A DNA stretch of 64,000 nt from Halosegnis longus (GCF_009663395.1 NZ_QKNW01000001.1:682001-746000), one strand, 5' to 3'; counted from the first letter of the stretch, positions 1-64,000 are shown. Numbers and translations are program-made. Notes: generated by a model not told the origin, from the sequence alone.

Positions 1-1
1 T

Positions 2-898
2 GCCAACGCCGTGCTCGACGGAACGGACGCCGTCATGCTGTCGGGCGAGACGGCCATCGGCGACCACCCGACACACGTCGTGGAGACGATGGACCGCATC
101 GTCCGGGACGTGACCGACAGCGAGGAGTACGCCGAACTCCGCGAGCAGCGCGTTCCGGGCGCGGGAGAGTCGGCGACGGACGCGCTCGCCCGGTCGGCTC
201 GCTATCTCGCCCGCGACGTTGGAGCCTCCACCATCGTCGTCGCCTCGGAGTCCGGCTACACCGCGCGCAAGGTGGCGAAGTACCGACCCGAAACGCCCAT
301 CGTCGCCGCGACGCCCGACGACAGCGTCCGCCGCCGGCTGGTGTTGAGCGGCAACGTCACGCCGGTCCGGGTGGACCTCTCCGGCGACGGGGCCGACGCC
401 GTCATCCACGACGCCATCGCCGCCGCGCTCGATTCGGGGATTGCGGCCTCAGGCGAGACGGTCGTCGCGCTCGCGGGGATGATGAACGACATCAGCGGCG
501 TCGACACGACGAACACGCTGAAGATACACACCGCCGCGGCCGTGCTCGCGACCGGGCGCGTCGCCGTCGGCGGCTACCGGACCGCCCCGGTCCACCGGGT
601 CGAACGCGACCTCGCCGAGGTGCCGGACGGCGCGATTGCCGTCCTCGACGGCGACTTCGACGACGACCTCACCGGCGAGATACCGGCCCTCGCGGGCATC
701 ATCGACGCGCGGGGCGGGCTGACGAGCTACGCGGCCGTGCTCGCGCGCGAACTCGGGGTTCCGATGGTCGTGGAGACCGCGCTGCCCGACGACGTGGCAG
801 ACGGGACGACCGTCACCGTGGACGCGAACCGCGGGGTCGTCTACGAGGGGCGTGTAGACCGCGGCCACGCCGACCTGCCCGCCGGCGCGGGTCAGTAG
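2..898 (+). CDS. pyk: Pyruvate kinase, 3' portion (partial)
   Basis: The gene is cut by the window start; 298 codons are visible, open in frame from base 2. It makes pyruvate and ATP from phosphoenolpyruvate and ADP in glycolysis. The fragment opens in the catalytic barrel with the GTDAVMLSGETA block of pyruvate kinases, followed by the C-terminal domain. The last ~100 residues form an extra PEP-utiliser swivelling domain, as in some bacilli and haloarchaea. In it the GG-T-S-H-A motif reads GGLTSYAA (fragment residues 238-245), so the phospho-accepting His is Tyr and the domain is probably not a phosphocarrier. Its stop overlaps the convergent next gene by 7 bases. Confidence 0.95.
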   Translation, partial: ANAVLDGTDAVMLSGETAIGDHPTHVVETMDRIVRDVTDSEEYAELREQRVPGAGESATDALARSARYLARDVGASTIVVASESGYTARKVAKYRPETPIVAATPDDSVRRRLVLSGNVTPVRVDLSGDGADAVIHDAIAAALDSGIAASGETVVALAGMMNDISGVDTTNTLKIHTAAAVLATGRVAVGGYRTAPVHRVERDLAEVPDGAIAVLDGDFDDDLTGEIPALAGIIDARGGLTSYAAVLARELGVPMVVETALPDDVADGTTVTVDANRGVVYEGRVDRGHADLPAGAGQ

Positions 899-2295
899 CC
901 GGTCGTCTCGTTCACGGTCCAGTCGGCGAGGTCGGCGACGACGCCCGCGGCGACGTTGCTCGGGCGAAAATACTCGTTCGGCGTCGACTGCCCCTCGCCG
1001 GCCATGAACAGGTGATTGAGCGACGGGTATGCGTCGAACCGGCCCGGCGTCGTCTCCTGCCAGCGTCCGAAGTCGCGCTCGAGGCTCACCTGATAGTCGC
1101 GTTCGCCCTGCAGGAAGTACAGGGGTCGGTCGAGATCGCCGGCGGTCGCGACCTGGTCGTACGCCTGCAGGTCCTGCCAGTAGGCCGAACCACCGAGTCC
1201 GAACGGTCGCTCGCCGGCGTCGAGATTCCCGTTGCGTATCCGGGCGATCGTCTCCTCGACCGTCGCGAGTCGCTGTTCGTCGTCGGCAGAGAGGTCACCG
1301 TCCAGCGAGAGGAGATACTCCATCTGTTCGGGGATGAGTTCCACCAGCGGGCGGGCTGGTGCGGCGAGCATCGCGCCGGCGGCGAGCGACTCATCGCGCG
1401 CCAGCAGCCGGGGAACGAGCATTCCGCCGAGGCTGTGACCGACGACGGCCGTCCGGGAGACGCGCTCCTGTGCGCGCAGGGTTGCTGCGGCCGTGAGCGC
1501 GTCGTCGGTGACGGTCGCGTCGAGCGAGAGCGCGGCCGGGTCCACGTCGCAGGCGCTCGTCCGCTTCCCGTACCGGAGGACGGCGACCCCGTTGCTCGCC
1601 AGCCCGGTCGCGAGATCGCGAAACGGCTTGTTCGGCCCGATTGTCGAGTCCATGTCGAGGGGACCGCTCCCGTGGACGAGGACGACGCCCGGAACCGACT
1701 CCTCGCCCGTCGGGAGGGTGAGTTCGGCCGGCAGGGTACAGCCGTCGCCAGCATCGAGCGCAAGCGACTCCGCGGTGAAGGCCGCGTCGTCGGCGTACGC
1801 CGGCGGACTGTACGTCCCCGCGCCCGGGAACTGGATGCCGGCGATGCGGCCGGCGTCGTCGTAGACCAGCCGGACGACCACCCGACCGCCGGTGAATCTG
1901 ACCACCGCGTCGGTGATGAGAAACTCCTGTTGGGAGGCCGACTCGACGGTCGCGACGTCGACGTACTCGCCGAGCCCGTCGGTCTGTGTCGTCCAGATAG
2001 ATTCGAGCGTCGCGGCGTCCAGCTGCTCCGTGACTGCGTCGGTGTACTCGTACTCCTCGATTGCGACCGTGTACTCGCCGTCGACGAGTAGTTCGACGTA
2101 CGCGCGGGTGCGGTCGCGTAGGGCGGCGTCGGTCGGTCCCGCAGGCGTCGGAGTCGCTGTCTCCGTGGCGGTTGGCGTGTCCGTCGACGTGTCGGTCTCA
2201 GTCGTCGTCATCGTCGGCTCGTCGCTGCTACAGCCAGCAAGCAGGAGGGCGGACGTGACGCCGGCCGTCTGGAGGAGTCTACGGCGCGTCTGCAT
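892..2295 (-). CDS. Secreted alpha/beta-hydrolase lipoprotein
   Basis: 467 residues. The N-terminus has an RRRLLQTAG Tat-like motif and a lipobox ending at Cys22 (LLLAGC), then a Thr/Asp/Pro linker to about residue 54, so the protein is probably exported folded and lipid-anchored outside the cell. Residues ~55-150 resemble a DUF3887-type domain. Residues ~180-460 are an alpha/beta hydrolase with nucleophile elbow GHSLGG (Ser288), probable acid Asp400 (GERDYQ) and His428 (LNHLF). The family includes dienelactone-hydrolase-like and acyl esterases; the substrate cannot be read from sequence. It converges on pyruvate kinase. Confidence 0.88.
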   Translation of the reverse strand: MQTRRRLLQTAGVTSALLLAGCSSDEPTMTTTETDTSTDTPTATETATPTPAGPTDAALRDRTRAYVELLVDGEYTVAIEEYEYTDAVTEQLDAATLESIWTTQTDGLGEYVDVATVESASQQEFLITDAVVRFTGGRVVVRLVYDDAGRIAGIQFPGAGTYSPPAYADDAAFTAESLALDAGDGCTLPAELTLPTGEESVPGVVLVHGSGPLDMDSTIGPNKPFRDLATGLASNGVAVLRYGKRTSACDVDPAALSLDATVTDDALTAAATLRAQERVSRTAVVGHSLGGMLVPRLLARDESLAAGAMLAAPARPLVELIPEQMEYLLSLDGDLSADDEQRLATVEETIARIRNGNLDAGERPFGLGGSAYWQDLQAYDQVATAGDLDRPLYFLQGERDYQVSLERDFGRWQETTPGRFDAYPSLNHLFMAGEGQSTPNEYFRPSNVAAGVVADLADWTVNETTGY

Positions 2296-2336
2296 AGTGA
2301 CAACAGAACGGAGAGACGCCTAAGCGTTGTCCCGGC

Positions 2337-3491
2337 TCACGCGAGGCGGTCGCTCGCGATGGCGGCCCCCTCGTCGAGCGCCTCCAGTTTCGCCCACGCG
2401 ATTTCGGGGCTGACCATGCCGAGTCCGGCCTGCGTGCCGAAGCCGCAGTCCGGTGCGGCGACGAGCGGCGTGTCGTCGTCGACGGCGTCGGCGACCCGTT
2501 CGAGCCGGTCGGCGATGGTCTCGGGGTGGTCGATGATGTTGGTCTTCACGTCGACCACGCCCGGAATCAGCGTCCAGCCGTCGGGGACGGGGTGTTCCGC
2601 GAAGGCGCGGTACTCGTGTTGGTGGCGGTGGTTCGCCTGCTCGACGCTGAGACCCGTGATGTCGGCCTCGTACAGGATCGGGAGCATCTCCGCGAGGTCG
2701 GTGTCGCGGTGGCCCGGTCCCTCGTAGCTCCCCCAGCAGGTGTGGAGCCGCACCTGTTCGGCGGGGACGTTCTCCAGCGCGTCGTTGAGCGCCTCGACGT
2801 GGAGCCGGCTGGCCTGCTTGATTTCCTCGAGCGAGGCGTCGGCGTAGGCGTCGGTCTGTCCGACGGTGAGCAGTTCGGGCGCGTCAATCTGGAGGGTGTA
2901 ACCGGCGTCGGCGAGCAGTTCGTACTCCGTCTGCATCGCGTCGGCGGCGGCGAACAGATACGCCTCGTAGTCGTCGTAGTACTCGTCCACGTGGGTGGCG
3001 GTGACGACGCTGGGCGAGGCGCTCGTGACGAAGGTGTCGTCGAACGTCGCGCCGGTCGCGTCGAGCGCGTCCTCGAAGACGGCGAGTTCGGCCTCGGCCT
3101 CTTCGCGACCGGTGTACTCGAGCGGCCCGGTGACGACCGGATGCTCCGAGAGGTCGAGCACGTCGGTCTTGAACGTCTCGTCGGCGTATTCGGGGTAGTC
3201 CTGCAGGTCGGCCCACAGCGCCGTGGTCTCGGTCCCTTCGATACCGCTGAGCCGGTTTTTGACGTACCAGTTGAACGAGACGCGGGGCTGTTCCCCGCCG
3301 TTGGCGATGTCAATGCCGGCGTCGGCCTGCCGCTGGACGACCGTCTCGGTCGCCTCGCGCACCGTCTCGGTCCACTCTTCGTCGTCTACCTGCTCGCCGT
3401 CCTGTCGCCGTTTCAGGAGGTCGAGCAGTTCCGGGGGGCGCGGGAGGCTACCGATGTGTGTCGTCGGAATCTGTCCGGAGTCGTCTGCCAT
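2337..3491 (-). CDS. MetE-like cobalamin-independent methionine synthase family protein
   Basis: 384 residues, the size of the catalytic C-terminal half of MetE; archaeal members lack the N-terminal half. It starts with the THIGSLPRP signature (residues 11-19), and the zinc ligands of the family are present: His250 and Cys252 (LHTCWG) and Cys349 (APDCGFG). The likely role is methyl transfer to homocysteine to make methionine; the methyl donor in haloarchaea is not evident from sequence. A TATA-like element lies about 25 bp upstream. The MFS gene lies upstream on the same strand, 42 bases away. Confidence 0.9.
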   Translation of the reverse strand: MADDSGQIPTTHIGSLPRPPELLDLLKRRQDGEQVDDEEWTETVREATETVVQRQADAGIDIANGGEQPRVSFNWYVKNRLSGIEGTETTALWADLQDYPEYADETFKTDVLDLSEHPVVTGPLEYTGREEAEAELAVFEDALDATGATFDDTFVTSASPSVVTATHVDEYYDDYEAYLFAAADAMQTEYELLADAGYTLQIDAPELLTVGQTDAYADASLEEIKQASRLHVEALNDALENVPAEQVRLHTCWGSYEGPGHRDTDLAEMLPILYEADITGLSVEQANHRHQHEYRAFAEHPVPDGWTLIPGVVDVKTNIIDHPETIADRLERVADAVDDDTPLVAAPDCGFGTQAGLGMVSPEIAWAKLEALDEGAAIASDRLA

Positions 3492-3512
3492 ACTCAGTAA
3501 TATTCCTGCAGC

Positions 3513-3521
3513 AAAATATAA
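3513..3521 (-). promoter_or_regulatory. TATA-like promoter of the MetE-like gene
   Basis: The AT-rich stretch reads TTATATTTT on the minus strand and ends about 22-30 bases before the ATG at 3491. This is the spacing of a leaderless or very short-leader haloarchaeal promoter. It suggests the gene has its own transcript despite the same-strand neighbour upstream. Confidence 0.55.
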
Positions 3522-3533
3522 CTGCTGGTTGTG

Positions 3534-4805
3534 CTACTCGGTCGGGGCGGTCGGCGGTCGGAGCAGCAGCGCGGCGAGTCCGGCGGCCAGCGCGAGCGCT
3601 CCGCCGAGTCCGAACGCGGTGTACCAGCCGGTCCGGGTGACGAGCCACGCGACGACGGCACCGCCGAAGACGCCGCCCCACATCTTCCCCGAGTAGAGGA
3701 GCGCGTAGTTCGAGGAGGAGTGGGCCAGTCCGTAGTACTCGCCGACGATGCTCGGAAACAGGGTGTACTGGGGACTCCAGAAGAACACCGCGAGAACGAC
3801 GCTCCCGACGAACAGCGCGGGCGCGCCGGCGCTCGCGGCGTACACCAGTCCGGCGACGCCGACCCCACACAGGAGGAAGGAGGCGGCCATCATCCGCCGG
3901 CGCTCGAACCGGTCGGAGAACTCACCCATGACGAGTCGGCCGACGCCCGCGGCGATGGGGAGCACGGTCGCCGACAGGGTCGCGGTGTCGAGACTCGCGC
4001 CGAGAATCCGGATGCGGTCGGCCAGGTTCGTCGCCTCGGCGAAGGAGACCACCTGTGCGGTCACCATCAGGCCGGCCCCGCTCACGGCGATGAACATCGC
4101 GTACATCACCCAGAACTGCCACGTTCGGAGGGTTTCGCGCCACGTGAACTGGTGAGGGTGGGTGGTCGTCGTGTCGTCGTCCTCGTCTTGGGTCTGCCAC
4201 TCGGTCGGGGGGTCGCGGATGACCAACGCGGCCACCAACACGAGCAGTCCGATGAGGATGCCCATGTTGCGGAGCACCTCGCTGTAGGCCCCGACGGTCT
4301 CGTTCGCGCGGACGTACGGGACGAACAGCGCCGAGCCGCCGGCAAACGCCATCGTTCCGACGCCGGTCGTCAGCCCCCGCCGGTCGGGAAACCACTTCAG
4401 CGCCGTGTTGACCGAGACGGTGTAGACGATGCCGACGCCGACGGCCCCGAGCGCGTAGAAGAGATACAGCTGCCAGACGGCCGTCGCGTACGCCAACCCC
4501 ACGTAGCCACCGCCAGCAAGCAGGGCGGCGAGGGTGGTAATCCGCCGTGGGCCGTGGCGGTCGCGCCACCAGCCGACCGGGAACTGCGAGCCGGCCTGCA
4601 GGATGACGAAGACGGTGAAGATGGGCGCGAGGACGGCCGGCTCGACGCCGAAGTCCGTCGCGAGCGGCCCCTCAATCGAGGACCAGACGTACTGGTACGG
4701 GCTGATGACGCCCATCGCGCCCGCCGCGGCGACGATGAGCCACCACCGCGAGTAGCCCAACTCCTCGCGTGCACGCGCTGCCGGGTCGACTCCGCTCGAA
4801 CTCAT
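3534..4805 (-). CDS. MFS transporter, OFA (oxalate/formate antiporter-like) type
   Basis: 423 residues with about twelve hydrophobic segments and a hydrophilic acidic loop near residues 200-215 (EDDDTTTTHPH) between the two six-helix bundles. The G-W-RDRHGPRR loop after helix 2 (residues ~78-89) is the MFS motif A region. The long N-terminal half with a GxGIVYT segment recalls the OFA subgroup of monocarboxylate/oxalate:formate exchangers. It acts in the cytoplasmic membrane; the substrate is unknown. The N-terminal ~20 residues are soluble. It sits between the amidase and the MetE-like gene on the same strand, but the spacing (40-50 bases) does not prove an operon. Confidence 0.85.
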   Translation of the reverse strand: MSSSGVDPAARAREELGYSRWWLIVAAAGAMGVISPYQYVWSSIEGPLATDFGVEPAVLAPIFTVFVILQAGSQFPVGWWRDRHGPRRITTLAALLAGGGYVGLAYATAVWQLYLFYALGAVGVGIVYTVSVNTALKWFPDRRGLTTGVGTMAFAGGSALFVPYVRANETVGAYSEVLRNMGILIGLLVLVAALVIRDPPTEWQTQDEDDDTTTTHPHQFTWRETLRTWQFWVMYAMFIAVSGAGLMVTAQVVSFAEATNLADRIRILGASLDTATLSATVLPIAAGVGRLVMGEFSDRFERRRMMAASFLLCGVGVAGLVYAASAGAPALFVGSVVLAVFFWSPQYTLFPSIVGEYYGLAHSSSNYALLYSGKMWGGVFGGAVVAWLVTRTGWYTAFGLGGALALAAGLAALLLRPPTAPTE

Positions 4806-4853
4806 TGTCCGTTCTCTGCGACGGGGACGGGTATTCCTGCCGGTCGCGGGTCG

Positions 4854-6299
4854 TCACTCCAGTGCGGCGCCGAGCGTGACGGCCGTCGCCTCGTCGTACC
4901 AACTCGTCACGAACTGACAGCCGACGGGTGCGTCGGACGAATCGACGGGCACCGACAGCGCCGGGTGGCCGGTGCAGTTGAACGGGCTGGTGTGGGCAAT
5001 CGTGCGCAACAGCGCCCCGTCGTCCGTCACCTCGCCGTAGTCGGGCGCGGTGTTTGGGGTCGTCGAGAGGAGGAGAGCGTCGTACTCGTCGAGTCGCGTC
5101 TCCACCAGTCGGGTGAACTGCTGGCGGACGTTCTGGGCGGCGACGTAGCCGCGCCCCTCGTCGGCTCGCGTGAGCGCGCGCCCGAGCACCAGCCGCGACC
5201 GGACGTTCTCGCCGAGCGCGTCGGTGTCGAGGTCGGCGAGCGTCTCGCGCCACTGCTCGCTGTAGCCGGTCCCGACGCCGTGGTCCTGGCCGGCGTCGGC
5301 AGCGAGCGTCGTGAACTCCGTCGCCGTCACGGCCGAGTTCACCAGCGGCTGCGTGTGGAAGCCGGACAGCGACACCTCCTCGACGGTGACGCCGGCGTCT
5401 CGGAGGTCGGCGGCGGCCGACTCGATGGCCGCGGCGACGGCGTCGTCGGCGTTCGTCTGTGCCTCCGTGACGAGACCGACGGAGAGTCCGGCGGGGTCTT
5501 CGTCGAGCCCGTCGCTCGCGGTCGGGGTCGCCACCCCCTGTGTCGAGGGGTCGCGCACGTCGGGGCCGTTGATCGCATCGAGCACCCTCGCGGCGGTCGC
5601 CACGTCCGGCGCGAGCGGGCCGACGTGGTCGAGCGAGCTCGCGAGGTCGGCGAAGCCGAATCGCGGCACCGTCCGGAAGGTCGGCTTCAGCCCGACGACA
5701 CCGCAGTAGGAGGCGGGGATCCGAATCGAGCCGCCGGTGTCGGTGCCGAGCGCGGCGTCGACTAAGCCGGCGGCGACGGCCGCACCCGACCCCGAGGAGG
5801 AGCCACCGGGAACTCCACCCTCGACGGCGGGGTTGCCGACCGGCCCGTGTGCGCAGGTCTCGCTCGTCGTGAAGTAGGCGAACTCGTCCATGTTGGTCGT
5901 CCCGGTGAGGTCGGCCCCGGCGTCGAGCAGTCGCTCGGTGACGCTGGCGTGGTACGTCGGCTCGAACGCAACCGCAGCGGAGCCGCAGGTCATCGGGACG
6001 CCCGCGACGGCGATGTTGTCCTTGACCGCGATTGCAAGCCCGTCGAGGGGGCCCCCATCGCCCGAGAGCGAACACCGGTAGCGGAAGGCGTTGTACTCGT
6101 CGTCGCCCTCGCGCACCTCGGTCGCCGGCTCGGATTCGAAGTCGGTGGGCGCGAGGCTGGCGAGCAATCCCTGTGTCGCCTCGAACTCCTCGGCGTACGT
6201 GTCACGCTCGGCGTCGGAGAGCGTCACGTCGAACGTCTCGGCCGCCTCGTCGATGAACGGCGTCGGGTCGGTCACAGGGTGTGTGTCACCGGCTGTCAC
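4854..6299 (-). CDS. Amidase signature family protein
   Basis: 481 residues. The Ser-cisSer-Lys catalytic set of the amidase signature family is visible: Lys93 in AVKDNIAV, the cis-Ser in the GGSSSGSG loop (residues 166-172) and Ser191 in TDTGGSIRIP. The family hydrolyses amides; GatA of the transamidosome belongs to it, but here there is no neighbouring gatC/gatB and the C-terminal half differs from GatA, so a stand-alone amidase is more likely. Cytoplasmic; no signal peptide. The start at 6299 keeps an acidic N-terminal helix typical of haloarchaeal amidases. Confidence 0.88.
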   Translation of the reverse strand: MTAGDTHPVTDPTPFIDEAAETFDVTLSDAERDTYAEEFEATQGLLASLAPTDFESEPATEVREGDDEYNAFRYRCSLSGDGGPLDGLAIAVKDNIAVAGVPMTCGSAAVAFEPTYHASVTERLLDAGADLTGTTNMDEFAYFTTSETCAHGPVGNPAVEGGVPGGSSSGSGAAVAAGLVDAALGTDTGGSIRIPASYCGVVGLKPTFRTVPRFGFADLASSLDHVGPLAPDVATAARVLDAINGPDVRDPSTQGVATPTASDGLDEDPAGLSVGLVTEAQTNADDAVAAAIESAAADLRDAGVTVEEVSLSGFHTQPLVNSAVTATEFTTLAADAGQDHGVGTGYSEQWRETLADLDTDALGENVRSRLVLGRALTRADEGRGYVAAQNVRQQFTRLVETRLDEYDALLLSTTPNTAPDYGEVTDDGALLRTIAHTSPFNCTGHPALSVPVDSSDAPVGCQFVTSWYDEATAVTLGAALE

Positions 6300-6312
6300 C
6301 GAAAGTGTTGGC

Positions 6313-6750
6313 CTACTCCGACTCGAACCGCGTTTTCAGGTTCTGGAGCGTCGTCTCCAGTTCGCGCTCGTTGTAGCGCTCTGCGAAGGGCCGGACGACG
6401 GCTTCGAGCACCGACGAGGGCAGTTCGTAGGCGGCGCTGTAGGTGACACGCGTCCCGTCGTCGGTCGCCGCGAACTCCCACGTCAGTTCGCCCGACAGCG
6501 GCCCTTCGACCATGTCGAACACGACGCGGGACTCCGGCTCGTAGGTCGTCGTCTCCAGCGTGCCGTCCAGCGAGACGCCGGCCATCGTGTACGTGTAGTC
6601 GAGCCGCTTCCCCTCGTCGCCGCGGTCCTCGACGTTGCGTACGTCCGACAGCGACGGCGTGATTTCGGCCTGGTTGTGCGGGTCGTCCATGTACGCGAAC
6701 ACGTCCGAGAGCGGGGCGTCGATGTCGACGGTTTCACTGACGGAGAGCAT
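6313..6750 (-). CDS. SRPBCC-family (polyketide cyclase/START-like) protein
   Basis: 145 residues from the ATG at 6750, which begins MLSVSETVDIDAPLSDVFAY, the typical first strand and helix of the START/Bet v1 fold (a pattern of the type V-V-I-DAP-VFAY-D-N). An in-frame upstream ATG at 6834 would run into the divergent gene's start and is not used. The family binds hydrophobic ligands or acts in cyclisation/stress; no specific ligand can be assigned. The amidase lies 13 bases away downstream on the same strand. Confidence 0.85.
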   Translation of the reverse strand: MLSVSETVDIDAPLSDVFAYMDDPHNQAEITPSLSDVRNVEDRGDEGKRLDYTYTMAGVSLDGTLETTTYEPESRVVFDMVEGPLSGELTWEFAATDDGTRVTYSAAYELPSSVLEAVVRPFAERYNERELETTLQNLKTRFESE

Positions 6751-6832
6751 ATTCGAATCCAGGGTCGGCGATGAGAAAAAAGTCAGCCCGCGACCCCACG
6801 ACACTATGCCGGTGGGAGCCTTAGCCCGCGAC

Positions 6833-7276
6833 ATGAGCGACCACGAGACGCGCGCAGCGGCGATGGACGACGCGGCGGTCGACGCCTTCCTCCGCGAGCA
6901 GGGGACCGGCGTCCTATCGCTCGCGGACGGTAACGAGGCGTACGCCGTCCCCGTCTCCTTCGGCTACGAGGCCGGCCGCGCACTCTTCGGTTTTTACACC
7001 TTTGGCGAGGCGAGCAAGAAACAGCAGTTCGCCGAACACACCGACCGGGCCTGTCTCACCGTCTACGACGTGGACGAACAGACCGACTGGAAGAGCGTGC
7101 TCGCCTTCGGCCCGCTCACCGAACTCGGCCAGGAGTCGTGGGGCGACATCGGCGAACTCATCAGCGACAACGCGTGGACGCCCGACCTCTCGGGAGTGGG
7201 TACCCGTCGGCTGTCGATTACGGGGTACGAACTCGACATCGAGGAGGCCACCGGCCTGCAGGGAGATTCCGCGTGA
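6833..7276 (+). CDS. Pyridoxamine 5'-phosphate oxidase-fold flavin/F420-binding protein
   Basis: 147 residues starting at MSDHETRAAAMDD (another in-frame ATG is 27 bases upstream). The short split-barrel shows the family pattern: an acidic N-terminal helix ending in FLREQGTGVLSLAD, a strand AYAVPVSFGYE, and a FYTFGEASKKQQF segment near residues 60-72. Such haloarchaeal proteins bind FMN or F420 and reduce small molecules; the real substrate is unknown. It is divergent from the SRPBCC gene and is followed 46 bases later by a Tat lipoprotein gene. Confidence 0.85.
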   Translation: MSDHETRAAAMDDAAVDAFLREQGTGVLSLADGNEAYAVPVSFGYEAGRALFGFYTFGEASKKQQFAEHTDRACLTVYDVDEQTDWKSVLAFGPLTELGQESWGDIGELISDNAWTPDLSGVGTRRLSITGYELDIEEATGLQGDSA

Positions 7277-7322
7277 GCGACGGGACAGAAGGGATTTACC
7301 ACACGGTTCCCGAGCCGTGAGT

Positions 7323-8672
7323 ATGGACGAGCGCACGCGGCGTGAACTGCTTGCCGGCGGGCTGACCGTCGGACTCGCGGGACTCGCTGGCTGTTCGAGC
7401 AGCGGCGGCGACAGCGGGGCCGGAACCCCGAGAGCGACCGACACGCCGACCGCCACCCCCACCGCGCCGACGTACGACACCTCCCTCACGCACGACGCGA
7501 CCGCGTGGTCGGGCTACGACCCCGAGTGGAGTGCTCCGACGACGAATCCCGAAGGCGAGTACACCATCGAGGTGTTAGTCGAGAATCTCGACGTGCCGTG
7601 GGACCTCTCGTTCGTCGGTGACCGGCTGTTCATCACCGAGCGGACGGGGCGGGTCCGGATGTACGACTCCGGAACCGTCTCGGATATCGCCGCCCCGCGG
7701 GACGCTATCGACGCCGGCTCGGTCGAGCCGGGCAGCGACGACTCCTCGTGGTTCGTGAAAGGCGGCGAAGGCGGGACGATGGGCGTCGCCGCCCACCCGA
7801 ACTACCCGGAGCCGCCGCTGGTGTACGTCTACTACACCGCCCAGACGGGCGACGGCATCGAGAACCGGCTCGCGTCTCTCGACGCCAGCGCGGACGACCC
7901 CGCGGCACACAGCGAGGTGCTCCTCACGACGCCGGCCGCGAACATCCACAACGGCGGCCGCATCGGCTTCGGCCCGGCGAACTACCTGTGGGTGACGACC
8001 GGCGACGCGGGCCAGAAATCTCTCGCCGCCGACCCCGCCTCCCTCGCGGGGAAGATTCTCCGCGTCACGCCGGACGGTGAGCCGGCACCCGACAACCCCG
8101 GCTTCGACGCGCCGGAGGTGTACACGATGGGCCACCGGAACCCGCAGGGCATCGACTGGCTCCCGGACGCGACGCCGATCATCGACGAGCACGGCCCCGG
8201 TCCCGACGAGGTGAACCGCCTCGTCGCCGGGGAGGATTACGGTTGGCCGGAAGCTCGCCGCCCCGAGAGCTACGCCGACACCGACTACCACCGGCCGCTG
8301 GCGAGCGGTGCGGTCCCGCGGACGGTGTGGGCACCGTCGGGCGCGACGTTCCACGACGGCGACGGTCCGCTCGCGGGGCGGTATCTGGTCGGCGCGCTCG
8401 CGGGCCAACAGCTCGTCGCGTTCACGCTCACGCGTGAGGGTGAGACGCCGCCGCTCGGGGAGACGGGCGTGCGCTACGACGCCGACTGGCTCGACGACGC
8501 GTACACGGCCACGAGCCACACGCTCCTGACGGACGAACTCGGGCGGATTCGCCACGTCGAAACCGGGCCGGACGGCGCGCTCTACGCGATTACCTCGAAC
8601 CGTGACGGCCGGGCAGGCGAGGGGTTCCCGCGCGAGCGGGACGACGTGCTCGTCCGCATCACGGCAGCTTAA
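7323..8672 (+). CDS. PQQ-type sugar dehydrogenase (glucose/sorbosone dehydrogenase family), Tat lipoprotein
   Basis: 449 residues from the ATG at 7323. The N-terminus has TRRELLAGG (Tat-like) and a lipobox ending in Cys (LAGLAGC), then a Thr/Pro/Ala linker, so it is placed outside the membrane. From residue ~80 it follows the six-bladed propeller of the soluble glucose/aldose dehydrogenase family: NLDVPWDLSFV, NIHNGGRIGFGP and MGHRNPQGIDW, the latter two lining the PQQ/Ca site in characterised members. It would oxidise aldose sugars outside the cell if PQQ is available. The stop overlaps the convergent small zinc-protein gene by 4 bases. Confidence 0.9.
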   Translation: MDERTRRELLAGGLTVGLAGLAGCSSSGGDSGAGTPRATDTPTATPTAPTYDTSLTHDATAWSGYDPEWSAPTTNPEGEYTIEVLVENLDVPWDLSFVGDRLFITERTGRVRMYDSGTVSDIAAPRDAIDAGSVEPGSDDSSWFVKGGEGGTMGVAAHPNYPEPPLVYVYYTAQTGDGIENRLASLDASADDPAAHSEVLLTTPAANIHNGGRIGFGPANYLWVTTGDAGQKSLAADPASLAGKILRVTPDGEPAPDNPGFDAPEVYTMGHRNPQGIDWLPDATPIIDEHGPGPDEVNRLVAGEDYGWPEARRPESYADTDYHRPLASGAVPRTVWAPSGATFHDGDGPLAGRYLVGALAGQQLVAFTLTREGETPPLGETGVRYDADWLDDAYTATSHTLLTDELGRIRHVETGPDGALYAITSNRDGRAGEGFPRERDDVLVRITAA

Positions 8673-8878
8673 CTCGGCTCGTCTGTCAGCCCCAGGTCGG
8701 CGGCAGCAAGCTCGGCGACCTGCTCGCGGATGGCGGGGTCGACCGTCGCGACCTGCTCGCCGTCGTGGCGAGTCTCGTTGTGGCGTTCGAGCGCGTCGCC
8801 GACGGTGTCGAGCGGGAGCCGGGTCTCGGTTCCACACTCCGGACAGCGAATCGGCACGGTAGGCTGGTCGTCGCTCAC
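8669..8878 (-). CDS. Small CPxC zinc-binding protein
   Basis: 69 residues from a GTG at 8878, giving MSDDQPTVPIRCPECGTETR. The CPEC pair (residues 12-15) and a His-rich segment H-ETRH are a likely single zinc site, similar to small C2H2-like or C4-like ribbon proteins common in haloarchaea. The rest is acidic and helical. No function can be assigned. The start was chosen because the frame upstream lacks haloarchaeal-type sequence and overlaps the neighbour. Confidence 0.7.
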   Translation of the reverse strand: MSDDQPTVPIRCPECGTETRLPLDTVGDALERHNETRHDGEQVATVDPAIREQVAELAAADLGLTDEPS

Positions 8879-8913
8879 GGTACTCGTCGGGCGAGAGACG
8901 AACAAAAGGGTTC

Positions 8914-9276
8914 CTACAGTGAGAGCCGTCGCCGGACGCGCGCCAACAGCCCGCCGGCGCGGTCGTCGAGACCGAGTTCCGCGGCGATGGCATCGAGTTC
9001 GGCGTCGTCGTAGCGGTCGTCGGTTCGGGCGTCGTCGAGCCACGTCTCCCACTCGGAGTCGGAGAGGACGCCGCGCGACCGGTCGCTCCACTCGGTGCGA
9101 AACGCCTCCATCGACGGGACGGGTACGTCCATCTGGCCGCCGCCCCAGTAGAGCGGCGTGAGCACGAACGCGGTGGCGTCGTCGTCGCTGGGTTCGAATC
9201 GGTACGGGTACCCCTCGTAGTGAAACACGTCGTCGGGGGTGACCGTCTCCCCCGAGGGGAGGTCGAGCGTCTCCAT
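8914..9276 (-). CDS. Hypothetical acidic protein
   Basis: 120 residues starting METLDLPSGETVTPDD. It is acidic, with strong C/G third-position bias, and has no signal peptide or membrane segment. The N-terminal half looks like a small beta domain with FHYEGYPYRFEP; the C-terminal ~45 residues are helical and end in a basic tail (RVRRRLSL). I recognise no family. It lies 35 bases beyond the small zinc-protein gene on the same strand. Confidence 0.75.
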   Translation of the reverse strand: METLDLPSGETVTPDDVFHYEGYPYRFEPSDDDATAFVLTPLYWGGGQMDVPVPSMEAFRTEWSDRSRGVLSDSEWETWLDDARTDDRYDDAELDAIAAELGLDDRAGGLLARVRRRLSL

Positions 9277-9312
9277 ACCGGACGTAGCCGGCGAAGTGGG
9301 AAAGCGGTTGGG

Positions 9313-9615
9313 CTACATCACCTGCGTCGTCTCGGCCACGTCGAACCGGATGATTTCGGGGTCGCCGCCGAGGAAGGTGGGCAGCGCCTCCTGGAAGGCG
9401 GCGAAGTGGTCGCTCTCGCTGTGGGCACCGAGGGCGGCCTCGTCTTCGTACCGTTCGATGATGTGGACGAGCGTGTCGTCCTCGGTGTCGACGGTGACGC
9501 GATACTCGACGACGCCCGCCTCGGCTCTGGACTGCTCGCCGAGCTCGCGCAGCGCGTCGAGTCCCGCCTCGCGGGCGTCGGAAGCAAGCGGTATCGTAGC
9601 GTGTTGAACGATCAT
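9313..9615 (-). CDS. Antibiotic biosynthesis monooxygenase (ABM)-fold protein
   Basis: 100 residues from the ATG at 9615 (MIVQHATIPL). The pattern of a short N-terminal strand, a helix (ALRELGEQSRAE), then VEYRVTVDTED and VHIIERYEDEAALGAHSES-HF matches the dimeric ferredoxin-like ABM/YgiN fold. Family members act as quinol monooxygenases, haem-degrading enzymes or unknown small oxygenases; the specific role here is unknown. It is divergent from the membrane histidine kinase with a 125-bp shared upstream region. Confidence 0.85.
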   Translation of the reverse strand: MIVQHATIPLASDAREAGLDALRELGEQSRAEAGVVEYRVTVDTEDDTLVHIIERYEDEAALGAHSESDHFAAFQEALPTFLGGDPEIIRFDVAETTQVM

Positions 9616-9709
9616 CACGCGGACCGTCACACAGCCGGAACAAAAACCTATGCGACCGCGAAGCATGTCAGACACACGTCGTATTTATGTAGCTCAGACA
9701 GTAATCGAA

Positions 9710-9737
9710 TTTATACGACGATGTGACAATGGTCACA
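9710..9737 (+). promoter_or_regulatory. TATA box plus palindrome before the histidine kinase gene
   Basis: A TTTATAC box lies at 9710-9716, about 25 bases before the ATG at 9741, which fits a leaderless start there. Between box and start is a perfect inverted repeat TGTGAC-aatg-GTCACA (9722-9737). A protein bound there would cover the transcription start, so it is a candidate repressor operator. Both the box and the start choice are read directly; the regulator is unknown. Confidence 0.55.
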
Positions 9738-9740
9738 ACG

Positions 9741-11456
9741 ATGCCACCGGTGCTCGACCCGGTCAGACTCCCGTATCTCCTCGTCTTCGGTGGGGTAACC
9801 CTGGCGTGTTTCGGCCTCGCTGCCGTGTTGGCCCGCCAGCGGACAGCCGCCGGTGAGCGGGAGTTGGCGGCGCTGTTCGTCGCTATCGGCTGCTGGAACG
9901 CCTGTTCGGTCGGGCTGCTTCTCGTTCCGGGGCGGTTTGCTGTCCGCCCGCTGTTTGCCGGCTCGCTGTTGTTCGCCATCCTCGTGTCGGTCGTCTGGTT
10001 CCGGTTCGCGCAGGTGTACTGCGACCGGGACCCGCTGCCGATACCGGGCCGGAGATATCTGATTGTCGGCGTCGTGCTCGCGGCGCTCGCGCTCCCGATA
10101 ACGAATCCCCTTCACGGGTGGGTCTGGACCGACATCACCGTCCAGTACCGCTACAACATCCCCGTCTACCTCGCCCAGCGCGGCCCGGCACACCACCTCC
10201 TCACGGGCGCGTCGTATCTGTTCACGTTCGCCGGGGTCCGGTGTCTCGCGATTCGGTTCTGGAACGCGCGCATCACCCGGCCCGCAATCCTGTCGGTGCT
10301 CGTCGGCTTCGGCATCTCCATCTCCGCGAATCTGCTCCCCGTCACGGCCGACCTGCTCATCGAGTATCCACCCGCAGTCACCGCCGGCGGCGGTGCCTTC
10401 GGCGCGTTCGGTATCCTCGTGGCGGTCCGGTCTGACCTCTCGGGGACAGTGTCCATCGCCCGCCGGTCCGTCTTCGACACGCTGGCCGACCCAGCGGTCG
10501 TAGTCGACACCGGCGGCCACGTGCTGGCGGCCAACGAGGCGTTCGCCCGGACGTTCGGCGACCCGACCATCGGCGAGCCGTTCACGACCACCAACCCGGC
10601 GCTCGCCCGCCAGCTCGACGCGGACGCCACCGACCGACAGACAGTGCAGGTGGACGGAGAAGACGACGCCGTCCACTACTCGGTCATCGCCTCGCCGGTC
10701 GGGGTCGACGGGACCCGGGGGCGCTCGCTCGTCTTCCGTGACATCTCCGACCTCCGGTCGGCGACCCGCCGGCTGGAGCGACAGAACGAACACCTCGACG
10801 AGCTCGCCTACTCGGCGGCTCACAACCTCCGGAACCCGCTGGGCGTCATCGACGGCTACGCCGGGATGATTCAGTCGGAGCTCGAAGACATCGACGACCC
10901 GTCGTTCGACCGCGACCGGGTCCGGGAGTACGTCGACAAGGTCGCCGCCAACAGCCAGCGGATGGAGGAAATCGTCACCGACCTGCTGCGCGTCACCCAC
11001 GCTAGCAAGGCCGACGGCGAGCGGGAGTGGGTGTCGCTGGGGGCGCTGGCCGAGGCCGCGATGGACGCCGTCAACGACGCCGGCAACCTGCGGCTCACGG
11101 TCGAGTCGGACGGCGAGATACGGTCGAACCCCGAGCAGTTCGAGATGCTGCTCTCGACGCTGGTGCGGGCGAGTCGCGACCGTTCCGGTGAGGAACCGGT
11201 GTCGGTGCGGCTGTCGGCCAGCGAGGACGGCTTCGTCTTCGAGGACGACGCCGAGCCGATTGACGAACAGGACGCCGAGGTGTTTCTCTCGTACGGCTAC
11301 ACGACGAAATACCCCGGCACGGGACTCGGGTTGGCCGTCGCGCGGATGCTCGCAACGAGCCACGAGTGGGACATCGAGATTGACGGCAGCTACGACGGGC
11401 TTCGGGTCGTCGTCTCGGGGGCGGCCGTCCGGCCGGCGGCCGACACCGGAAACTAA
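9741..11456 (+). CDS. Membrane sensor histidine kinase (7TM-type N-terminus, PAS, HisKA, HATPase)
   Basis: 571 residues from the ATG at 9741, chosen by the TATA spacing (in-frame GTG at 9723 and ATG at 9729 are alternatives). Residues ~1-215 hold about seven hydrophobic segments, resembling the N-terminal 7TM region of haloarchaeal kinases. A PAS domain (~225-335, RRSVFDTLADPAVVVDTGG) leads into HisKA with the H-box AAHNLRNPLGVIDGY. The ATPase domain keeps GTGLGLAVARML but its N-box lacks the Asn and the first glycine box reads DDAEPIDE rather than DNGxGI. Kinase activity is therefore uncertain. No response regulator is adjacent. Confidence 0.85.
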   Translation: MPPVLDPVRLPYLLVFGGVTLACFGLAAVLARQRTAAGERELAALFVAIGCWNACSVGLLLVPGRFAVRPLFAGSLLFAILVSVVWFRFAQVYCDRDPLPIPGRRYLIVGVVLAALALPITNPLHGWVWTDITVQYRYNIPVYLAQRGPAHHLLTGASYLFTFAGVRCLAIRFWNARITRPAILSVLVGFGISISANLLPVTADLLIEYPPAVTAGGGAFGAFGILVAVRSDLSGTVSIARRSVFDTLADPAVVVDTGGHVLAANEAFARTFGDPTIGEPFTTTNPALARQLDADATDRQTVQVDGEDDAVHYSVIASPVGVDGTRGRSLVFRDISDLRSATRRLERQNEHLDELAYSAAHNLRNPLGVIDGYAGMIQSELEDIDDPSFDRDRVREYVDKVAANSQRMEEIVTDLLRVTHASKADGEREWVSLGALAEAAMDAVNDAGNLRLTVESDGEIRSNPEQFEMLLSTLVRASRDRSGEEPVSVRLSASEDGFVFEDDAEPIDEQDAEVFLSYGYTTKYPGTGLGLAVARMLATSHEWDIEIDGSYDGLRVVVSGAAVRPAADTGN

Positions 11457-11482
11457 AGACGGGTGAGCAAGTCGGTACGAGC

Positions 11483-12382
11483 ATGCAGGTCGGGTCGCGC
11501 CGCGCAATCGTCAACCCACAGAGCGGGAGCGGAGACCACGCCGACTACGCCGAGCGGCTGCTCAGGGGGCGCGGCTACGCCGTCGAACGGACGACCGGTC
11601 CCGACGACGCGGTCCGTCTCGGACGCGAGGCCGGTGTCGACGGCGTCTCCGAGCTCGCCGTCTGTGGCGGCGACGGCACGGTCAACGAGGTGTTGCGCGG
11701 GCTCGCCGACAGCGACGCGCTCGGCGAGCCGACGGTCGGCGTCGTCCCCTGCGGGACGGCGAACATCCTCGCGGACGCGCTCGGCATCCGAAACCTCAGA
11801 CACGGCGTGGGGCTTGCCGACAACGGGCCGGTTCGGGAAATCGACGTGGGTATCGCCGGCGGGGAGCCGTTCGTCGTCTCCTGTATCGCTGGACTCCCCG
11901 CCAACGCGAGTCTCGCAGCCTCCAGCGACCTCAAATCCCGGTTCGGCACGTTCGCGTTCGTCGTGACGGGGGTCCAGGAGGCGCTCGGCTTCGACGGCAT
12001 CGACATCGAGTTGACGGCGACCGTCGCCGGGCGCACCGAGACGTGGGAGGGGGAAGCCACCTGCGTGCTGGTGGGCAACGCCCGGAAGTTCATCGAGGAG
12101 GGCGGCCAAGCCGACATGGAAGACGGGCTGTTCGACGTTGCCATCGTCGATAAGATGCCGGCCGGCAATCTGGTCGCCGAGGCGGTCGGCCACCGCGTCC
12201 TCGGCCAGGAGACCGACGGCGTCACCCACATCCGGGCGAGTGAACTCACCGTCACCGGGCCGGAGCCGATTACCTTCTCGCGGGACGGGGAGCTCGCGAC
12301 CCACGAGCGGCTCGAACTGACGAACGAGAAACGGCTACTGTCGCTGCGCGTCGGTCCGACGTACGACCCGACGCCGGGGTAG
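11483..12382 (+). CDS. YegS/diacylglycerol-kinase-type lipid kinase
   Basis: 299 residues. It shows the DAGK catalytic-domain motifs NPQSGSG (11-17) and GGDGTVNEV (62-70) and the PCGTANILA segment. The C-terminal beta domain ends in a SRDGE-like FSRDGE sequence, as in YegS/BmrU proteins. These enzymes phosphorylate diacylglycerol, sphingoid or other lipids with ATP; in archaea the likely target is an ether-lipid precursor, but that is inference. It starts 26 bases after the kinase gene and may be co-transcribed. Confidence 0.88.
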   Translation: MQVGSRRAIVNPQSGSGDHADYAERLLRGRGYAVERTTGPDDAVRLGREAGVDGVSELAVCGGDGTVNEVLRGLADSDALGEPTVGVVPCGTANILADALGIRNLRHGVGLADNGPVREIDVGIAGGEPFVVSCIAGLPANASLAASSDLKSRFGTFAFVVTGVQEALGFDGIDIELTATVAGRTETWEGEATCVLVGNARKFIEEGGQADMEDGLFDVAIVDKMPAGNLVAEAVGHRVLGQETDGVTHIRASELTVTGPEPITFSRDGELATHERLELTNEKRLLSLRVGPTYDPTPG

Positions 12383-12387
12383 CCGGG

Positions 12388-13578
12388 TTACTCCCACGCG
12401 GCTTGGAGCACGTCCCGAAGCTCCGCCTGCGTCGCGTCCAGTCCCGGCGGTGTGTTTTCCATGAGTCCGTCCTCGTAGGTGATTTCGGCCGCGCGGTCGA
12501 GCGCGGACTCCTCGACGGCGGTGTCGGCGAGTCGGCTCGGTAAGCCGAGTCCGTCGCGGATCTCGGCGACCGCGTCGACGATGCCCTCGGCGGAGTCGAC
12601 GCCCAACCCCTCGGCGAGGAGGTCACGCCGGCCGTCGACCGTCGAGAAGAGGTACGAGAGCGCGTGGGGCGCGACGGCACCGTGGGCGGCCCCCTGTTGG
12701 ACGCTGCTCACGCCCGTCAGCCCGTGGCCGAAGGCGTGGATGAGCGAGAGCGTCGACTCGCCGCCGTTGGAGATGCCGTACTGTGCGAGCATGATGCCGG
12801 CGACGGCGTCCGACAGCACGTCGATGTCGTCGGTGCCGCCGCCGAGTTCGGGCAGCGACTCGCGACAGAGCCGGAGCGCGTGAATCGCGGTCGCGTCGGT
12901 GACGGCCGTCGCGTTGGCGGCGTAGGTCGTCTCGACGGCCTTGTCGAAGCCGTTCATCGCGGACGCGGCGAGGATGCCGGCGGGCGTGTGGACGAACAGT
13001 TCGGGGTCGTACCAGAGACCGGTCGGCATGAGTCGGCGGTCGCTGAGCCCGCCGGCGACGCGCTCGTCGAGCGCCCCCGACTCCGGACCGGCGGTAATGC
13101 CGGCCATCTGCGAGAGGTCGGCCCCGGCCAGCGTGGTCGGGACGGCCAAGAGCGGCGGCAGGTCGCCGTCCGGAATCGGTATCGTCCCGGTGTCGGCGAG
13201 GGCCTGGGCCGCATCCGCGAGCGACTGGCCGCTCGCGGTCAGGACGGCTGCGGCCTTCGCCACGTCGAGGGCGGAGCCGCCGCCGAGCGCGAGGAAGGCG
13301 TCGGCGTCGGTCTCGCGGAAGCGGTCGCGGGCGGCGGCGGCCTCGCTCAGCGTCTTGCGAGCGCTCGTGCCGGCGAAGGTGCCGGCGTGGCGGTCGCCGA
13401 GACCGGCCTCGACGGGGTCACGCACCGCGGGCGTCGCGCCGACGCTCTCGCCACAACAGACGAGCGCGCGCTCGATACCCTGTGTCGCGAGTTCCTCTGC
13501 GAGCGTGTCGACGGTGCCAGCACCGAAGCGAATTGTACCCGGCTGGTAGTCGAATCGGAACGGAGACGGCGTGTCCAT
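12388..13578 (-). CDS. Iron-containing alcohol dehydrogenase family protein with altered metal site
   Basis: 396 residues from the ATG at 13578 (MDTPSPFRFDYQPGTIRFG). The NAD(P) motif GGGSALDVAKA (99-109) is that of group III (iron) alcohol dehydrogenases, and His281, His285 and His299 match the C-terminal metal/catalytic histidines. In the usual D-A-L-T-H-A-I-E block the sequence is MNGFDKAVE, so the Asp and first His ligands are Asn209 and Lys213. This subgroup may use another metal or none. The substrate is unknown. Its 3' end converges on the lipid kinase gene 5 bases away. Confidence 0.85.
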   Translation of the reverse strand: MDTPSPFRFDYQPGTIRFGAGTVDTLAEELATQGIERALVCCGESVGATPAVRDPVEAGLGDRHAGTFAGTSARKTLSEAAAARDRFRETDADAFLALGGGSALDVAKAAAVLTASGQSLADAAQALADTGTIPIPDGDLPPLLAVPTTLAGADLSQMAGITAGPESGALDERVAGGLSDRRLMPTGLWYDPELFVHTPAGILAASAMNGFDKAVETTYAANATAVTDATAIHALRLCRESLPELGGGTDDIDVLSDAVAGIMLAQYGISNGGESTLSLIHAFGHGLTGVSSVQQGAAHGAVAPHALSYLFSTVDGRRDLLAEGLGVDSAEGIVDAVAEIRDGLGLPSRLADTAVEESALDRAAEITYEDGLMENTPPGLDATQAELRDVLQAAWE

Positions 13579-13662
13579 ACGGGAGGCTCTCCCGCCGGCG
13601 AGAAAACTGTACCGCGGGTGGGGAGACACAACAGATAACTGCGTTGATGTGTGTCACACGGT

Positions 13663-14553
13663 ATGAACCGACAGCGCGTCGTCGCCCTCCTCGCTGTCGG
13701 CGTCCTCGTCGTCGGACTCGGGGTCGCCGCCGGCGCGCTCGACTCGCTGGAACGCGAACAGGGGGGTGAGGGTGTCGGGACGGAAGCCGGCGGTGGCGTC
13801 GAAGGACAGGACGGGCAGTTGCGTACCGACCCGCAGATGACGACGGACACGATTGCCTCGATACCGCCGGTCGTGAAGCAGGTGCTCGCGGTGCTCGTGG
13901 CGATACTGCTCGTCGTCAGTGCGGTCGACATCCTGAGACGCCACGGGCCGAAGGCGGTCGCCGCGGTCGTGGGTGCGTTCGTGCTCGTCGCGCTCGTGCT
14001 CCAGACGATGGACGACGGGGCCGTGAACCTCGGTGAAGGGGGAAACCAGACGAACGTCTCCGTCGGCGGCGAGGCCGGCGGCGTCGTTTCGACCGGCGAG
14101 ACGGTGTCACAGGCGACGGAGCCGCCGGTCATCCTCGGCGGGCTCATCGCATTCGTCGCGCTCGGGGGGATACTGCTGTTTCTGCTGTCCGGCCGGACGA
14201 ACGAGCTATCCGTTCCGGAAACCGAACAGCCCACGCCCGACGCCGACGCCGCGGCCGTCGCACAGACGGCGGGCGAGACAGCAGACCGAGTGGCCGCCGG
14301 CGTCGACGTGGAAAACGAAATCTACCGTGCCTGGGAGGAGATGACGACCGCCCTCGACATCGACCGCCCCGAATCGGCGACCCCGTCTGAGTTCGCGGAC
14401 GCCGCCGTCGAGGCCGGCTTCGACCGCGAGGACGTGGCCGAACTCACGCGGCTGTTCGAGGAGACGAGATACGGGGAGTACCCCGTGACCGACGACCGCG
14501 CCGACCGCGCGGAGCGAGCGCTCCGGAGTGTCGAGCGCGGGGGGACGGAATGA
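13663..14553 (+). CDS. DUF4129-type membrane protein
   Basis: 300 residues. Four hydrophobic segments are visible: residues ~5-23, ~65-85, ~90-110 and ~150-170. The soluble C-terminus (~210-295) contains EIYRAWEEMTTAL and EFADAAVEAGF, the pattern of the DUF4129 domain found beside transglutaminase and DUF58 proteins. Its function is unknown; in bacteria and archaea the set is thought to act on secreted or cell-surface proteins. It is the first gene of a four-gene operon, with ATGA overlap to the next. Confidence 0.85.
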   Translation: MNRQRVVALLAVGVLVVGLGVAAGALDSLEREQGGEGVGTEAGGGVEGQDGQLRTDPQMTTDTIASIPPVVKQVLAVLVAILLVVSAVDILRRHGPKAVAAVVGAFVLVALVLQTMDDGAVNLGEGGNQTNVSVGGEAGGVVSTGETVSQATEPPVILGGLIAFVALGGILLFLLSGRTNELSVPETEQPTPDADAAAVAQTAGETADRVAAGVDVENEIYRAWEEMTTALDIDRPESATPSEFADAAVEAGFDREDVAELTRLFEETRYGEYPVTDDRADRAERALRSVERGGTE

Positions 14554-15284
14554 GACGACTGCTCATCGTCGGCGTCGCGGTCGTCGCGGTCGGACTCGTG
14601 GCGACGGTCGTTCCGGGCGTCGCCGACTTCGTGCCGGCGGGCGGGCTGAGTTCGCTCGTCGGCTTCCTCGCCGTGCTCGGCGTCCTCGGCGGAGTGACAC
14701 GGCGGGCGCGGGCGAACCCGGACACGCCGGACCTGCCGACGCTGGAGACGGTCGCGGTCGAGCCGCCCGGCGACCAGTTCGACGAGCAGGTGAAGACGGC
14801 CGCGACCCGGGAGACGCGCCGCGCCGGCAAGGACGAGACCGCCGTACGGACCCGGCTCCGCGAGGCTGCAGTCCAGATGCTCGTTCGGGAGGGCCACAGC
14901 GAGGCGGCCGCGAACGAGCAGCTCCGGGCGGGGACGTGGACCGACGACCCCGAAGCGGCCGCCTTCTTCACACCCACGGACAGCGACCGGCCACAGAAGC
15001 TGTTGGCGGAGGCACAGACCGACGTGAAGAGTCGGCGGTCGGTCCGGAGTTTATTCGCCGAGACGACCGTCTTCGAGCGCGGCACGGAGCGGGTCGTCGC
15101 AGTGCTGGACGAGCGACTGTCGGAGACCGCGGCGATGGGCGCGGGCGAGGTCACCGACTACGGCCGCCCAGAAGAGGGGGGAGAAGCGGTAGGTGCGGTC
15201 GATTCTGAACGGACGGAGGCGACAGCGGGTGCAGTCGACGGTGAAGCCGAAAGCGACGACGGAGCCGCGGAGGGGAGACGGTGA
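14550..15284 (+). CDS. Haloarchaeal two-helix membrane protein of the DUF58 operon
   Basis: 244 residues with two N-terminal membrane helices (~4-25 and ~32-50) and a long soluble acidic tail. The tail includes REAAVQMLVREGHSEAAANE and a low-complexity Glu/Ala C-terminus. I believe it matches a haloarchaea-specific family (DUF7269-like) that always sits between DUF4129 and DUF58 genes, but the number is from memory. Its job is unknown. It overlaps both neighbours by 4 bases, which strongly suggests translational coupling. Confidence 0.8.
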   Translation: MRRLLIVGVAVVAVGLVATVVPGVADFVPAGGLSSLVGFLAVLGVLGGVTRRARANPDTPDLPTLETVAVEPPGDQFDEQVKTAATRETRRAGKDETAVRTRLREAAVQMLVREGHSEAAANEQLRAGTWTDDPEAAAFFTPTDSDRPQKLLAEAQTDVKSRRSVRSLFAETTVFERGTERVVAVLDERLSETAAMGAGEVTDYGRPEEGGEAVGAVDSERTEATAGAVDGEAESDDGAAEGRR

Positions 15285-16555
15285 GGACCGTCGCCGACCG
15301 CGAGACGCTGCGGTGGGTCGGTGTCGGTGCGCTCGCGTTCGCCGGACTGACGGCGGCCGTGATTCTCGACGCGCCGGGACCGCTGCTCGTGTCGGTGTTC
15401 GCGGTCGCGGCGGGCGGGCTGTCGGCCGCGAGTAGTCCGCCGGAGGTCGACCTCGCTATCGAGCGAGAGGTCACGGAACAGACGCTCGGCCCGGACCAGC
15501 AGGCGACCGTGACGGTGACGGTGACGAACGAGGGGAGCGGGCCGGCGACCGACCTGCGAATCCTCGACGGGGTGCCGCCGGCGCTCACCGTCGAAGCCGG
15601 GTCGCCGCGACACGCGACCGCGCTGCGGGCTGGCGAGAGCGCCAGCTTCCAGTACGTGCTCGCGACGCGGGTCGGTGTCCACCCGTTCGGCTCGACGACC
15701 GTGCTGGCGCGGGATGCGACCGGCGCACACGAACGCGAGGCCGAACAGACGGCGTCGGGCGTCACGGAACTCAACGTGGCCCCGACGCTCGACGCGCGGA
15801 CGACGGTTCCGCTGCGGACACAACAGACCCCCTACGCCGGGGCGCGGACGACCGACTCCGGCGGGGCGGGCGTCGAGTTCCACGCGACGCGCGAGTACCG
15901 ACACGGCGACCCGCTGTCGCGTATCGACTGGAAGCGGGTCGCCCGGACCGGCGAACTGTCGACCGTCTCGTTCAGACAGGAGCGGGCCGGGTCGGTCGTG
16001 CTCGTCGTGGATACGCGGGCCGACTCACACGTCGGCGCGACCGACTCGGCGGTGGCGCGGTCGCTGGAGGCGGCGGCGACGACGGCCGGCGGCCTCCTCG
16101 ACAGCGGCGACCGGGTCGGGGTGGCGACGTTCGGACCGGGGTCGGCGTGGCTCGCACCCGGCAGCGGACCGGCACACCGGGCGCGGCTTCGCGAGGCGTT
16201 CGCGACGGACCCGGCGTTCGCGGCCGCACCCGTCGAGGAGAGTGATTTCCTCCCGTGGCTGGCGCGCCGACGGCTCCGCCGGCGACTCTCGGGCGGGGCG
16301 CAGTTGGTGGTGTTCTCGCCGCTGCTCGACCCGTTCATGGTGGAGTCGATTCGCCGGTACGAGGCGCACGGCTACCCGGTGACGGTCATCAGCCCCGACC
16401 CGACGGGACGGGCGACGGCGGGCCAGACGCTCGAAGCCATCGAGCGGTCGCTGCGGCTCTCGCGGCTGCGTAGCTCCGGCGTCCGGGTCGTCGACTGGGG
16501 GGAGGAACCGTTTGAGACGACGCTGGCCGGCGCGAGCCGGCGGTGGTCGCAGTGA
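15281..16555 (+). CDS. DUF58 domain protein
   Basis: 424 residues from a GTG at 15281 overlapping the preceding stop; a GGAGGGG Shine-Dalgarno-like stretch lies just upstream. Two membrane helices (~14-50) precede a beta-rich domain (ATVTVTVTNEGSG, ~75-150) of the CARDB-like type. The DUF58 signature EYRHGDPLSRIDWKRVAR follows, then a von Willebrand A-like region (VVLVVDTRADS). DUF58 proteins usually accompany MoxR AAA ATPases; no moxR gene lies next to this operon. Likely a membrane-bound partner in surface-protein maturation. Confidence 0.88.
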   Translation: MRTVADRETLRWVGVGALAFAGLTAAVILDAPGPLLVSVFAVAAGGLSAASSPPEVDLAIEREVTEQTLGPDQQATVTVTVTNEGSGPATDLRILDGVPPALTVEAGSPRHATALRAGESASFQYVLATRVGVHPFGSTTVLARDATGAHEREAEQTASGVTELNVAPTLDARTTVPLRTQQTPYAGARTTDSGGAGVEFHATREYRHGDPLSRIDWKRVARTGELSTVSFRQERAGSVVLVVDTRADSHVGATDSAVARSLEAAATTAGGLLDSGDRVGVATFGPGSAWLAPGSGPAHRARLREAFATDPAFAAAPVEESDFLPWLARRRLRRRLSGGAQLVVFSPLLDPFMVESIRRYEAHGYPVTVISPDPTGRATAGQTLEAIERSLRLSRLRSSGVRVVDWGEEPFETTLAGASRRWSQ

Positions 16556-17052
16556 GCGCGAGCGCGGAGTTCGAGCCGGGGGTGCCGATGCTCACGCAGG
16601 GGTTGGTGACCGGCGGCGGCTTCGTGACCGCGCTCCTGTTGGTGTCGGTGCCGGTCGCCGCGCTGCTCGCGCTCGTCGGGGCCGTGGCGTGGACGGGTGC
16701 GGTGCGGCGACACAGCCAACGGTATCTCGACGGCGGCGCGGGAATCGTCGCGCTGGCGCTGGTGACGGCCGGGCTGGTGGGCGTCGAGCCGCCGGTGCTC
16801 GTCCTCGCGTCGGGGGCTGCGTTCGTCACCTACGACCTCGCGTCGACGGGGCTGTCGCTGGCGACGCAGGTCGGGACTCGCGCCGAAACGCGACAGGGGG
16901 AGCTTGCGCGACTCGGCGTCACCGCTATCGGGGCGGCGGTGGTCGCGGGCGTCGGCTACGTCGCCTTCACCCTGGCGTCGGGGTCGGTACCGCCGGCCGC
17001 GGTCGCGCTCATCTTCGGGGGCGTGCTGCTCGCGGAGCTGGCGCTCCGGTAG
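16552..17052 (+). CDS. Haloarchaeal polytopic membrane protein, last gene of the DUF58 operon
   Basis: 166 residues from a GTG at 16552 that overlaps the DUF58 stop in the same GTGA arrangement as the previous gene (a GTG three codons earlier is possible). Four or five hydrophobic helices are visible. It resembles the small integral membrane protein (DUF7519-like, from memory) found at the end of haloarchaeal DUF58 operons. No catalytic motif is seen. Confidence 0.78.
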   Translation: MSASAEFEPGVPMLTQGLVTGGGFVTALLLVSVPVAALLALVGAVAWTGAVRRHSQRYLDGGAGIVALALVTAGLVGVEPPVLVLASGAAFVTYDLASTGLSLATQVGTRAETRQGELARLGVTAIGAAVVAGVGYVAFTLASGSVPPAAVALIFGGVLLAELALR

Positions 17053-17053
17053 C

Positions 17054-17680
17054 TCACATATCCCAGGAGGTGTCGATTTCGACCGCCTGGCCGAGCTTGA
17101 TTTTGAGCGCCTCGTCCGGTGGTCGCTTGCCGCGCGTCTTCTGGATTCGCAACAGCGTCTCCGGCTCGATGCTGGTGTAATCGACCGTGAGCCGGAGGAT
17201 GAGGTCCGCGGCGCGTAAGGTCCAGTCGCGCGTCGTCGGCAGGTCGTTGCCCGCGACGGCGTGGAGAATCCCGACGGAGTCCGTCGCCTGTAGTCTCTGC
17301 GCGAACTGGGTGAGGAAATCGTGGTACGTCGGCGGGTCGGCGTGTTCGAGCGCGTTCACCGCGTCGACGATGACGAACGTCTCCTCGCGAACCGACAGCG
17401 AGTCGAGCAGCGACTCGACGCTGTCGCCGCGACGGAAGGAGACGACCTCCAGCCCGTCGACGCCACCCATCCCGGCCATGGACTCAACCGTCGACTCCAC
17501 CTTCTCGGGGGGTGTGACCGTCGTGACGTAGGTCGTGGGGCGGCGCGTCGCGAGCTGGAACAGCAGCGTCTCCGCCTGTTCCGCGGGACTGGCCACGTAC
17601 GCAGCGAGCGTGCCGGCGGTGAAGCCGCCGTCGAGCTCGCGGTCGAGGGGCCCGGTCCCCGTATCGAAGCGCTCTGGCAT
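17054..17680 (-). CDS. RAD55/KaiC-like protein with degraded Walker A
   Basis: 208 residues. It starts FDTGTGPLDRELDGGFTAGTL, the entry of the KaiC/RAD55 RecA fold, and it keeps the Walker B-like strand TFVIVDAVNAL. The P-loop reads VASPAEQAETLL instead of GxxxxGKT, so ATP binding is doubtful. The C-terminus ends LGQAVEIDTSWDM. It is divergent from the pilus ATPase gene. Such inactive RecA-fold proteins in haloarchaea are probably regulatory partners; a role in pilus control is inferred from position only. Confidence 0.75.
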   Translation of the reverse strand: MPERFDTGTGPLDRELDGGFTAGTLAAYVASPAEQAETLLFQLATRRPTTYVTTVTPPEKVESTVESMAGMGGVDGLEVVSFRRGDSVESLLDSLSVREETFVIVDAVNALEHADPPTYHDFLTQFAQRLQATDSVGILHAVAGNDLPTTRDWTLRAADLILRLTVDYTSIEPETLLRIQKTRGKRPPDEALKIKLGQAVEIDTSWDM

Positions 17681-17703
17681 CCAGCGGAGATTCCGGCCCT
17701 GTG

Positions 17704-17718
17704 GTGTATAAATCCCCC
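17704..17718 (-). promoter_or_regulatory. TATA-like promoter of the RAD55-like gene
   Basis: On the minus strand the sequence gives GATTTATAC centred about 28 bases before the ATG at 17680, the usual spacing for a leaderless haloarchaeal transcript. The remaining intergenic stretch to the pilus operon (to 17928) carries three TCTCGCG heptamers (17781, 17805, 17851) of unknown meaning. Confidence 0.5.
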
Positions 17719-17928
17719 ACCGGGCGACCGCGCCGGCGACGCCAGCACCGTGCGAGCGACTATCACGCTGGAATCGGGTGTCTCGCGCGCGAAATCAGAT
17801 TCTTTCTCGCGAAATGTACAGAAACAACCGCCCACAGCTTTTTCGTCGATTCTCGCGTATGCGCGTACAATGGAGAGTCATCGAACCGCAGTGAGTCTCG
17901 GCGGTGCGGTTCGGACAGTGAGGGTCCG

Positions 17929-20700
17929 ATGAGCGACGCCGAGTGGGTGTCGGAGCCGGAGCCGGCAGTCCGACGGGTCGAAACCCAGAAGTACGAGCCT
18001 GCCGTCCGGCGAATCGAGCCCGACGACGCAGACGAGCCGACCGACGACAGCGACGGAGCGCCGGCGACACAGGAGTACGAGCCGGCAATCGTCCGGGTCG
18101 AGGACCTGTACGAGCCGGCGATCATCCGGATGGAGCCGGCGACGCGACCCGTGGACTTCTGGCGAGACGACCTCCGGCTCGGGCCGCTCGACGCCATCCC
18201 GTCGAACAGCGACCGCTACGAGGAGGCGGTCGAGGTTCGCGACGACCGCTACGACAACATCGAACAGCAGCTCTCGGCGGGCCAGTCGCGCGCGGAGGAG
18301 CTGGACGCCGTCGTCGAGGAGCGAACGCTGAACGTTCCCGAGGCGCTCGACGAGGACAGCTTCTTCACCACGGCGCGGGGCCACGAGAGCGTCGCCACCC
18401 ACTACGACCTAGAGAAGGCGGTCCCGATGGACAAGAAGCCGAATCTGAAGGAGGTGGAGCGCTACTGGGTGAACGAGCCGTACTCGTTCATCGTCATCTA
18501 CCGGTCGACGACGGCGAACGAGCTGAAGTACTACGCCGTCGAGCCGTATCTCAACGCCGTCGAGGAGGGGATGCACGAGTTCCTCATCGAGAAGCTCTCC
18601 TCGTCGCTGAAATACGCCGGCGAGGGGGCCGTCGCGACCGACGGGACCGAGGTCGAACGCGCCGAGGTCATCGAAGACGAGACGATGAAACACGTCGACC
18701 GCTACGGCGTGCTCGCCGAGCGTGACGAGACGAGCGCGACCGACCAGGTCAAATCGACCTTGGAGCGATTCGACATCCGGACGTCGGGCGACGCGGGGAC
18801 CGAGTCGGAGGAAATCGACCCGTACGGCGTAAAGCAGGCGCGAGCCGAGCGGGAGCACGAGGAGTCGAACGGCGACGGGCTCGGCGGTTCGCTGTCGGGA
18901 GTCACCGACATCGGCGAGCTGCCGACGCGGCTGAAGTCGTCGGTTTCAGGCCTGTTCGGCGGCGACGAGGAAGACGAGTCGGGACCGCGACACGTCCGCG
19001 ACGAGAGCATTTACACGCCAGCCGCGGAGCTTCCGGAGCTGAAGGGGCGGTCGGTCCGTCCGGAGCCGGCGGTCATCGAGGAGGACGCGGACACGCTCAC
19101 CACCTACCAGCTCCGGAAGCTGCTCTACTACCTGAAACGCGACTTCATCGGCTACCAGATAATCGACCCGGTGAAACACGACATCAACGTGGAGGACATC
19201 TCCGTGGACGGCTACAACATGCCCGTCTTCGTCTACCACACGGAGTACGAGCAGATTATCTCCAACATGACCCACGGCGAGGAGAGCCTCGACGAGTTCG
19301 TCGTCAAGCTCGCCCAGCGGTCGGGCAAAGGCATCTCGAAGCGCCAGCCGCAGGTGGACTGTACCCTGCCGGACGGGTCGCGTGCACAGCTCACGCTCGG
19401 GAAGGAGGTCTCCGACCACGGGACCAACTACACGATTCGACAGTTCAAGGACGTGCCGTTCACCCCAGTGGACCTCATCAACTGGAACACCTTCGGACTC
19501 GACCAGATGGCGTTCCTGTGGCTCGCCATCGAGAACAACAAGTCGCTCATCTTCGCGGGCGGCACGGCCTCGGGGAAGACCACCTCGCTGAACGCCGTCT
19601 CGCTGTTCATCCCCTCGAAGGCGAAAATCGTCTCCATCGAGGACACCCGCGAGGTGGAGCTGCCACAGCGCAACTGGGTCGCCTCCGTCACGCGGCCGTC
19701 CTTCTCGGACGACGACAAGGGCGACGTGGACGAGTTCGACCTGCTCGAGGCCGCGCTCCGACAGCGGCCCGAGTACATCGTCATGGGCGAGATTCGTGGC
19801 GAGGAGGGCCGGACGCTGTTCCAGGTCATGTCGACGGGTCACACGACGTACACGACGTTCCACGCCGACTCGGTCGGCGAGGTGATGAAGCGGTTCACCA
19901 CCGACCCGATTAACGTCTCGAAGACGATGTTCACGGCGCTCGATCTGGTGTCGATTCAGGCACAGACCCGCGTCGAGGGGCGGAAGGTGCGGCGCAACCA
20001 GGCCATCTCGGCGATTAACGACTACGACGCCGAGAACAACGAGATCAACGTCGAGGACGTGTTCGTCTGGAGCGCCGAACGGGACGCGTTCGACCCGACG
20101 CCGAACCCGTCGATTCTCGAACGCATCAAGTTCGACCGCGGGTGGACACAGGAGACGCTCGACCGCGAGCTGTTCATCCGGAAGGTCATGCTCGCGTATC
20201 TCATCCGCAACGGGCTGAACAGATACAGCGAGGTGGCCGGGGCGATTCAGGCGTTCATCAACGACCCGGACACGATTCTCGCGTTGATGGCCAACGGCCG
20301 GCTGTTCGAGACGCTCGACAATCTGCGCGACATGGAGTCGGTCGAAATCGACGTGGACCCCGACAAGGAGGCGCTCGTCCCGCGGCCGAACCCGGACGAG
20401 GCGATGGTCGACGAGACGCGCGGGGTGATGCAGAAGGCCGAGGAGTCGCTGTTCCCCGACTACCGCGAGTCGCTGCCCGAGGACGTGACCGAGGTGCTCG
20501 TCGACGTACTGCCGGACAGCCTGACCGACGCGGACAGCGGAACCGTCGGGCTCGACTTCGAGCCGTCGGCCCGCGGCACCGACGAGCCGTACGAGGAAAG
20601 CGACGTGACCGTCGAGCCGGTCGAGACGGAGGGTGAGCCGGCCAGCGAGACGCTCGCGGAGTTGGAACGAGACGCAGACGAAGCCGAGGGTGACGACTGA
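17929..20700 (+). CDS. pilB3: Type IV pilus assembly ATPase (PilB3/GspE-like)
   Basis: 923 residues from the ATG at 17929. It powers pilin polymerisation at the cytoplasmic membrane. Walker A is GGTASGKT (544-551), followed by the SIEDTREVELP Asp-box and the GEIRGEEGRTLFQVMSTGH Walker B/His-box of archaeal type II/IV secretion ATPases. The N-terminal ~70 residues hold four copies of an (Y)EPAxxRxE repeat, and the C-terminus has an acidic tail with partial repeats. The next gene, the membrane platform PilC, starts on the last base of this stop codon, so the two are translationally coupled. The symbol follows the haloarchaeal PilB3-type organisation. Confidence 0.92.
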   Translation: MSDAEWVSEPEPAVRRVETQKYEPAVRRIEPDDADEPTDDSDGAPATQEYEPAIVRVEDLYEPAIIRMEPATRPVDFWRDDLRLGPLDAIPSNSDRYEEAVEVRDDRYDNIEQQLSAGQSRAEELDAVVEERTLNVPEALDEDSFFTTARGHESVATHYDLEKAVPMDKKPNLKEVERYWVNEPYSFIVIYRSTTANELKYYAVEPYLNAVEEGMHEFLIEKLSSSLKYAGEGAVATDGTEVERAEVIEDETMKHVDRYGVLAERDETSATDQVKSTLERFDIRTSGDAGTESEEIDPYGVKQARAEREHEESNGDGLGGSLSGVTDIGELPTRLKSSVSGLFGGDEEDESGPRHVRDESIYTPAAELPELKGRSVRPEPAVIEEDADTLTTYQLRKLLYYLKRDFIGYQIIDPVKHDINVEDISVDGYNMPVFVYHTEYEQIISNMTHGEESLDEFVVKLAQRSGKGISKRQPQVDCTLPDGSRAQLTLGKEVSDHGTNYTIRQFKDVPFTPVDLINWNTFGLDQMAFLWLAIENNKSLIFAGGTASGKTTSLNAVSLFIPSKAKIVSIEDTREVELPQRNWVASVTRPSFSDDDKGDVDEFDLLEAALRQRPEYIVMGEIRGEEGRTLFQVMSTGHTTYTTFHADSVGEVMKRFTTDPINVSKTMFTALDLVSIQAQTRVEGRKVRRNQAISAINDYDAENNEINVEDVFVWSAERDAFDPTPNPSILERIKFDRGWTQETLDRELFIRKVMLAYLIRNGLNRYSEVAGAIQAFINDPDTILALMANGRLFETLDNLRDMESVEIDVDPDKEALVPRPNPDEAMVDETRGVMQKAEESLFPDYRESLPEDVTEVLVDVLPDSLTDADSGTVGLDFEPSARGTDEPYEESDVTVEPVETEGEPASETLAELERDADEAEGDD
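17959..18135 (+). repeat. Four-copy (Y)EPAxxRxE repeat in the PilB N-terminus
   Basis: The motif occurs at residues 11-18 (EPAVRRVE), 22-30 (YEPAVRRIE), 50-58 (YEPAIVRVE) and 61-69 (YEPAIIRME). The nucleotide copies have diverged, while the pattern of hydrophobic, Arg and Glu residues is kept, so it is a protein-level repeat. It lies outside the ATPase core. A role as a docking strip for a partner is only inference. Confidence 0.75.
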
Positions 20701-22730
20701 TGGCCGCGCCGACCGCTGGCGCGACACGCCCGCCACGCGAGCGGATGGGCGACCGGATGTTCCCGCTGTACCGCCGGCTGTTCGGCGAGGACTCCGACTT
20801 CGTCGCGACCGTCGACGACAAGCTCGGTGAGTGTCTCCGCGACGACCCGGTGGAGATGTTCCTCGCGGTCGCGCTCGGCTACGGTGTCATCCTCGGACTC
20901 TCCCTGTGGGCGCTCGGCGTCGCACTGGCGTACGGTGTCCTGCTCGTGTTCAACCCCGACCTCGGGGAGGTCGTCAACGTCTCCGTCGCGAATCCGACGC
21001 TCGCGGCCACGCTCGAAGCGCTACAGGTTCCGTCGTTCCTCCTCCTTTCGGGCCTCCTGCTCGGAACGATCGGCTTCGTCGTCGGCTTCGGCGCGCCGGT
21101 CGGCAACCTCTGGATACAGTCTGGCGAGCGGAAACGCGAGATTAACGTCCTGATGCCCGACGCCATCTCCTTCATGTACGCCCTCTCAATCGGCGGCCTG
21201 AACCAGATGGAGATTCTGGAGGCCGTCGCCGAGGCGGACGACGTGTACGGAGAAGTGTCTCGCGAGTTTCAGGTCATCCTGAACGAGACGGGCTACTTCG
21301 ATACGGCCTACCGGACCACCATCCGGAACCGCTCGACGCAGACCCCGTCCGACGAGTTCGCGCAGTTCCTGACGGACATGCTCTCGATTCTCGCCTCCGG
21401 CGGTGACATGACCGACTTCCTCGACCAGAAGAAGGACAAACACATGCGGACGGCAAAACAGCAACAGGAGGCCACCCTCGAAACGCTCCAGCTGTTCGGG
21501 GAGATGTACCTGACGCTGTCGCTGTTTCCGCTCCTGCTCATCATCACGATGGTTGCCGTCTCGCTGATGAGCGGCCCGAAGACGCTGCTGTTGACGGGGA
21601 CCGTGTACGCGCTGATTCCCCTGCTTTCGGTGGCGTTCATCGTCATGATTTCGACGGTGAAACAGGACGACCCCGGCGACGGCTACCTCCGCCCGAAGAA
21701 CGTCGATTTCCAGGAGCCGGACTCGATTCTCTCCATCGGTCCCATCGAGAGCTATGACACCGACCGGTCGCTGTTCAGCACGATTCGGTCACAGGAGGGC
21801 CGGATGCGGCTGAAGGCCATCGCGCGGCGGCCGCACGTCCTCTTCCGCGAGCGACCGGAGTTCACGCTGTTTTTCACCCTCCCGGTCGCGGTTGCCGCCG
21901 TCGCGTTCGGCGTCACCTCGGGGCTGATTCCGACGAGCCGCCCGGAGTTCGTGGAGTCGTATCTCTCCGCGACGATCGTGCTCGTCTACGTTCCCGTGTA
22001 CGTGATGGGGGTTCCGTACGCCATCTTCTACCAGCTCCGCCAGTCGAAGCGGTCGGGCATCACGGGGAAACTGACCGACTCGCTACGGAAGCTGGCGTCG
22101 GCAAACGACACCGGCCAGACGCTGCTTGAGTCGTTCGGCACCGTCGCGGACACCTCCTCCGGGCGGCTGGCCCAGGAGTTCGAGATTATCCGCGGGAAGG
22201 TGACCTACGGCACCTCGGTGAAGCAGGCGCTCGTGGAGATGAACAACAAGTTCCACCTCCCGCGGCTGGCTCGCTCGGTGAAGCTCGTGAGCGAGGCACA
22301 GGAGGCCTCCTCGGAGATTACGGACGTGCTCTCGACGGCCGCACAGGCCTCCGAGAATCAAGACGACCTCGAGCGCGAACAGAAACAGGGCGCACAGATG
22401 CAGATGGTCATCATCATCATGGCGTTCATGACGATGCTGGGCGTCATCGCCATCCTGAAGCTCAGATTCCTCGGGCCGATGGCCGACCTCGCGTCGGCGG
22501 GCGCGAGCAGCGGCGGCGGAGGCGGCCCGGCCGGCGCGGGCGCTGGAAGCGGCTTCGGCAGCAGCGTCAACGTCCAGCGGCTGGAGATGTTCTTCTTCCA
22601 CGCCGTGACGATACAGGCCGTCGCGGCGGGCTTTATCGCCGGCTACATGCGGTCGGGGAAGCTGCTCAACGGCGTGAAGCTGTCCGTCGTTCTCATCACG
22701 TTCCCACTGCTGGTGTTTCTGGCGACATGA
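20700..22730 (+). CDS. pilC3: Type IV pilus membrane platform protein (PilC3/TadC-like)
   Basis: 676 residues with two T2SSF repeats, each followed by membrane helices: roughly residues 60-300 and 390-670. The first repeat contains MYALSIGGLNQMEILEAVAE, the second QTLLESFGTVADTSSGRLAQ. A Gly/Ala/Ser-rich loop (ASSGGGGGPAGAGAGSG) separates the last helices. It forms the inner-membrane platform that the PilB ATPase drives. ATG at 20700 overlaps the pilB stop by one base. The next gene overlaps it by 4 bases. Confidence 0.92.
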   Translation: MAAPTAGATRPPRERMGDRMFPLYRRLFGEDSDFVATVDDKLGECLRDDPVEMFLAVALGYGVILGLSLWALGVALAYGVLLVFNPDLGEVVNVSVANPTLAATLEALQVPSFLLLSGLLLGTIGFVVGFGAPVGNLWIQSGERKREINVLMPDAISFMYALSIGGLNQMEILEAVAEADDVYGEVSREFQVILNETGYFDTAYRTTIRNRSTQTPSDEFAQFLTDMLSILASGGDMTDFLDQKKDKHMRTAKQQQEATLETLQLFGEMYLTLSLFPLLLIITMVAVSLMSGPKTLLLTGTVYALIPLLSVAFIVMISTVKQDDPGDGYLRPKNVDFQEPDSILSIGPIESYDTDRSLFSTIRSQEGRMRLKAIARRPHVLFRERPEFTLFFTLPVAVAAVAFGVTSGLIPTSRPEFVESYLSATIVLVYVPVYVMGVPYAIFYQLRQSKRSGITGKLTDSLRKLASANDTGQTLLESFGTVADTSSGRLAQEFEIIRGKVTYGTSVKQALVEMNNKFHLPRLARSVKLVSEAQEASSEITDVLSTAAQASENQDDLEREQKQGAQMQMVIIIMAFMTMLGVIAILKLRFLGPMADLASAGASSGGGGGPAGAGAGSGFGSSVNVQRLEMFFFHAVTIQAVAAGFIAGYMRSGKLLNGVKLSVVLITFPLLVFLAT

Positions 22731-23236
22731 GCCGGCGCGGACAGACGAACATCGACTTCGCCATCGGCATGAGCCTCTTTCTCGTGACGGTGTCGTTCGT
22801 CTTCCTGTTCGTGCCGACGGTGTTTTCGCCGTTCGAGGTGGCACAGGGTCAGCCGCTCGTGGCCGACCGCGCGGCGACGCGACTGGTCGATACGATGCTC
22901 GCCGGGCCGGACCCGGGGACGCTCGCGCCAGCCTGCACGCTCGGCTTCTTCGCCGACGTGGACACCCCCGGCTGTGTCTACGACAGCTCTCGGTCGCTCG
23001 GCGACGCACTCGGTATCGGCAACGAGAACGTCCGCGTCGCGGTGCGCGAGGGCGGCGAGGTGGTCACGCTCGACGGGACCGTCGCGACGAGCGACGGCTC
23101 GCGTGCACCGTCGGACCCGCCGACGACACTGGAGCGTGGTCAACCGGCGGGTGAGGTGCCGGAACGGGCGACGACGGTGGCACGGCTCGTCACCCTCGAC
23201 GGCCAGCAGGTCCGCGTGGAGGTGTCGGTGTGGTGA
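22727..23236 (+). CDS. Pilus-locus membrane protein, pilin-like N-terminus (DUF7287-like)
   Basis: 169 residues. A short basic N-terminus (MSRRGQTNIDFAIGMS) leads straight into a single hydrophobic helix (~12-32), the layout of a type IV pilin or pseudopilin before processing, although the peptidase site is not the classical one. The rest is an extracellular domain with two cysteines (CTLGFF, GCVYD) that could pair. It resembles a haloarchaeal family that follows pilC (DUF7287, from memory). Likely a minor pilus or assembly subunit. Confidence 0.8.
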   Translation: MSRRGQTNIDFAIGMSLFLVTVSFVFLFVPTVFSPFEVAQGQPLVADRAATRLVDTMLAGPDPGTLAPACTLGFFADVDTPGCVYDSSRSLGDALGIGNENVRVAVREGGEVVTLDGTVATSDGSRAPSDPPTTLERGQPAGEVPERATTVARLVTLDGQQVRVEVSVW

Positions 23237-23868
23237 GCCGCGGTCAGACGTGGACGCTCGAAGGCGTCGCCGCCTCGGTGCTCGTGTTGGGTGCCGTCGT
23301 CTTCATCCTCCAGTCGTCGGTCATCACGCCGCTGTCGGCCTCGACGACGAACCAGTATCTCGAGGAGCGCCAACAGGAGCTCGCGACGGACGTGTTGTCC
23401 GGGGCCGCGAGCGAGGGTGAACTCCGCGAGGCGCTCCGCTACTGGAACGACGGGGACCGCGTGTTCCACGGTGCAGACGAGACGGGGTACGCGAGCGGCG
23501 CGGCGCTCGCGGCCCGCGACATACGACTGGGCGACACCCTGACGGACGCGTTCGACGGACGCGGTATCACGTACAACGTCTACATCCGGTCGCCGATACC
23601 GGAGGAGCCGCCGGCGTCGATGCCGGCGGGTACGGGTCGGTACGGGAGCGAGAGCCAGTCGCTGGTGTACCAGGGCGTTCCGTCGGATTCGGCCGTCTCC
23701 GCGAGCACCCACGTCACGCTGTACGACGGCGACGTGCTGCTCGATTCCGACGGCGACGAGACGACGACGCGGCTCGATAACGCCGACTTCTACGCCGACG
23801 AGGCCGCGGACGGCGACGACACGATATACACGGTCGTGGAGGTGCAGATCGTCGCATGGCAGTCGTGA
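23233..23868 (+). CDS. Pilus-locus membrane protein, pilin-like N-terminus (DUF7288-like)
   Basis: 211 residues from the GTG at 23233, which lies 8 bases after a GGAGGTG Shine-Dalgarno (23218-23224) and overlaps the preceding stop. The N-terminus SRGQTWTLEGVAASVLVLGAV is a short charged stretch plus one membrane helix. The remainder is a soluble outer domain rich in Asp, Tyr and Gly. It appears to belong to the family that always follows the DUF7287-like gene in haloarchaeal pil loci. Probably a pseudopilin. Confidence 0.8.
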   Translation: MSRGQTWTLEGVAASVLVLGAVVFILQSSVITPLSASTTNQYLEERQQELATDVLSGAASEGELREALRYWNDGDRVFHGADETGYASGAALAARDIRLGDTLTDAFDGRGITYNVYIRSPIPEEPPASMPAGTGRYGSESQSLVYQGVPSDSAVSASTHVTLYDGDVLLDSDGDETTTRLDNADFYADEAADGDDTIYTVVEVQIVAWQS

Positions 23869-26483
23869 GCGAGCGCGGCCAACAGCTGCTCATCGGCGGG
23901 CTAGTCTTGGCTATCGCGCTCACCGCGCTCGTCGTCGTGCTCAACGGCGCGCTGTACACCGACGACCTGCGGACGCGCGACGCGGCGGGCCAGACCCTCG
24001 CCGCCGACGACTACGAGGGTGAGCTGTCGCGAGAACTCGGGCGGACGCTCGACCGCATCAACGACGGGCGCGAAGGCGACCGAACCGTCGTCGAGCAGGC
24101 AGTGCTCGACGCCACGTTCGCGACGAACGACCTGCTCGGCCGCCAGTACGCGAGCGGACAGGCTGCCTACGCCAGCGTCGACCCCGCCCGTATCGAACGG
24201 GGAATCATCATCGAACAGGACGCCTCGTGTGCGTTCACCGCGTTGAACACCAACTGTGGCGGGTCGAGCGAACGGCCGGTCACGCCCCGGTTCACCTACG
24301 GCGACGATGACGACGACAGTTGGGTCCAAGCAGGTGATAGCGGTGAGAATCTCATCCTCGACGCCTCGGAGACGGAAGATTACGACGAGACGAGCGGCGA
24401 CCTCTCGTACGACTGGACCCTGACGGAGGGGACCGACACCATCACGAAAAGTGGCGAAACTCCGAGCGGCTTCACCCTCCCAGAGTCCGGCTTCTGGAAG
24501 GTGACCCTCACCGTCACCGACACCGATACCGGTGCAACGGAAACCGTGACCGCGTGGGTCGCCGCACACGCGACCGACGACGCGAACGAGGTGCCCCCCC
24601 GGGCGCGATTCACCCACTCGCCGACGGTGCCGGTCGCGACCGAGCAGGTCGTCCTCGACGCGACGGCGACGACAGACGGGAACGGTGACATCACAAGTTA
24701 CGACTGGTGGATTAAGGCACCCGACGGGACGGTCTTGCCCTCGCCGCCCGATGGGGAGACGACGACATTCACGCCCGCGGACGCCGGCGACTACGTCGTC
24801 GCGCTCGACGTGAGCGACGCGACCGGCAACACCGACACTCTCCGGAAGACCGTCACCGTCGACGAGACGCTCGCGAACGGCGGCGGCCGCACCGGTGACA
24901 CCGACGGCGACGGCACGAACGAGCCACCGTTCCGCGTCGCGCCGGTGTCGGGCGACCGCTACTTCGCGCTCGGCGAGGCGGGTGCGACCCCCGACTCGCC
25001 CGACTGGACGCTCGCGGAGAGCGCCACCGTCCGGCAGTTCGAACTCGAGACCGACGACATTGACGCGCTCTACGACGTGTCCGACTCCAATAGCGACAGT
25101 GCGGCCGTCTTGGCCGACACCTTCCACGTCGAACTCACCGGACAGGACGGAGACACGTGGGCGGTCCACGTCTTCGAGAGTTCGACGAGCGGCCAGTTCA
25201 CCGTCGCGACGATCGCGCCCGACGGCACGGTCGATATCCGCCACCGCTCGAACGACCCCATCGCGGTCGACGTGACCACCGGCGAGGTGAACGGGCGACA
25301 GGTGTTCCCGTTCGCGCCGGAGCTCGCACAGCCGGCCGACATCGCCTTCCGCAACGGCGACCAGATTGCCGGCAGCTACGAACTCACGCTCGCGACGGGG
25401 ACGAGTGCGAGCACGGACGTGCAGACGGCGAACTTCTATCCGCCCGAGGGTGACCGCCAGCCGTACGCCGGCCCGGCAGTGTATGCGGTCAACGTGCCGG
25501 CGACGTACGACACGGCCGAGCTATCCCGTCGTGGCAGCGTCAGGGTCGCCCCCGACGAGCCGACGGTGTACGGTCGCGGCATCTCGCTCGGCGTACCCGA
25601 ACCGTCCTACACCGACCGCGATGCGGTCGTCTACGTCGCACCAGATGGCGGTGCGAACACGCTCCGGTCGATTACTCCGGACGGCACAGTCACGACCTAC
25701 GACGCGACCGACGTACAGGCAATCGGTCCGAAACAGGTCGATATCGACGCCGACGATGTGGCCGAGATTCCGTACGTCGCGGGTGACGGCTCGCTCCGTA
25801 TCGTGGATGCAAACGGCGAAAAGCAGACGCTGGTGTCTGCAAGTGCCCCAGAAGCACCCGACACGACACAGGCGCTCATCGGTATCGACCGCTGGAACGG
25901 GCAGTTCTCGGTTCTGTACGCGACCGCAAACGGGAACGCCTACCGCGTCGACGCGGCGGGCAACACCGCACAGATCGGGCTTGACCCGGGTGGAAACGGC
26001 GTCGGCGCAATCGGCGGTGTCACCGACATGGACGACGACGGGACGCCGGACATCCTCTTTGCGGACACGAGCCAACAGCTTCGATTCTACGAGGAGGGCG
26101 CGAGCGACAACGTCCTCGTCTCCAACGGCGGCGTCGGGCAAAACGCCGGAATCGGGATGGGAGCAGCCCGCGACTTCGACCGCGACGGCGTCGAGCGTGC
26201 ACCGATAGTCGACGGCTCCGGCAGCCTCCGACTTATCAGCGAGACGACCGGACGGAGCGGGCAACTCACATCGGTCTCCCAGAAGGCACCCGCGGCCGGC
26301 TTCCAGTGGGACGAGGCAACGACCAACCGCGAAATCATGTTCGTCGCACAGGACACCAACGACGCCGGGAACACCATCTACGTGCTGGCGTACGTCCCGC
26401 CAGACGGGAGCGAGCCGGCGACGATCGTGACCGACTCGAACGGTGACCCGATTCAAGTCGTACAGGGGACGGGGGTGGCCTGA
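23856..26483 (+). CDS. Pilin-like membrane protein fused to PKD and FG-GAP-like modules
   Basis: 875 residues. The ATG at 23856 lies 11 bases after a GGAGGTG at 23838-23844, which favours it over the GTG at 23865. Residues 1-35 (SERGQQLLIGGLVLAIAL) form a charged stub and one membrane helix as in the neighbouring pilus genes. After ~145 residues come two PKD-like domains (~145-245, with LSYDWTLTEG, and ~250-340, with ITSYDWWIK). The C-terminal half ends in beta-propeller-like repeats, including the FG-GAP/calcium-loop TDMDDDGTPDILFAD (~723-737). It is far longer than the other small subunits and looks like a surface adhesin carried by the pilus machinery. Confidence 0.82.
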   Translation: MAVVSERGQQLLIGGLVLAIALTALVVVLNGALYTDDLRTRDAAGQTLAADDYEGELSRELGRTLDRINDGREGDRTVVEQAVLDATFATNDLLGRQYASGQAAYASVDPARIERGIIIEQDASCAFTALNTNCGGSSERPVTPRFTYGDDDDDSWVQAGDSGENLILDASETEDYDETSGDLSYDWTLTEGTDTITKSGETPSGFTLPESGFWKVTLTVTDTDTGATETVTAWVAAHATDDANEVPPRARFTHSPTVPVATEQVVLDATATTDGNGDITSYDWWIKAPDGTVLPSPPDGETTTFTPADAGDYVVALDVSDATGNTDTLRKTVTVDETLANGGGRTGDTDGDGTNEPPFRVAPVSGDRYFALGEAGATPDSPDWTLAESATVRQFELETDDIDALYDVSDSNSDSAAVLADTFHVELTGQDGDTWAVHVFESSTSGQFTVATIAPDGTVDIRHRSNDPIAVDVTTGEVNGRQVFPFAPELAQPADIAFRNGDQIAGSYELTLATGTSASTDVQTANFYPPEGDRQPYAGPAVYAVNVPATYDTAELSRRGSVRVAPDEPTVYGRGISLGVPEPSYTDRDAVVYVAPDGGANTLRSITPDGTVTTYDATDVQAIGPKQVDIDADDVAEIPYVAGDGSLRIVDANGEKQTLVSASAPEAPDTTQALIGIDRWNGQFSVLYATANGNAYRVDAAGNTAQIGLDPGGNGVGAIGGVTDMDDDGTPDILFADTSQQLRFYEEGASDNVLVSNGGVGQNAGIGMGAARDFDRDGVERAPIVDGSGSLRLISETTGRSGQLTSVSQKAPAAGFQWDEATTNREIMFVAQDTNDAGNTIYVLAYVPPDGSEPATIVTDSNGDPIQVVQGTGVA

Positions 26484-26484
26484 C

Positions 26485-26913
26485 GTGCGCGAACGCGCCC
26501 AGTCGTCGACAATCGGCTACGTGCTCGCCATCGGCGTGGCGACGCTGCTCATCACCGGTCTCATCACCGGCGTCGGCACCTTCGTCGAGGGACGACAGGA
26601 GCAGGCCGTTCGCGACCAGCTCACCGTGGTCGGCGAGCGGGTGGCCTCACAGCTCACCGCGGCCGACGCGCTGGCGACGCGTGAGGGGACGGTGTACGTC
26701 GAGCCGGCGGTGCCCGAGCGGGCCGTCGGGATGAACTACCGGATTAGACTGGACGCGAGCAACGAACAGCTGATACTGTCGACGGCCGACCCGGCAGTCA
26801 CGGTTCGGGTGCCGGTCTCGACGACCCGGCCGCTGGTCGACTCGGCGACGCAGGGAACGGACGTCGCGGTCCGGTACGACGAGAACGGGCTGTCCGTGGG
26901 TGAAAAGCGATGA
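26485..26913 (+). CDS. Pilus-locus membrane protein, pilin-like N-terminus (DUF7266-like)
   Basis: 142 residues from a GTG at 26485, one base after the preceding stop. The N-terminus MRERAQSSTIGYVLAIGVAT has a short charged region and a single helix (~10-32), then an extracellular beta domain (VSTTRPLVDSATQGTDVAVRYD). It matches the layout of haloarchaeal minor pilins (DUF7266, from memory). The next gene starts within its stop codon (ATGA). Confidence 0.78.
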   Translation: MRERAQSSTIGYVLAIGVATLLITGLITGVGTFVEGRQEQAVRDQLTVVGERVASQLTAADALATREGTVYVEPAVPERAVGMNYRIRLDASNEQLILSTADPAVTVRVPVSTTRPLVDSATQGTDVAVRYDENGLSVGEKR

Positions 26914-27665
26914 CGGGCGACGAGCGCGGCGTCTCGGAGGTGCTCAGCTACATCCTCGTGTTCTCCGTCGTGGCGGTGACCATCGCGTTCGTCCTCGGCG
27001 ACGGGCTGGGTGCCGTCACGACGACCCAACAGAACGCCCGCATCGACGCCGCACAGAGCGGCGTCGCCATCCTTGACAAGAGCATCGAGACGGTGTATCA
27101 GACGGGGGTCCCCCGTCGTTCGACGGAGTTGAAGCCGAACGGGGGGACGCTCTCGGTGGGTGGTCGGCTCGACGTGGATATCGTCGTCTCGCAGGGCGGG
27201 TCCGACCTGTTCGATTACGGGTCGGCCAGCAGCCGCTTTACCCACACCATCGACGACCAGTCGGTCGGGCTGGCGCTCGGTGCGCGGTTCCGCAGCGGAA
27301 CGGGCGGCGTCGCGATGACGGCCGAGCCACCCTTCCACTTCGGCGACGAGCGGACGAATCTCCCGGTCGTGTTGTTGACCGGAGCCGACAGCGTCTCCAC
27401 CGGCTCGCCGGTCCAGATTGTCGCCGACACGGAAAACGAGGAGCTGCTCGACCACCGGACCGCCGGCCCGAGCGCGGGGACACCCTACACCGTCGAAGTG
27501 ACCGTCGAGACGACGCCAGAGCGGGCGGCTGCGTGGAACCGGTACTTCCAGCGCGAGGGACTCACCGCAGTCGATGACGACCCGAGCGACGGCACAGTCG
27601 TCTACAGTCACGAGACCCGACGGCTCATCATCGAGGAGTTCACGACCGGGCTCGAACTGCGTTAA
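26910..27665 (+). CDS. Pilus-locus membrane protein (DUF7289-like)
   Basis: 251 residues. MTGDERGVSEVLSYILVFSV shows the R-G-V-S-(E/P)-V start of many archaeal pilins, with one helix (~12-32). The outer domain (residues ~60-250) has EVTVETTPERAAAWNRYF, close to the YYRAWGRYFERRV segment of the convergent gene, so the two share a fold. It is the last plus-strand gene of the pil operon and its stop codon overlaps that of the next gene (TTAA). Confidence 0.8.
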   Translation: MTGDERGVSEVLSYILVFSVVAVTIAFVLGDGLGAVTTTQQNARIDAAQSGVAILDKSIETVYQTGVPRRSTELKPNGGTLSVGGRLDVDIVVSQGGSDLFDYGSASSRFTHTIDDQSVGLALGARFRSGTGGVAMTAEPPFHFGDERTNLPVVLLTGADSVSTGSPVQIVADTENEELLDHRTAGPSAGTPYTVEVTVETTPERAAAWNRYFQREGLTAVDDDPSDGTVVYSHETRRLIIEEFTTGLELR

Positions 27666-29281
27666 GACTCCTCGACGACGACCGTGTTGCGCGAGACGTG
27701 GAGATACGAGAATATCGTCACGTCGCCGTCGTACGCCGGTATCCCCTTGGCGGCGAGGTCGTAGTGGATGGTCGACCCGGACTTGAGGTCCGGCTTGCCG
27801 ACGGCCATCGCACCGAATATCTCGCTCTGTGACCGCATATCCAGCGAGGAGTCATCGCCCGGCGCGTAGAAGATGCCGACGAACCGCGACTCGGAGGACA
27901 TCGTCGCGGTCAAGTCGTCGGTCCCGTAGAGCCAGAAGCGCGGCGAGGCGTCGTCCGGGACGGAGACGTCGCCGCTGTTCATCGTCACGCTGCCGCCGGT
28001 CGTGTAGAGTCTGGCGGCGTTGTCGTTGCTGCCGGCGACGGCGATTTCACCGCCGTTGGAAACGTCGATGTTCCCGGTGACCGCGAGGGTGACTTCCTCG
28101 TCTGCGGACGGTTCGAGCGTTAGCGTCCGGCCGTTCAACTGGAGTTCCCCGTCGATGTAGTAGGTGCCGGCAGAGAGCGTCACGTCGCCGTCACCGGCGA
28201 GCGAGTCGTCCACGAGCGCGGCGACGTCGCCGTTGTCGTTGTCGTCGCGTGCACTCGAGACGCGCTGGGTGACGCGTCCACCGGAGCGTTGCACCTCGAC
28301 CGACTGTTTGATAATTTCGCCGTTGCGAATCTCGGAGTTGCCCTTGACGTTGACGTAGTTCCCCTCGGGAACGATGACATCACCGTAGACGGTGACGCCG
28401 CCGCCGATGTTGACGTTGCTCGTCGCGACGATGCGGCCGTCGTCGAGTTTGCTCTCGGAGTAAGCGCCCTCGGTGGAGTCGTAGCTGTCGAGGAACGTGC
28501 GAGAGCCGCCGCCACCCTTCAGATTGAAGCCGGAGGTGCCGGTGGCGGCCGCGCCGTAGGAGATGGTGTTGTCGTACTCGGTCTTCAGCGTGACACTCGC
28601 CGTCTCGGTCGAATCGTCGACGGTCACGTCACCGCCGACTCGGCGCTCGAAGTAGCGGCCCCACGCCCGGTAGTAGTCGCTCTGGACCCGGACGGTGAGC
28701 TGCCGGTCTTCGACGGGGTTGACACCGTTTTCCGGGGAGGGGTACGTCGCCTCACTTCCACCCGATGCAAGTCGGACGCTGTCGCCCGAGAACCGCGCCG
28801 GGAGATTGTCGGCGGTCACGCTCACGACGGGGATGGTGAGCGTGTCGTCGTTGAAGTCGAATTCGGGGGGCGAAACCATCCGCGCGTAGTCGTCGCCCTG
28901 TCGCCAGACGCCGCCGCCCTGATACGCGAGGGTGTCACCGTCGGTGGCGTACTCGACCGCGCCGAGGGGTTCATCCACCAGCGTCTGTGTGGTCCCGTCG
29001 TCCGCGGTCGCGACGACGGAAATCGACCCGCCGTCGGTGACGGTGATGCTGTCGGCGTTACCGATACCGACGGTCGTCGTCCTGCCGGTCTCGCCGAAGG
29101 CGACGAGGGCGGCCGCCGAATCGAACTGTGCGGCCGCGATGCCGGCACGCTCCTCGTTGGCCTGTGTGCGCGACTCGTCGAGCGTGTACACGGCGGCACC
29201 GACGGTCGCCGTCGCGGCGGCCACGGTGATGGCGATGACGAACACCGCCCCGAGCGTCGATGATTGGCCCCGCTCGTTCAT
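27662..29281 (-). CDS. Large pilin-like surface protein with a parallel-beta-type repeat region
   Basis: 539 residues. The N-terminus MNERGQSSTLGAVFVIAITV is the same short-charged-plus-helix layout as in the pil operon. Residues ~210-260 repeat the R-AWGRYFERR-GGDVTVDD motif of the preceding gene. Residues ~285-500 contain short repeating strands (NINIGG, VTVYGDVIVPEGNY, LTLEPSADEEVTLAVTGNIDV) suggesting a beta-helix or bactofilin-like surface. It lies tail-to-tail with the pil operon, so it has its own promoter, but it is probably exported with the same machinery. Confidence 0.8.
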   Translation of the reverse strand: MNERGQSSTLGAVFVIAITVAAATATVGAAVYTLDESRTQANEERAGIAAAQFDSAAALVAFGETGRTTTVGIGNADSITVTDGGSISVVATADDGTTQTLVDEPLGAVEYATDGDTLAYQGGGVWRQGDDYARMVSPPEFDFNDDTLTIPVVSVTADNLPARFSGDSVRLASGGSEATYPSPENGVNPVEDRQLTVRVQSDYYRAWGRYFERRVGGDVTVDDSTETASVTLKTEYDNTISYGAAATGTSGFNLKGGGGSRTFLDSYDSTEGAYSESKLDDGRIVATSNVNIGGGVTVYGDVIVPEGNYVNVKGNSEIRNGEIIKQSVEVQRSGGRVTQRVSSARDDNDNGDVAALVDDSLAGDGDVTLSAGTYYIDGELQLNGRTLTLEPSADEEVTLAVTGNIDVSNGGEIAVAGSNDNAARLYTTGGSVTMNSGDVSVPDDASPRFWLYGTDDLTATMSSESRFVGIFYAPGDDSSLDMRSQSEIFGAMAVGKPDLKSGSTIHYDLAAKGIPAYDGDVTIFSYLHVSRNTVVVEES

Positions 29282-29345
29282 ACAGCGTACACGGCGTCAA
29301 CGGTGATAACGACAGGGGCTTGTTTCAGGACGTGAACACACGCCC

Positions 29346-29879
29346 GTGACAGCGCGTCTCGACATCGAACACGACCTACCGCCCGACCTCGCCGACGCGC
29401 TCGGCGACGACCGCCGCAGCGTCGGAACGCTGTACAACGAGCTACAGGACCTCTCTGGGGAGGCGTTTCGCGACCGGTTCGACGACGCCTTCGGTCGGCT
29501 CACAGAGGCGGTGCCGGCCGACGCCGAGTTCGTCGTCGTCGTGCTCGGGTTGGAAGTCGACACCGAGACCGACCCGTTCGTGACCGACGCCGGCGTCGTC
29601 GCCGTCCACGAGCCGAACCCGGACGGCAGCGTCGGGACGCTCCACTTCGTCGCCGACGACGCCCCGACAGACACGTTCGTGATGCTCCCGATTCGCCCGG
29701 CGGACTGTCCGCCCGGCTCCGGACGGCCGGTGTCACAGCTCACCGTCGAGGAGTTTCGCGACATCGTGAGCGCGATGGTGTACAAGCGATTCGACCTGCT
29801 CGATTCCGACATCGACGCCTACCGCGACTCGTACCTCCGGCCGCTGGTTCGGGGCGTCGAGGCGTACGCGTCGGCTTAG
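29346..29879 (+). CDS. Hypothetical acidic protein
   Basis: 177 residues from a GTG at 29346. It is soluble and acidic with no signal peptide. A small alpha/beta layout is suggested by the helix LYNELQDLSGEAFRDRF and the strand AEFVVVVLGLEVD. I do not recognise a family. It is divergent from the pilin-like gene (64 bases between starts) and its stop overlaps the LOV-kinase stop by the shared tetranucleotide TTAG. Haloarchaeal codon use supports a real gene. Confidence 0.75.
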   Translation: MTARLDIEHDLPPDLADALGDDRRSVGTLYNELQDLSGEAFRDRFDDAFGRLTEAVPADAEFVVVVLGLEVDTETDPFVTDAGVVAVHEPNPDGSVGTLHFVADDAPTDTFVMLPIRPADCPPGSGRPVSQLTVEEFRDIVSAMVYKRFDLLDSDIDAYRDSYLRPLVRGVEAYASA

Positions 29880-31639
29880 CCCGCCGGCAGCGACAGCGTC
29901 ACCGTCGTCCCGTTCTCGGCGTCGACGCGGAACTGTCCGCCGACGCCCTCGACGGCCCACCTGACCAGCCACAGCGCGATACCCTGTGTGTGTTCCAGGG
30001 GCGTCTCGGAGCCGGTCATCAGCGCGTTGCGTTCGATCTGTGGCATCGTCTCGCCGTCGTCGTGGACCCGGAGTTCGACCACGTCCGCCCGGTCGATGAC
30101 GGAGACGGTGATGTTCGACGCCTCGCCGCTGCGGTCGATGGCGTCGTCGAACAGCTTGTCCAGACAGAACTCGATTTGGTCCGGACAGACGGCCATCGCC
30201 GACTCCGGCGTCACCGTCTCGACGTTGGCGTCGGGGTAGGTGATTTCGAGCCGCGGGACGGTCTGTTCGACCAGCGCCGCGAGGTCCCGCTGTTGGCCGG
30301 TCTGTCCGTCGATACTGGTCTCGTCGCCGAACTCGCGGACCGCCTCGGCGATATCGAGTAAGCTGTCGGCGGCCGCGGAGATGCGCTCGCCCGCGGACTG
30401 TATCGTCTCCGGGTCGCTGTCGGGTGCGTCCGTCAGCGTCGCGGCGTGGCCCGCCACCACGTTCAGCTTGTTGCGGAGGTTGTGGCGCAACACCCGGTCG
30501 AGCACGGAGAGTCGCTCCTGCTGGCGGCGGATGTCGGTGATGTCGCGCGCGACGACGATGACCCGCCGGCTCCCCTCCAGCGTCTCCGGCTGGAAGCGGA
30601 ACTGGTAGGTGTGGCGGTCGCCCGGCAGCGTGAGCTCCTGTTCGTGGGTCTCGTCGCGTGCGAGCGCGAGCATCAGCGTGTCCATCAGCTCGCCGGCCTG
30701 CTCCTCGTCGAACAGCGTCGTTATCGCCGTGTCAGTCGTGCCGGCACCGAACACCTGTGCGGCGGCGTCGTTGGCGTACTCGATTGTTCCCGCGGGGTCG
30801 AGCACCAGAATCGGGTCGCTCACCGACTGGACGATTCGCTGGTGGCGCTGGAGGATTCGCTCTCTGGACTTTCGCTCGGTGATATCCCGCTGGAAACCGA
30901 TGAAGTGCGAGACGGTCCCGTCCTCGGTGACGGGGACGATTTCGAGCTCGTTCCAGAACGGCTCGCCGGACTTCCGGTAGTTCAGAATCTCGACGCTGAC
31001 CTGCTCGCGGGACTGAAGTGCCTCCCGCAGTTCCGTGCGCGTCTGCTCGTCGGTGTCGGGCCCCTGCAGGAACCGGCAGTTGCGACCGAGCACCTCCTCG
31101 CGGTCGTAGCCCGTGATGTCGAGGAAGCCGTCGTTGGTGTAGACGACCGGGTAGTCGCCGTCCGCCTCGGTGATGATGATACCGATTTCGGCACCGTCCA
31201 TCGCCCGCCCGTACAGTTCGAGTTGGTTGCGGCGGTCGGTCGCGAGCTTCGACTCCTCGCGCGTCTCCAACAGCGCCGAAACGCGGGTCTCGATTGCGCG
31301 TTTCGGCGCTGGAATCGACTGGATGGCGTCGACGGCGGTCCCGACTGCGTCGCCGTACTCCTCCCACAGCGCCGTCTCGTCGCCGGTCGCGACCAGCAGT
31401 GCGGGAGCCGCGGTCGGCTGGCTGTCGGCCTTCCACTCCGTGAGCGCGTCGCGGAGCCGAGCGAACGCCCCCTCGTCGACGATACACAGGTCGGTCTCCT
31501 CGGGGACCGACGCCTCGAACTCGATCACGTCGTACTGGGCGAGAAGCTGAGCGAGGAGCTCGCGGTTCCGGCCGCTGTCGAAGCCGAGGGCAACCCGCAC
31601 CGCGCCGTCGTCCGTGTCGGACCGGCGGTGCGCGTCCAT
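29876..31639 (-). CDS. LOV-domain (blue-light) sensor histidine kinase
   Basis: 587 residues. After a receiver-like N-terminus without clear phospho-Asp geometry (~10-110), residues ~145-255 are a LOV-type PAS: GRNCRFLQGPDTD with the adduct cysteine at Cys188, and the FMN contacts NYRK (Asn220), FWN (Asn230) and FIGFQ (Gln250). A second PAS (~275-375), a HisKA domain (H-box RVLRHNLRNKLNVVAGHA) and an HATPase domain follow. The ATPase boxes are weak: N-box DKLFDDAIDRS lacks Asn, G1 is HDDGETMP and G2 is HTQGIALWLV. The protein should sense blue light; kinase strength is uncertain. The KaiC gene starts upstream on the same strand with 3 bases between them. Confidence 0.9.
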   Translation of the reverse strand: MDAHRRSDTDDGAVRVALGFDSGRNRELLAQLLAQYDVIEFEASVPEETDLCIVDEGAFARLRDALTEWKADSQPTAAPALLVATGDETALWEEYGDAVGTAVDAIQSIPAPKRAIETRVSALLETREESKLATDRRNQLELYGRAMDGAEIGIIITEADGDYPVVYTNDGFLDITGYDREEVLGRNCRFLQGPDTDEQTRTELREALQSREQVSVEILNYRKSGEPFWNELEIVPVTEDGTVSHFIGFQRDITERKSRERILQRHQRIVQSVSDPILVLDPAGTIEYANDAAAQVFGAGTTDTAITTLFDEEQAGELMDTLMLALARDETHEQELTLPGDRHTYQFRFQPETLEGSRRVIVVARDITDIRRQQERLSVLDRVLRHNLRNKLNVVAGHAATLTDAPDSDPETIQSAGERISAAADSLLDIAEAVREFGDETSIDGQTGQQRDLAALVEQTVPRLEITYPDANVETVTPESAMAVCPDQIEFCLDKLFDDAIDRSGEASNITVSVIDRADVVELRVHDDGETMPQIERNALMTGSETPLEHTQGIALWLVRWAVEGVGGQFRVDAENGTTVTLSLPAG

Positions 31640-31642
31640 CGG

Positions 31643-33082
31643 CTATTCGATTCGTTCCGGGACGCCGGTGAGGATGCCGCGTCGGTCGGTGAGTGCACCA
31701 CCGAGCGTGACGCCATCGGTGTCGATACGCAGCTCGCGCAGCGACTGCTCGAAGTCGCTGAACCGCTTTTTCAGGACGCCGACCACCTTCCGTATCTCGC
31801 CGTCCATCTCCACGTACCGGAGGAAGATGATGTTGTCAGCGAGGTAGCTCACCCGCTCGTCGGTGGCGTCGAGCGACCCCGCCAGGCTCCCAACCTCGTC
31901 GATGAGGATGGTGGTGACGCCCATGCGCTTGAGATACCGACACAGGGCGTGAAGCTCGCGGGTCAGCTCCTGTTCGGTGTCGCTCCCCCGAAGCCCGAGC
32001 CGGTAGCCCGGAATGCCGTCTATCATCACGACCTCGACGCCGCCCTCGACCGCCTCGCGAACGTCGGCCGCGAACTCGTCGGGGCTCTGGGTGAGCGACT
32101 CCACCTCGAACAGCCGGAGCGGGCCGTCCGCGTGCAGTTGGCCGACGCCGAGTCCGAGCTGGTCGGCGCGGTAGAGATAATCGTCGCGAAGCTCCTCGAA
32201 CAGGAAGCCGGCCGAGGGGGTCCCGCCGGCTGCCGACGACCGGAGAAACAGCGAGCCGAGGGTCGTCTTGCCGACGCCCGACGGGCCGGAGATGACCGTC
32301 ACGGAGCCACGCTCGATTCCGCCACCGAGCAGAGCGTCGAGTTCGGAAACGCCCGACGAGAGCTGTTCGCGGTCGGTCTCGCGGCGGTGCTCGCCGGGGA
32401 CGAGCTTCGGGTAGATGCGACCGCCGGTGTCGCCGCGAATCCGGTAGGTGTGTTTGCCGTTTGCGAAATCCGAGCCACGGAACTTCGTCACCTCGAGCGA
32501 GCGGTGGTTCGTCGTCCGGTCGATTTCGAGGGTGGCGTCGCCGAGGAACTGGAGGTCCCAGTCGCTGCCGGCTGCGACGGCCTGTGTCGTACAGACCGTC
32601 GTGATGTCGCGTGCCTTGAGTTCGTTCACCAGCGAGGAGATATTTCGCCGGAACCGGTAGTCGTCGGGGACGAGCGACCGAAGTTCAGACAACGGGTCGA
32701 TGGCGAGTCGGTCCGGCTCGATATCGTCGATTTCGTCGGCGATAGAGTCGAGCAGCGCCTCGCCTTCGACCTCCTCGTGTGGGAAGATGGTGTACTCGTC
32801 GTCGCTCTCGAAGAAACGGCTGCCGTCGGCACTCAGATCGAGTATTTCGACGTTCGAGAGGTCGATATCCAGTCGGGCGGCGTTCTCCCGGATATCCTCC
32901 TCGCGCTCTTCGAAGCCAATGTAGAGCCCGCGGTCCGCGGCGGCGAGAAACTGCAGGGCGAGCACCGTCTTTCCGGTACCCGGCCCACCGCTTACGATGG
33001 CCGTCTGCCCGCGGATGAACCCCCCATCGAGCACATCGTCAAGCCCGTCCGTCCCGCTCGTGACTCGGGGTGTGCTTGTCAT
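31643..33082 (-). CDS. Double-domain KaiC-like ATPase
   Basis: 479 residues made of two RecA-fold KaiC domains. CI has Walker A GGPGTGKT (32-39) and the catalytic Glu pair FEER (58-59); CII has GPSGVGKT (266-273) and FEELRDD (296-297). Near the C-terminus the CII phosphosite strip aligns with cyanobacterial KaiC: Thr407 and Ser412 match Thr426 and Ser431, while Thr432 is Tyr413. There are no kaiA or kaiB genes nearby. Archaeal KaiC proteins are thought to act as signal-transduction hubs partnered by kinases. Here a LOV kinase follows by 3 bases, so a light-responsive pair is likely. Confidence 0.9.
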   Translation of the reverse strand: MTSTPRVTSGTDGLDDVLDGGFIRGQTAIVSGGPGTGKTVLALQFLAAADRGLYIGFEEREEDIRENAARLDIDLSNVEILDLSADGSRFFESDDEYTIFPHEEVEGEALLDSIADEIDDIEPDRLAIDPLSELRSLVPDDYRFRRNISSLVNELKARDITTVCTTQAVAAGSDWDLQFLGDATLEIDRTTNHRSLEVTKFRGSDFANGKHTYRIRGDTGGRIYPKLVPGEHRRETDREQLSSGVSELDALLGGGIERGSVTVISGPSGVGKTTLGSLFLRSSAAGGTPSAGFLFEELRDDYLYRADQLGLGVGQLHADGPLRLFEVESLTQSPDEFAADVREAVEGGVEVVMIDGIPGYRLGLRGSDTEQELTRELHALCRYLKRMGVTTILIDEVGSLAGSLDATDERVSYLADNIIFLRYVEMDGEIRKVVGVLKKRFSDFEQSLRELRIDTDGVTLGGALTDRRGILTGVPERIE

Positions 33083-33147
33083 CTGATTGTCCTTGGCAGG
33101 CGGCCGCTATGAGGATTCCGACCGGTTTCACGGCGAAACTCCGCGAA

Positions 33148-33252
33148 CTATCGCTGTCTGGCCTCGGTTTCGAGGGCCTGCTGTTCGTGTCGGACCCGTT
33201 CGTCGCCGGGCGTGACGTTCACCGACGGCGCGAGGAACTCGATTAGCATCAT
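33148..33252 (-). CDS. Possible 34-residue small protein
   Basis: An ATG-initiated frame (MMLIEFLAPSVNV...) of 34 codons runs from 33252 to a TAG at 33148. The hydrophobic start, acidic middle and Glu/Arg/Gln-rich helix end (RHEQQALETEARQR) read like a real haloarchaeal peptide, and third positions are mostly C/G. A palindrome TGGTA-agtca-TACCA lies 4 bases upstream. It sits between the KaiC gene start and tRNA-Ser. I do not recognise a family; it could also be chance. Confidence 0.45.
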   Translation of the reverse strand: MMLIEFLAPSVNVTPGDERVRHEQQALETEARQR

Positions 33253-33255
33253 CCG

Positions 33256-33270
33256 TGGTAAGTCATACCA
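33256..33270 (-). promoter_or_regulatory. Palindrome before the 34-codon frame
   Basis: The inverted repeat TGGTA-agtca-TACCA ends 4 bases from the ATG at 33252. On the minus strand an AT-rich stretch (TTTCTTGTATT) precedes it and could be the core promoter. It is a possible operator near the transcription start of a leaderless gene. The binding protein is unknown. Confidence 0.4.
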
Positions 33271-33340
33271 ATACAAGAAACTTCGGGTCACCCAGCGGAA
33301 TCGTAATCCCTAAACTCGCGCCCGGCAGACGTGCGGGTGA

Positions 33341-33425
33341 GCCGAGATAGCCTAGCCTGGCCAAGGCGGTAGATTCGAAATCTACTGTCCTCACGGACAC
33401 GTGAGTTCAAATCTCACTCTCGGCG
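33341..33425 (+). tRNA. tRNA-Ser (anticodon CGA)
   Basis: The 85-base class II tRNA folds with acceptor stem GCCGAGA/TCTCGGC and discriminator G. The anticodon stem GTAGA/TCTAC holds the loop TTCGAAA with CGA at 33376-33378. A long variable arm (TGTCCTCACGGACA) is followed by the T-arm GTGAG-TTCAAAT-CTCAC. It reads UCG serine codons. CCA is not encoded. The 3' half is duplicated 142 bases downstream. Confidence 0.96.
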
Positions 33426-33427
33426 TT
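33411..33427 (+). repeat. Direct repeat, copy 1 (tRNA-Ser 3' end; possible att site)
   Basis: The 17 bases ATCTCACTCTCGGCGTT cover the T-stem 3' strand, acceptor 3' strand and discriminator base, plus two flanking bases. They recur exactly at 33553-33569. A tRNA 3' end is a favoured integration site for tyrosine-recombinase elements of haloarchaeal viruses and plasmids. Confidence 0.8.
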
Positions 33428-33552
33428 CCTCCGACACACCGTAGTGAACGTGGTGAGCGATAGCGAACCCGTGAGCTACCGCGCCGGAGACCGCCGCGTG
33501 AGTTTGAACGAGAGACGACACGAGCAACGCGAGCGTCGTCGCGTGGTTCAAT

Positions 33553-33569
33553 ATCTCACTCTCGGCGTT
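33553..33569 (+). repeat. Direct repeat, copy 2 (possible att scar)
   Basis: Exact 17-base copy of the tRNA-Ser 3' end. TTCAA just before both copies extends the likeness with a single inserted base. The 125 bases between the copies (33428-33552) hold no convincing gene, integrase remnant or tRNA. This would fit a nearly fully excised element or an old tandem integration event. Confidence 0.75.
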
Positions 33570-33653
33570 TTCACGGAGCCATCCACTGAGCGACCGCTTC
33601 GACTGTCGTCCCGACATCTCAACCGCTAAGTGCGGATGTGGCAAGAATTGTGC

Positions 33654-34121
33654 ATGGAAATCGTCGAGGACACCCTCGGGGTGCCGATAGCGACGTTCCT
33701 CGCGCGCCCGCTGTTCGCCCACATCGCGACCGCGAGCCCCGACGGGCCGCGCGACTCGCCGGTGTGGTTCCTGTACGACGAGGAGAGCGAAACCGTCTGG
33801 ATTGACGCCGACCGCGCGTCGAACACGTTCACCGACCGCATCGACGATGATAACAGAGTAGCCGTCGGCGTCGTGGACTCAGAGCCGGCGCGGGGACTCA
33901 TCCAACACGTCGGCGTGCGCGGAACGGCAACGCTGGAGCCGTTCGACGCCGAGCGTGCAGAGCGACTGTACGCGAAGTATCTGGGCACAGGACGAGAGAC
34001 GTGGGACGACCGGTTTCGCACGTACATCGAGCAGCCGCCCGAGTCCGCGACACTCGTTCGGGTGACTCCGGAGACGGTGGTGGCGCGCGACCAGTCGTAC
34101 CGGCCGGCACCGACCTACTGA
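33654..34121 (+). CDS. Pyridoxamine 5'-phosphate oxidase-fold protein
   Basis: 155 residues from the ATG at 33654 (MEIVEDTLGVPIATFL). It shows the split-barrel pattern AHIATASPDGPRDSPVWFLYDEES and VRGTATLEP, common to FMN/F420-binding proteins that reduce small substrates. It resembles TIGR-type F420-dependent or PPOX-class enzymes of actinobacteria and haloarchaea, but cofactor and substrate cannot be read off. It follows the tRNA scar on the plus strand. Confidence 0.88.
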   Translation: MEIVEDTLGVPIATFLARPLFAHIATASPDGPRDSPVWFLYDEESETVWIDADRASNTFTDRIDDDNRVAVGVVDSEPARGLIQHVGVRGTATLEPFDAERAERLYAKYLGTGRETWDDRFRTYIEQPPESATLVRVTPETVVARDQSYRPAPTY

Positions 34122-34124
34122 CGG

Positions 34125-34370
34125 CTACTGCCCGTCGGGGTCGTCGTCGCCGGGTTCGACGCCGCGGTTGCGAATCATGCCGCCGCGGAACGCCACCCAC
34201 CCGAGCACGCTAATCATCAGGATGGGCGGCAGAATCATGAACCCCCACAGCGGGTCGAGCCCCCACTCCAAGAGGAGAATCACGTCGGCGACGCCGAGCG
34301 CGAGAAACGGGAGAATCCCGCGGAGCGCGCGCTTGCGGCTGAGCGTGAACTCCGAGCCGTCACTTCCCAT
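34125..34370 (-). CDS. Small two-helix membrane protein
   Basis: 81 residues with two hydrophobic helices (~17-35 and ~40-62), a basic stretch before the first (SRKRALRG) and an acidic Asp/Gly tail. Function unknown. It converges on the PPOX-fold gene with 3 bases between the stops. Confidence 0.75.
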   Translation of the reverse strand: MGSDGSEFTLSRKRALRGILPFLALGVADVILLLEWGLDPLWGFMILPPILMISVLGWVAFRGGMIRNRGVEPGDDDPDGQ

Positions 34371-34416
34371 ACCCTCTCTCGCGGCTACGCGAGCATAAAT
34401 TCACGCTCGCGCCGGC

Positions 34417-34704
34417 CTACTCGACGTCGGCGAGCGACTCCTGCTCGCCGGGGTCGGGGTCGCGGCGCGGGGGGACGCGCCGCCCGCCGACGACGTAGCC
34501 GTCCACGTCGCTTTCGTCCCACGGCGCGGCGTCCTGCACCCAGACCGTACGTCCGGGCGGGGACATGATGCGCGCCCACTGGGCCGCCAGCGCCTTCGTG
34601 GCGAACGCTCGCCGCGTCCCGTGGGCGCGCACCCACCGGCCGGCGTCGGGCGACACCTTCCGGGCCGACCGCTTGATTTCCACGAGATACTCGTCGTCGC
34701 TCAC
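34417..34704 (-). CDS. Hypothetical basic/acidic small protein
   Basis: 95 residues from a GTG at 34704 (MSDDEYLVEIKRSARKVSP); a longer frame from a TTG at 34731 is unlikely. It has an N-terminal strand and helix with RRAFATKALAAQWARIMS and a DESDVDGYVVGGRRVPPR segment. No membrane segment or known motif. Haloarchaea have many such small uncharacterised proteins. Confidence 0.65.
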   Translation of the reverse strand: MSDDEYLVEIKRSARKVSPDAGRWVRAHGTRRAFATKALAAQWARIMSPPGRTVWVQDAAPWDESDVDGYVVGGRRVPPRRDPDPGEQESLADVE

Positions 34705-34783
34705 ACCCGATGTAGGCGCGTCTCTCGACAAAACAGTACGGATACGCCCGAAGACACTTACCAGCGTGTCAACGAATCCGGGT

Positions 34784-35377
34784 ATGCGCGCCGCCCTCCT
34801 CCTCGTCGCGCTCGTGCTCGTCGCCGGCTGTACCGGCGGGCCGGCCGCGACACCGACCGAGACAGCAAGTCCGAGTCCGACGCCCGACCCGACACCGGGA
34901 ACCGCAACCGAGACGCCGACGACCGTCGCGTACAGCGACCTCTCACAGCGCGACCAAGCGGTCGTCCGGGCCGCGGTGAACGGGACCGTCCGGTTCCTGC
35001 CCGACTCGCCACACGTCCCCGAGACGCGATTTGGGCCCGACGCGGTGGACGCGTTCCGCGACGCCGAGTACGTCCGCTACGACGGCACGCGGTACGCGGT
35101 GTCGCTCACCCAGGGCGACCTGTACGCGACCTACGGCGTCGAGACGGAAGTCGCCGAACCGGAGCCGAGCGCCACGGTCGTCGACGCGGCGAATCTGAGC
35201 GAGCGCGAGCGTGAGGTCGTCGCGGCGGCGCTCAACGGCGGCTACTACACGGAGTTGGGTGCCGACAGACCGCCGATGCCGGACGCCGAGTACGTCCGCT
35301 ACGAGGGTGAGACCTACCGGCTCCTGCTCGTCGTCGGCGACTACTGGACGTGGGAGCTTCGGCTCTCGCCGGCCTGA
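34784..35377 (+). CDS. Lipoprotein with two related ~60-residue repeats
   Basis: 197 residues from the ATG at 34784. The signal peptide ends in a lipobox (LVLVAGC, Cys16), followed by a Thr/Pro linker to ~45. The mature part has two related halves: QRDQAVVRAAVNGTVRFLPDSP with DAEYVRYDGTRYAVSL, and EREREVVAAALNGGYYTELG with DAEYVRYEGETYRLLLV. This internal duplication is plain. Surface-exposed; function unknown. Its 3' end overlaps the DUF192 gene by 37 bases. Confidence 0.8.
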   Translation: MRAALLLVALVLVAGCTGGPAATPTETASPSPTPDPTPGTATETPTTVAYSDLSQRDQAVVRAAVNGTVRFLPDSPHVPETRFGPDAVDAFRDAEYVRYDGTRYAVSLTQGDLYATYGVETEVAEPEPSATVVDAANLSEREREVVAAALNGGYYTELGADRPPMPDAEYVRYEGETYRLLLVVGDYWTWELRLSPA

Positions 35378-35712
35378 GCAACCGTGACGCGGTCGCCCGG
35401 CTCCACGCCGTCGGCCGCGCCCGCGGGGAGTTCGATGACCGTGTCGGCGACGGCGCTCCCGCGACCGGTCCACGCGGGTAGTCGTTTCACCCGCTGGACG
35501 ACTCCGTCGGTGAGCCAGACGGCGTCGATGTCGAACGGGACACACACCATGTGGAGGTGCCGCGTCGACTGGCCCGTGAACTCGAAGACGAGCGCGTAGT
35601 CGTCGGGAATCGACCGCCGGAACATCAGCCCGCGAGCGCGGGCGAGAAGGCCGTCGGCTACGTCGACGGTCGTCGCGATGGGTTCGCCGGACGCCTCGTG
35701 TACGACCTGCAC
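35341..35712 (-). CDS. DUF192 family protein
   Basis: 123 residues from a GTG at 35712 (MQVVHEASGEPIATTVDVAD). The family signature is clear: ARARGLMFRRSIPDDYALVFEF, HMVCVPFDIDAVWL, KRLPAWTG and VIELPAGAADGVEPGDRV. DUF192 proteins are small beta proteins, sometimes exported; the role is unknown. The last 37 bases overlap the coding 3' end of the convergent lipoprotein gene, which is unusually long for this window. Confidence 0.88.
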   Translation of the reverse strand: MQVVHEASGEPIATTVDVADGLLARARGLMFRRSIPDDYALVFEFTGQSTRHLHMVCVPFDIDAVWLTDGVVQRVKRLPAWTGRGSAVADTVIELPAGAADGVEPGDRVTVAQAGESRSSHVQ

Positions 35713-35758
35713 GGCCGACTCTGTCGGCGACCCGGTATGAGCGTTTGGGCGAGTCGCG

Positions 35759-36292
35759 CTACGCGAACTGCTCGTCGTACAGCTCTTGGGCGTGCTCGAT
35801 GGCGTCGAAGGCGGCCTGCTGATTCTCGAAGCCGAGCGTCTCGACCTCCTTGCCCTCCTCCAGATTCTTGTACGTCTCGAAGAACTCCTCGATCTCGTCG
35901 AGCTGCTGTTGTGGAATGTCTTCGAGGTCGGTGATGTGGTCGTAGCGGGGGTCCTCACTCGGGACGGCGATGACCTTGTCGTCCTGTTCGCCGTCGTCAT
36001 CCATCTTCATGAGCGCGACGGGACGCGCCTCGATGACGCAGCCGGGGAACGTCTGATCCTCGACGAGCACGAGCACGTCGAAGGGGTCCTCGTCGTCGTA
36101 GTACGACTGCGGGATGAACCCGTAATCCGAGGGGTAGTGGACGTTCGAGTGGAGCACGCGGTCGAGCACGACGCCCGGAATGTCCTTGTCGTACTCGTAC
36201 TTGTTGCGCTCGCCCTTGAGACACTCAACGACGGCGTAGATTTCCTCGGGCGCGTTCGGTCCCGTCTCCATGTCTTCCCAGAGATTTGCCAT
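35759..36292 (-). CDS. ppa: Inorganic pyrophosphatase
   Basis: 177 residues. Family I pyrophosphatase, hydrolysing pyrophosphate to phosphate and pulling biosynthetic reactions forward. The active-site series is present: ERNKYEYDKD, YPSDYGFIPQSYYDDEDPFDVLVL with the metal-binding D-xxxx-D-xxxx-D set (EDPFD), and the ..EDPRYDHITD loop. Cytoplasmic, hexameric in archaeal relatives. The 46 bases to the DUF192 gene could allow read-through. Confidence 0.95.
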   Translation of the reverse strand: MANLWEDMETGPNAPEEIYAVVECLKGERNKYEYDKDIPGVVLDRVLHSNVHYPSDYGFIPQSYYDDEDPFDVLVLVEDQTFPGCVIEARPVALMKMDDDGEQDDKVIAVPSEDPRYDHITDLEDIPQQQLDEIEEFFETYKNLEEGKEVETLGFENQQAAFDAIEHAQELYDEQFA

Positions 36293-36460
36293 ACTCCGCG
36301 CTGGGTTTGGCTGTCAAAAACCACTTTCGATTACTCTGTACGCCCGATATTCCGTGAATAATACCTGAAGAGCTTACCGAAACTCTCTAAAGCCTATCGA
36401 GACGTACACGGTGGTAGACACGACGGCGAGCCGACGGGTAGAACGGATGTTCGCCAAGTG

Positions 36461-36483
36461 TTAAATACGTCAACGACGTTAAC
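36461..36483 (+). promoter_or_regulatory. TATA box and operator-like palindrome of the PadR gene
   Basis: TTAAATA (36461-36467) lies about 23-29 bases before the ATG at 36490, fitting a leaderless transcript. Directly after it is the 15-base palindrome GTCAACGACGTTAAC (36469-36483) with one mismatched pair. This position suits self-repression by the encoded PadR protein. The assignment is inference. Confidence 0.6.
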
Positions 36484-36489
36484 AGTACC

Positions 36490-36840
36490 ATGTCAGAGGC
36501 ACAATCAGTTACGGGCACCCCAGGCATCGCAAGCGAACTCACGGCGTTCCAACGGAACATCCTCACCATCCTGGCCGAGGAGGCACGCTACGGGCTCGCC
36601 ATCAAACGCGAACTCGAGGAGTACTACGGGACGGAGGTCAACCACGGCCGGCTCTACCCGAATCTCGACGACCTCGTCGAACTCGGGCTCGTCGAGAAGA
36701 GCGAACTCGACAAGCGGACGAATCAGTACGAACTCACCGAGGAGGGCATCGACGTGCTGCTCGACCAGTACGCGTGGGAGTTCGAGAAGTTCACGGCCGA
36801 CGAGGAGCGCGTCGAAGCGCTCGAAGCACGACTCAACTGA
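36490..36840 (+). CDS. PadR-family transcriptional regulator
   Basis: 116 residues. A PadR winged helix covers residues ~17-95: LTAFQRNILTILAEEARYGLAIKREL, then YGTEVNHGRLYPNLDDLVELGLVEK and the wing RTNQYELTEEG. A short C-terminal helix (FEKFTADEERVEALEARL) suggests dimerisation. No effector gene is adjacent; the likely first target is its own promoter. Confidence 0.92.
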   Translation: MSEAQSVTGTPGIASELTAFQRNILTILAEEARYGLAIKRELEEYYGTEVNHGRLYPNLDDLVELGLVEKSELDKRTNQYELTEEGIDVLLDQYAWEFEKFTADEERVEALEARLN

Positions 36841-36882
36841 GTCTGAGTCTGTTTCTCCGAGTCACCAGCCGCGGAGCCGCGG

Positions 36883-37461
36883 CTACGTCGACTCTGCAGC
36901 CTCGACGGTGAGTTCGACCGACTCCTCCAGTGCGGCCCGCTGTTGCTCGTCGGGGAAGGCGTTGCGCGGATAGTAGTCGGTGATGAACTCCCGTCGCTCG
37001 GGGGGCGTGAGCTGTTCGATGGGCTTCGCGTAGTGGTTGCCGGCGAAGTCGGCGAGCCGGTGGGCGTTGTAGCCGTGTAGCTCGCCGTGTTCGCGCTCGA
37101 TACGGTCGGCGACGGCGCGGTTGTGCTCTTCGACCGCGTGCCAGTCGTCGCCGTCGCCCGTTCCCGACAGCTGGCGCTCGATTGCCTCGTCGGTGTCGAC
37201 GCGCTCCATCACGACGGTTCCCTCCTCGTCGGTCCAGTCGTCGGGGTGTAAGACCAGGTGGGTGTCCGTGTCGCCGGAGCGGAGTCTGGCGACGTAGTCG
37301 TGGTCGGCGAGCAGTTCGTCCCGGCGCTGTCGGTAGCGGTCGGCCTCGGAGACGGTCGGGTCGTCGCCGTCGAAGGGAGCGTCGTGGTCGGCGCGCTGTT
37401 CGACCTCGCGGGCGAGTTTCGTCAGGCGTTCCGCCTCGTCGCGGATATCATCGGGAAGCAT
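36883..37461 (-). CDS. RNase HI operon partner protein
   Basis: 192 residues, strongly acidic. Helical N-terminus (DDIRDEAERLTKLAREVEQR), then YVARLRSGDTDTHLVLHPDDW and a C-terminal FITDYYPRNAFPDEQQRA. This is the haloarchaeal protein that follows rnhA (annotated as the rnhA operon protein). It overlaps rnhA by 14 bases, so the two are made together. Function unknown. Confidence 0.8.
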   Translation of the reverse strand: MLPDDIRDEAERLTKLAREVEQRADHDAPFDGDDPTVSEADRYRQRRDELLADHDYVARLRSGDTDTHLVLHPDDWTDEEGTVVMERVDTDEAIERQLSGTGDGDDWHAVEEHNRAVADRIEREHGELHGYNAHRLADFAGNHYAKPIEQLTPPERREFITDYYPRNAFPDEQQRAALEESVELTVEAAEST

Positions 37462-38041
37462 CGAAGGCGTCGTTTGCCAGTTTGTCGGCCCGCTCGTTTA
37501 TCTCTCGCGGAACGTGCTCGATGGACCAGTCGACCCCGGACAACAGCTCTCGGACGCGGACCCGGCGCTCGCGGAGGTCGGGGTCGTTCGTGTCCCACTC
37601 GCCGCGCACCTGCTTGACGACGAGCTGTGAGTCCCCCCTGATTTCGAGCGTGTCGAAGCCGCGGGCGGTCGCCGCTTCGAGCGCGCGGATGAGCGCCTCG
37701 TACTCCGCCCGGTTGTTTGTCATCCGGCCGACCTGCTCGCCCCCCTCCGCGACGATGCCGTCGCCGGTGACGATGGCGTAGCCGATGGCCGCCGGCCCCG
37801 GATTGCCGCGACACGCCCCGTCGAAGTAGACGTAGGCGCGACCGCCGCCGCCCCGGAGCAGACCCACCAGCCGGTCGGTCTGTTGGCCCTGGACGACCAC
37901 CTTCCCCTCGTACGCGACGGCAGTCGCGTCGCCGTCGGTCGCGCGCCACTGCTCGTGGTCGGTGTTGCCGGGCGTAATCTCGACGCCGGCCTCCCGGAGT
38001 CGGTCGCGGGCGTCGGCGGTGTCACACTCGATGACGGGCAT
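37448..38041 (-). CDS. rnhA: Ribonuclease HI
   Basis: 197 residues. The C-terminal RNase H domain (~65-195) carries the catalytic acids: YFDGACRGNPGPAAIGY, NRAEYEALIRALEAA, IRGDSQLVVKQVRGEW and INERADKLANDA. The N-terminal ~60 residues (ECDTADARDRLREAG) form a haloarchaeal extension. It cuts RNA in RNA/DNA hybrids. The downstream gene overlaps it by 14 bases. Confidence 0.93.
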   Translation of the reverse strand: MPVIECDTADARDRLREAGVEITPGNTDHEQWRATDGDATAVAYEGKVVVQGQQTDRLVGLLRGGGGRAYVYFDGACRGNPGPAAIGYAIVTGDGIVAEGGEQVGRMTNNRAEYEALIRALEAATARGFDTLEIRGDSQLVVKQVRGEWDTNDPDLRERRVRVRELLSGVDWSIEHVPREINERADKLANDAFDASR

Positions 38042-38200
38042 AGACGGAGTTTCCGACCGACGGCGTTAGGGCTGTCGTGTCGCGGGAACCCGGCCGCGGA
38101 CGGGTATATAAATCGGGGACGAGAGACGGGAACGACAGCGCGTCAGACACCCCTCGGTGGGCGGATTCGCCCCGTTTCGAGAGGTCAGATACCCGGATAG

Positions 38201-38207
38201 TTTTATA
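38201..38207 (+). promoter_or_regulatory. TATA box of the tfb gene
   Basis: TTTTATA lies 28 bases before the ATG at 38235, the standard spacing for a leaderless or near-leaderless archaeal transcript. A second TATATAAA-type box near 38103-38110 is too far upstream for tfb and more probably serves rnhA on the other strand. Confidence 0.6.
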
Positions 38208-38234
38208 CCACATTCGGGTGTGGGAAGACATAAG

Positions 38235-39194
38235 ATGACACGACCCACTCGCGAGCGCACCCGAACCCGCGAAACCGGCGAGAGTGAGGAGACGACGGAG
38301 GTCGAGGACGCCTGTCCGGAGTGTGGGACCGATTCGCTCGTGACGACCGGCGACCACGAGGTCGTCTGTGACGGCTGCGGGCTCGTGGTCGAGGAGTCGA
38401 ACATCGACCGGGGGCCGGAGTGGCGGGCGTTCAACCACTCCGAACGACAGTCGAAGTCCCGGGTCGGTGCGCCGACGACCCAGACGATGCACGACAAGGG
38501 ACTGACCACCCAAATCGACTGGAAGAATCAGGACGCGTACGGGCGCTCGATTTCCTCCGAGAAGCGGAGCCAGATGCACCGGCTCCGGAAGTGGCAGGAA
38601 CGCATTCGGACGAAAGACGCCGGCGAGCGCAATCTCCAGTTCGCGCTCTCGGAAATCGACCGGATGAGTTCCGCGCTCGGCGTCCCGCGCTCGGTTCGCG
38701 AGGTCGCGTCGGTCATCTACCGGCGCGCGCTCAAGGACGACCTGATTCGGGGCCGCTCCATCGAGGGGGTCTCGACGGCGACGCTGTACGCCGCCTGCCG
38801 GAAGGAGGGGATTCCGCGCTCGCTGGAGGAGATTTCGGAGGTCTCCCGCGTCGAGCGCAAGGAGATCGGTCGCACGTACCGGTATCTCTCACAGGAGCTC
38901 GGGCTCGAGATGGAGCCGGTCGACCCCAAGAAGTACGTTCCGCGATTCTGCTCCTCGCTCGACGCCGGCGACGAGGTGCGCGCGAAGGCGAAGGAGATTA
39001 TCGACAAGACCGCAGAGCAGGGGCTGCTCTCGGGGAAGTCGCCGACCGGCTACGCCGCGGCCGCGATTTACGCCTCTTCGCTCCTGTGCAACGAGAAGAA
39101 GACCCAACGCGAGGTCGCGGAGGTCGCGCAGGTGACGGAGGTCACCATCCGGAACCGCTACCAGGAACAGATCGAGGCGATGGGGCTGTACTGA
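38235..39194 (+). CDS. tfb: Transcription initiation factor TFB
   Basis: 319 residues from the ATG at 38235. The N-terminal zinc ribbon is CPECG with Cys27/Cys30 and CDGCG with Cys45/Cys48. The B-reader/linker follows ([17 protein letters not shown]), then two cyclin-like repeats: ~115-205 ([20 protein letters not shown]) and ~210-305 ([20 protein letters not shown]). It binds TBP, BRE/TATA DNA and RNA polymerase. Haloarchaea carry several TFBs; which paralogue this is cannot be told here. Confidence 0.95.
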
Positions 39195-39253
39195 CCGCTT
39201 CGAGCACAAGACATATCTCTCGGGGGACCCGATTGTGAGTAGATACCACGCCT

Positions 39254-41479
39254 ATGAACGAGGTCCAACTAGAGGTGGCGAAGGCGTACCCGAACGACTC
39301 CGGTCGGGGCATTGCGCGGCTCGACCCGGATACGCTGCTTCACCTCAAGCTCTCGCCGGGAGATATCATCGAAATCGAAGGCGCTGACACCACCGCGGCG
39401 AAGGTGTGGCGCGCGGACCGGCAGGACTGGAACACCGACACGGTCCGCATCGACGGCTTCACACGCCAGAACGCCGACGTGGGCATCGGTGAACGCGTCA
39501 CCATCACGAAGGCCGAGGCGACGAAGGCCGACAAGCTGGTGCTCGCGCCGCCGGAGGAGGCGTCCGTCCAGTTCGGCTCCGACGCCGCCGGCATGGTCAA
39601 GCGCCAGATTCTGAAGCGGCCGGTCGTGGAACGCGACATCGTCCCCGTGATGTCCTCGACGAACCATCCGTTCATGCGCTCGCCCGGCCAGGCGATTCCG
39701 CTCATCGCCATCGAGACCGAGCCGGAGGGGGTCTGTCTCATCACCGAAGACACCGAGGTCGAACTCCGCGAGGAGCCGATTTCCGGCTTCGAGAAGACCG
39801 GCAGCGGCATCACCTACGAGGACATCGGCGGGCTCGGCGACGAGATTCAGCGCGTCCGCGAGATGGTCGAGTTGCCGATGAAGCATCCACAGATCTTCTC
39901 GAAGCTCGGCATCGAGCCGCCACAGGGTGTGCTCTTACACGGTCCGCCGGGCACGGGGAAGACGTTGCTCGCGAAGGCCGTCGCCAACGAGACCTCGGCG
40001 AGCTTCTTCTCCATCGCCGGGCCGGAGATTATCTCGAAGTACTACGGCGAGTCCGAACAGCAGTTGCGCGAGATATTCGAGGAGGCGACCGAAGAGGCCC
40101 CCTCCATCATCTTCATCGACGAACTCGACTCCATCGCCCCGAAGCGTGAGGACGTGACCGGCGAGGTGGAGCGTCGGGTCGTCGCCCAACTGCTGACGAT
40201 GATGGACGGGCTCGAATCCCGGGGGCAGGTCGTCGTCATCGGGGCGACGAACCGCGTCGACAGCGTCGACCCCGCGCTCCGTCGCCCGGGTCGGTTCGAC
40301 CGCGAAATCGAGATCGGCGTCCCCGACGAGAAGGGCCGCAAGGAGATCGCCCAGATTCACACCCGCGGGATGCCGCTGTCGGACGACGTGTCGCTGGGCG
40401 CGCTCGCCGACGACACCCACGGCTTCGTCGGTGCGGACATCGAGAGCCTGACGAAGGAGGCCGCGATGAAGGCGCTGCGCCGCTATCTCCCCGAAATCGA
40501 CCTCGACGAGGAGGACATTCCGCCGAGTCTCATCGACCGGATGATTATCAAACGCGAGGACTTCGACGGCGCACTCAACGAGGTGAGTCCCTCGGCGATG
40601 CGGGAGGTGCTCGTCGAACTGCCGAAGCTCTCGTGGAACCAGGTGGGCGGGCTGACGGACGCCAAAGAGCAGGTCCAGGAGGCCGTCGAGTGGCCGCTCT
40701 CCTCGCCCGAGAAGTTCGACCGCTTCGGCATCGACCCGCCGGCCGGCGTCCTGCTGTACGGGCCACCGGGCACGGGGAAGACGCTGATGGCGAAGGCCGT
40801 CGCCAACGAGACGAACGCGAACTTCATCTCCGTTCGTGGGCCACAGCTGCTCTCGAAGTGGGTCGGCGAGTCGGAGAAGGCCATCCGCCAGACGTTCCGG
40901 AAGGCCCGACAGGTCGCCCCGACCGTCATCTTCTTCGACGAGCTCGACTCGCTGGCTCCGGGCCGCGGCGGCGGCACGGGGACCAACGTGAGCGAGCGCG
41001 TCGTCAACCAACTGTTGACGGAACTCGACGGGCTCGAAGAGATGGGCGACGTGATGGTCATCGCGGCGACGAACCGCCCGGACATGATCGACCCGGCGCT
41101 CATCCGCTCGGGCCGGTTCGACCGGCTCGTCATGGTCGGGGAACCCGACCTGGAGGGTCGCGAGCAGATTCTCAACATCCACACCGAGGACATGCCGCTG
41201 TCGCCGGACGTGAGCCTGCGTGAGCTCGCGGAGATCACCGACGGCTACGTCGGCTCCGACCTCGAATCCATCGCGCGTGAAGCCGCCATCGAGGCGCTGC
41301 GCGAGTCCGATGCGGCCGACACGGTCGAGATGCGCCACTTCCGGCAGGCGCTCGACAGCGTCCGCCCGACCATCAACGAGGACATCCGCGACTACTACGA
41401 GGGTATCGAAGACCAGTTCAAGGGAAGCTCCTCGGGCATGAGTCAGACGGGCGGCTCCGGGAAAATCGGCTTCCAGTAG
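39254..41479 (+). CDS. CDC48/VCP-type AAA+ ATPase
   Basis: 741 residues. The N-terminal domain (~1-180) is the double-psi barrel of Cdc48 ([19 protein letters not shown]). Then come two AAA+ modules with Walker A GPPGTGKT at 230-237 and 503-510, and Walker [11 protein letters not shown] and [10 protein letters not shown]. Second-region arginine fingers are in RRPGRFDR and RSGRFDR. A Gly/Ser-rich C-tail ends GSGKIGFQ. It unfolds proteins for the proteasome. The gene is 59 bases after tfb. Confidence 0.95.
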
Positions 41480-41491
41480 CGCCCGACTCTT

Positions 41492-42367
41492 TTACAGTAT
41501 CGTCGCGCCGGGACCGATAGCGGTCTGGAAGGCGCGCGCCTCGATACCTTCGTTGGCGAACGCCTCGACGGTCGCGAGCGCGATATCCCGTTGGGTGTCG
41601 CCGGGACAGACCGCGAGAATGCCAGGACCGGCTCCGGAGATAGTGACCCCGCTCGCGCCGGCATCGAAGGCAGCCTGCCGGACGGCGTCGTAGCCGTCGA
41701 TGAGTTTCGCGCGGGCCGGCGTCACAATCGGGTCGTCCATGCCCCGCCCGACGAGCGCCGGGTCGGAGCGGGCGATACCGGCGGTGAGGGTGGCGGCGTT
41801 GCGCACGGTCTCGACGACCTGCGACATCCGGGCCTGCTCGGGGACGACCTGTCTGGCGTCCCGCGTCGAAATGACGATTTCGGGGAGACAGGCGACCAAG
41901 GAGATATCGGCATCGAGACAGGTGACGCCGTCGTCGCGGGCGATGGTGAAGCCGCCGAGAATCGAGGGGGCGACGTTGTCGGCGTGGGCGTCGCCGGAGA
42001 CGACGGCCTCACCCTCCGCCGCAATCGGGACGAGTTCCTCGCGGGTCTTCCCGCGGTCGTACAGTTCGTTGAGCGCGACGGCGGCGCCGGCCGCGCTGGC
42101 GGCAGACGAGCCGAGTCCCGAAGCCGGGCGGACGCCCTTCTCGATACTGATGTGGGCGGGGGCGTCGAGCGCCTCGGCGACAGCGCCGACGGTGTTCTTG
42201 TCGGGGTCTTCCGGGATGAAGCGCGCGCCGACGCCGGACACGTCGATGGTGGTGCGGTCTGCTTTCTCGACGGTGACCACGTCGCTGGGGCGGTCCAAGG
42301 CGACGCCGAAGGTGTCGAAGCCACTCCCGAGGTTCGCACTCGTGGCCGGTGCCCGCACGCGGAGCAT
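41492..42367 (-). CDS. thrB: Homoserine kinase (GHMP family)
   Basis: 291 residues from the ATG at 42367 (MLRVRAPATSANLGSGFDTFG). It makes O-phospho-homoserine for threonine. GHMP motifs are clear: APATSANLGSGFDTFG, the ATP loop PASGLGSSAASAAGAA and the C-terminal SGVTISGAGPGILAV. An in-frame ATG at 42421 is less likely because the family begins near MLRVRAPAT. It converges on the CDC48 gene. Confidence 0.93.
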   Translation of the reverse strand: MLRVRAPATSANLGSGFDTFGVALDRPSDVVTVEKADRTTIDVSGVGARFIPEDPDKNTVGAVAEALDAPAHISIEKGVRPASGLGSSAASAAGAAVALNELYDRGKTREELVPIAAEGEAVVSGDAHADNVAPSILGGFTIARDDGVTCLDADISLVACLPEIVISTRDARQVVPEQARMSQVVETVRNAATLTAGIARSDPALVGRGMDDPIVTPARAKLIDGYDAVRQAAFDAGASGVTISGAGPGILAVCPGDTQRDIALATVEAFANEGIEARAFQTAIGPGATIL

Positions 42368-42485
42368 ACCAACGTCGTTGGCGGGTGCCCCGATAAAACT
42401 ACCCGAAGCCGAGAGTGTCACCCCACGGAGGCGTGGGTGTCACGCCACCGGGGGCTTTTTCGCTCGCGCGACCATCTGTCGGAGT

Positions 42486-42842
42486 ATGAGTGCGCTTCGC
42501 GAGGCACTGGGGAATCTTCCGGAAGCGGTGTTCGCCGACCTACTTGAGAGCGACGAGGCGTATCGCGTCGTTCTCGACCTGCCGGGCGTCACCGCCGACA
42601 CCGTCGACGTGACCGCCGAAGGGGGGCGACTCCACATCGAGGCACGCCGTGACAAGGACGTGCCGACGGCGTTCCGCTACGTCACCGAGGAGCGGTCGCT
42701 GTTTCTGGACACCGACCTGCCGCTGCCGCCGACGGTGGACGCGACGGACGCGACGGCGACCGTCGAGCGCGGCGTCCTGACGGTGACGCTCCCGAAGACA
42801 TCGGTGACGGGGGGGACGAGCGTCCCGGTGTCGGACGCCTGA
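42486..42842 (+). CDS. Hsp20/alpha-crystallin-type small heat-shock protein
   Basis: 118 residues. The N-terminal ~25 residues (MSALREALGNLPEAVFADLL) precede an alpha-crystallin-type beta sandwich: AYRVVLDLPGVTADTVDVTAEGGRLHIEA and the LxVTLPK strand ATVERGVLTVTLPKTS. The I-x-I tail is not present, so large oligomers are uncertain. It is followed directly (1 base) by the UbiB-like gene. The role is inferred from the fold. Confidence 0.8.
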   Translation: MSALREALGNLPEAVFADLLESDEAYRVVLDLPGVTADTVDVTAEGGRLHIEARRDKDVPTAFRYVTEERSLFLDTDLPLPPTVDATDATATVERGVLTVTLPKTSVTGGTSVPVSDA

Positions 42843-42843
42843 C

Positions 42844-44505
42844 GTGGCCGTCCTTCGCGCGTACCGTCGATTCGTCGTCGTCGCGGTGCAGTTCCTACCG
42901 CTGTTGGTAGCGTACGCCCGCGACCGCAAGCGGTTCATCCTCTTCGGGAGCGGTCGGACCGTCGACACCGAGACCCGTCGACGGCGCGCGCAGTCGCTGC
43001 TGGAGTCCCTGCTCACTCTCGGCCCGACGTTCATCAAACTCGGCCAGCTGCTCTCCACGCGGCCCGACGTGTTGCCCCCGGAGTACATCGAGGAGTTCGA
43101 GGAGCTACAGGACCGCGTTCCGCCGGCCGAGTGGACCGACGCCAAACGCGTGTTGGAAGACGACCTCGGCCCCGTCGATGAGGCGTTCGACGAGTTCGAC
43201 ACCGACGCCATCAGCGGCGCGTCGCTCGGACAGGTCCACGTCGCGGAGCTGAACGGCGAGCAGGTGGCGGTGAAGATTCGCCGCCCGGGCGTGGAGTCGC
43301 TCGTCGAGGCCGATCTCTGGGTCATCTCCACCCTCCTCCCGCTCCTGATGCGGTTCGTGGACGACTCGCGCTCGTTCTCGATGGAGACGCTCGCCAACGA
43401 GTTTTCGCGGGTCATCCGCGACGAGATGGATTACCGCCGCGAGCGGGAGATGCTCCGCGAGATTCGCGCGAACTTCGAAGGGGACGACCGGCTCCGGATT
43501 CCCGACGTGTACGAAGAGCAGTCGACCGACCGCGTGCTCACGATGGAGTACGTTCCGGGGACGAAAATCAACGACATCGACAGTCTCGACCGACTCGACG
43601 TCGACCGGACCCGACTGGCCGAGACGCTCCAGCGAGTGTATCTCCAGATGATCGTCGACGACGGCGTCTTCCACGCCGACCCCCATCCCGGAAACCTCGC
43701 GGTACAGGACGACGGAACCCTCGTCTTCTACGACTTCGGGATGAGCGACCGGGTGGACCCGTTCGTCCAAGAGAAGATCATCGACTTCTACGTCGCCATC
43801 GCGCGACAGGACACCGACGCCGTGCTCGATACGCTCGTCAGCATGGGCACCTTGTCGCCGGACGCCGACCGCGAGGTGATGAGCGAGGTGATGGAACTCG
43901 CCATCGCTGACGCCCGCGGCGAGGACATCGAGCAGTACCGCGTCCAGCAGATCGTCACCCAAATCGAGGACACGCTGTACGAGTTCCCGCTTCGGCTCCC
44001 GCCGAACCTCGCGCTCGTGTTGCGCGTCGCGACGGTCGTGGAGGGCGTCTGTGTCACCCTCGACCCCGAGTTCGACTTCATCACCGTCGCGACCGAGTAT
44101 CTCGGCGAGGAGGGGTACATCGAGGAGGGCGTCCGCGATGCGGTCCGGGATACGGGCACGCAGATTTCAGAGACCACGCAGTCGCTGTTCCGCGTCCCGC
44201 CGAAACTGGAGGACGTGCTCGACACCGTCGAGCGCGGGAATCTGGAGGCGACGGTGGAGTTCCCGAACGACCCGCCGATGTTCCGGAAGCTGGCGAGTCG
44301 GCTCATCTACGGAATCTTACTCGCCTTCGCGCTTCCGTCGACGGCGCTGTTGTATCTGTTCGCGTCGCTGCAGGTGACGGTCGTCGCCGCGGTGCTCGCG
44401 CTCGGCTTGGTCGTGTTGTTGTACCGCTCGTTCACGAAGTCGAGTTCGGGCATCAGCGCCCAGCCGCAGTTCACGCGCCAGAACCTGAACCGACGCGACG
44501 AGTGA
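42844..44505 (+). CDS. UbiB/ABC1/AarF-type atypical kinase
   Basis: 553 residues from a GTG at 42844. The family hallmark KxGQ helix is present (TFIKLGQLLSTRPDVLPPEY), then an ATP-binding core with VAVKIRRPGV, the catalytic HADPHPGNL and YDFGM. The C-terminal end has two membrane helices (~475-525). UbiB-like proteins support quinone biosynthesis or lipid homeostasis and are ATPases rather than ordinary protein kinases. The start 1 base after the Hsp20-like stop suggests a shared transcript. Confidence 0.93.
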   Translation: MAVLRAYRRFVVVAVQFLPLLVAYARDRKRFILFGSGRTVDTETRRRRAQSLLESLLTLGPTFIKLGQLLSTRPDVLPPEYIEEFEELQDRVPPAEWTDAKRVLEDDLGPVDEAFDEFDTDAISGASLGQVHVAELNGEQVAVKIRRPGVESLVEADLWVISTLLPLLMRFVDDSRSFSMETLANEFSRVIRDEMDYRREREMLREIRANFEGDDRLRIPDVYEEQSTDRVLTMEYVPGTKINDIDSLDRLDVDRTRLAETLQRVYLQMIVDDGVFHADPHPGNLAVQDDGTLVFYDFGMSDRVDPFVQEKIIDFYVAIARQDTDAVLDTLVSMGTLSPDADREVMSEVMELAIADARGEDIEQYRVQQIVTQIEDTLYEFPLRLPPNLALVLRVATVVEGVCVTLDPEFDFITVATEYLGEEGYIEEGVRDAVRDTGTQISETTQSLFRVPPKLEDVLDTVERGNLEATVEFPNDPPMFRKLASRLIYGILLAFALPSTALLYLFASLQVTVVAAVLALGLVVLLYRSFTKSSSGISAQPQFTRQNLNRRDE

Positions 44506-44539
44506 CAAACTCCATACTGCGAGCACCCGTACACCGGGC

Positions 44540-45229
44540 ATGGACACGGTAGTTATCACGGGAGCGAGTCGCGGCATCGGCGCGGCTCTCGCACGCGAGT
44601 ACGGCACACACGGCGACCGCGTCGTCTGTTGTGCCCGGTCGAAGGACGCGCTCGATGCGGTCGCGAGTGACGTGCGCGAGGCCGGCGGCGAAGCACTCGT
44701 CCAGCGGGCGGACGTGCGCGACGAGTACGACATGGAGCGGCTGATGGAGACGGCCGCCCGCGAGGGGGGCGACATCGACACCGTGTTCGCCAACGCCGGC
44801 GTCTACCACGGCGCGCCCGGCCAGACGCCACTCGCCGAGGAATCCTACACCGCCTTCGACGAGCACACGCAGGTGAACGGCCGGGGCGTCTTCGCGGCGA
44901 TACGCGAGGCGCTCCCGCATCTGGCCGACGACGCGCGACTGCTCGTTCCCTCGGGCGGTATCGCCCGCGAGGCCAAGGCCGGCTTCGGCTCGTATGCCGC
45001 CTCGAAGGCGTTCGCCGAGGCGCTCGTCCGGCAGTTCGCCGTCGAACTCGACTACCCGACGGCGGTCGTCGACCCCGGACAGGTCTCTTCGGAGCTAACA
45101 AACGGGATGCAGGGTCGCGACCCCGAGGACGTGGCTCCGATGTTCCGGTGGGCAGCGACGGAGGCCGACCCCGAGGAGATGGACGGCGCAGTGCTCTCGC
45201 TTCGCGACTGGAAATCCGCGACCCGGTAG
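44540..45229 (+). CDS. Short-chain dehydrogenase/reductase
   Basis: 229 residues. The NAD(P) motif VVITGASRGIGAAL (residues 4-17), the NNAG-like VFANAGVYHG and the YAASKAF catalytic Tyr/Lys pair (GSYAASKAFAEAL) identify a classical SDR. The catalytic Ser lies in LLVPSGGIA. The substrate is unknown. It begins 34 bases after the UbiB-like gene and may be in the same operon. Confidence 0.92.
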   Translation: MDTVVITGASRGIGAALAREYGTHGDRVVCCARSKDALDAVASDVREAGGEALVQRADVRDEYDMERLMETAAREGGDIDTVFANAGVYHGAPGQTPLAEESYTAFDEHTQVNGRGVFAAIREALPHLADDARLLVPSGGIAREAKAGFGSYAASKAFAEALVRQFAVELDYPTAVVDPGQVSSELTNGMQGRDPEDVAPMFRWAATEADPEEMDGAVLSLRDWKSATR

Positions 45230-45267
45230 TCGTTAACAATCGCTCAGTCGACGTTGTGAACCGACGC

Positions 45268-45284
45268 CCTTATTATTAATATAG
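45268..45284 (+). promoter_or_regulatory. TATA-like promoter of the ZIP gene
   Basis: The AT-rich stretch CTTATTATTAATATAGG ends 16 bases before the ATG at 45300, with the TTAATA core about 24 bases upstream. This is close to leaderless spacing. It stands out in the surrounding GC-rich sequence. Confidence 0.5.
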
Positions 45285-45299
45285 GATTCTGAGTTAGTA

Positions 45300-46172
45300 A
45301 TGATAGACGAAACTGCGCGGGCACAGACGAGCGGGCGCTCGCTCGTCGGCGTCGGCGCGACGGTGCTGTTGGTCGTGCTGCTCGCGGTGGGGTACAGCGT
45401 GGGCGAGCGGAAGGTGCTCGTCGTCTCCGCGGTGGCGTTTCTCGCGATGGCCGGCTTCGCCGTGCCGGGTGCACGCGCCGCGGGCAAGCAGAACGCCCGC
45501 CGGCTCGTCTGGGGGTACGGACTGGCCGCCGGCGCGATGGTCACCTCCGCGAGTCTGTTCCTGCTCCCGCAGGCGTTCGCGCTCGGCCAACAGAGCGGCG
45601 GCGTGCTCGGGGCGAAGGCCGGCGGGGTCGGCGTCGCCCTCGGACTGCTCGCGGCTTACGGCGGCCACACCATCGGCCACCGGCTCTCGCACGTCGACTC
45701 GGCGTTCGACAGCACCGCCGCACAGATTACGGCCCACGCCCTCTCCGCGGGGCTCGTCATCGGGACCATCTACGCCGCGCTCCCGACGGTCGGCTACCTG
45801 CTCGGGCTCTCTATCGTCTCGCACAAGGGACCGGCCGGCTACGCCGCGGCGCGGCGGCTCCGCACGGCCGGCAAGCCCGTCTCCGTCCTCCTGCTCCCGG
45901 CAGCCGGCGTCGGGTTGACCGCGATTCCCGTCGCCCTGCTCAATCCGACCTTCTCGATGGAGATGAAGGCGGTCCTGTTCGGGTTCGGAGCCGGCGTGTT
46001 CCTCCACGTCGCGATGGACTTCCTCCCGCAGTGCGAGACCGGGACCGAGGTCGGCGAGGTCGCACAGCTGTCGGAGAACGCCCACGCGCTGCTCGATAAG
46101 CTCCGCGTCCACGCCGTCGCCTCGACCGCGACGGGCGCGCTGGCCGTCGTCGCCGCGTGGCTGCTCATCTGA
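45300..46172 (+). CDS. ZIP-family metal transporter
   Basis: 290 residues with about eight hydrophobic helices. Helices ~4-5 contain GFGAGVFLHVAMDFLPQC late in the chain, and AYGGHTIGHRLSHVDS and IVSHKGPAGYA earlier: the His/Asp-rich spots of ZIP transporters, although shifted from the bacterial HN-HE motif. It should move divalent metals such as zinc or iron into the cytoplasm; the direction and metal are family inference. A variable loop lies between. Confidence 0.82.
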   Translation: MIDETARAQTSGRSLVGVGATVLLVVLLAVGYSVGERKVLVVSAVAFLAMAGFAVPGARAAGKQNARRLVWGYGLAAGAMVTSASLFLLPQAFALGQQSGGVLGAKAGGVGVALGLLAAYGGHTIGHRLSHVDSAFDSTAAQITAHALSAGLVIGTIYAALPTVGYLLGLSIVSHKGPAGYAAARRLRTAGKPVSVLLLPAAGVGLTAIPVALLNPTFSMEMKAVLFGFGAGVFLHVAMDFLPQCETGTEVGEVAQLSENAHALLDKLRVHAVASTATGALAVVAAWLLI

Positions 46173-46255
46173 CGTGTACAGACACGGAGAACGGTTACTC
46201 AAACGCGGATTTGTGTCTCCAGCCGGCTTATCTGCGAGAGCGGTGTAGCCGGAGT

Positions 46256-47005
46256 ATGAGCGACGGAGACCAGTCGACGCGGCGGAGCCTCTTGCGCGCG
46301 ACCGGCGTCGCGGCTGCCGTGGGTCTCGCCGGCTGTACCGGCAGCCCGGGCGGCGGCAACGGAAGTGGTGACACCGGTAGAACCGACACGGAGACGCCGA
46401 CACCGACGGACGCCGAGACGGAGACGCCGACGGACACCGAGACGCCACCACCGGACGACGCAACCGGGCGCGTACACCGCGTCTCAAGCGACGATACCCC
46501 CGACCTCGCCGTCGAGCCGGCGGTGACCGTCGTCGATGCGTTCGTCGCGGCCGACGGCCCGGCGGTGCTTCGGGTCGACGTGGACAATCCGAGCGACGAG
46601 ACCGTGGTCGTCGGAGAGTACCGCGACGTGGTGTTTCAGTACGTGTCGAGCAGCGACTTCACCTACCAGCTGCTCCCCCACTCCGAGCGTTCGACCACGG
46701 GCGTCCCCGAGCGCGAGCGACCGCCGTATCCGACCGAGGAGGGAGAGTCGTGTTGGCGGCTCACCGAGCCGCTGGCCCAGACGACGGAGTACGGGACGGT
46801 CTCGATTCCGGCCGGCGGCACGCTGACCGCGTTCGTCGGGCTGTACGCCAACCCCGACGCGGGGGCGTGTCTCCCGACCGGCGAGTACCGGTTCGAGGCG
46901 ACGTACGCGCTCGAAGAGCCTGTCGGCACGTCGAGCGGGACGGCGACCGAGCAGGAGCGAACGACCGCCGAGTGGGGTTTTTCCCTGTCCGTCGAGTCGC
47001 TATAG
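46256..47005 (+). CDS. Tat lipoprotein, function unknown
   Basis: 249 residues from the ATG at 46256. STRRSLLRATG is a Tat-type motif and the lipobox ends at Cys27 (LAGC). A Thr/Glu/Asp/Pro linker with repeated TETPT units (~38-68) follows, then a beta domain (~75-249) with ADGPAVLRVDVDNPSDETVVV and a Cys pair (ESCWRL, GACLPTGEYRFEA). It looks like a surface immunoglobulin-like protein. Its end overlaps the Nif3-like gene by 6 bases. Confidence 0.83.
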   Translation: MSDGDQSTRRSLLRATGVAAAVGLAGCTGSPGGGNGSGDTGRTDTETPTPTDAETETPTDTETPPPDDATGRVHRVSSDDTPDLAVEPAVTVVDAFVAADGPAVLRVDVDNPSDETVVVGEYRDVVFQYVSSSDFTYQLLPHSERSTTGVPERERPPYPTEEGESCWRLTEPLAQTTEYGTVSIPAGGTLTAFVGLYANPDAGACLPTGEYRFEATYALEEPVGTSSGTATEQERTTAEWGFSLSVESL

Positions 47006-47761
47006 CCCGGTCGGGTGTGAGATGTACGTCGTGTCGAGTCCCCACTCTTCGGCGAGCGACTGGAGCGCCTTCACGCCGAGCGTCTCCGTCGCGTAGTGGC
47101 CGGCGAGAAACACCGAGATGCCCGCCTCCTTCGCCTCGTGGTACGCCGGCTGTTTCCCCTCGCCGGTGACGAGCGCGTCGACGCCCGCCGCGCGCGCCTC
47201 GTCCAGCCAGTCGGTGCCGCTCCCGGTGAGCACCGCGATGTCCGACAGCTCGTCGGGACCGAAATCGAGCACCTGTACGTCACCAGCGCCCTCCAGCGTC
47301 GCGAGTTCCTCACGGAGATCTACCGTCGAGAACGGCGTCTCGGCGCGGCCGCGCTGGCCGGCGTGACCCGGTCCGCTCTCGCCGAACGGTGCGACGATAT
47401 CGAGTCCGAGTCGGTCACACAGTCGGGCGGCGTTGCCGTACTCGTCGTGGGCGTCGAGGGGTGCGTGGGCGGCGTACAGCGCGATGTCGTTATCGAGCAG
47501 GGCTCGGACGCGCTCGTACTCCTTGCCCGTCACGCGGTCGATGCCACCCCACGAGATGCCGTGGTGGACGACGAGCGCGTCCGCGTCGGCGGCGGCCGCC
47601 TGTTCGAACGTCTCCACGACCCCGTCGACGGCGAAGGCGACGCGGTCCACGTCTGCGCGTTCCGGGCCGACCTGGAGTCCGTTGACGGCGTAATCCGCGC
47701 CGGCCCACTGGTCGACCTGCAGTTCGGTGTCGAGACGGTCGACGAACTCGGAGAGGTGCAT
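47000..47761 (-). CDS. Nif3-like dinuclear metal protein
   Basis: 253 residues. The Nif3/DUF34 family forms a toroidal hexamer with two metal ions per subunit. The metal ligands are visible: VVHHGISW (His-His), LYAAHAPLDAHDEYGN (His..Asp), and the C-terminal VFLAGHYATETLG (His..Glu). The cellular function is not settled; GTP cyclohydrolase II-like activity has been suggested for relatives. The agmatinase gene lies upstream on the same strand 24 bases away. Confidence 0.9.
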   Translation of the reverse strand: MHLSEFVDRLDTELQVDQWAGADYAVNGLQVGPERADVDRVAFAVDGVVETFEQAAAADADALVVHHGISWGGIDRVTGKEYERVRALLDNDIALYAAHAPLDAHDEYGNAARLCDRLGLDIVAPFGESGPGHAGQRGRAETPFSTVDLREELATLEGAGDVQVLDFGPDELSDIAVLTGSGTDWLDEARAAGVDALVTGEGKQPAYHEAKEAGISVFLAGHYATETLGVKALQSLAEEWGLDTTYISHPTGL

Positions 47762-47785
47762 ACCGGAGCCAGGAGAGCGAGGGTG

Positions 47786-48598
47786 TTAGGCGCTCGGCTC
47801 CGCCGCGTGGGTGAAGACGAACTCCCGGAGCAGTTTGCCCGCGAGCGCGGCCGCCTGCCCGTCGTCGCGGTCGTTCACCTCGACGGTGTCGAAGGCGAGA
47901 CAGTGGGGCGCGACGGACCGCACCACGTCGCGCATCTCGCGCGACGTAAGCCCGAACGGCTCCGTCGTGCCGGTCCCGGGCGCGAACGCCGGGTCCGCGC
48001 CGTCGATATCGACCGAGAGGTACACCTCGCCGTCGAGGTCGGGCGTCCACTCGGCCACGTCCTCGGGCGGGACGACGGTCACGTCTGTTTCGGCGGCGCG
48101 TTCGTACTCCTCGGGCGAGCCGGTGCGTGCCCCGACGATGACGGCCTCGTCTGCAACGTCGAGGGCGTGGCGGGTCGCCGTGGCGTGTGACAGCTCGTTG
48201 CCGTCGTACTCGGTGCGCAGATCGAGGTGGGCGTCGACGGTGAGGAACACGTCGGGGTCGGCCGCGCGCACGCCGGCGACGGAGACGGTGTGTTCACCGC
48301 CGACCAGCAGTGGCGTCACGTCGTCGTCGTGCCACTCCCGGAGGTCGGCCTCCAGGAAGTCGAGATACTCGCCGGCGTCGTCCCACGCGTGGAGGTCGCC
48401 GGCGTCGTGGACTGAGTGGTCGGTGAAGAAGGAATTCGTTCGGCGGTCGTAGTCGTCGAAGGTCCGCGCGAACCGGCGGATACGGTCTGGGCCGAACCGC
48501 GTCCCCGGCTGGAAGGTGGTCGATACGTCGAGCGGTGCACCGACGACGGCGTACTCCGCGTCGTCGGGTGCGGCGTTCGCGCCCGGAAACTGAGACAT
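47786..48598 (-). CDS. speB: Agmatinase-family ureohydrolase
   Basis: 270 residues. The dinuclear Mn site is formed by His103 (GGEHTVSV), Asp122, His124 and Asp126 (VDAHLDL), and Asp197/Asp199 (VDIDGADP). In haloarchaea the gene sits next to aIF5A and its product has been linked to hypusine formation on aIF5A from an agmatine-derived intermediate. Here aIF5A is only 21 bases upstream, so the two are co-transcribed. The exact substrate (agmatine or an aIF5A-bound guanidino group) is not shown by sequence. Confidence 0.9.
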   Translation of the reverse strand: MSQFPGANAAPDDAEYAVVGAPLDVSTTFQPGTRFGPDRIRRFARTFDDYDRRTNSFFTDHSVHDAGDLHAWDDAGEYLDFLEADLREWHDDDVTPLLVGGEHTVSVAGVRAADPDVFLTVDAHLDLRTEYDGNELSHATATRHALDVADEAVIVGARTGSPEEYERAAETDVTVVPPEDVAEWTPDLDGEVYLSVDIDGADPAFAPGTGTTEPFGLTSREMRDVVRSVAPHCLAFDTVEVNDRDDGQAAALAGKLLREFVFTHAAEPSA

Positions 48599-48619
48599 GG
48601 CCGGGCTTCGACGCGCAGC

Positions 48620-48997
48620 TTAAACGACCTTGCGCTGGTCTTCGTACTCGAGGAACTCGATTTCGTCGTCGGCCGACACGTCGAGGTCGTCCGGGACGCG
48701 CATCGTGAACGTCTCGTAGGTTTCGAGGTCCATCACCTGCATCTCGCCGGAGCTGGTGGAGACGACCTGCCCCTGCTTGCGCGTGATGATGGGAACCCAC
48801 ACCTTCGCGTCGACGGGGTTCGTGAAGTTGCGCTTTTGACCGCCGTCGAAGACGCCCTGCCCCTCGACGCGGGCCTTCGCGCTGCCGTGCTTGCCCGGCT
48901 TCGACGTGCTGTAGGCGGTGATGACCGACGGCGTGTCGTTGATCATCACGTAGTTACCTTCCTGCAGTTCGCGGACCTCGGTCTGCTCTCGTGCCAT
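48620..48997 (-). CDS. eif5A: Translation factor aIF5A
   Basis: 125 residues. The SH3-like N-domain has the hypusine loop [12 protein letters not shown] with the modified lysine at Lys36; the C-terminal OB domain ends [16 protein letters not shown]. It relieves ribosome stalling and supports peptide-bond formation and termination. The modification requires deoxyhypusine-synthase-type chemistry; the nearby agmatinase supports an agmatine-based route. Confidence 0.95.
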
Positions 48998-49041
48998 AAT
49001 CCTGCATTTCCGCCTTGTCGGTATAAACGGTACGATACCCC

Positions 49042-50103
49042 TCAGGCGCGGCGTTCGAGAAACGCGTCCAGTCGGGCGAGTCCGTCCGCCAACTCCTCGC
49101 TCGCCAGCCCGAACCCGATGCGGAATCGACCCGGAACCCCGAAGCCGTCACCCGGGGCGAGCAACACCGACTCCTCGCGGACGAACGCCTCACAGAACTC
49201 CCGGCCGGTCTCGAAGCCATCGGGCACGGTCGGGAACCCGTTGACGCCCGTGGGTTCGCGCCACGACATACCGTGGTCGGCGAGGAACGCACCCACGCGC
49301 TCGCGGTGATCGCGTGCCTGCGCGCGGTTCTCGGCCAGAATCTCCGCTTCGCGGTCGAGCGCCTGCTTCGCGACGTGTTGGCCGAACGTCGACGGCGAGA
49401 TGGTGGTGTAGTCCTTCCAGTTGGCGGCCGCGTCGACGACCTCCTCGGGCCCGGCGACCCAGCCGAACCGACAGCCGGCGAGTCCGTGCGCCTTCGTCAC
49501 CGACGAGGTGGAGATGCCGTACTCGCCAAAGGAGGCGACCGGCGGGAGCGGCTCCTCCGCGAGCAGTCGGTACACCTCATCACACAGCAGGTAGGTGTCG
49601 TTGTCGGCGGCGATGTCGTACAGCTCCCGCATCGTCGCCTCGTCGAGATACCGCCCGGTCGGGTTGTTCGGGTTGTTGACGACGAGTACCGCCGTTTCGG
49701 GGCGAAGGGCGTCCTGCACGCGGTCGGTGTCGAGGCTCCACGCCGGCGGGTCGAGGTCGACGGTCGTCACCTCGCCGAAGGCGTCGGGAACGGCAGACAG
49801 CGACTGATACGTCGGCGTGACGGTGACGGCGTGGTCGCCCATCAGCGCGGCGAACGTCGTGAAGTTGGCCTCCTGTGCGCCACAGGTGAACAGCACCTCG
49901 TCGCCCGACCGGCCGTAGCGGGCGGCGACCTGCTCGCGCAGATCGGGGTCGCCGCCGGTCGGAATCACGTAGCCGAGTTCTCCGGGGTCGGTGTCGAACT
50001 CCGCGGTCGAACGGGATTCGATGCCCGACTCCGCGAGCATGATGTCGGCGTCGTGTTCGAAGCGGTCGAAGAAACGCTCCAGCTCGAACGGCTCGATGTC
50101 CAT
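49042..50103 (-). CDS. Class I/II aminotransferase (PLP)
   Basis: 353 residues from the ATG at 50103 ([20 protein letters not shown]). Fold type I signatures: [21 protein letters not shown], the PLP lysine in [17 protein letters not shown] and the C-terminal RIGFG with the substrate-binding Arg. It resembles aspartate/aromatic-type transaminases of haloarchaea. Substrate unknown. The gene is divergent from crtD with 132 bases between the starts; I see no clear TATA box there. Confidence 0.9.
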
Positions 50104-50235
50104 ACCGGACCTTCGGAGCCGGGAGGATAGCCCTGTCGGGGGAGGTGTCGCACGCAGACGGACAGAATTCGACGCCCGCGGTCGGTTCGGGGCGGCCACC
50201 GGTGGCTTTTCGACACTGTGGCCCCATCTTCCGGT

Positions 50236-51840
50236 ATGTCACGCTCCGAGTCGATAGCCGTCATCGGGAGCGGCTTCGGCGGCCTCTCGACGGCCTGTTA
50301 TCTAGCCGACGCCGGCTTCGACGTCACCGTCTACGAACAACACGACCAACTGGGCGGGCGGGCGTCCTCGCTCCAGCGCGACGGCTTCCGCTTCGACATG
50401 GGTCCGTCGTGGTATCTGATGCCCGACGTGTTCGAGCGCTTCTTCGACCACTTCGGCCGGGAGCCGGGCGACTACTACGACCTCCAGCGGCTCGACCCCC
50501 ACTACCGCATCTTCTTCAAGAACGACCAGCGGGCGGCCAGCGACGGCGGGGTTGCAAGCGAAACGGCCCCCGGCTTCGGTGAGGAGGCGGGCGCACGCTA
50601 CGTCGACATGCTCCCGGACCTCTCGAAGAACGTCGAGACGTTCGAGGCAATCGAGGCGGGCGCGGGCGAGAAGCTGGAGTCGTATCTCGACACCTCCGGC
50701 GTCCACTACGAGACGGCGATGGAGCATTTCGTCTACGAGGACCGCCCCCGGCTGCGCGACTGGGTCGACCTCGACGTGATGCGCGCCGCCCCCATCGGCC
50801 TCCAGCTGCTCGGCACGATGGACGACTACGTGGCCGACTACTTCGACAATCCGCGGCTCCAGCAGATTATGCAGTACACGCTGGTGTTTTTGGGTGGTTC
50901 CCCGAAGAACACGCCGGCACTGTACAACATGATGAGCCACGTCGATTTCAACATGGGCGTCTTCTACCCCGAGGGCGGTGACCCGACCGCGGCGACCCGC
51001 GAGCAGATGCACGTCGGCGACGGCGAGGTGTCCGGGCTGGCGGCCGTCGTCGCGTCGCTGGTCGACCTCGGCCGCGACCTCGGCGTCACCTTCGAGACCA
51101 ACGCCGAGGTGACCGAAATCATCTCCCGCCGCGAGGGCTTCGACGTCGAATTCGCCGACGGCGAGCGCGCGAGCGCTGGGCGTGTCGTCTCCGACGCCGA
51201 CTACGCCCACACCGAACAGGAACTGCTCCCCGAACACGAGCGGGGCTACGACGCCGACTACTGGGAGTCGCGGACGTACGCGCCCTCGGCGTTTCTCATG
51301 TACATGGGCGTCGAAGGTGACATCGACCCCATCGAACACCACACGCTCGTCCTGCCGAACGACTGGGACCCCCACTTCGAGCAGATTTTCGACGAGCCGG
51401 CGTGGCCCGACGACCCCGCCTACTACGTCTGTGCCCCCTCACAGACCGACGAGTCGGTCGCACCCGAGGGTCACTCGAACCTGTTCGTGCTCGTCCCCAT
51501 CGCCCCCGGACTGGAGGACACCGACGAGATCCGCCGAGAGTACCGCGAGACGGTGCTCGATGACCTGAAAGCGAACACGGGCGTCGACCTCCGTGACCGC
51601 ATCGTCGTCGAAGAGCAGTTCTCCGTCGACGACTTCGCGAGCCGGTACAACTCCATGCAGGGGACCGCACTCGGGATGGCCCACACGCTCCGCCAGACGG
51701 CGCTGCTCCGGCCGCCCCACCGCTCGAAGCAGCTCGACGGGCTCTACTTCACGGGGTCGTACACGACACCCGGTATCGGCGTCCCGATGTGTCTGATTTC
51801 GGGCGAACACACCGCCGACGCACTCATCGACGACGCCTGA
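50236..51840 (+). CDS. crtD: Carotenoid 3,4-desaturase (CrtD)
   Basis: 534 residues from the ATG at 50236. The FAD-binding GxGFGGLSTACYLADAG motif and the downstream LGGRASSLQRDGFRFDMGPSWYL block are those of CrtI/CrtD desaturases; the C-terminus has YFTGSYTTPGIGVPMCLISG. Its place before lyeJ and cruF matches the haloarchaeal bacterioruberin set, where CrtD desaturates the C50 intermediate. A role as phytoene desaturase cannot be fully excluded. It ends directly at the ATG of the next gene. Confidence 0.9.
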   Translation: MSRSESIAVIGSGFGGLSTACYLADAGFDVTVYEQHDQLGGRASSLQRDGFRFDMGPSWYLMPDVFERFFDHFGREPGDYYDLQRLDPHYRIFFKNDQRAASDGGVASETAPGFGEEAGARYVDMLPDLSKNVETFEAIEAGAGEKLESYLDTSGVHYETAMEHFVYEDRPRLRDWVDLDVMRAAPIGLQLLGTMDDYVADYFDNPRLQQIMQYTLVFLGGSPKNTPALYNMMSHVDFNMGVFYPEGGDPTAATREQMHVGDGEVSGLAAVVASLVDLGRDLGVTFETNAEVTEIISRREGFDVEFADGERASAGRVVSDADYAHTEQELLPEHERGYDADYWESRTYAPSAFLMYMGVEGDIDPIEHHTLVLPNDWDPHFEQIFDEPAWPDDPAYYVCAPSQTDESVAPEGHSNLFVLVPIAPGLEDTDEIRREYRETVLDDLKANTGVDLRDRIVVEEQFSVDDFASRYNSMQGTALGMAHTLRQTALLRPPHRSKQLDGLYFTGSYTTPGIGVPMCLISGEHTADALIDDA

Positions 51841-52704
51841 ATGAGCAGTCTCGGCATCGTTCCGGGTCGCGACACGCGACTCGGCTATCTGCTCCGCGTC
51901 TCGCGGCCCCGGTTCTGGCTGTATCTGGCCGGCCCGGTCGTCGTCGGCGTCGCCTACGCCGCACAGACGCGGGGCGAGCTATTCGCGCCCGTCGCCGTCG
52001 CGCTGTTCGTCTACTTCCTGCTCCCGGCGAACGTCTTCCTCTACGGCGTCAACGACATCTTCGACCGCGACGTGGACGCCGCGAACCCGAAGAAAGCGGA
52101 ACAGGAGGTGCGCTATCGCGGGGACGCGACGGTTCCGGTAGCTGTCGCCGTGACCGGGCTTGCGGGGCTGGCCTTCCTCCCACTCCTGCCGACTGCGGGC
52201 GCGGTCGCGATGGTTGCCTTCCTCGTACTGGGTGCGGAGTACTCGGCTCCGCCGCTGCGATTCAAGACCCACCCCGGTCTCGACTCGCTGTCGAACGGGC
52301 TGTACGTCCTGCCGGGCGTGGTCGCGTACGCCGCCCTCGCCGGGGAAGCCCCGCCGCTGCTCGCGCTCGCCGGCGGCTGGCTGTGGGCGATGGCGATGCA
52401 CACCTTCTCGGCGATTCCGGACATCGAACCGGACCGCGCGACCGGCATCGAGACGACCGCAACCCGACTCGGGGAGTCCCGGACCTACGCCTACTGCGCG
52501 GCGCTGTGGCTCGGGGCGGCCGTCGCGTTCGCTCTTCTCCACCCGTTCTTGGGTGCGGTGTTCGCCTTCTATCCCGTCTTCGTCGCGGGCATCGCGCTCT
52601 CCGACGTGCGCGTCGACCGCGCCTACTGGTGGTTCCCCGCGGTGAACACCGTCGCCGGCGCGCTGCTCACGAACGCCGCACTCTGGGTGCTCATCTATGG
52701 CTGA
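51841..52704 (+). CDS. lyeJ: Lycopene elongase/1,2-hydratase (UbiA-type, LyeJ)
   Basis: 287 residues with about eight membrane helices. The UbiA prenyltransferase Asp motifs are visible: NDIFDRDVDAANPKK (first) and DIEPDRATGIETTA (second). In the Haloarcula pathway the enzyme adds C5 units to both ends of lycopene and hydrates them. It starts one base after crtD and overlaps cruF by 8 bases, a typical operon. Confidence 0.92.
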   Translation: MSSLGIVPGRDTRLGYLLRVSRPRFWLYLAGPVVVGVAYAAQTRGELFAPVAVALFVYFLLPANVFLYGVNDIFDRDVDAANPKKAEQEVRYRGDATVPVAVAVTGLAGLAFLPLLPTAGAVAMVAFLVLGAEYSAPPLRFKTHPGLDSLSNGLYVLPGVVAYAALAGEAPPLLALAGGWLWAMAMHTFSAIPDIEPDRATGIETTATRLGESRTYAYCAALWLGAAVAFALLHPFLGAVFAFYPVFVAGIALSDVRVDRAYWWFPAVNTVAGALLTNAALWVLIYG

Positions 52705-53557
52705 CCGGGCACGGATTGAGCGCCGGCTGAACGACCTCGTCTCGGAGAATCGGTTTACCATCGCCGTCTTCTTCCCGCTCGTCGGCGCGGTGATGCTGCT
52801 CGCGAGCGCCGAGCGGGTCCTCATTCCGGACCCGCTCGTCTTCCATCCGCTGCTCGTCATCTTCGGGACGGCCGTGATGCGGCTCCCGCTCATCGTCGGC
52901 TTGCTCCCGCTCGTGGGGCGGCGCGCCGCCGGAGCAATCGGGCTGCTCACGCTGTACGCCTACGCCATCGAGTATATCGGCACGACCACCGGTCTGCCGT
53001 ACGGCGTCTTCGAGTACGGCATCGACCTCGGGCCGATGCTGCTGGGGAAGGTGCCGTTCGGCCTCCCCATCTTCTTTCTCCCGCTGGTGGCGAACGCGTA
53101 TCTGCTCTGTCTGCTCCTGCTCGGCGAGCGAGCGCGGGCCGCACTCGTGCGCGTGCCGGCCGTCATCGCGACGGTGTTGCTGATGGACCTCGTGCTCGAC
53201 CCCGGTGCCGTCGCCATCGGCTTCTGGGAATACGACCTCACGGCGACGCCGCTCGCGGTGTGGCCGTACAATTCGGGGGTTGCCTTCTACGGCGTTCCGC
53301 TGTCGAACTACGCGGGGTGGGTGGTGTCCGCGACGGTGGCGGTCGTCACCCTGGACGCGGCGTTCGAGTGGATCGACCTCCGGGCGCGTCTCGATTCGTG
53401 TGCGTTCATGCTCGATGACCTCGTCTCCTTCGTCCTGCTGTGGGGCGTCATCAACGCCGTCTACGCCCAGTGGGCTCCGGTTGCGTTGGCGGCGCTGCTC
53501 GGGGTTGGACTCTGGTACACGGACAGATTCGACGTGCCGGCCCCGCCGTGGCTCTGA
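52697..53557 (+). CDS. cruF: Bisanhydrobacterioruberin hydratase (CruF-type)
   Basis: 286 residues with about seven hydrophobic helices. It contains NTVAGL-free but family-like stretches such as EYIGTTTGLPYGVFEYGIDLGP and LDLVLDPGAVAIGFWEYD, as in CruF/DUF422 carotenoid hydratases. It catalyses the last hydration giving bacterioruberin, the C50 membrane pigment. It overlaps lyeJ by 8 bases and stops exactly where the convergent crtB stop begins. Confidence 0.9.
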   Translation: MADRARIERRLNDLVSENRFTIAVFFPLVGAVMLLASAERVLIPDPLVFHPLLVIFGTAVMRLPLIVGLLPLVGRRAAGAIGLLTLYAYAIEYIGTTTGLPYGVFEYGIDLGPMLLGKVPFGLPIFFLPLVANAYLLCLLLLGERARAALVRVPAVIATVLLMDLVLDPGAVAIGFWEYDLTATPLAVWPYNSGVAFYGVPLSNYAGWVVSATVAVVTLDAAFEWIDLRARLDSCAFMLDDLVSFVLLWGVINAVYAQWAPVALAALLGVGLWYTDRFDVPAPPWL

Positions 53558-54505
53558 TTACTGAGTCGGCGACGGCGAGACGCCTTCCCCGCGGGTCCGG
53601 GTCTCGGCGTTCGGCACGGAGGACACCTTCGCGAACACCGCCTCGGGGTCTTTGTTCCAGATCCAGTGCCAGCGGGCACGCGCCAGCAGCGAAATCTTGC
53701 GGGGCTTGGAGATGCTCGGCGTCGCGGTGAGCGTGTCGTAGTCGCGCTCGCGGATGAGCCGGTGGTGGTCGGCATAGAGGATGGCCGACACGAGAATGGC
53801 GAACTGACAGTCGCGGGGGAGATAGGCGATGCCCTTGATTCCCTCCGCGTAGAGCTTCTCCGTCCGGTTCAGTTCCGCCTCCATCGCCTTCCGGAACGCC
53901 GGGGTCGGCTCCTTGTTCCGAATGTCCTCGACGCCGGAGCCGAACCGCTCGAGCGTGTCGATCGGGAGATACACGCGGTCGAGCTCGTCGATGTCTTCGC
54001 CCACGTCCCGCAGGAAGTTCGTCATCTGGAACGCCTCGCCCAGTTTGCGAGCGTGCGGAAGCGCGAGCGACACGTCGTCCGGCTCCATCACGTAGCTCAT
54101 CATGACGCCGACCGCGGCCGCGGAGCCGCGCATGTAGCCGCGCACCTCCTCGAACGTCTGGTAGCGGTTCTTGTCGATGTCGGCGATCATCGCGTCGATG
54201 AACGTGTGAATCTCCTCGTCGGGAATCCCGTACGCCTCGCGCATCTCCGAGAACGCCGTCAACACCGGGTCGTCGCTGTCGCCGCCGAGGGCGGCCTCGC
54301 GAATCTCCTCCAGTTCGGCCCGCTGGTCGGCCGGCGAGGCGTCGCCGGCGTCGTCCACGACCTCGTCCGCGACACGGAAAAACGCGTACAGCACGTAGGT
54401 TGCCTCCCGAACTCGCGTCGGTAGCACGCGGGTAGCATACCAGAAGGTCTTACCCGTCGTCTTGTGAATCGATTTGCTCTCGGCGAGCTGGGAATCGTCA
54501 ACCAT
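53558..54505 (-). CDS. crtB: Phytoene synthase
   Basis: 315 residues. It joins two geranylgeranyl diphosphates to phytoene, the first step of carotenoid synthesis. The trans-isoprenyl motifs are seen: FRVADEVVDD (~44-53) and NFLRDVGEDIDELDRVYLP, with YMRGSAAAVGVMM between. It is transcribed towards crtD-lyeJ-cruF and shares no spacer with cruF. A TATA element lies about 30 bases upstream of its ATG. Confidence 0.93.
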   Translation of the reverse strand: MVDDSQLAESKSIHKTTGKTFWYATRVLPTRVREATYVLYAFFRVADEVVDDAGDASPADQRAELEEIREAALGGDSDDPVLTAFSEMREAYGIPDEEIHTFIDAMIADIDKNRYQTFEEVRGYMRGSAAAVGVMMSYVMEPDDVSLALPHARKLGEAFQMTNFLRDVGEDIDELDRVYLPIDTLERFGSGVEDIRNKEPTPAFRKAMEAELNRTEKLYAEGIKGIAYLPRDCQFAILVSAILYADHHRLIRERDYDTLTATPSISKPRKISLLARARWHWIWNKDPEAVFAKVSSVPNAETRTRGEGVSPSPTQ

Positions 54506-54532
54506 TCGTTGTGTGACCTACGGACTCATTTG

Positions 54533-54540
54533 GCTTATAG
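54533..54540 (-). promoter_or_regulatory. TATA box of crtB
   Basis: On the minus strand CTATAAGC ends about 28 bases before the ATG at 54505, fitting a leaderless start. A separate plus-strand TATA-like element (TTTTTAGTAT, 54637-54646) about 27 bases before 54672 should serve the UspA gene. The two promoters share this 166-base region. Confidence 0.5.
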
Positions 54541-54671
54541 CTTCCTCGATTCTGGCCCCTCACAGCCAACGTATCCCGGTTTCGTCGGTTCACAGACCAC
54601 GCATTCGGAGACGACCGCGGCCGCGCGGGGGAGATGGCTTTTTAGTATCGCGCCGTGTGACCTGTGCTCGT

Positions 54672-55058
54672 ATGACAACGTTCCTGGCAGGGGTCGACAG
54701 CGAAGAGACAGCAGAGCATCTGCTCGCGTATCTCCGCGAGCGAATCGACGACGGCGACACCGTCTACGCGGTGAACTCACAGCGGGGCGGCGACGACACC
54801 AGCGACGACGAAATCGCCGCCGGCAAGAGCGCCCTCGAACCGCTGGAGGAGCATGTCGGTGCCGAGGGCCACCAGCTCGTCCGCGGCAACAGCCCACAGG
54901 AGGATATGATCCAGTTCGCTCGCGACCACGACGTGGACGAACTCGTCATCGCGATTCGGAAGCGCTCGCCGACGGGGAAGATGCTGTTCGGCTCGACGGC
55001 ACAGGACCTCCTCCTTGAGACGGACCGCCCGGTGGTGACCGTCCCCCGACAGCGCTAG
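54672..55058 (+). CDS. UspA-domain protein
   Basis: 128 residues from the ATG at 54672. It has the universal stress protein fold: FLAGVDSEETAEHLLAYL at the start, VDELVIAIRKRSPTGKMLFGSTAQDLL with the G-xx-G-x(9)-G(S/T) nucleotide loop, and the last strand RPVVTVPRQR. ATP-binding is likely. The role is stress-related by family; substrates are unknown. It overlaps the LOR/SDH gene by the shared stop tetranucleotide CTAG. Confidence 0.88.
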   Translation: MTTFLAGVDSEETAEHLLAYLRERIDDGDTVYAVNSQRGGDDTSDDEIAAGKSALEPLEEHVGAEGHQLVRGNSPQEDMIQFARDHDVDELVIAIRKRSPTGKMLFGSTAQDLLLETDRPVVTVPRQR

Positions 55059-56281
55059 TCGAGGAGATTCTCGGCCAGCGTCGGGACGAACGTCCCGATG
55101 TCCGTCACCATTCCGACCGCCTGTGCGCTCCCGCGGTCGAGCAGTTGGGTGACGGTCGCCGGGTTGATGTCGACACAGACCACCTTCGTCGTGGAGGGGA
55201 GACAGTTGCCGACCGCGACCGAGTGGAGCAGCGTCGACAGCATGAGCACCATGTCGGCGTCGTGGGCCTGCTCGCGAATCGCGTTCTGTGCCTCCACGGC
55301 GTCCGTAATCGTGTCCGGCAGCGGCCCGTCGTCGCGAATCGACCCCGCCAACACGTAGGGTACGTCCTGCTGGTGACACTGGTACATGATGCCCGACTCG
55401 ACGAGTCCCGACTCGACGGCCTCCTCGATGCCGCCCGCGCGGATAATCTCGGAAATCGTGTAGATGTGGTGTTTGTGGCCCTTGCGCGCGTGGTCTGCGG
55501 TGTCGGTGTTCACGCCGAGCGAGGTGCCGAACAGGTCGCGTTCGAGGTCGTGGACGGCGAAGCCGTTGCCCGCCGAGATGGCGTCGACGTACCCTTCGCG
55601 AACGAGTCGCGCGAGCGCCTCGCGCGCGCCGGTGTGGATGAGCGCCGGGCCAGCCACGACGAGGACGTTGCCGCCCTCGCGTTTCGTCTCCGCGACCGCC
55701 TCGGCCACCTGTCGAATCGTCGTCTCGGAGGGGCGCTCCGAGGAGACGCCACCCTGCATGAAGCCGAAGGCGCCGCTGCGGTCGCGGGGGCGTTCGGGCG
55801 GCTGAACCCGGATGCCGCCCTCGCCGGTGACGATGCGGTCGCCCTCCTCCACGGCGTTGAGCACCTTCGTGTAGGCGCGCGCGCCGTCGTCGGTCTCCTC
55901 AACGACGACCGCACAGTCCATCTCCATGCGCTCGACCTCGACCCACTCGTCCTCGTAGCGAATCTGTGTCGGGTGGTTCGTCGTGGAGTAAAAGCCCTCG
56001 GGGACCACCTGGTCGTCGGGGGCGGACGTGAGGGTAGCGTTGGCGGGGTCGGCCGGGTTGGCTCCGTTCTGGTGGAGTTCGTGGAGAATCGAGTGGAGCG
56101 TCTCGTGGTCGTCTGCCATCACCCGCATCCGGGCGTACGACGGCTGGTCCTTCTGGCGACCGATGTCGAACTCCTCGACGTCGAAGTCGCCGCCCAAGTC
56201 CATCACGATGGAGAAGGCGGACTGCATCATCCCCGAGTCGATGATGTGGCCCTCCAACTCGACGACGCGTGAAACTGTCAT
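55055..56281 (-). CDS. LOR/SDH-domain protein (archaeal ornithine cyclodeaminase-like, TIGR00300 type)
   Basis: 408 residues. It matches the archaeal family with an N-terminal LOR/SDH bifunctional domain: LEGHIIDSGMMQSAFSIVMDLG and SYARMRVMADDHETL. A C-terminal NAD-type Rossmann half follows, with VLVVAGPALIHTGAREALARLV, AISAGNGFAVHDLERDL and TTKVVCVDINPATVTQLLD. A methanogen homologue is reported to act as ornithine cyclodeaminase, and the cyanobacterial ArgZ/AgrE C-terminus is related. Proline from ornithine is thus a plausible reaction here. It is divergent in direction from, and abuts, the UspA gene. Confidence 0.82.
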   Translation of the reverse strand: MTVSRVVELEGHIIDSGMMQSAFSIVMDLGGDFDVEEFDIGRQKDQPSYARMRVMADDHETLHSILHELHQNGANPADPANATLTSAPDDQVVPEGFYSTTNHPTQIRYEDEWVEVERMEMDCAVVVEETDDGARAYTKVLNAVEEGDRIVTGEGGIRVQPPERPRDRSGAFGFMQGGVSSERPSETTIRQVAEAVAETKREGGNVLVVAGPALIHTGAREALARLVREGYVDAISAGNGFAVHDLERDLFGTSLGVNTDTADHARKGHKHHIYTISEIIRAGGIEEAVESGLVESGIMYQCHQQDVPYVLAGSIRDDGPLPDTITDAVEAQNAIREQAHDADMVLMLSTLLHSVAVGNCLPSTTKVVCVDINPATVTQLLDRGSAQAVGMVTDIGTFVPTLAENLLD

Positions 56282-56311
56282 ACCACATCCAGTGTGCGGG
56301 GGGTCAAGTCA

Positions 56312-56728
56312 CTACTGCTCGCGGCGCACGTCGAGCGCACCGACCCGGTCGGCGAGTCGGTCGTGAAACGCCTCGACGCCCGCGGGACTCGTCGCCGACC
56401 GGACGTGGAGTTCGACGCGCTCGTCGCGCACGCCGAGCCGGAAGGTGTCGTCGGTGTCGTCGTCGTGGACCAGAAACAGGGGCATCGGCAGGTCGAACCA
56501 GTCGCCGTAGCGGTACGGGCCCGCATCCAGCAGCTCCTCCACCTGCTCGGCCAGCCCGTCCGGGCGGCGGGGCAGGAAGACGAACACCGTCCCGCCCTCG
56601 TACTCCATCCCGCGGGCCCGCGAGTGGCTCCGCTCCGGGTGGGTGATATCGAACTGCGACCCCGTCGACGGCTCGCGCTGCTCGTCGCGCAACGCGTTTG
56701 CCGTCGTGAACTCGGGGTCGTCGTCCAC
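56312..56728 (-). CDS. Hypothetical haloarchaeal protein
   Basis: 138 residues from a GTG at 56728, supported by an AT-rich TTATAT box at 56751-56757 about 25 bases upstream (leaderless). An ATG at 56608 is an alternative that would leave only 99 residues. The folded part looks like a small alpha/beta domain with MEYEGGTVFVFLPRRPDGLA and FRLGVRDERVELHVRSA. No family recognised. It is divergent from the SRAP gene. Confidence 0.68.
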   Translation of the reverse strand: MDDDPEFTTANALRDEQREPSTGSQFDITHPERSHSRARGMEYEGGTVFVFLPRRPDGLAEQVEELLDAGPYRYGDWFDLPMPLFLVHDDDTDDTFRLGVRDERVELHVRSATSPAGVEAFHDRLADRVGALDVRREQ

Positions 56729-56806
56729 ACCGTCGGTAGTGTGTAATCGGATATAAGTCTCGGGCCGCCGCGGGGGATTTTTCACTGCTGTGGCCCTCTG
56801 TGCGGT

Positions 56807-57469
56807 ATGTGCGGGCGCTACAGCATCTATCTGCCAGCCGACGACATCGAATCCCGGTTCGGCGTCGACGTCGGTGACGACTACGAGCCACACTACAACG
56901 CCGCGCCGGGCCAGCGGCTCCCCGTCGTCACCAACCACGACCCCGACGAGCTGACCCACCACGAGTGGGGGTTCCAGCCGTCGTGGGCCGACTCGCGCAT
57001 CATCAACGCGCGCTCGGAGACGCTGGGCGAGAAGTTCGCCGAGGCGACAGACCGACGGCGCTGTCTCGTCCTCGCTGACGGCTACTACGAGTGGGCGGAC
57101 CTCGGCGACGGGAAACGCCCCTACCGCATCACGCGCAGCGACGAGGAGCCGTTCGCGATGGCCGGCATCTGGGAGCCGTACGAGCCGGAAACGACACAGA
57201 CCGGGCTCGACGCGTTCGGCGCGGGCGGCGAGGGGACCGACGAGCCGGAAGCTCGCTTCTCGATACTGACGACCGAGGCGAACGCCTTCCAGTCGACGTA
57301 CCACCACCGGATGCCCGTCGTGCTCGACGCCGCTGAGGAACGGGCGTGGCTCGCCGAGGCCGACGAGTCGCTGCTCGCTCCGTACGACGGCGACCTCGAC
57401 GCCTACCCGGTCTCCGAGCGCGTCAACAGTCCGGCGAACGACGACCCCGAGCTGGTCGAGCGAGTCTAG
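56807..57469 (+). CDS. SRAP-family abasic-site crosslinking protein (YedK/HMCES)
   Basis: 220 residues. After removal of Met the catalytic Cys2 (MCGRYS) is exposed; it forms a thiazolidine link to abasic sites in single-stranded DNA. The other family residues are present: Asn67 (NARSE), Glu95 (YYEW) and His167 in YHHRMPVVL. It protects replication forks from abasic damage. Neighbours do not form an obvious SOS operon. Its stop overlaps the following convergent gene (CTAG). Confidence 0.93.
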   Translation: MCGRYSIYLPADDIESRFGVDVGDDYEPHYNAAPGQRLPVVTNHDPDELTHHEWGFQPSWADSRIINARSETLGEKFAEATDRRRCLVLADGYYEWADLGDGKRPYRITRSDEEPFAMAGIWEPYEPETTQTGLDAFGAGGEGTDEPEARFSILTTEANAFQSTYHHRMPVVLDAAEERAWLAEADESLLAPYDGDLDAYPVSERVNSPANDDPELVERV

Positions 57470-58131
57470 TCCTCGCGGACGGACAGCCCCTCCAGTTCGG
57501 CCGCAATACTGGGTGACTCCTCGTCTTCGAGTCCCGACTGCACCGCGCGGACGAGCGCCTCCACGTCGTCGGGGTCCACGTCGACGGAGAGTTCGAGCCC
57601 CACGGTGAGCGCCGCGCGCTCGCGCTCGACGGACCGGGTCTCCACCTCGCCGGGGAGATACAGGCCGTCGTCTGTGCGGTCGAGCACCCCGGCCCACACG
57701 AGGACGTCCAGCAGCGTGCGACAGCCGATGCGTTCGCGGCTGGTGTCGAGGTCAGCGCCGGTCACGTCGGCCACGCGCGCGAGCAGGTCGTCTTCCGGCA
57801 TCGCGCCACCACGGAGGATATCGCGCAGGCGGCTGCTGGGCGGCCACGCAGAGAGGATGGTGTACGCGCGGCTCTTGGCCTCCGGCTCGTCGTCGCTCGC
57901 GAGCGCGGCCGCGAAGGCGGCTCCGCGGCTCGTGAGCTGGTGGTCCTGACCCTCGGCGTCGAGGATACCGACGGCTTCCAGAAACGGCGTCTGCCGGCTC
58001 GTCGCGTCGCTGTAGCCGGCCTGTTCGGCCGCGGCGGCGGTGTTGACGGGCTGGTCGTCGCCGCCGGCGCGGTACCAGCCGACGATGATAGCAAACAGCG
58101 TGTCGCGGGCGATTCCCTTCGGAACGGTCAT
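57466..58131 (-). CDS. Hypothetical winged-helix-like protein
   Basis: 221 residues from the ATG at 58131 (MTVPKGIARDTLFAIIVGWY). The first ~90 residues look like a winged helix (AAAAEQAGYSDATSRQTPFLEAVGILDAEGQ), and a second similar helical pair follows (DVLVWAGVLDRTDDGLYLPG). The C-terminal ~50 residues are acidic. It is probably a regulator but there is no clear family name. Confidence 0.65.
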   Translation of the reverse strand: MTVPKGIARDTLFAIIVGWYRAGGDDQPVNTAAAAEQAGYSDATSRQTPFLEAVGILDAEGQDHQLTSRGAAFAAALASDDEPEAKSRAYTILSAWPPSSRLRDILRGGAMPEDDLLARVADVTGADLDTSRERIGCRTLLDVLVWAGVLDRTDDGLYLPGEVETRSVERERAALTVGLELSVDVDPDDVEALVRAVQSGLEDEESPSIAAELEGLSVRED

Positions 58132-58220
58132 ACGCGACAGTTGCCGGCGCGAAAAATAAAACCGCACGCGTCGCTCGCGGGAACCACCAGCCGTTTACAC
58201 CCGGGCGTCCGACGGCCGCT

Positions 58221-58931
58221 ATGACGAAGTACGCACGCGTCACCACCGACGACGGAGTTCAGACCGGCGAGTACGACGACGGGGTCGTGACCACCGACGA
58301 TGGTGAGTACGTGGTCGGCGAGGACGCCGACCTGCTCGCGCCGTGTGAGCCGTCGGCGTTCTACTGTGTCGGGCGCAACTACGGCGAGAAGGTCGAACAG
58401 ATGGGGTACGACGTGCCCGAGAAGCCGGACTTCTTCATCAAGGGACCCACCTCGCTGCTCGGGCCGGGCGAGGATATCGAGTATCCGTCGTTCACGGAGG
58501 AGCTCACCTACGCCGGCGAACTGGCGGCCGTCATCGGCGAGCGGTGTCACGACATCGACGAGACGCAGGTGGACGACGCGGTGTGGGGGTACACCATCAT
58601 GAACGACCTCGACGCCTTGGATCAAGAGCGCCGGACGGCGCGCAAGGCGTTCGACGGCTCCGCGCCGCTCGGTCCCGTCGTCGCCGATATCGACCCCGTC
58701 GGTCTCGACATCGAGACGTACGTCGGCGGCGAGCTCCGGCAGGACGACAACACCGAGAACATGTTCATCAAGCCGCGGGAGGTCATCAGCTTCCTCTCCG
58801 AGCGGTTCACGTTCCAGCCGGGCGACGTGATTTCCTTCGGCAGCCCGGCCAATCCGGGGCTGGTGGAGCCGGGCGAGACGGTCGAGATAACGTACGAGGG
58901 AATCGGAACGCTGTCGAACACCGTCGTCTGA
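58221..58931 (+). CDS. Fumarylacetoacetate hydrolase-family protein
   Basis: 236 residues. Family signatures: YCVGRNYGEKVEQMG near residue 48, FIKGPTSLLGPGEDI, the metal-binding acids in EELTYAGELAAVIG and MNDLDALDQE, and the DVISFGSPANPGL turn. Members hydrolyse or isomerise 4-oxo-crotonate-type diketones; the substrate is not known here. It stands alone with a 48-base gap to the HTH gene. Confidence 0.9.
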   Translation: MTKYARVTTDDGVQTGEYDDGVVTTDDGEYVVGEDADLLAPCEPSAFYCVGRNYGEKVEQMGYDVPEKPDFFIKGPTSLLGPGEDIEYPSFTEELTYAGELAAVIGERCHDIDETQVDDAVWGYTIMNDLDALDQERRTARKAFDGSAPLGPVVADIDPVGLDIETYVGGELRQDDNTENMFIKPREVISFLSERFTFQPGDVISFGSPANPGLVEPGETVEITYEGIGTLSNTVV

Positions 58932-58979
58932 CGGCGCCATCTGACCACCTTTTTTGATACCTGGCCGTGGGGCTGTACT

Positions 58980-59330
58980 GTGGACGAAGCCAGCTCCGTG
59001 GAGGGTCTACTCGACGCGCTCGGCGACGAGCGGGCGCGCGACCTCCTGGAGGCGGCTGCCGTCGAGCCACAGTCGGCAAAGCAGCTCGCCGAACGCTGTG
59101 GGATGTCGCTTCCGACGGTGTACCGCCGGCTGGAGCTGCTGGAAGAACACGCGCTCATCACCGAACGTACCGAGGTCGCCGAGGACGGCAACCACTACAA
59201 GGTCTACGAGTGCAACTTCGAGTCGACCGTCATCACCCTCGACGAGGACGGCTACGACGTGACGGTGTACCGACGCGACAACGCCCCGAGCAAGTTCTCG
59301 CAGCTGTGGGACGAGCTCGCCGGAGAGTGA
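58980..59330 (+). CDS. ArsR-like winged-helix regulator
   Basis: 116 residues from a GTG at 58980. The winged helix runs from LLDALGDERARDLLEAAAVEPQ to the recognition helix CGMSLPTVYRRLELLEEHALI and a wing with NHYKVYECNF. The C-terminus has VTVYRRDNAPSKFSQLWDEL. It lies 8 bases before a small membrane protein, forming a regulator/membrane pair; the likely target is a membrane or redox gene but this is inference. Confidence 0.85.
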   Translation: MDEASSVEGLLDALGDERARDLLEAAAVEPQSAKQLAERCGMSLPTVYRRLELLEEHALITERTEVAEDGNHYKVYECNFESTVITLDEDGYDVTVYRRDNAPSKFSQLWDELAGE

Positions 59331-59338
59331 TACAACGA

Positions 59339-59641
59339 ATGGCCACCATTACCCCCGCCGGAATCGTACTGCTACTGCTTCGACTCGTCCTGCTCGGGTT
59401 CTCGCTCGGACTGACGCTCATCAGCTTCAGGGCCTACCGCGACAACCGGACGGAGCGGCTCAAATACGCGTTCGTCGGCTTCGCGTCGATCAGCACGGGC
59501 GTCGCGGTGACGAGTCTCACGACGCAGCTCCTGTTTGCGGCACGCGACCCGACGACCGGCCTGTTCGTCGGACTCCAGGTCGCCGGCGCGGCGCTGTTTT
59601 GTGTCGGCTTCGGCGCGCTCTACTACTCGCTGTACAGCTAA
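59339..59641 (+). CDS. Three-helix membrane protein (DUF7521-like)
   Basis: 100 residues from the ATG at 59339, 8 bases after the HTH gene. Three membrane helices (~8-30, ~42-65, ~73-97) with a positive loop (RAYRDNRTERLKY) between the first two. It belongs to the small membrane proteins that pair with ArsR-like regulators in haloarchaea (family number from memory). No active-site motif. Confidence 0.78.
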   Translation: MATITPAGIVLLLLRLVLLGFSLGLTLISFRAYRDNRTERLKYAFVGFASISTGVAVTSLTTQLLFAARDPTTGLFVGLQVAGAALFCVGFGALYYSLYS

Positions 59642-59678
59642 CGTTCAAAACCGCGCTCGCTGCCCGACGAAGAGAGTG

Positions 59679-59936
59679 TTACTTGCGCGATGCGACGACG
59701 ACGATGGGGCCGACAAACAGCAGGGCGATACCGAGGAATCGAAACTGGATGGGGGCGAGACTGCTCGGCGTGACGAGGAAGATGAAGCCGAACACGATGA
59801 TGTTGATGCCAACGGCCTTGACAGATTTCAGCGGGGCGAGCCCGAGAGTCGACGCGATGAACAGTGCCAGAAGAATCTGCCCGGCGTTGTATTGGAGCAG
59901 AAAGTTGTCGACGATCTGCAGCGAAGCGGCGAGCAT
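59679..59936 (-). CDS. Small membrane protein, hypothetical
   Basis: 85 residues from the ATG at 59936 (MLAASLQIVDNFLLQY). Two to three hydrophobic helices (~18-35, ~36-55, ~60-80) and a very short C-terminal charged tail (ASRK). An alternative start 20 codons upstream gives a non-hydrophobic N-extension. No function can be assigned. Confidence 0.68.
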   Translation of the reverse strand: MLAASLQIVDNFLLQYNAGQILLALFIASTLGLAPLKSVKAVGINIIVFGFIFLVTPSSLAPIQFRFLGIALLFVGPIVVVASRK

Positions 59937-60026
59937 CCTTGTATCATCTCGCGCCGTGGTTTTCTTAACGCTTCCGTTCGCCGCGACGCCCCACACGGTT
60001 TAGCCGCCGGCTCGCGACGACGCGGT

Positions 60027-60245
60027 ATGGAGTGGGAACAGACGACCGACACCGACACGAAGCTCGTGTGGGAACGCGGCGACGCGACGGCCGAAATCGT
60101 CGCTCGCAAAACCGCCGGCGGCGAGTGGGCCGTCCACTACGACCGACTCATCCAAGCGCCCGAAGGCGAGACGTACAGACACGAAACCGTCCCCGACCGC
60201 GAGCACGCGACCGAACTGGCCGCCGAGTGGCAAGCGAGCGAGTAA
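60027..60245 (+). CDS. Small acidic protein (DUF7543-like)
   Basis: 72 residues from the ATG at 60027 (MEWEQTTDTDTKLVWERGDAT). Beta-strand-rich with EIVARKTAGGEWAVHYDRLIQ and an acidic helix end (HATELAAEWQASE). It resembles a haloarchaea-only small protein family; the function is unknown. It precedes the S66 peptidase gene by 45 bases. Confidence 0.72.
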   Translation: MEWEQTTDTDTKLVWERGDATAEIVARKTAGGEWAVHYDRLIQAPEGETYRHETVPDREHATELAAEWQASE

Positions 60246-60290
60246 CACACCACCAGAACGGTTTCCTCCCCGTCGCGTCCACCAGCCGAC

Positions 60291-61322
60291 ATGGAGACGC
60301 CACCGCCGCTGGAGCCGGGCAGTACCGTCGCGGTCTGTCGCCCCGCAACCGTCCCCGTCGCCGGCGGCTACCCCGACCACCTCGTCGAGTTGGGCTTCGA
60401 CCGGCTGCGCTCGTTCGACCTCGACCCCGTCGCGCTCGACAGCCTCTCCGCCGACAAACAGGAGCTGTACGACCACCCCGAGCGGCGGGCCCGGGAGCTG
60501 GAGCGGGCCTTCCGTGACCCCGACATCGACGGCGTCATCGCGGCCATCGGCGGCGACGACCAGATTCGCATCCTGAAACACCTCGACCCGGGCGCGATTG
60601 CGGAGAATCCGACCCGGTTCTACGGGACGAGCGACAACACCTCCTTCGCGGCGTTCTGTCGGGCACAGGGGCTCGTCAGCTTCTACGGCGGGACGCTGTT
60701 CACCGACGTCTGCGAGCCGGGGGGACTCAACGACTACACCCGCGAGTATCTGGAGCGAGCGTTCTTCGACGACTCGCTGGGCGAACTTCGGGAAGCCGAC
60801 CGGTTCAGCGACGAGGACTTAGATTGGCACGACCCCGCGAACCTCGAGCAGAGTCCGGCGTACGAGTCGAGCGACGGCCGCCGGTGGCACGGCTCCGACA
60901 AGGTCGAGGGCCGGACGTGGGGCGGCTGTCTGGAGGTGCTCGCGACGCATCTCATGGCCGACAGCTACGTCCCGGAGGAGACGGCCGGGAGCGTCCTGTT
61001 GCTCGAAACCTCCGAGGAGCTACCCGCGGCGAGCGTCGTCCGCCGCGTCCTCAGGGGACTGGGCGAGCGGGGCGCACTCGATGCCGGTGCGGTGCTCGTC
61101 GGTCGTGCGAAGGCGCGCGGCTTCGGCGACGAGCGCACGCCCGAGGAACGCACGGCGTACCGGGAGCGACAGCGCGAGGCGGTCGTCGAGACGGTCCGCG
61201 AGTACGGGGACGCGGTCGTCGTCACGGACGTGGAGTTCGGCCACGCGCGGCCGACGGCCCCGATTCCAATCGGTGGCCGGTGTGTGGTCGACCCGGCGAC
61301 GGAGACGCTACGGTTCGAGTGA
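60291..61322 (+). CDS. S66-family LD-carboxypeptidase-like peptidase (MccF-like)
   Basis: 343 residues. The S66 triad is visible: Ser114 in FYGTSDNTSF, Glu in LLLETSEE and His in VEFGHARPTAP. The N-terminal AAIGGDDQIRILKHLDP is the conserved oxyanion region. S66 members cut LD-bonds in murein or acyl-adenylate toxins like microcin C7; haloarchaea lack murein, so a detoxifying or aminoacyl-bond role is more likely. Its end overlaps the convergent thioesterase gene by 15 bases. Confidence 0.9.
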   Translation: METPPPLEPGSTVAVCRPATVPVAGGYPDHLVELGFDRLRSFDLDPVALDSLSADKQELYDHPERRARELERAFRDPDIDGVIAAIGGDDQIRILKHLDPGAIAENPTRFYGTSDNTSFAAFCRAQGLVSFYGGTLFTDVCEPGGLNDYTREYLERAFFDDSLGELREADRFSDEDLDWHDPANLEQSPAYESSDGRRWHGSDKVEGRTWGGCLEVLATHLMADSYVPEETAGSVLLLETSEELPAASVVRRVLRGLGERGALDAGAVLVGRAKARGFGDERTPEERTAYRERQREAVVETVREYGDAVVVTDVEFGHARPTAPIPIGGRCVVDPATETLRFE

Positions 61323-61718
61323 CTCGAAGTCGGTGATGGTTTCGCGCCACTCGTCGGGCAGCGGCTTCGCCGTCCCCGCCTCGCGGTCGACGTGGACCAT
61401 CGTCGTCGACCCCGTCGCGGCGCGCTCGCCGTCGGCGTGAATCGCGTACTCCATCGGAATGCTGCTCCTCCCGAGTTCGGGGACGCGCGCGCCGACGACG
61501 ACCTCGCCGGCCTCGAGCGTGACGGCGCGCTCGAACTCGACGTTCAGGTCGGCGATGACCATCCCGACGGAGTTGAGCGGATTGTTCACCACGTCGCGGA
61601 AGTACGCCGACCGCGCCTGTTCGAGGAACGTCGCGTAGACGGCGTTGTTGACGTGGTTCATCTGGTCGATGTCGCGCAAGCGGAGCGGAATCGTCTCGGT
61701 GAAACGGTAGCCGTCCAT
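61308..61718 (-). CDS. Hotdog-fold acyl-CoA thioesterase
   Basis: 136 residues. The 4-hydroxybenzoyl-CoA thioesterase-type motif is clear: RLRDIDQMNHVNNAVYATFLEQAR, with the catalytic Asp near residue 16-18. It then has the strands VIADLNVEFERAV and VVVGARVPELGRSSIPMEY. It hydrolyses acyl-CoA thioesters; the acyl group is unknown. Cytoplasmic dimer by family. Confidence 0.88.
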   Translation of the reverse strand: MDGYRFTETIPLRLRDIDQMNHVNNAVYATFLEQARSAYFRDVVNNPLNSVGMVIADLNVEFERAVTLEAGEVVVGARVPELGRSSIPMEYAIHADGERAATGSTTMVHVDREAGTAKPLPDEWRETITDFESLEP

Positions 61719-61757
61719 ACCGGGTTCCTGGGGCGAGCGGGGTCGTCACTTTCGGTT

Positions 61758-62147
61758 TCAGAACGCGTCGGTCGTCTCCCGGACGCGGTCGAAGTACGCC
61801 GTCTCGCCGTCGGTCGTCCACGCCGCCTCGACGCGCCACTCCGCGGTCAGGGCGTCCTCGGCGTCGGCGATCGCGACGGCACCGAGCGTGTGGTCGCCAT
61901 CGGGGTGGTGGTCGGCGTACGCGAGCGCAATCGTCCGCGCCTCGGTCCGGAGCCCGTCGGTCGTCGTCGCCGTCGTGAGATACTCCAACTCCCAGCCGCC
62001 CCGTTCGGCCGAGAGCGCGCGAACCTCAATGTCGGCGCTCGCGAGGGCACCGCGAAACCGCGACTCCGCGGTGTCGCCACTGGCACAGCCAGCGAGCGAC
62101 GCGAGCCCGACGCCGCCGAGCACACCCAGAAACCGCCGTCTGGTCAC
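61758..62147 (-). CDS. Tat lipoprotein, function unknown
   Basis: 129 residues from a GTG at 62147 (MTRRRFLGVLGGVGLASLAGC). The twin-arginine RRRFLG motif and the lipobox ending at Cys21 are clear. The mature domain (~25-129) is acidic and ends in YFDRVRETTDAF. The GTG start overlaps the stop codon of the upstream zinc-protein gene by the GTGA pattern, so they are expressed together. The link between a small zinc protein and a lipoprotein is unexplained. Confidence 0.8.
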   Translation of the reverse strand: MTRRRFLGVLGGVGLASLAGCASGDTAESRFRGALASADIEVRALSAERGGWELEYLTTATTTDGLRTEARTIALAYADHHPDGDHTLGAVAIADAEDALTAEWRVEAAWTTDGETAYFDRVRETTDAF

Positions 62148-62296
62148 GTCGCGTCGAGTCCCTCCGACAGGTATGCGCTGGCACACGCCGGGCTACAGAA
62201 CCGACTCTCGAAGTTCATGTGTTCGTGGTGGTGTCGCAGTTCGACCCACTCGCCGGCGGCGGAGATTCGTGTCTCACAGCGAGCACACTGTTGCAT
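62144..62296 (-). CDS. 50-residue four-cysteine zinc-ribbon-like protein
   Basis: The frame from an ATG at 62296 encodes 50 residues with CARC (residues 4-7) and CSPAC (34-38), a likely C4 zinc site, and a His-rich middle (RHHHEHMNF). It is too short for usual ORF finders but has haloarchaeal codon use and a small TRASH/MYM-like look (FCSPAC-SAYL). It resembles a haloarchaeal small zinc family (DUF7576-like, from memory). Its stop overlaps the next gene's GTG start. Confidence 0.75.
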   Translation of the reverse strand: MQQCARCETRISAAGEWVELRHHHEHMNFESRFCSPACASAYLSEGLDAT

Positions 62297-62391
62297 CACC
62301 CCACTATTCGGGCGACACCGGCAAGTAGGTTCGGGCTACTCGCTTAGACGCGCACCTCATTCTGCCGTCGGAACCGGAGCTTCGGTATGGC

Positions 62392-62447
62392 GGTAAATTT
62401 AATATCGCGTGTAAAGTCTGCTTTACTGTAAAGGAGGCTTTACAGCA
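62392..62447 (+). promoter_or_regulatory. Promoter with two tandem palindromes; Shine-Dalgarno inside the second
   Basis: A TAAATTTAATAT element (62392-62403) is followed by GTAAAG-tctg-CTTTAC (62411-62426) and TGTAAAG-gagg-CTTTACA (62427-62444). The second loop contains the AAGGAGG Shine-Dalgarno of the gene at 62448. The middle CTTTAC can also pair with the following GTAAAG, so three hairpins are possible. It could be a repressor operator, an RNA switch hiding the ribosome site, or both. The adjacent Xre gene is the natural regulator. Confidence 0.75.
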
Positions 62448-62867
62448 ATGACAACGAGTCAGACCACACCGAGACTCTCACGGACGACGTACCAGCGGGT
62501 CGTCTACGGCATCATCGCGCTCGCCGTCATCGGCCTGTTCGTCGGTATCATCGTCGACAGACCGCTCGTCGGGACCGCCGTCTACCTGGTCGGCGCGTGG
62601 GTCGGGGGCGGCTTCGCGTTCCTCGCTCCCCGGCTGAGCAGCGCACAGCTACAGGACGAACGCGACTACGCCCTCCACAACCGCGCGAGCGGGCTTCTGC
62701 TCAAAATTATGACCGTCATCACGCTCGCCACGGTGCCGGCGCTGTACGTGCTTGAAGCCGCGGACTACCTGACGATTTCGGGCGCGCTGGGCGGCGCGAT
62801 TGGGACACTTTCGGCGCTGTTCATCCTGTACGGCGTCTGCTACGGCTTCGTCAAGCGACGTGGGTGA
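62448..62867 (+). CDS. Four-helix membrane protein (DUF2178-like)
   Basis: 139 residues with four hydrophobic helices (~18-38, ~42-65, ~85-105, ~112-132). The loop ERDYALHNRASGLLLK lies before helix 3 and contains a conserved-looking D-E-R-D-x-x-H-N pattern as in DUF2178 proteins. Function unknown. Such proteins are typically encoded next to a small Xre regulator, as here (4-base gap). Confidence 0.83.
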   Translation: MTTSQTTPRLSRTTYQRVVYGIIALAVIGLFVGIIVDRPLVGTAVYLVGAWVGGGFAFLAPRLSSAQLQDERDYALHNRASGLLLKIMTVITLATVPALYVLEAADYLTISGALGGAIGTLSALFILYGVCYGFVKRRG

Positions 62868-62870
62868 GCG

Positions 62871-63062
62871 ATGGAGAATGACCTCAAACGGCGACGGAGT
62901 CGACACGACCTCAGTCAGGCGGCCTTAGGCGAGGCTGTCGGCGTGTCCCGACAGACGATTAACGCCATCGAGCGGGGACGATACGACCCCTCGTTGGAAC
63001 TCGCCTTCGAGTTGGCCGACCACTTCGACTGCCGCATCGAGGACATCTTCACCCCCGAGTAA
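62871..63062 (+). CDS. Xre-family HTH regulator
   Basis: 63 residues, entirely a Cro/CI-type helix-turn-helix: LSQAALGEAVGVSRQTINAIERG (residues 14-36), then YDPSLELAFELADHFDCRIEDIF. Regulators of this size often bind palindromes such as those upstream of the partner membrane gene. The gene pair is thus probably self-regulated. Confidence 0.93.
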   Translation: MENDLKRRRSRHDLSQAALGEAVGVSRQTINAIERGRYDPSLELAFELADHFDCRIEDIFTPE

Positions 63063-63067
63063 CCCGC

Positions 63068-64000
63068 TCAGGTCAGGTCGACGAACACCTTCACGGCCTC
63101 GCGTTCGTCCATCGCGGCGTACCCCTCCGGAACCCCGTCGAGGTCGACCGTCTTCGTGAACACCGGCGAGGGGTCGAGCGTCCCCTGCAACACGTCGGCC
63201 ATCAGCTCCTCGATGTACTCGCGGACGGGCGCGACGCCGCCCTTCAGGGCGATGTTGTCACCGAAGGCAGTCCCGAGGAACTCCGCTTCCTCGATGCCGG
63301 CCGGAACGCCGACGTAGCCCACCGTGCCGCCGGGGCGCGCAACGTCGAAGGCCATGTTCATCGACGACTCCATGCCGACCGCCTCGATGACGTGGTTGAC
63401 GCCGCCGTTCGTCAGTTCGTGGACGCGCTCGACGGCCTCGTCGGCGCGCTCGGTGACGCGGTCGGTCGCCCCGAACTCCTCGGCGATGTCCAGTCGGTTC
63501 TCGTGGTGGCCCATCGCGATGATGCGCTCTGCGCCGAGTCGCTTCGCCGCGAGCACGCCACACAGCCCGACGGCACCGTCACCGACGACGGCGACCGTCG
63601 AGCCGGCCTCGACGCCGGCGTTGACGGCGGCGTGGTGGCCGGTACACATCACGTCCGTCAGCGGGAGCAGCGATTTCAGCGTCTCGGGGTCGTCGGCGTG
63701 GCGGTCGGGGACCTTCACGAGCGTCCCGTCTGCGGTGGGACATTTCACGTACTCGCCCTGCCCGCCGCCGTTTTCCCCGCCCCAGCTGCTCGCGTTCGAA
63801 CAGGAGGTGTGGAGTCCCTTCCGGCAGAACTCACACTCGCCACAGGAGATGGCGAAGGGAGCGAGGACGCGGTCGCCGGGTTCGAGCGAGACGACGTCCT
63901 CGCCGACCTCCTCGACGATACCCATCGGCTCGTGGCCGACGCCCGAGGGGACGTCGCGGTCCTGCTGGCCGCGGTAAAACCACAGGTCCGAGCCGCAGAT
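63068..64000 (-). CDS. Zinc-dependent alcohol dehydrogenase-family protein (partial, 5' end beyond window)
   Basis: 311 codons are visible; the frame stays open to the window end, so the start lies outside. It is a medium-chain dehydrogenase: GHEPMGIVEEVGEDV with the catalytic-zinc His-Glu, the structural-zinc cysteines in SCGECEFCRKGLHTSC, and the Rossmann motif VVGDGAVGLCGVLAAK. Oxidises an alcohol with NAD(P)+; the real substrate is unknown. It converges on the Xre gene with 5 bases between. Confidence 0.93.
   Translation of the reverse strand: MCGSDLWFYRGQQDRDVPSGVGHEPMGIVEEVGEDVVSLEPGDRVLAPFAISCGECEFCRKGLHTSCSNASSWGGENGGGQGEYVKCPTADGTLVKVPDRHADDPETLKSLLPLTDVMCTGHHAAVNAGVEAGSTVAVVGDGAVGLCGVLAAKRLGAERIIAMGHHENRLDIAEEFGATDRVTERADEAVERVHELTNGGVNHVIEAVGMESSMNMAFDVARPGGTVGYVGVPAGIEEAEFLGTAFGDNIALKGGVAPVREYIEELMADVLQGTLDPSPVFTKTVDLDGVPEGYAAMDEREAVKVFVDLT

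Follow-up and report, generated by a model that had tools for sequence, protein, structure and literature searches.

The stretch of Halosegnis longus DNA analysed here, 64,000 nucleotides long and referred to as the window, carries the gene for a two-domain KaiC followed at once, on the same strand, by the gene for a LOV-domain protein with the layout of a histidine kinase. The explanation that best accounts for the pair, to which a probability of about one half is given, is that this LOV photoreceptor is held to KaiC by a degenerate receiver domain (pseudo-receiver) and signals to it by contact rather than by phosphotransfer. The initial annotation had described the pair as a light-to-KaiC input device. 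The part of that claim that ties the LOV protein to KaiC by adjacency stands, while the term “histidine kinase” is unsupported as worded and the suggested day/night role is unsupported.

The gene pair

The start codon of the kinase-like gene at 31639 and the end of the KaiC gene at 31643 leave a gap of 3 bases, with the KaiC gene first; coordinates, strand and spacing proved exact on re-checking. Both open frames are intact (Table 1). No third gene of the operon was seen in the window, and the likely flanking genes on both sides lie on the opposite strand. With 40 HATPase_c genes in 2.77 Mb of genome, a given gene is estimated to have a kinase as its immediate same-strand downstream neighbour in ~1% of cases or less. 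Thus, the adjacency of KaiC and kinase is more than chance would give. The pair is proposed to be a closely spaced operon of two genes, with the LOV protein as a dedicated light-sensing partner.

Table 1. Positions of the KaiC/LOV gene pair, its domains and motifs, and a neighbouring tRNA gene in the window
Feature	Position	Strand	Remarks
Two-domain KaiC, CirC-type haloarchaeal, 479 aa	31643..33082	-	Pfam KaiC 1.2e-61, two stretches; full-length alignment to KaiC structures
KaiC domain 1 P-loop GGPGTGKT, residues 32-39	32966..32989	-	K38 invariant in 149 KaiCs
KaiC domain 1 Glu pair E58/E59	32906..32911	-	E58 in 97/149, E59 in 144/149
KaiC domain 2 P-loop GPSGVGKT, residues 266-273	32264..32287	-	K272 invariant in 149 KaiCs
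KaiC domain 2 Glu pair E296/E297	32192..32197	-	E297 invariant, E296 = E/D (149 KaiCs)
KaiC Ser412, equivalent of cyanobacterial phosphosite S431	31847..31849	-	Alignment to KaiC; Ser invariant in 149
LOV kinase-like protein, 587 aa	29876..31639	-	Order: pseudo-receiver, LOV, PAS, DHp, degenerate ATP-binding domain
N-terminal degenerate receiver (pseudo-receiver), residues 1-135	31235..31639	-	Profile A2 against receiver structures
LOV domain, residues 136-262	30854..31234	-	Blue-light photoreceptor match; NCBIfam YtvA family 2.4e-47, below that model's whole-protein cut-off
LOV motif GRNCRFLQG, residues 185-193, adduct Cys188	31061..31087	-	
Second PAS domain, residues 263-374	30518..30853	-	Pfam PAS_8 from residue 264
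DHp (HisKA) helices, conserved His386 (RHNLRNKL)	30320..30517	-	
ATP-binding (HATPase_c) domain, degenerate	29879..30202	-	N-box Asn -> Asp499, G1 DDGET, G2 TQGIAL
tRNA-Ser	33341-33425		Upstream of pair

The LOV domain

The LOV part of the protein finds its best match among solved structures in the B. subtilis-type blue-light photoreceptor (2mwg, E 1.9e-18). The residues that define a LOV domain, namely the adduct Cys within GXNCRFLQ and the two Asn and one Gln that contact the flavin, are all present, and the positions first reported for them (Cys188, Asn220, Asn230 and Gln250) were recovered as claimed. The domain is therefore predicted to bind FMN and to form the Cys188 adduct in blue light. 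Exact motifs coding for NCRFLQG occur four times in the genome, against its 40 HATPases.

The Cys is retained in about 48 of the 54 same-strand LOV partners of KaiC. Where it is replaced, the residue is Pro, Tyr, Ser or Arg; in a few further partners the residues next to this position are unusual. The motif varies even within the genus of the window organism (GRNCRFL, GRNPRYL, GRSCRFL and GRGCQFL): Pro replaces the Cys in one sister species (G086), and the motif is altered in two further genomes (G085 and G087).

A kinase core without key residues

With 46 bits, the ATP-binding domain is one of the six lowest-scoring of the 40 in the genome. Its boxes read DDAIDR, DDGETMP and GIALW, as against ENAIEH, DDGPGIP and GLGLW in typical partners. 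The N-box Asn expected of a histidine kinase is replaced by Asp499, and one glycine of the G1 DxGxG and one of G2 are lost as well, a weaker test since the second Gly of G1 is variable elsewhere. These losses make phosphotransfer doubtful, and the label of histidine kinase that was first attached to the protein is unsupported as worded. It is probably a pseudokinase, unable to use ATP. This degeneracy and the N-terminal pseudo-receiver were both absent from the earlier description.

Only the N-box was counted as a marker of decay, because partners with an intact Asn also differ at the second Gly of G1. The Asn is lost in 16 of 60 adjacent LOV partners (13/54 same-strand and 3/6 divergent), whereas none of the 77 non-LOV partners has lost it; the comparison with the same-strand LOV partners gives a Fisher value of 4e-6 that ignores kinship. 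On the KaiC tree the loss requires at least four changes. With about four events, all on LOV branches, and with about half of the rows being LOV, a tie between N-box loss and the LOV branches is suggestive but not conclusive. Since most LOV partners elsewhere retain the Asn, phosphotransfer may be the ancestral mode. The dN/dS of the ATP-binding domain, at 0.31-0.35, is comparable to that of the rest of the protein and indicates purifying selection, so that the domain is not a relic.

The protein could instead be an ordinary light-regulated histidine kinase, in which LOV controls autophosphorylation of His386 and the phosphoryl group passes to an unlinked response regulator. KaiC would then modulate the kinase as it does for SasA, and the odd N-box would be functional. 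The phosphoacceptor His386 is kept in all partners, 44 of the 60 adjacent LOV partners have the N-box Asn, and a full histidine kinase gene stands beside a degenerate LOV protein on Haloarcula plasmids. A pure scaffold, for its part, would not need the His. However, N499D is the same kind of substitution as that in EnvZ-N347D, described as kinase-minus/phosphatase-plus in a title (Dutta and Inouye 1996) cited in PMC5727384. G1 and G2 are altered too, and no response regulator gene lies beside the pair in the window. An active kinase of this kind is rated as unlikely.

The phosphatase-plus half of the EnvZ-N347D title speaks for a related possibility, that of a light-regulated phosphatase, dead as a kinase and active in its DHp, which dephosphorylates a response regulator or KaiC itself. 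The retention of His386 and of the Asn at H+4 in the window protein is also in its favour, but a cognate regulator was not found. This alternative is considered quite unlikely.

The N-terminal pseudo-receiver

Pfam gives no match for the first ~130 residues of the LOV protein. A profile built from an alignment of 39 such N-termini (A2) matches solved receiver structures, including PleD, CpxR and PhoP (best 2.6e-7). None of the 39 sequences has the conserved Lys or the first acidic residue of a true receiver, and the Ser/Thr is not conserved, while the phospho-Asp is kept in 35. A pseudo-receiver has been defined as lacking any of the five receiver residues (DD, D, T and K; PMC12632262), and the absence of the Lys and the first acidic residue places the domain in that class. 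An AlphaFold model of the domain, for which two sequences were used, has a pLDDT of 45, too low to contribute to the fold assignment.

Among 53 LOV pairs, distances between KaiCs correlate more closely with those of the pseudo-receiver (rho 0.74) than with those of the kinase core (0.64) or the LOV domain (0.33), values that are pairwise, non-independent and descriptive only. Of the parts of the LOV protein, the pseudo-receiver is the likeliest to dock on KaiC.

Conservation of the pairing

A KaiC search covered 146 genomes of the taxonomic family of the window organism, and about 110 neighbourhoods were inspected. A pseudo-receiver protein lies downstream on the same strand in 92 of the 104 KaiC genes found, and five more have one in divergent orientation; the remaining seven have none adjacent. 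The pseudo-receiver profile by itself has matches in 225 of 341 Halobacteria genomes and 57 of 81 genera. Outside the family, 37 of 40 loci from this search adjoin KaiC (two of them partial) and a 38th adjoins a KaiC fragment, although these 40 are the top-scoring matches and the fraction may be lower among weak ones. Two-domain KaiCs of Halobacteria nearly always adjoin a kinase with an N-terminal degenerate receiver. The KaiC/LOV pair itself recurs in many genera and families of haloarchaea. Conserved adjacency was one of the checks originally proposed for the pair, and its restriction to this strain, which had been named as counting against it, is ruled out by this recurrence.

In the KaiC tree, the window KaiC falls within a clade of 32 (SH-aLRT 100), of which 31 adjoin a LOV kinase, a constancy that contrasts with the four NCRFLQG motifs against 40 HATPases in the window genome. 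LOV partners are not confined to this clade, and the tree as a whole calls for eight to nine changes. Relatives are found on the Haloarcula plasmids, where the full histidine kinase mentioned above is a third gene.

The arrangement extends to Bacteria. Archaeal-type KaiC was found in nine of 244 cyanobacterial genomes, in each case with a pseudo-receiver kinase adjacent or one gene away. Among the matches listed in named genomes, one at a Lyngbya locus (L179) is an archaeal-type KaiC followed first by a receiver and next by a kinase that starts with the pseudo-receiver. Archaeal contamination was rejected as the source of this KaiC, since the genes around it resemble those of cyanobacteria and the same genome encodes another KaiC, of the clock type. 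Two KaiCs on alphaproteobacterial plasmids are followed by PAS kinases with an N-terminus that is receiver-like by eye; neither of these two partners has a LOV domain.

A wider and more tentative reading, possible but short of probable, takes these loci together. It posits a KaiC input module common to Archaea and Bacteria, in which an exchangeable sensor is attached to KaiC by the pseudo-receiver rather than by KaiB or a thioredoxin-like domain. In one haloarchaeal clade the sensor would have become LOV and the kinase would have been given up several times, resulting in a direct blue-light switch on the KaiC ATPase.

There are genomes in which the pairing is broken. The sister genome G084, whose kinase is 90% identical, keeps the LOV protein with a KaiC reduced to its last 100 residues, apparently by deletion. 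G120 has a KaiC remnant only, and in G017, G019 and G022 no KaiC adjoins the related LOV kinases. These losses and unpaired kinases count against contact signalling as the best explanation, as does the Pro of G086; this Pro and the truncation in G084 show that even members of the same genus have not all preserved the complete device. A decaying system, in which the pair is losing its function in this genus and the adjacency is historical, would fit these two cases, the altered LOV motifs and the eroded kinase boxes. Against this, KaiC has a dN/dS of 0.19 and most of the kinase lies at 0.2-0.35, with no domain near neutrality, and the window retains both frames. Decay is rated as improbable.

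The KaiC protein and the question of a clock

The window KaiC aligns over its full length with KaiC structures (E 1e-51), and the two P-loops and both Glu pairs that had been read from the sequence are present. Across 149 KaiCs the Walker lysines and aspartates, E297 and the Ser equivalent to S431 are invariant. The cyanobacterial clock protein has a phosphosite pair, S431/T432, of which only the Ser is kept here; the following residue, equivalent to T432, is Tyr in the window KaiC and in 121 of the 149. The protein stops at about the start of the cyanobacterial C-terminal tail, as judged by structure alignment. A search for KaiB found it in none of 142 genomes of the family.

In Haloferax volcanii, the two-domain KaiC gene cirC adjoins a gene named “fixL”, and its transcription follows a light/dark-dependent rhythm, which cir knockouts disturb (PMC3941300). 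These rhythms would favour a circadian input, with LOV setting the phase of an archaeal KaiC oscillator. The absence of KaiB from the family, the Tyr in place of T432 and the missing tail make this highly improbable: an oscillator like that of cyanobacteria is not supported. The day/night role initially suggested is likewise unsupported. Signalling from LOV to KaiC could be a simple light response.

Proposed signalling and related systems

In the contact-signalling explanation, the pseudo-receiver would dock the LOV protein on KaiC. Blue light would induce the Cys188-FMN adduct in the LOV domain, and the resulting strain would alter the shape of the dimer by way of the second PAS domain and the DHp helices. 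Since key residues of the ATP-binding domain are missing in the lineage of the window, the LOV protein most likely phosphorylates nothing any more. Instead, light would alter its contact with KaiC and, through this, the KaiC ATPase cycle or assembly, with KaiC as the catalytic effector. The direction of the signal, from light to KaiC, is itself inferred.

Parts of this arrangement have precedents: a KaiC beside a sensor-kinase-type gene (PMC3941300), LOV domains in archaeal kinases (PMC12202551), and the idea of archaeal KaiC as a “signal transduction hub” (Makarova, Galperin and Koonin 2017, as cited in PMC5847659). The H. volcanii locus is alike in that a two-domain haloarchaeal KaiC adjoins a gene of the PAS sensor-kinase type. 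It differs in that its sensor is annotated as an oxygen sensor, whereas the sensor encoded in the window is a canonical LOV protein whose ATP-binding domain is degenerate. The hub proposal likewise partners KaiC with sensor and kinase proteins in archaea; the docking candidate, the LOV-specialised KaiC clade and the kinase decay go beyond it in the form in which PMC5847659 cites it.

CikA (PMC6378743) is similar as a kinase-like protein of clock input whose pseudo-receiver binds the Kai complex, an analogy of working only. In CikA the pseudo-receiver is C-terminal and binds KaiB-KaiC, the kinase is active and a GAF domain is present, whereas the window protein has its pseudo-receiver at the N-terminus, a LOV sensor and no KaiB. 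As domain order and dependence on KaiB differ, the window protein is not classed as a CikA. Archaeal REC-HisK proteins share the REC-PAS-HisKA-HATPase layout, and some of their RECs reportedly lack conserved residues too (PMC5847659). The REC of the window protein differs in being undetected by Pfam and in lacking the Lys and the acidic residue in every aligned member. Archaeal LOV photoreceptors from Lake Diamante resemble it as haloarchaeal LOV domains in histidine kinases, with Cys-to-Pro variants among them, in a paper that does not mention KaiC (PMC12202551). The literature search returned no report joining KaiC with a LOV domain or a LOV histidine kinase, which is not proof of absence, and no photoreceptor assigned to the light-dependent expression of haloarchaeal KaiC genes.

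Significance

Recurring as it does in many haloarchaea, the pairing offers a good candidate, open to test, for the route by which light reaches archaeal KaiC. The KaiC clade with its almost constant LOV partner provides a named two-protein system in which light input can be tested, and natural variants (Cys to Pro, the KaiC deletion, and kinase-intact and kinase-dead forms) serve as built-in controls. The pseudo-receiver offers a specific candidate binding surface across archaea and cyanobacteria.

Variation in the KaiC/LOV pair

In Halosegnis longus, the two-domain KaiC/LOV kinase-like pair is adjoined by a type IV pilus-like cluster, with no evidence that the two are tied.

Two sister species carry altered versions of the pair. 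In the first (G084), only the last ~100 residues of KaiC are left, apparently through a deletion running from the upstream spacer to codon ~380. Despite this reduction, the frame of its LOV kinase is still open (90% identity). The LOV motif of the second (G086, locus L069) reads GRNPRYL, placing Pro at the adduct Cys position, and the remaining flavin-contact residues checked are retained; judged by sequence, this is a natural adduct-less variant.

Coordinates of features in the window and in related loci
Feature	Locus	Position	Strand	Content
Type IV pilus-like cluster	Window	17701-29281		T2SSE ATPase, T2SSF, DUF7287, DUF7266, DUF7289, PKD protein, DUF7305
Further histidine kinase (second in window), 7TM N-terminal region	Window	9723-11456	+	HisKA_7TM
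Region of the residual KaiC, G084	L169	5330-5785
Archaeal-type two-domain KaiC + pseudo-receiver kinase, Lyngbya	L179	6995-10522
Third-gene histidine kinase, Haloarcula plasmid	L232	7241-8740
Third-gene histidine kinase, Haloarcula plasmid	L237	7293-8756

Distant and divergent counterparts

An archaeal-type two-domain KaiC with a pseudo-receiver kinase occurs in nine of 244 cyanobacterial genomes (L179, L224-L231); that of Lyngbya also encodes a clock-type KaiC. Divergently transcribed LOV pseudo-receiver kinases lie beside KaiC at six loci (L107, L108, L121, L122, L123 and L208), half of them having lost the N-box Asn. On the Haloarcula plasmids, the degenerate LOV protein gene is followed by a histidine kinase with intact boxes as the third gene of the operon, which could restore phosphotransfer.
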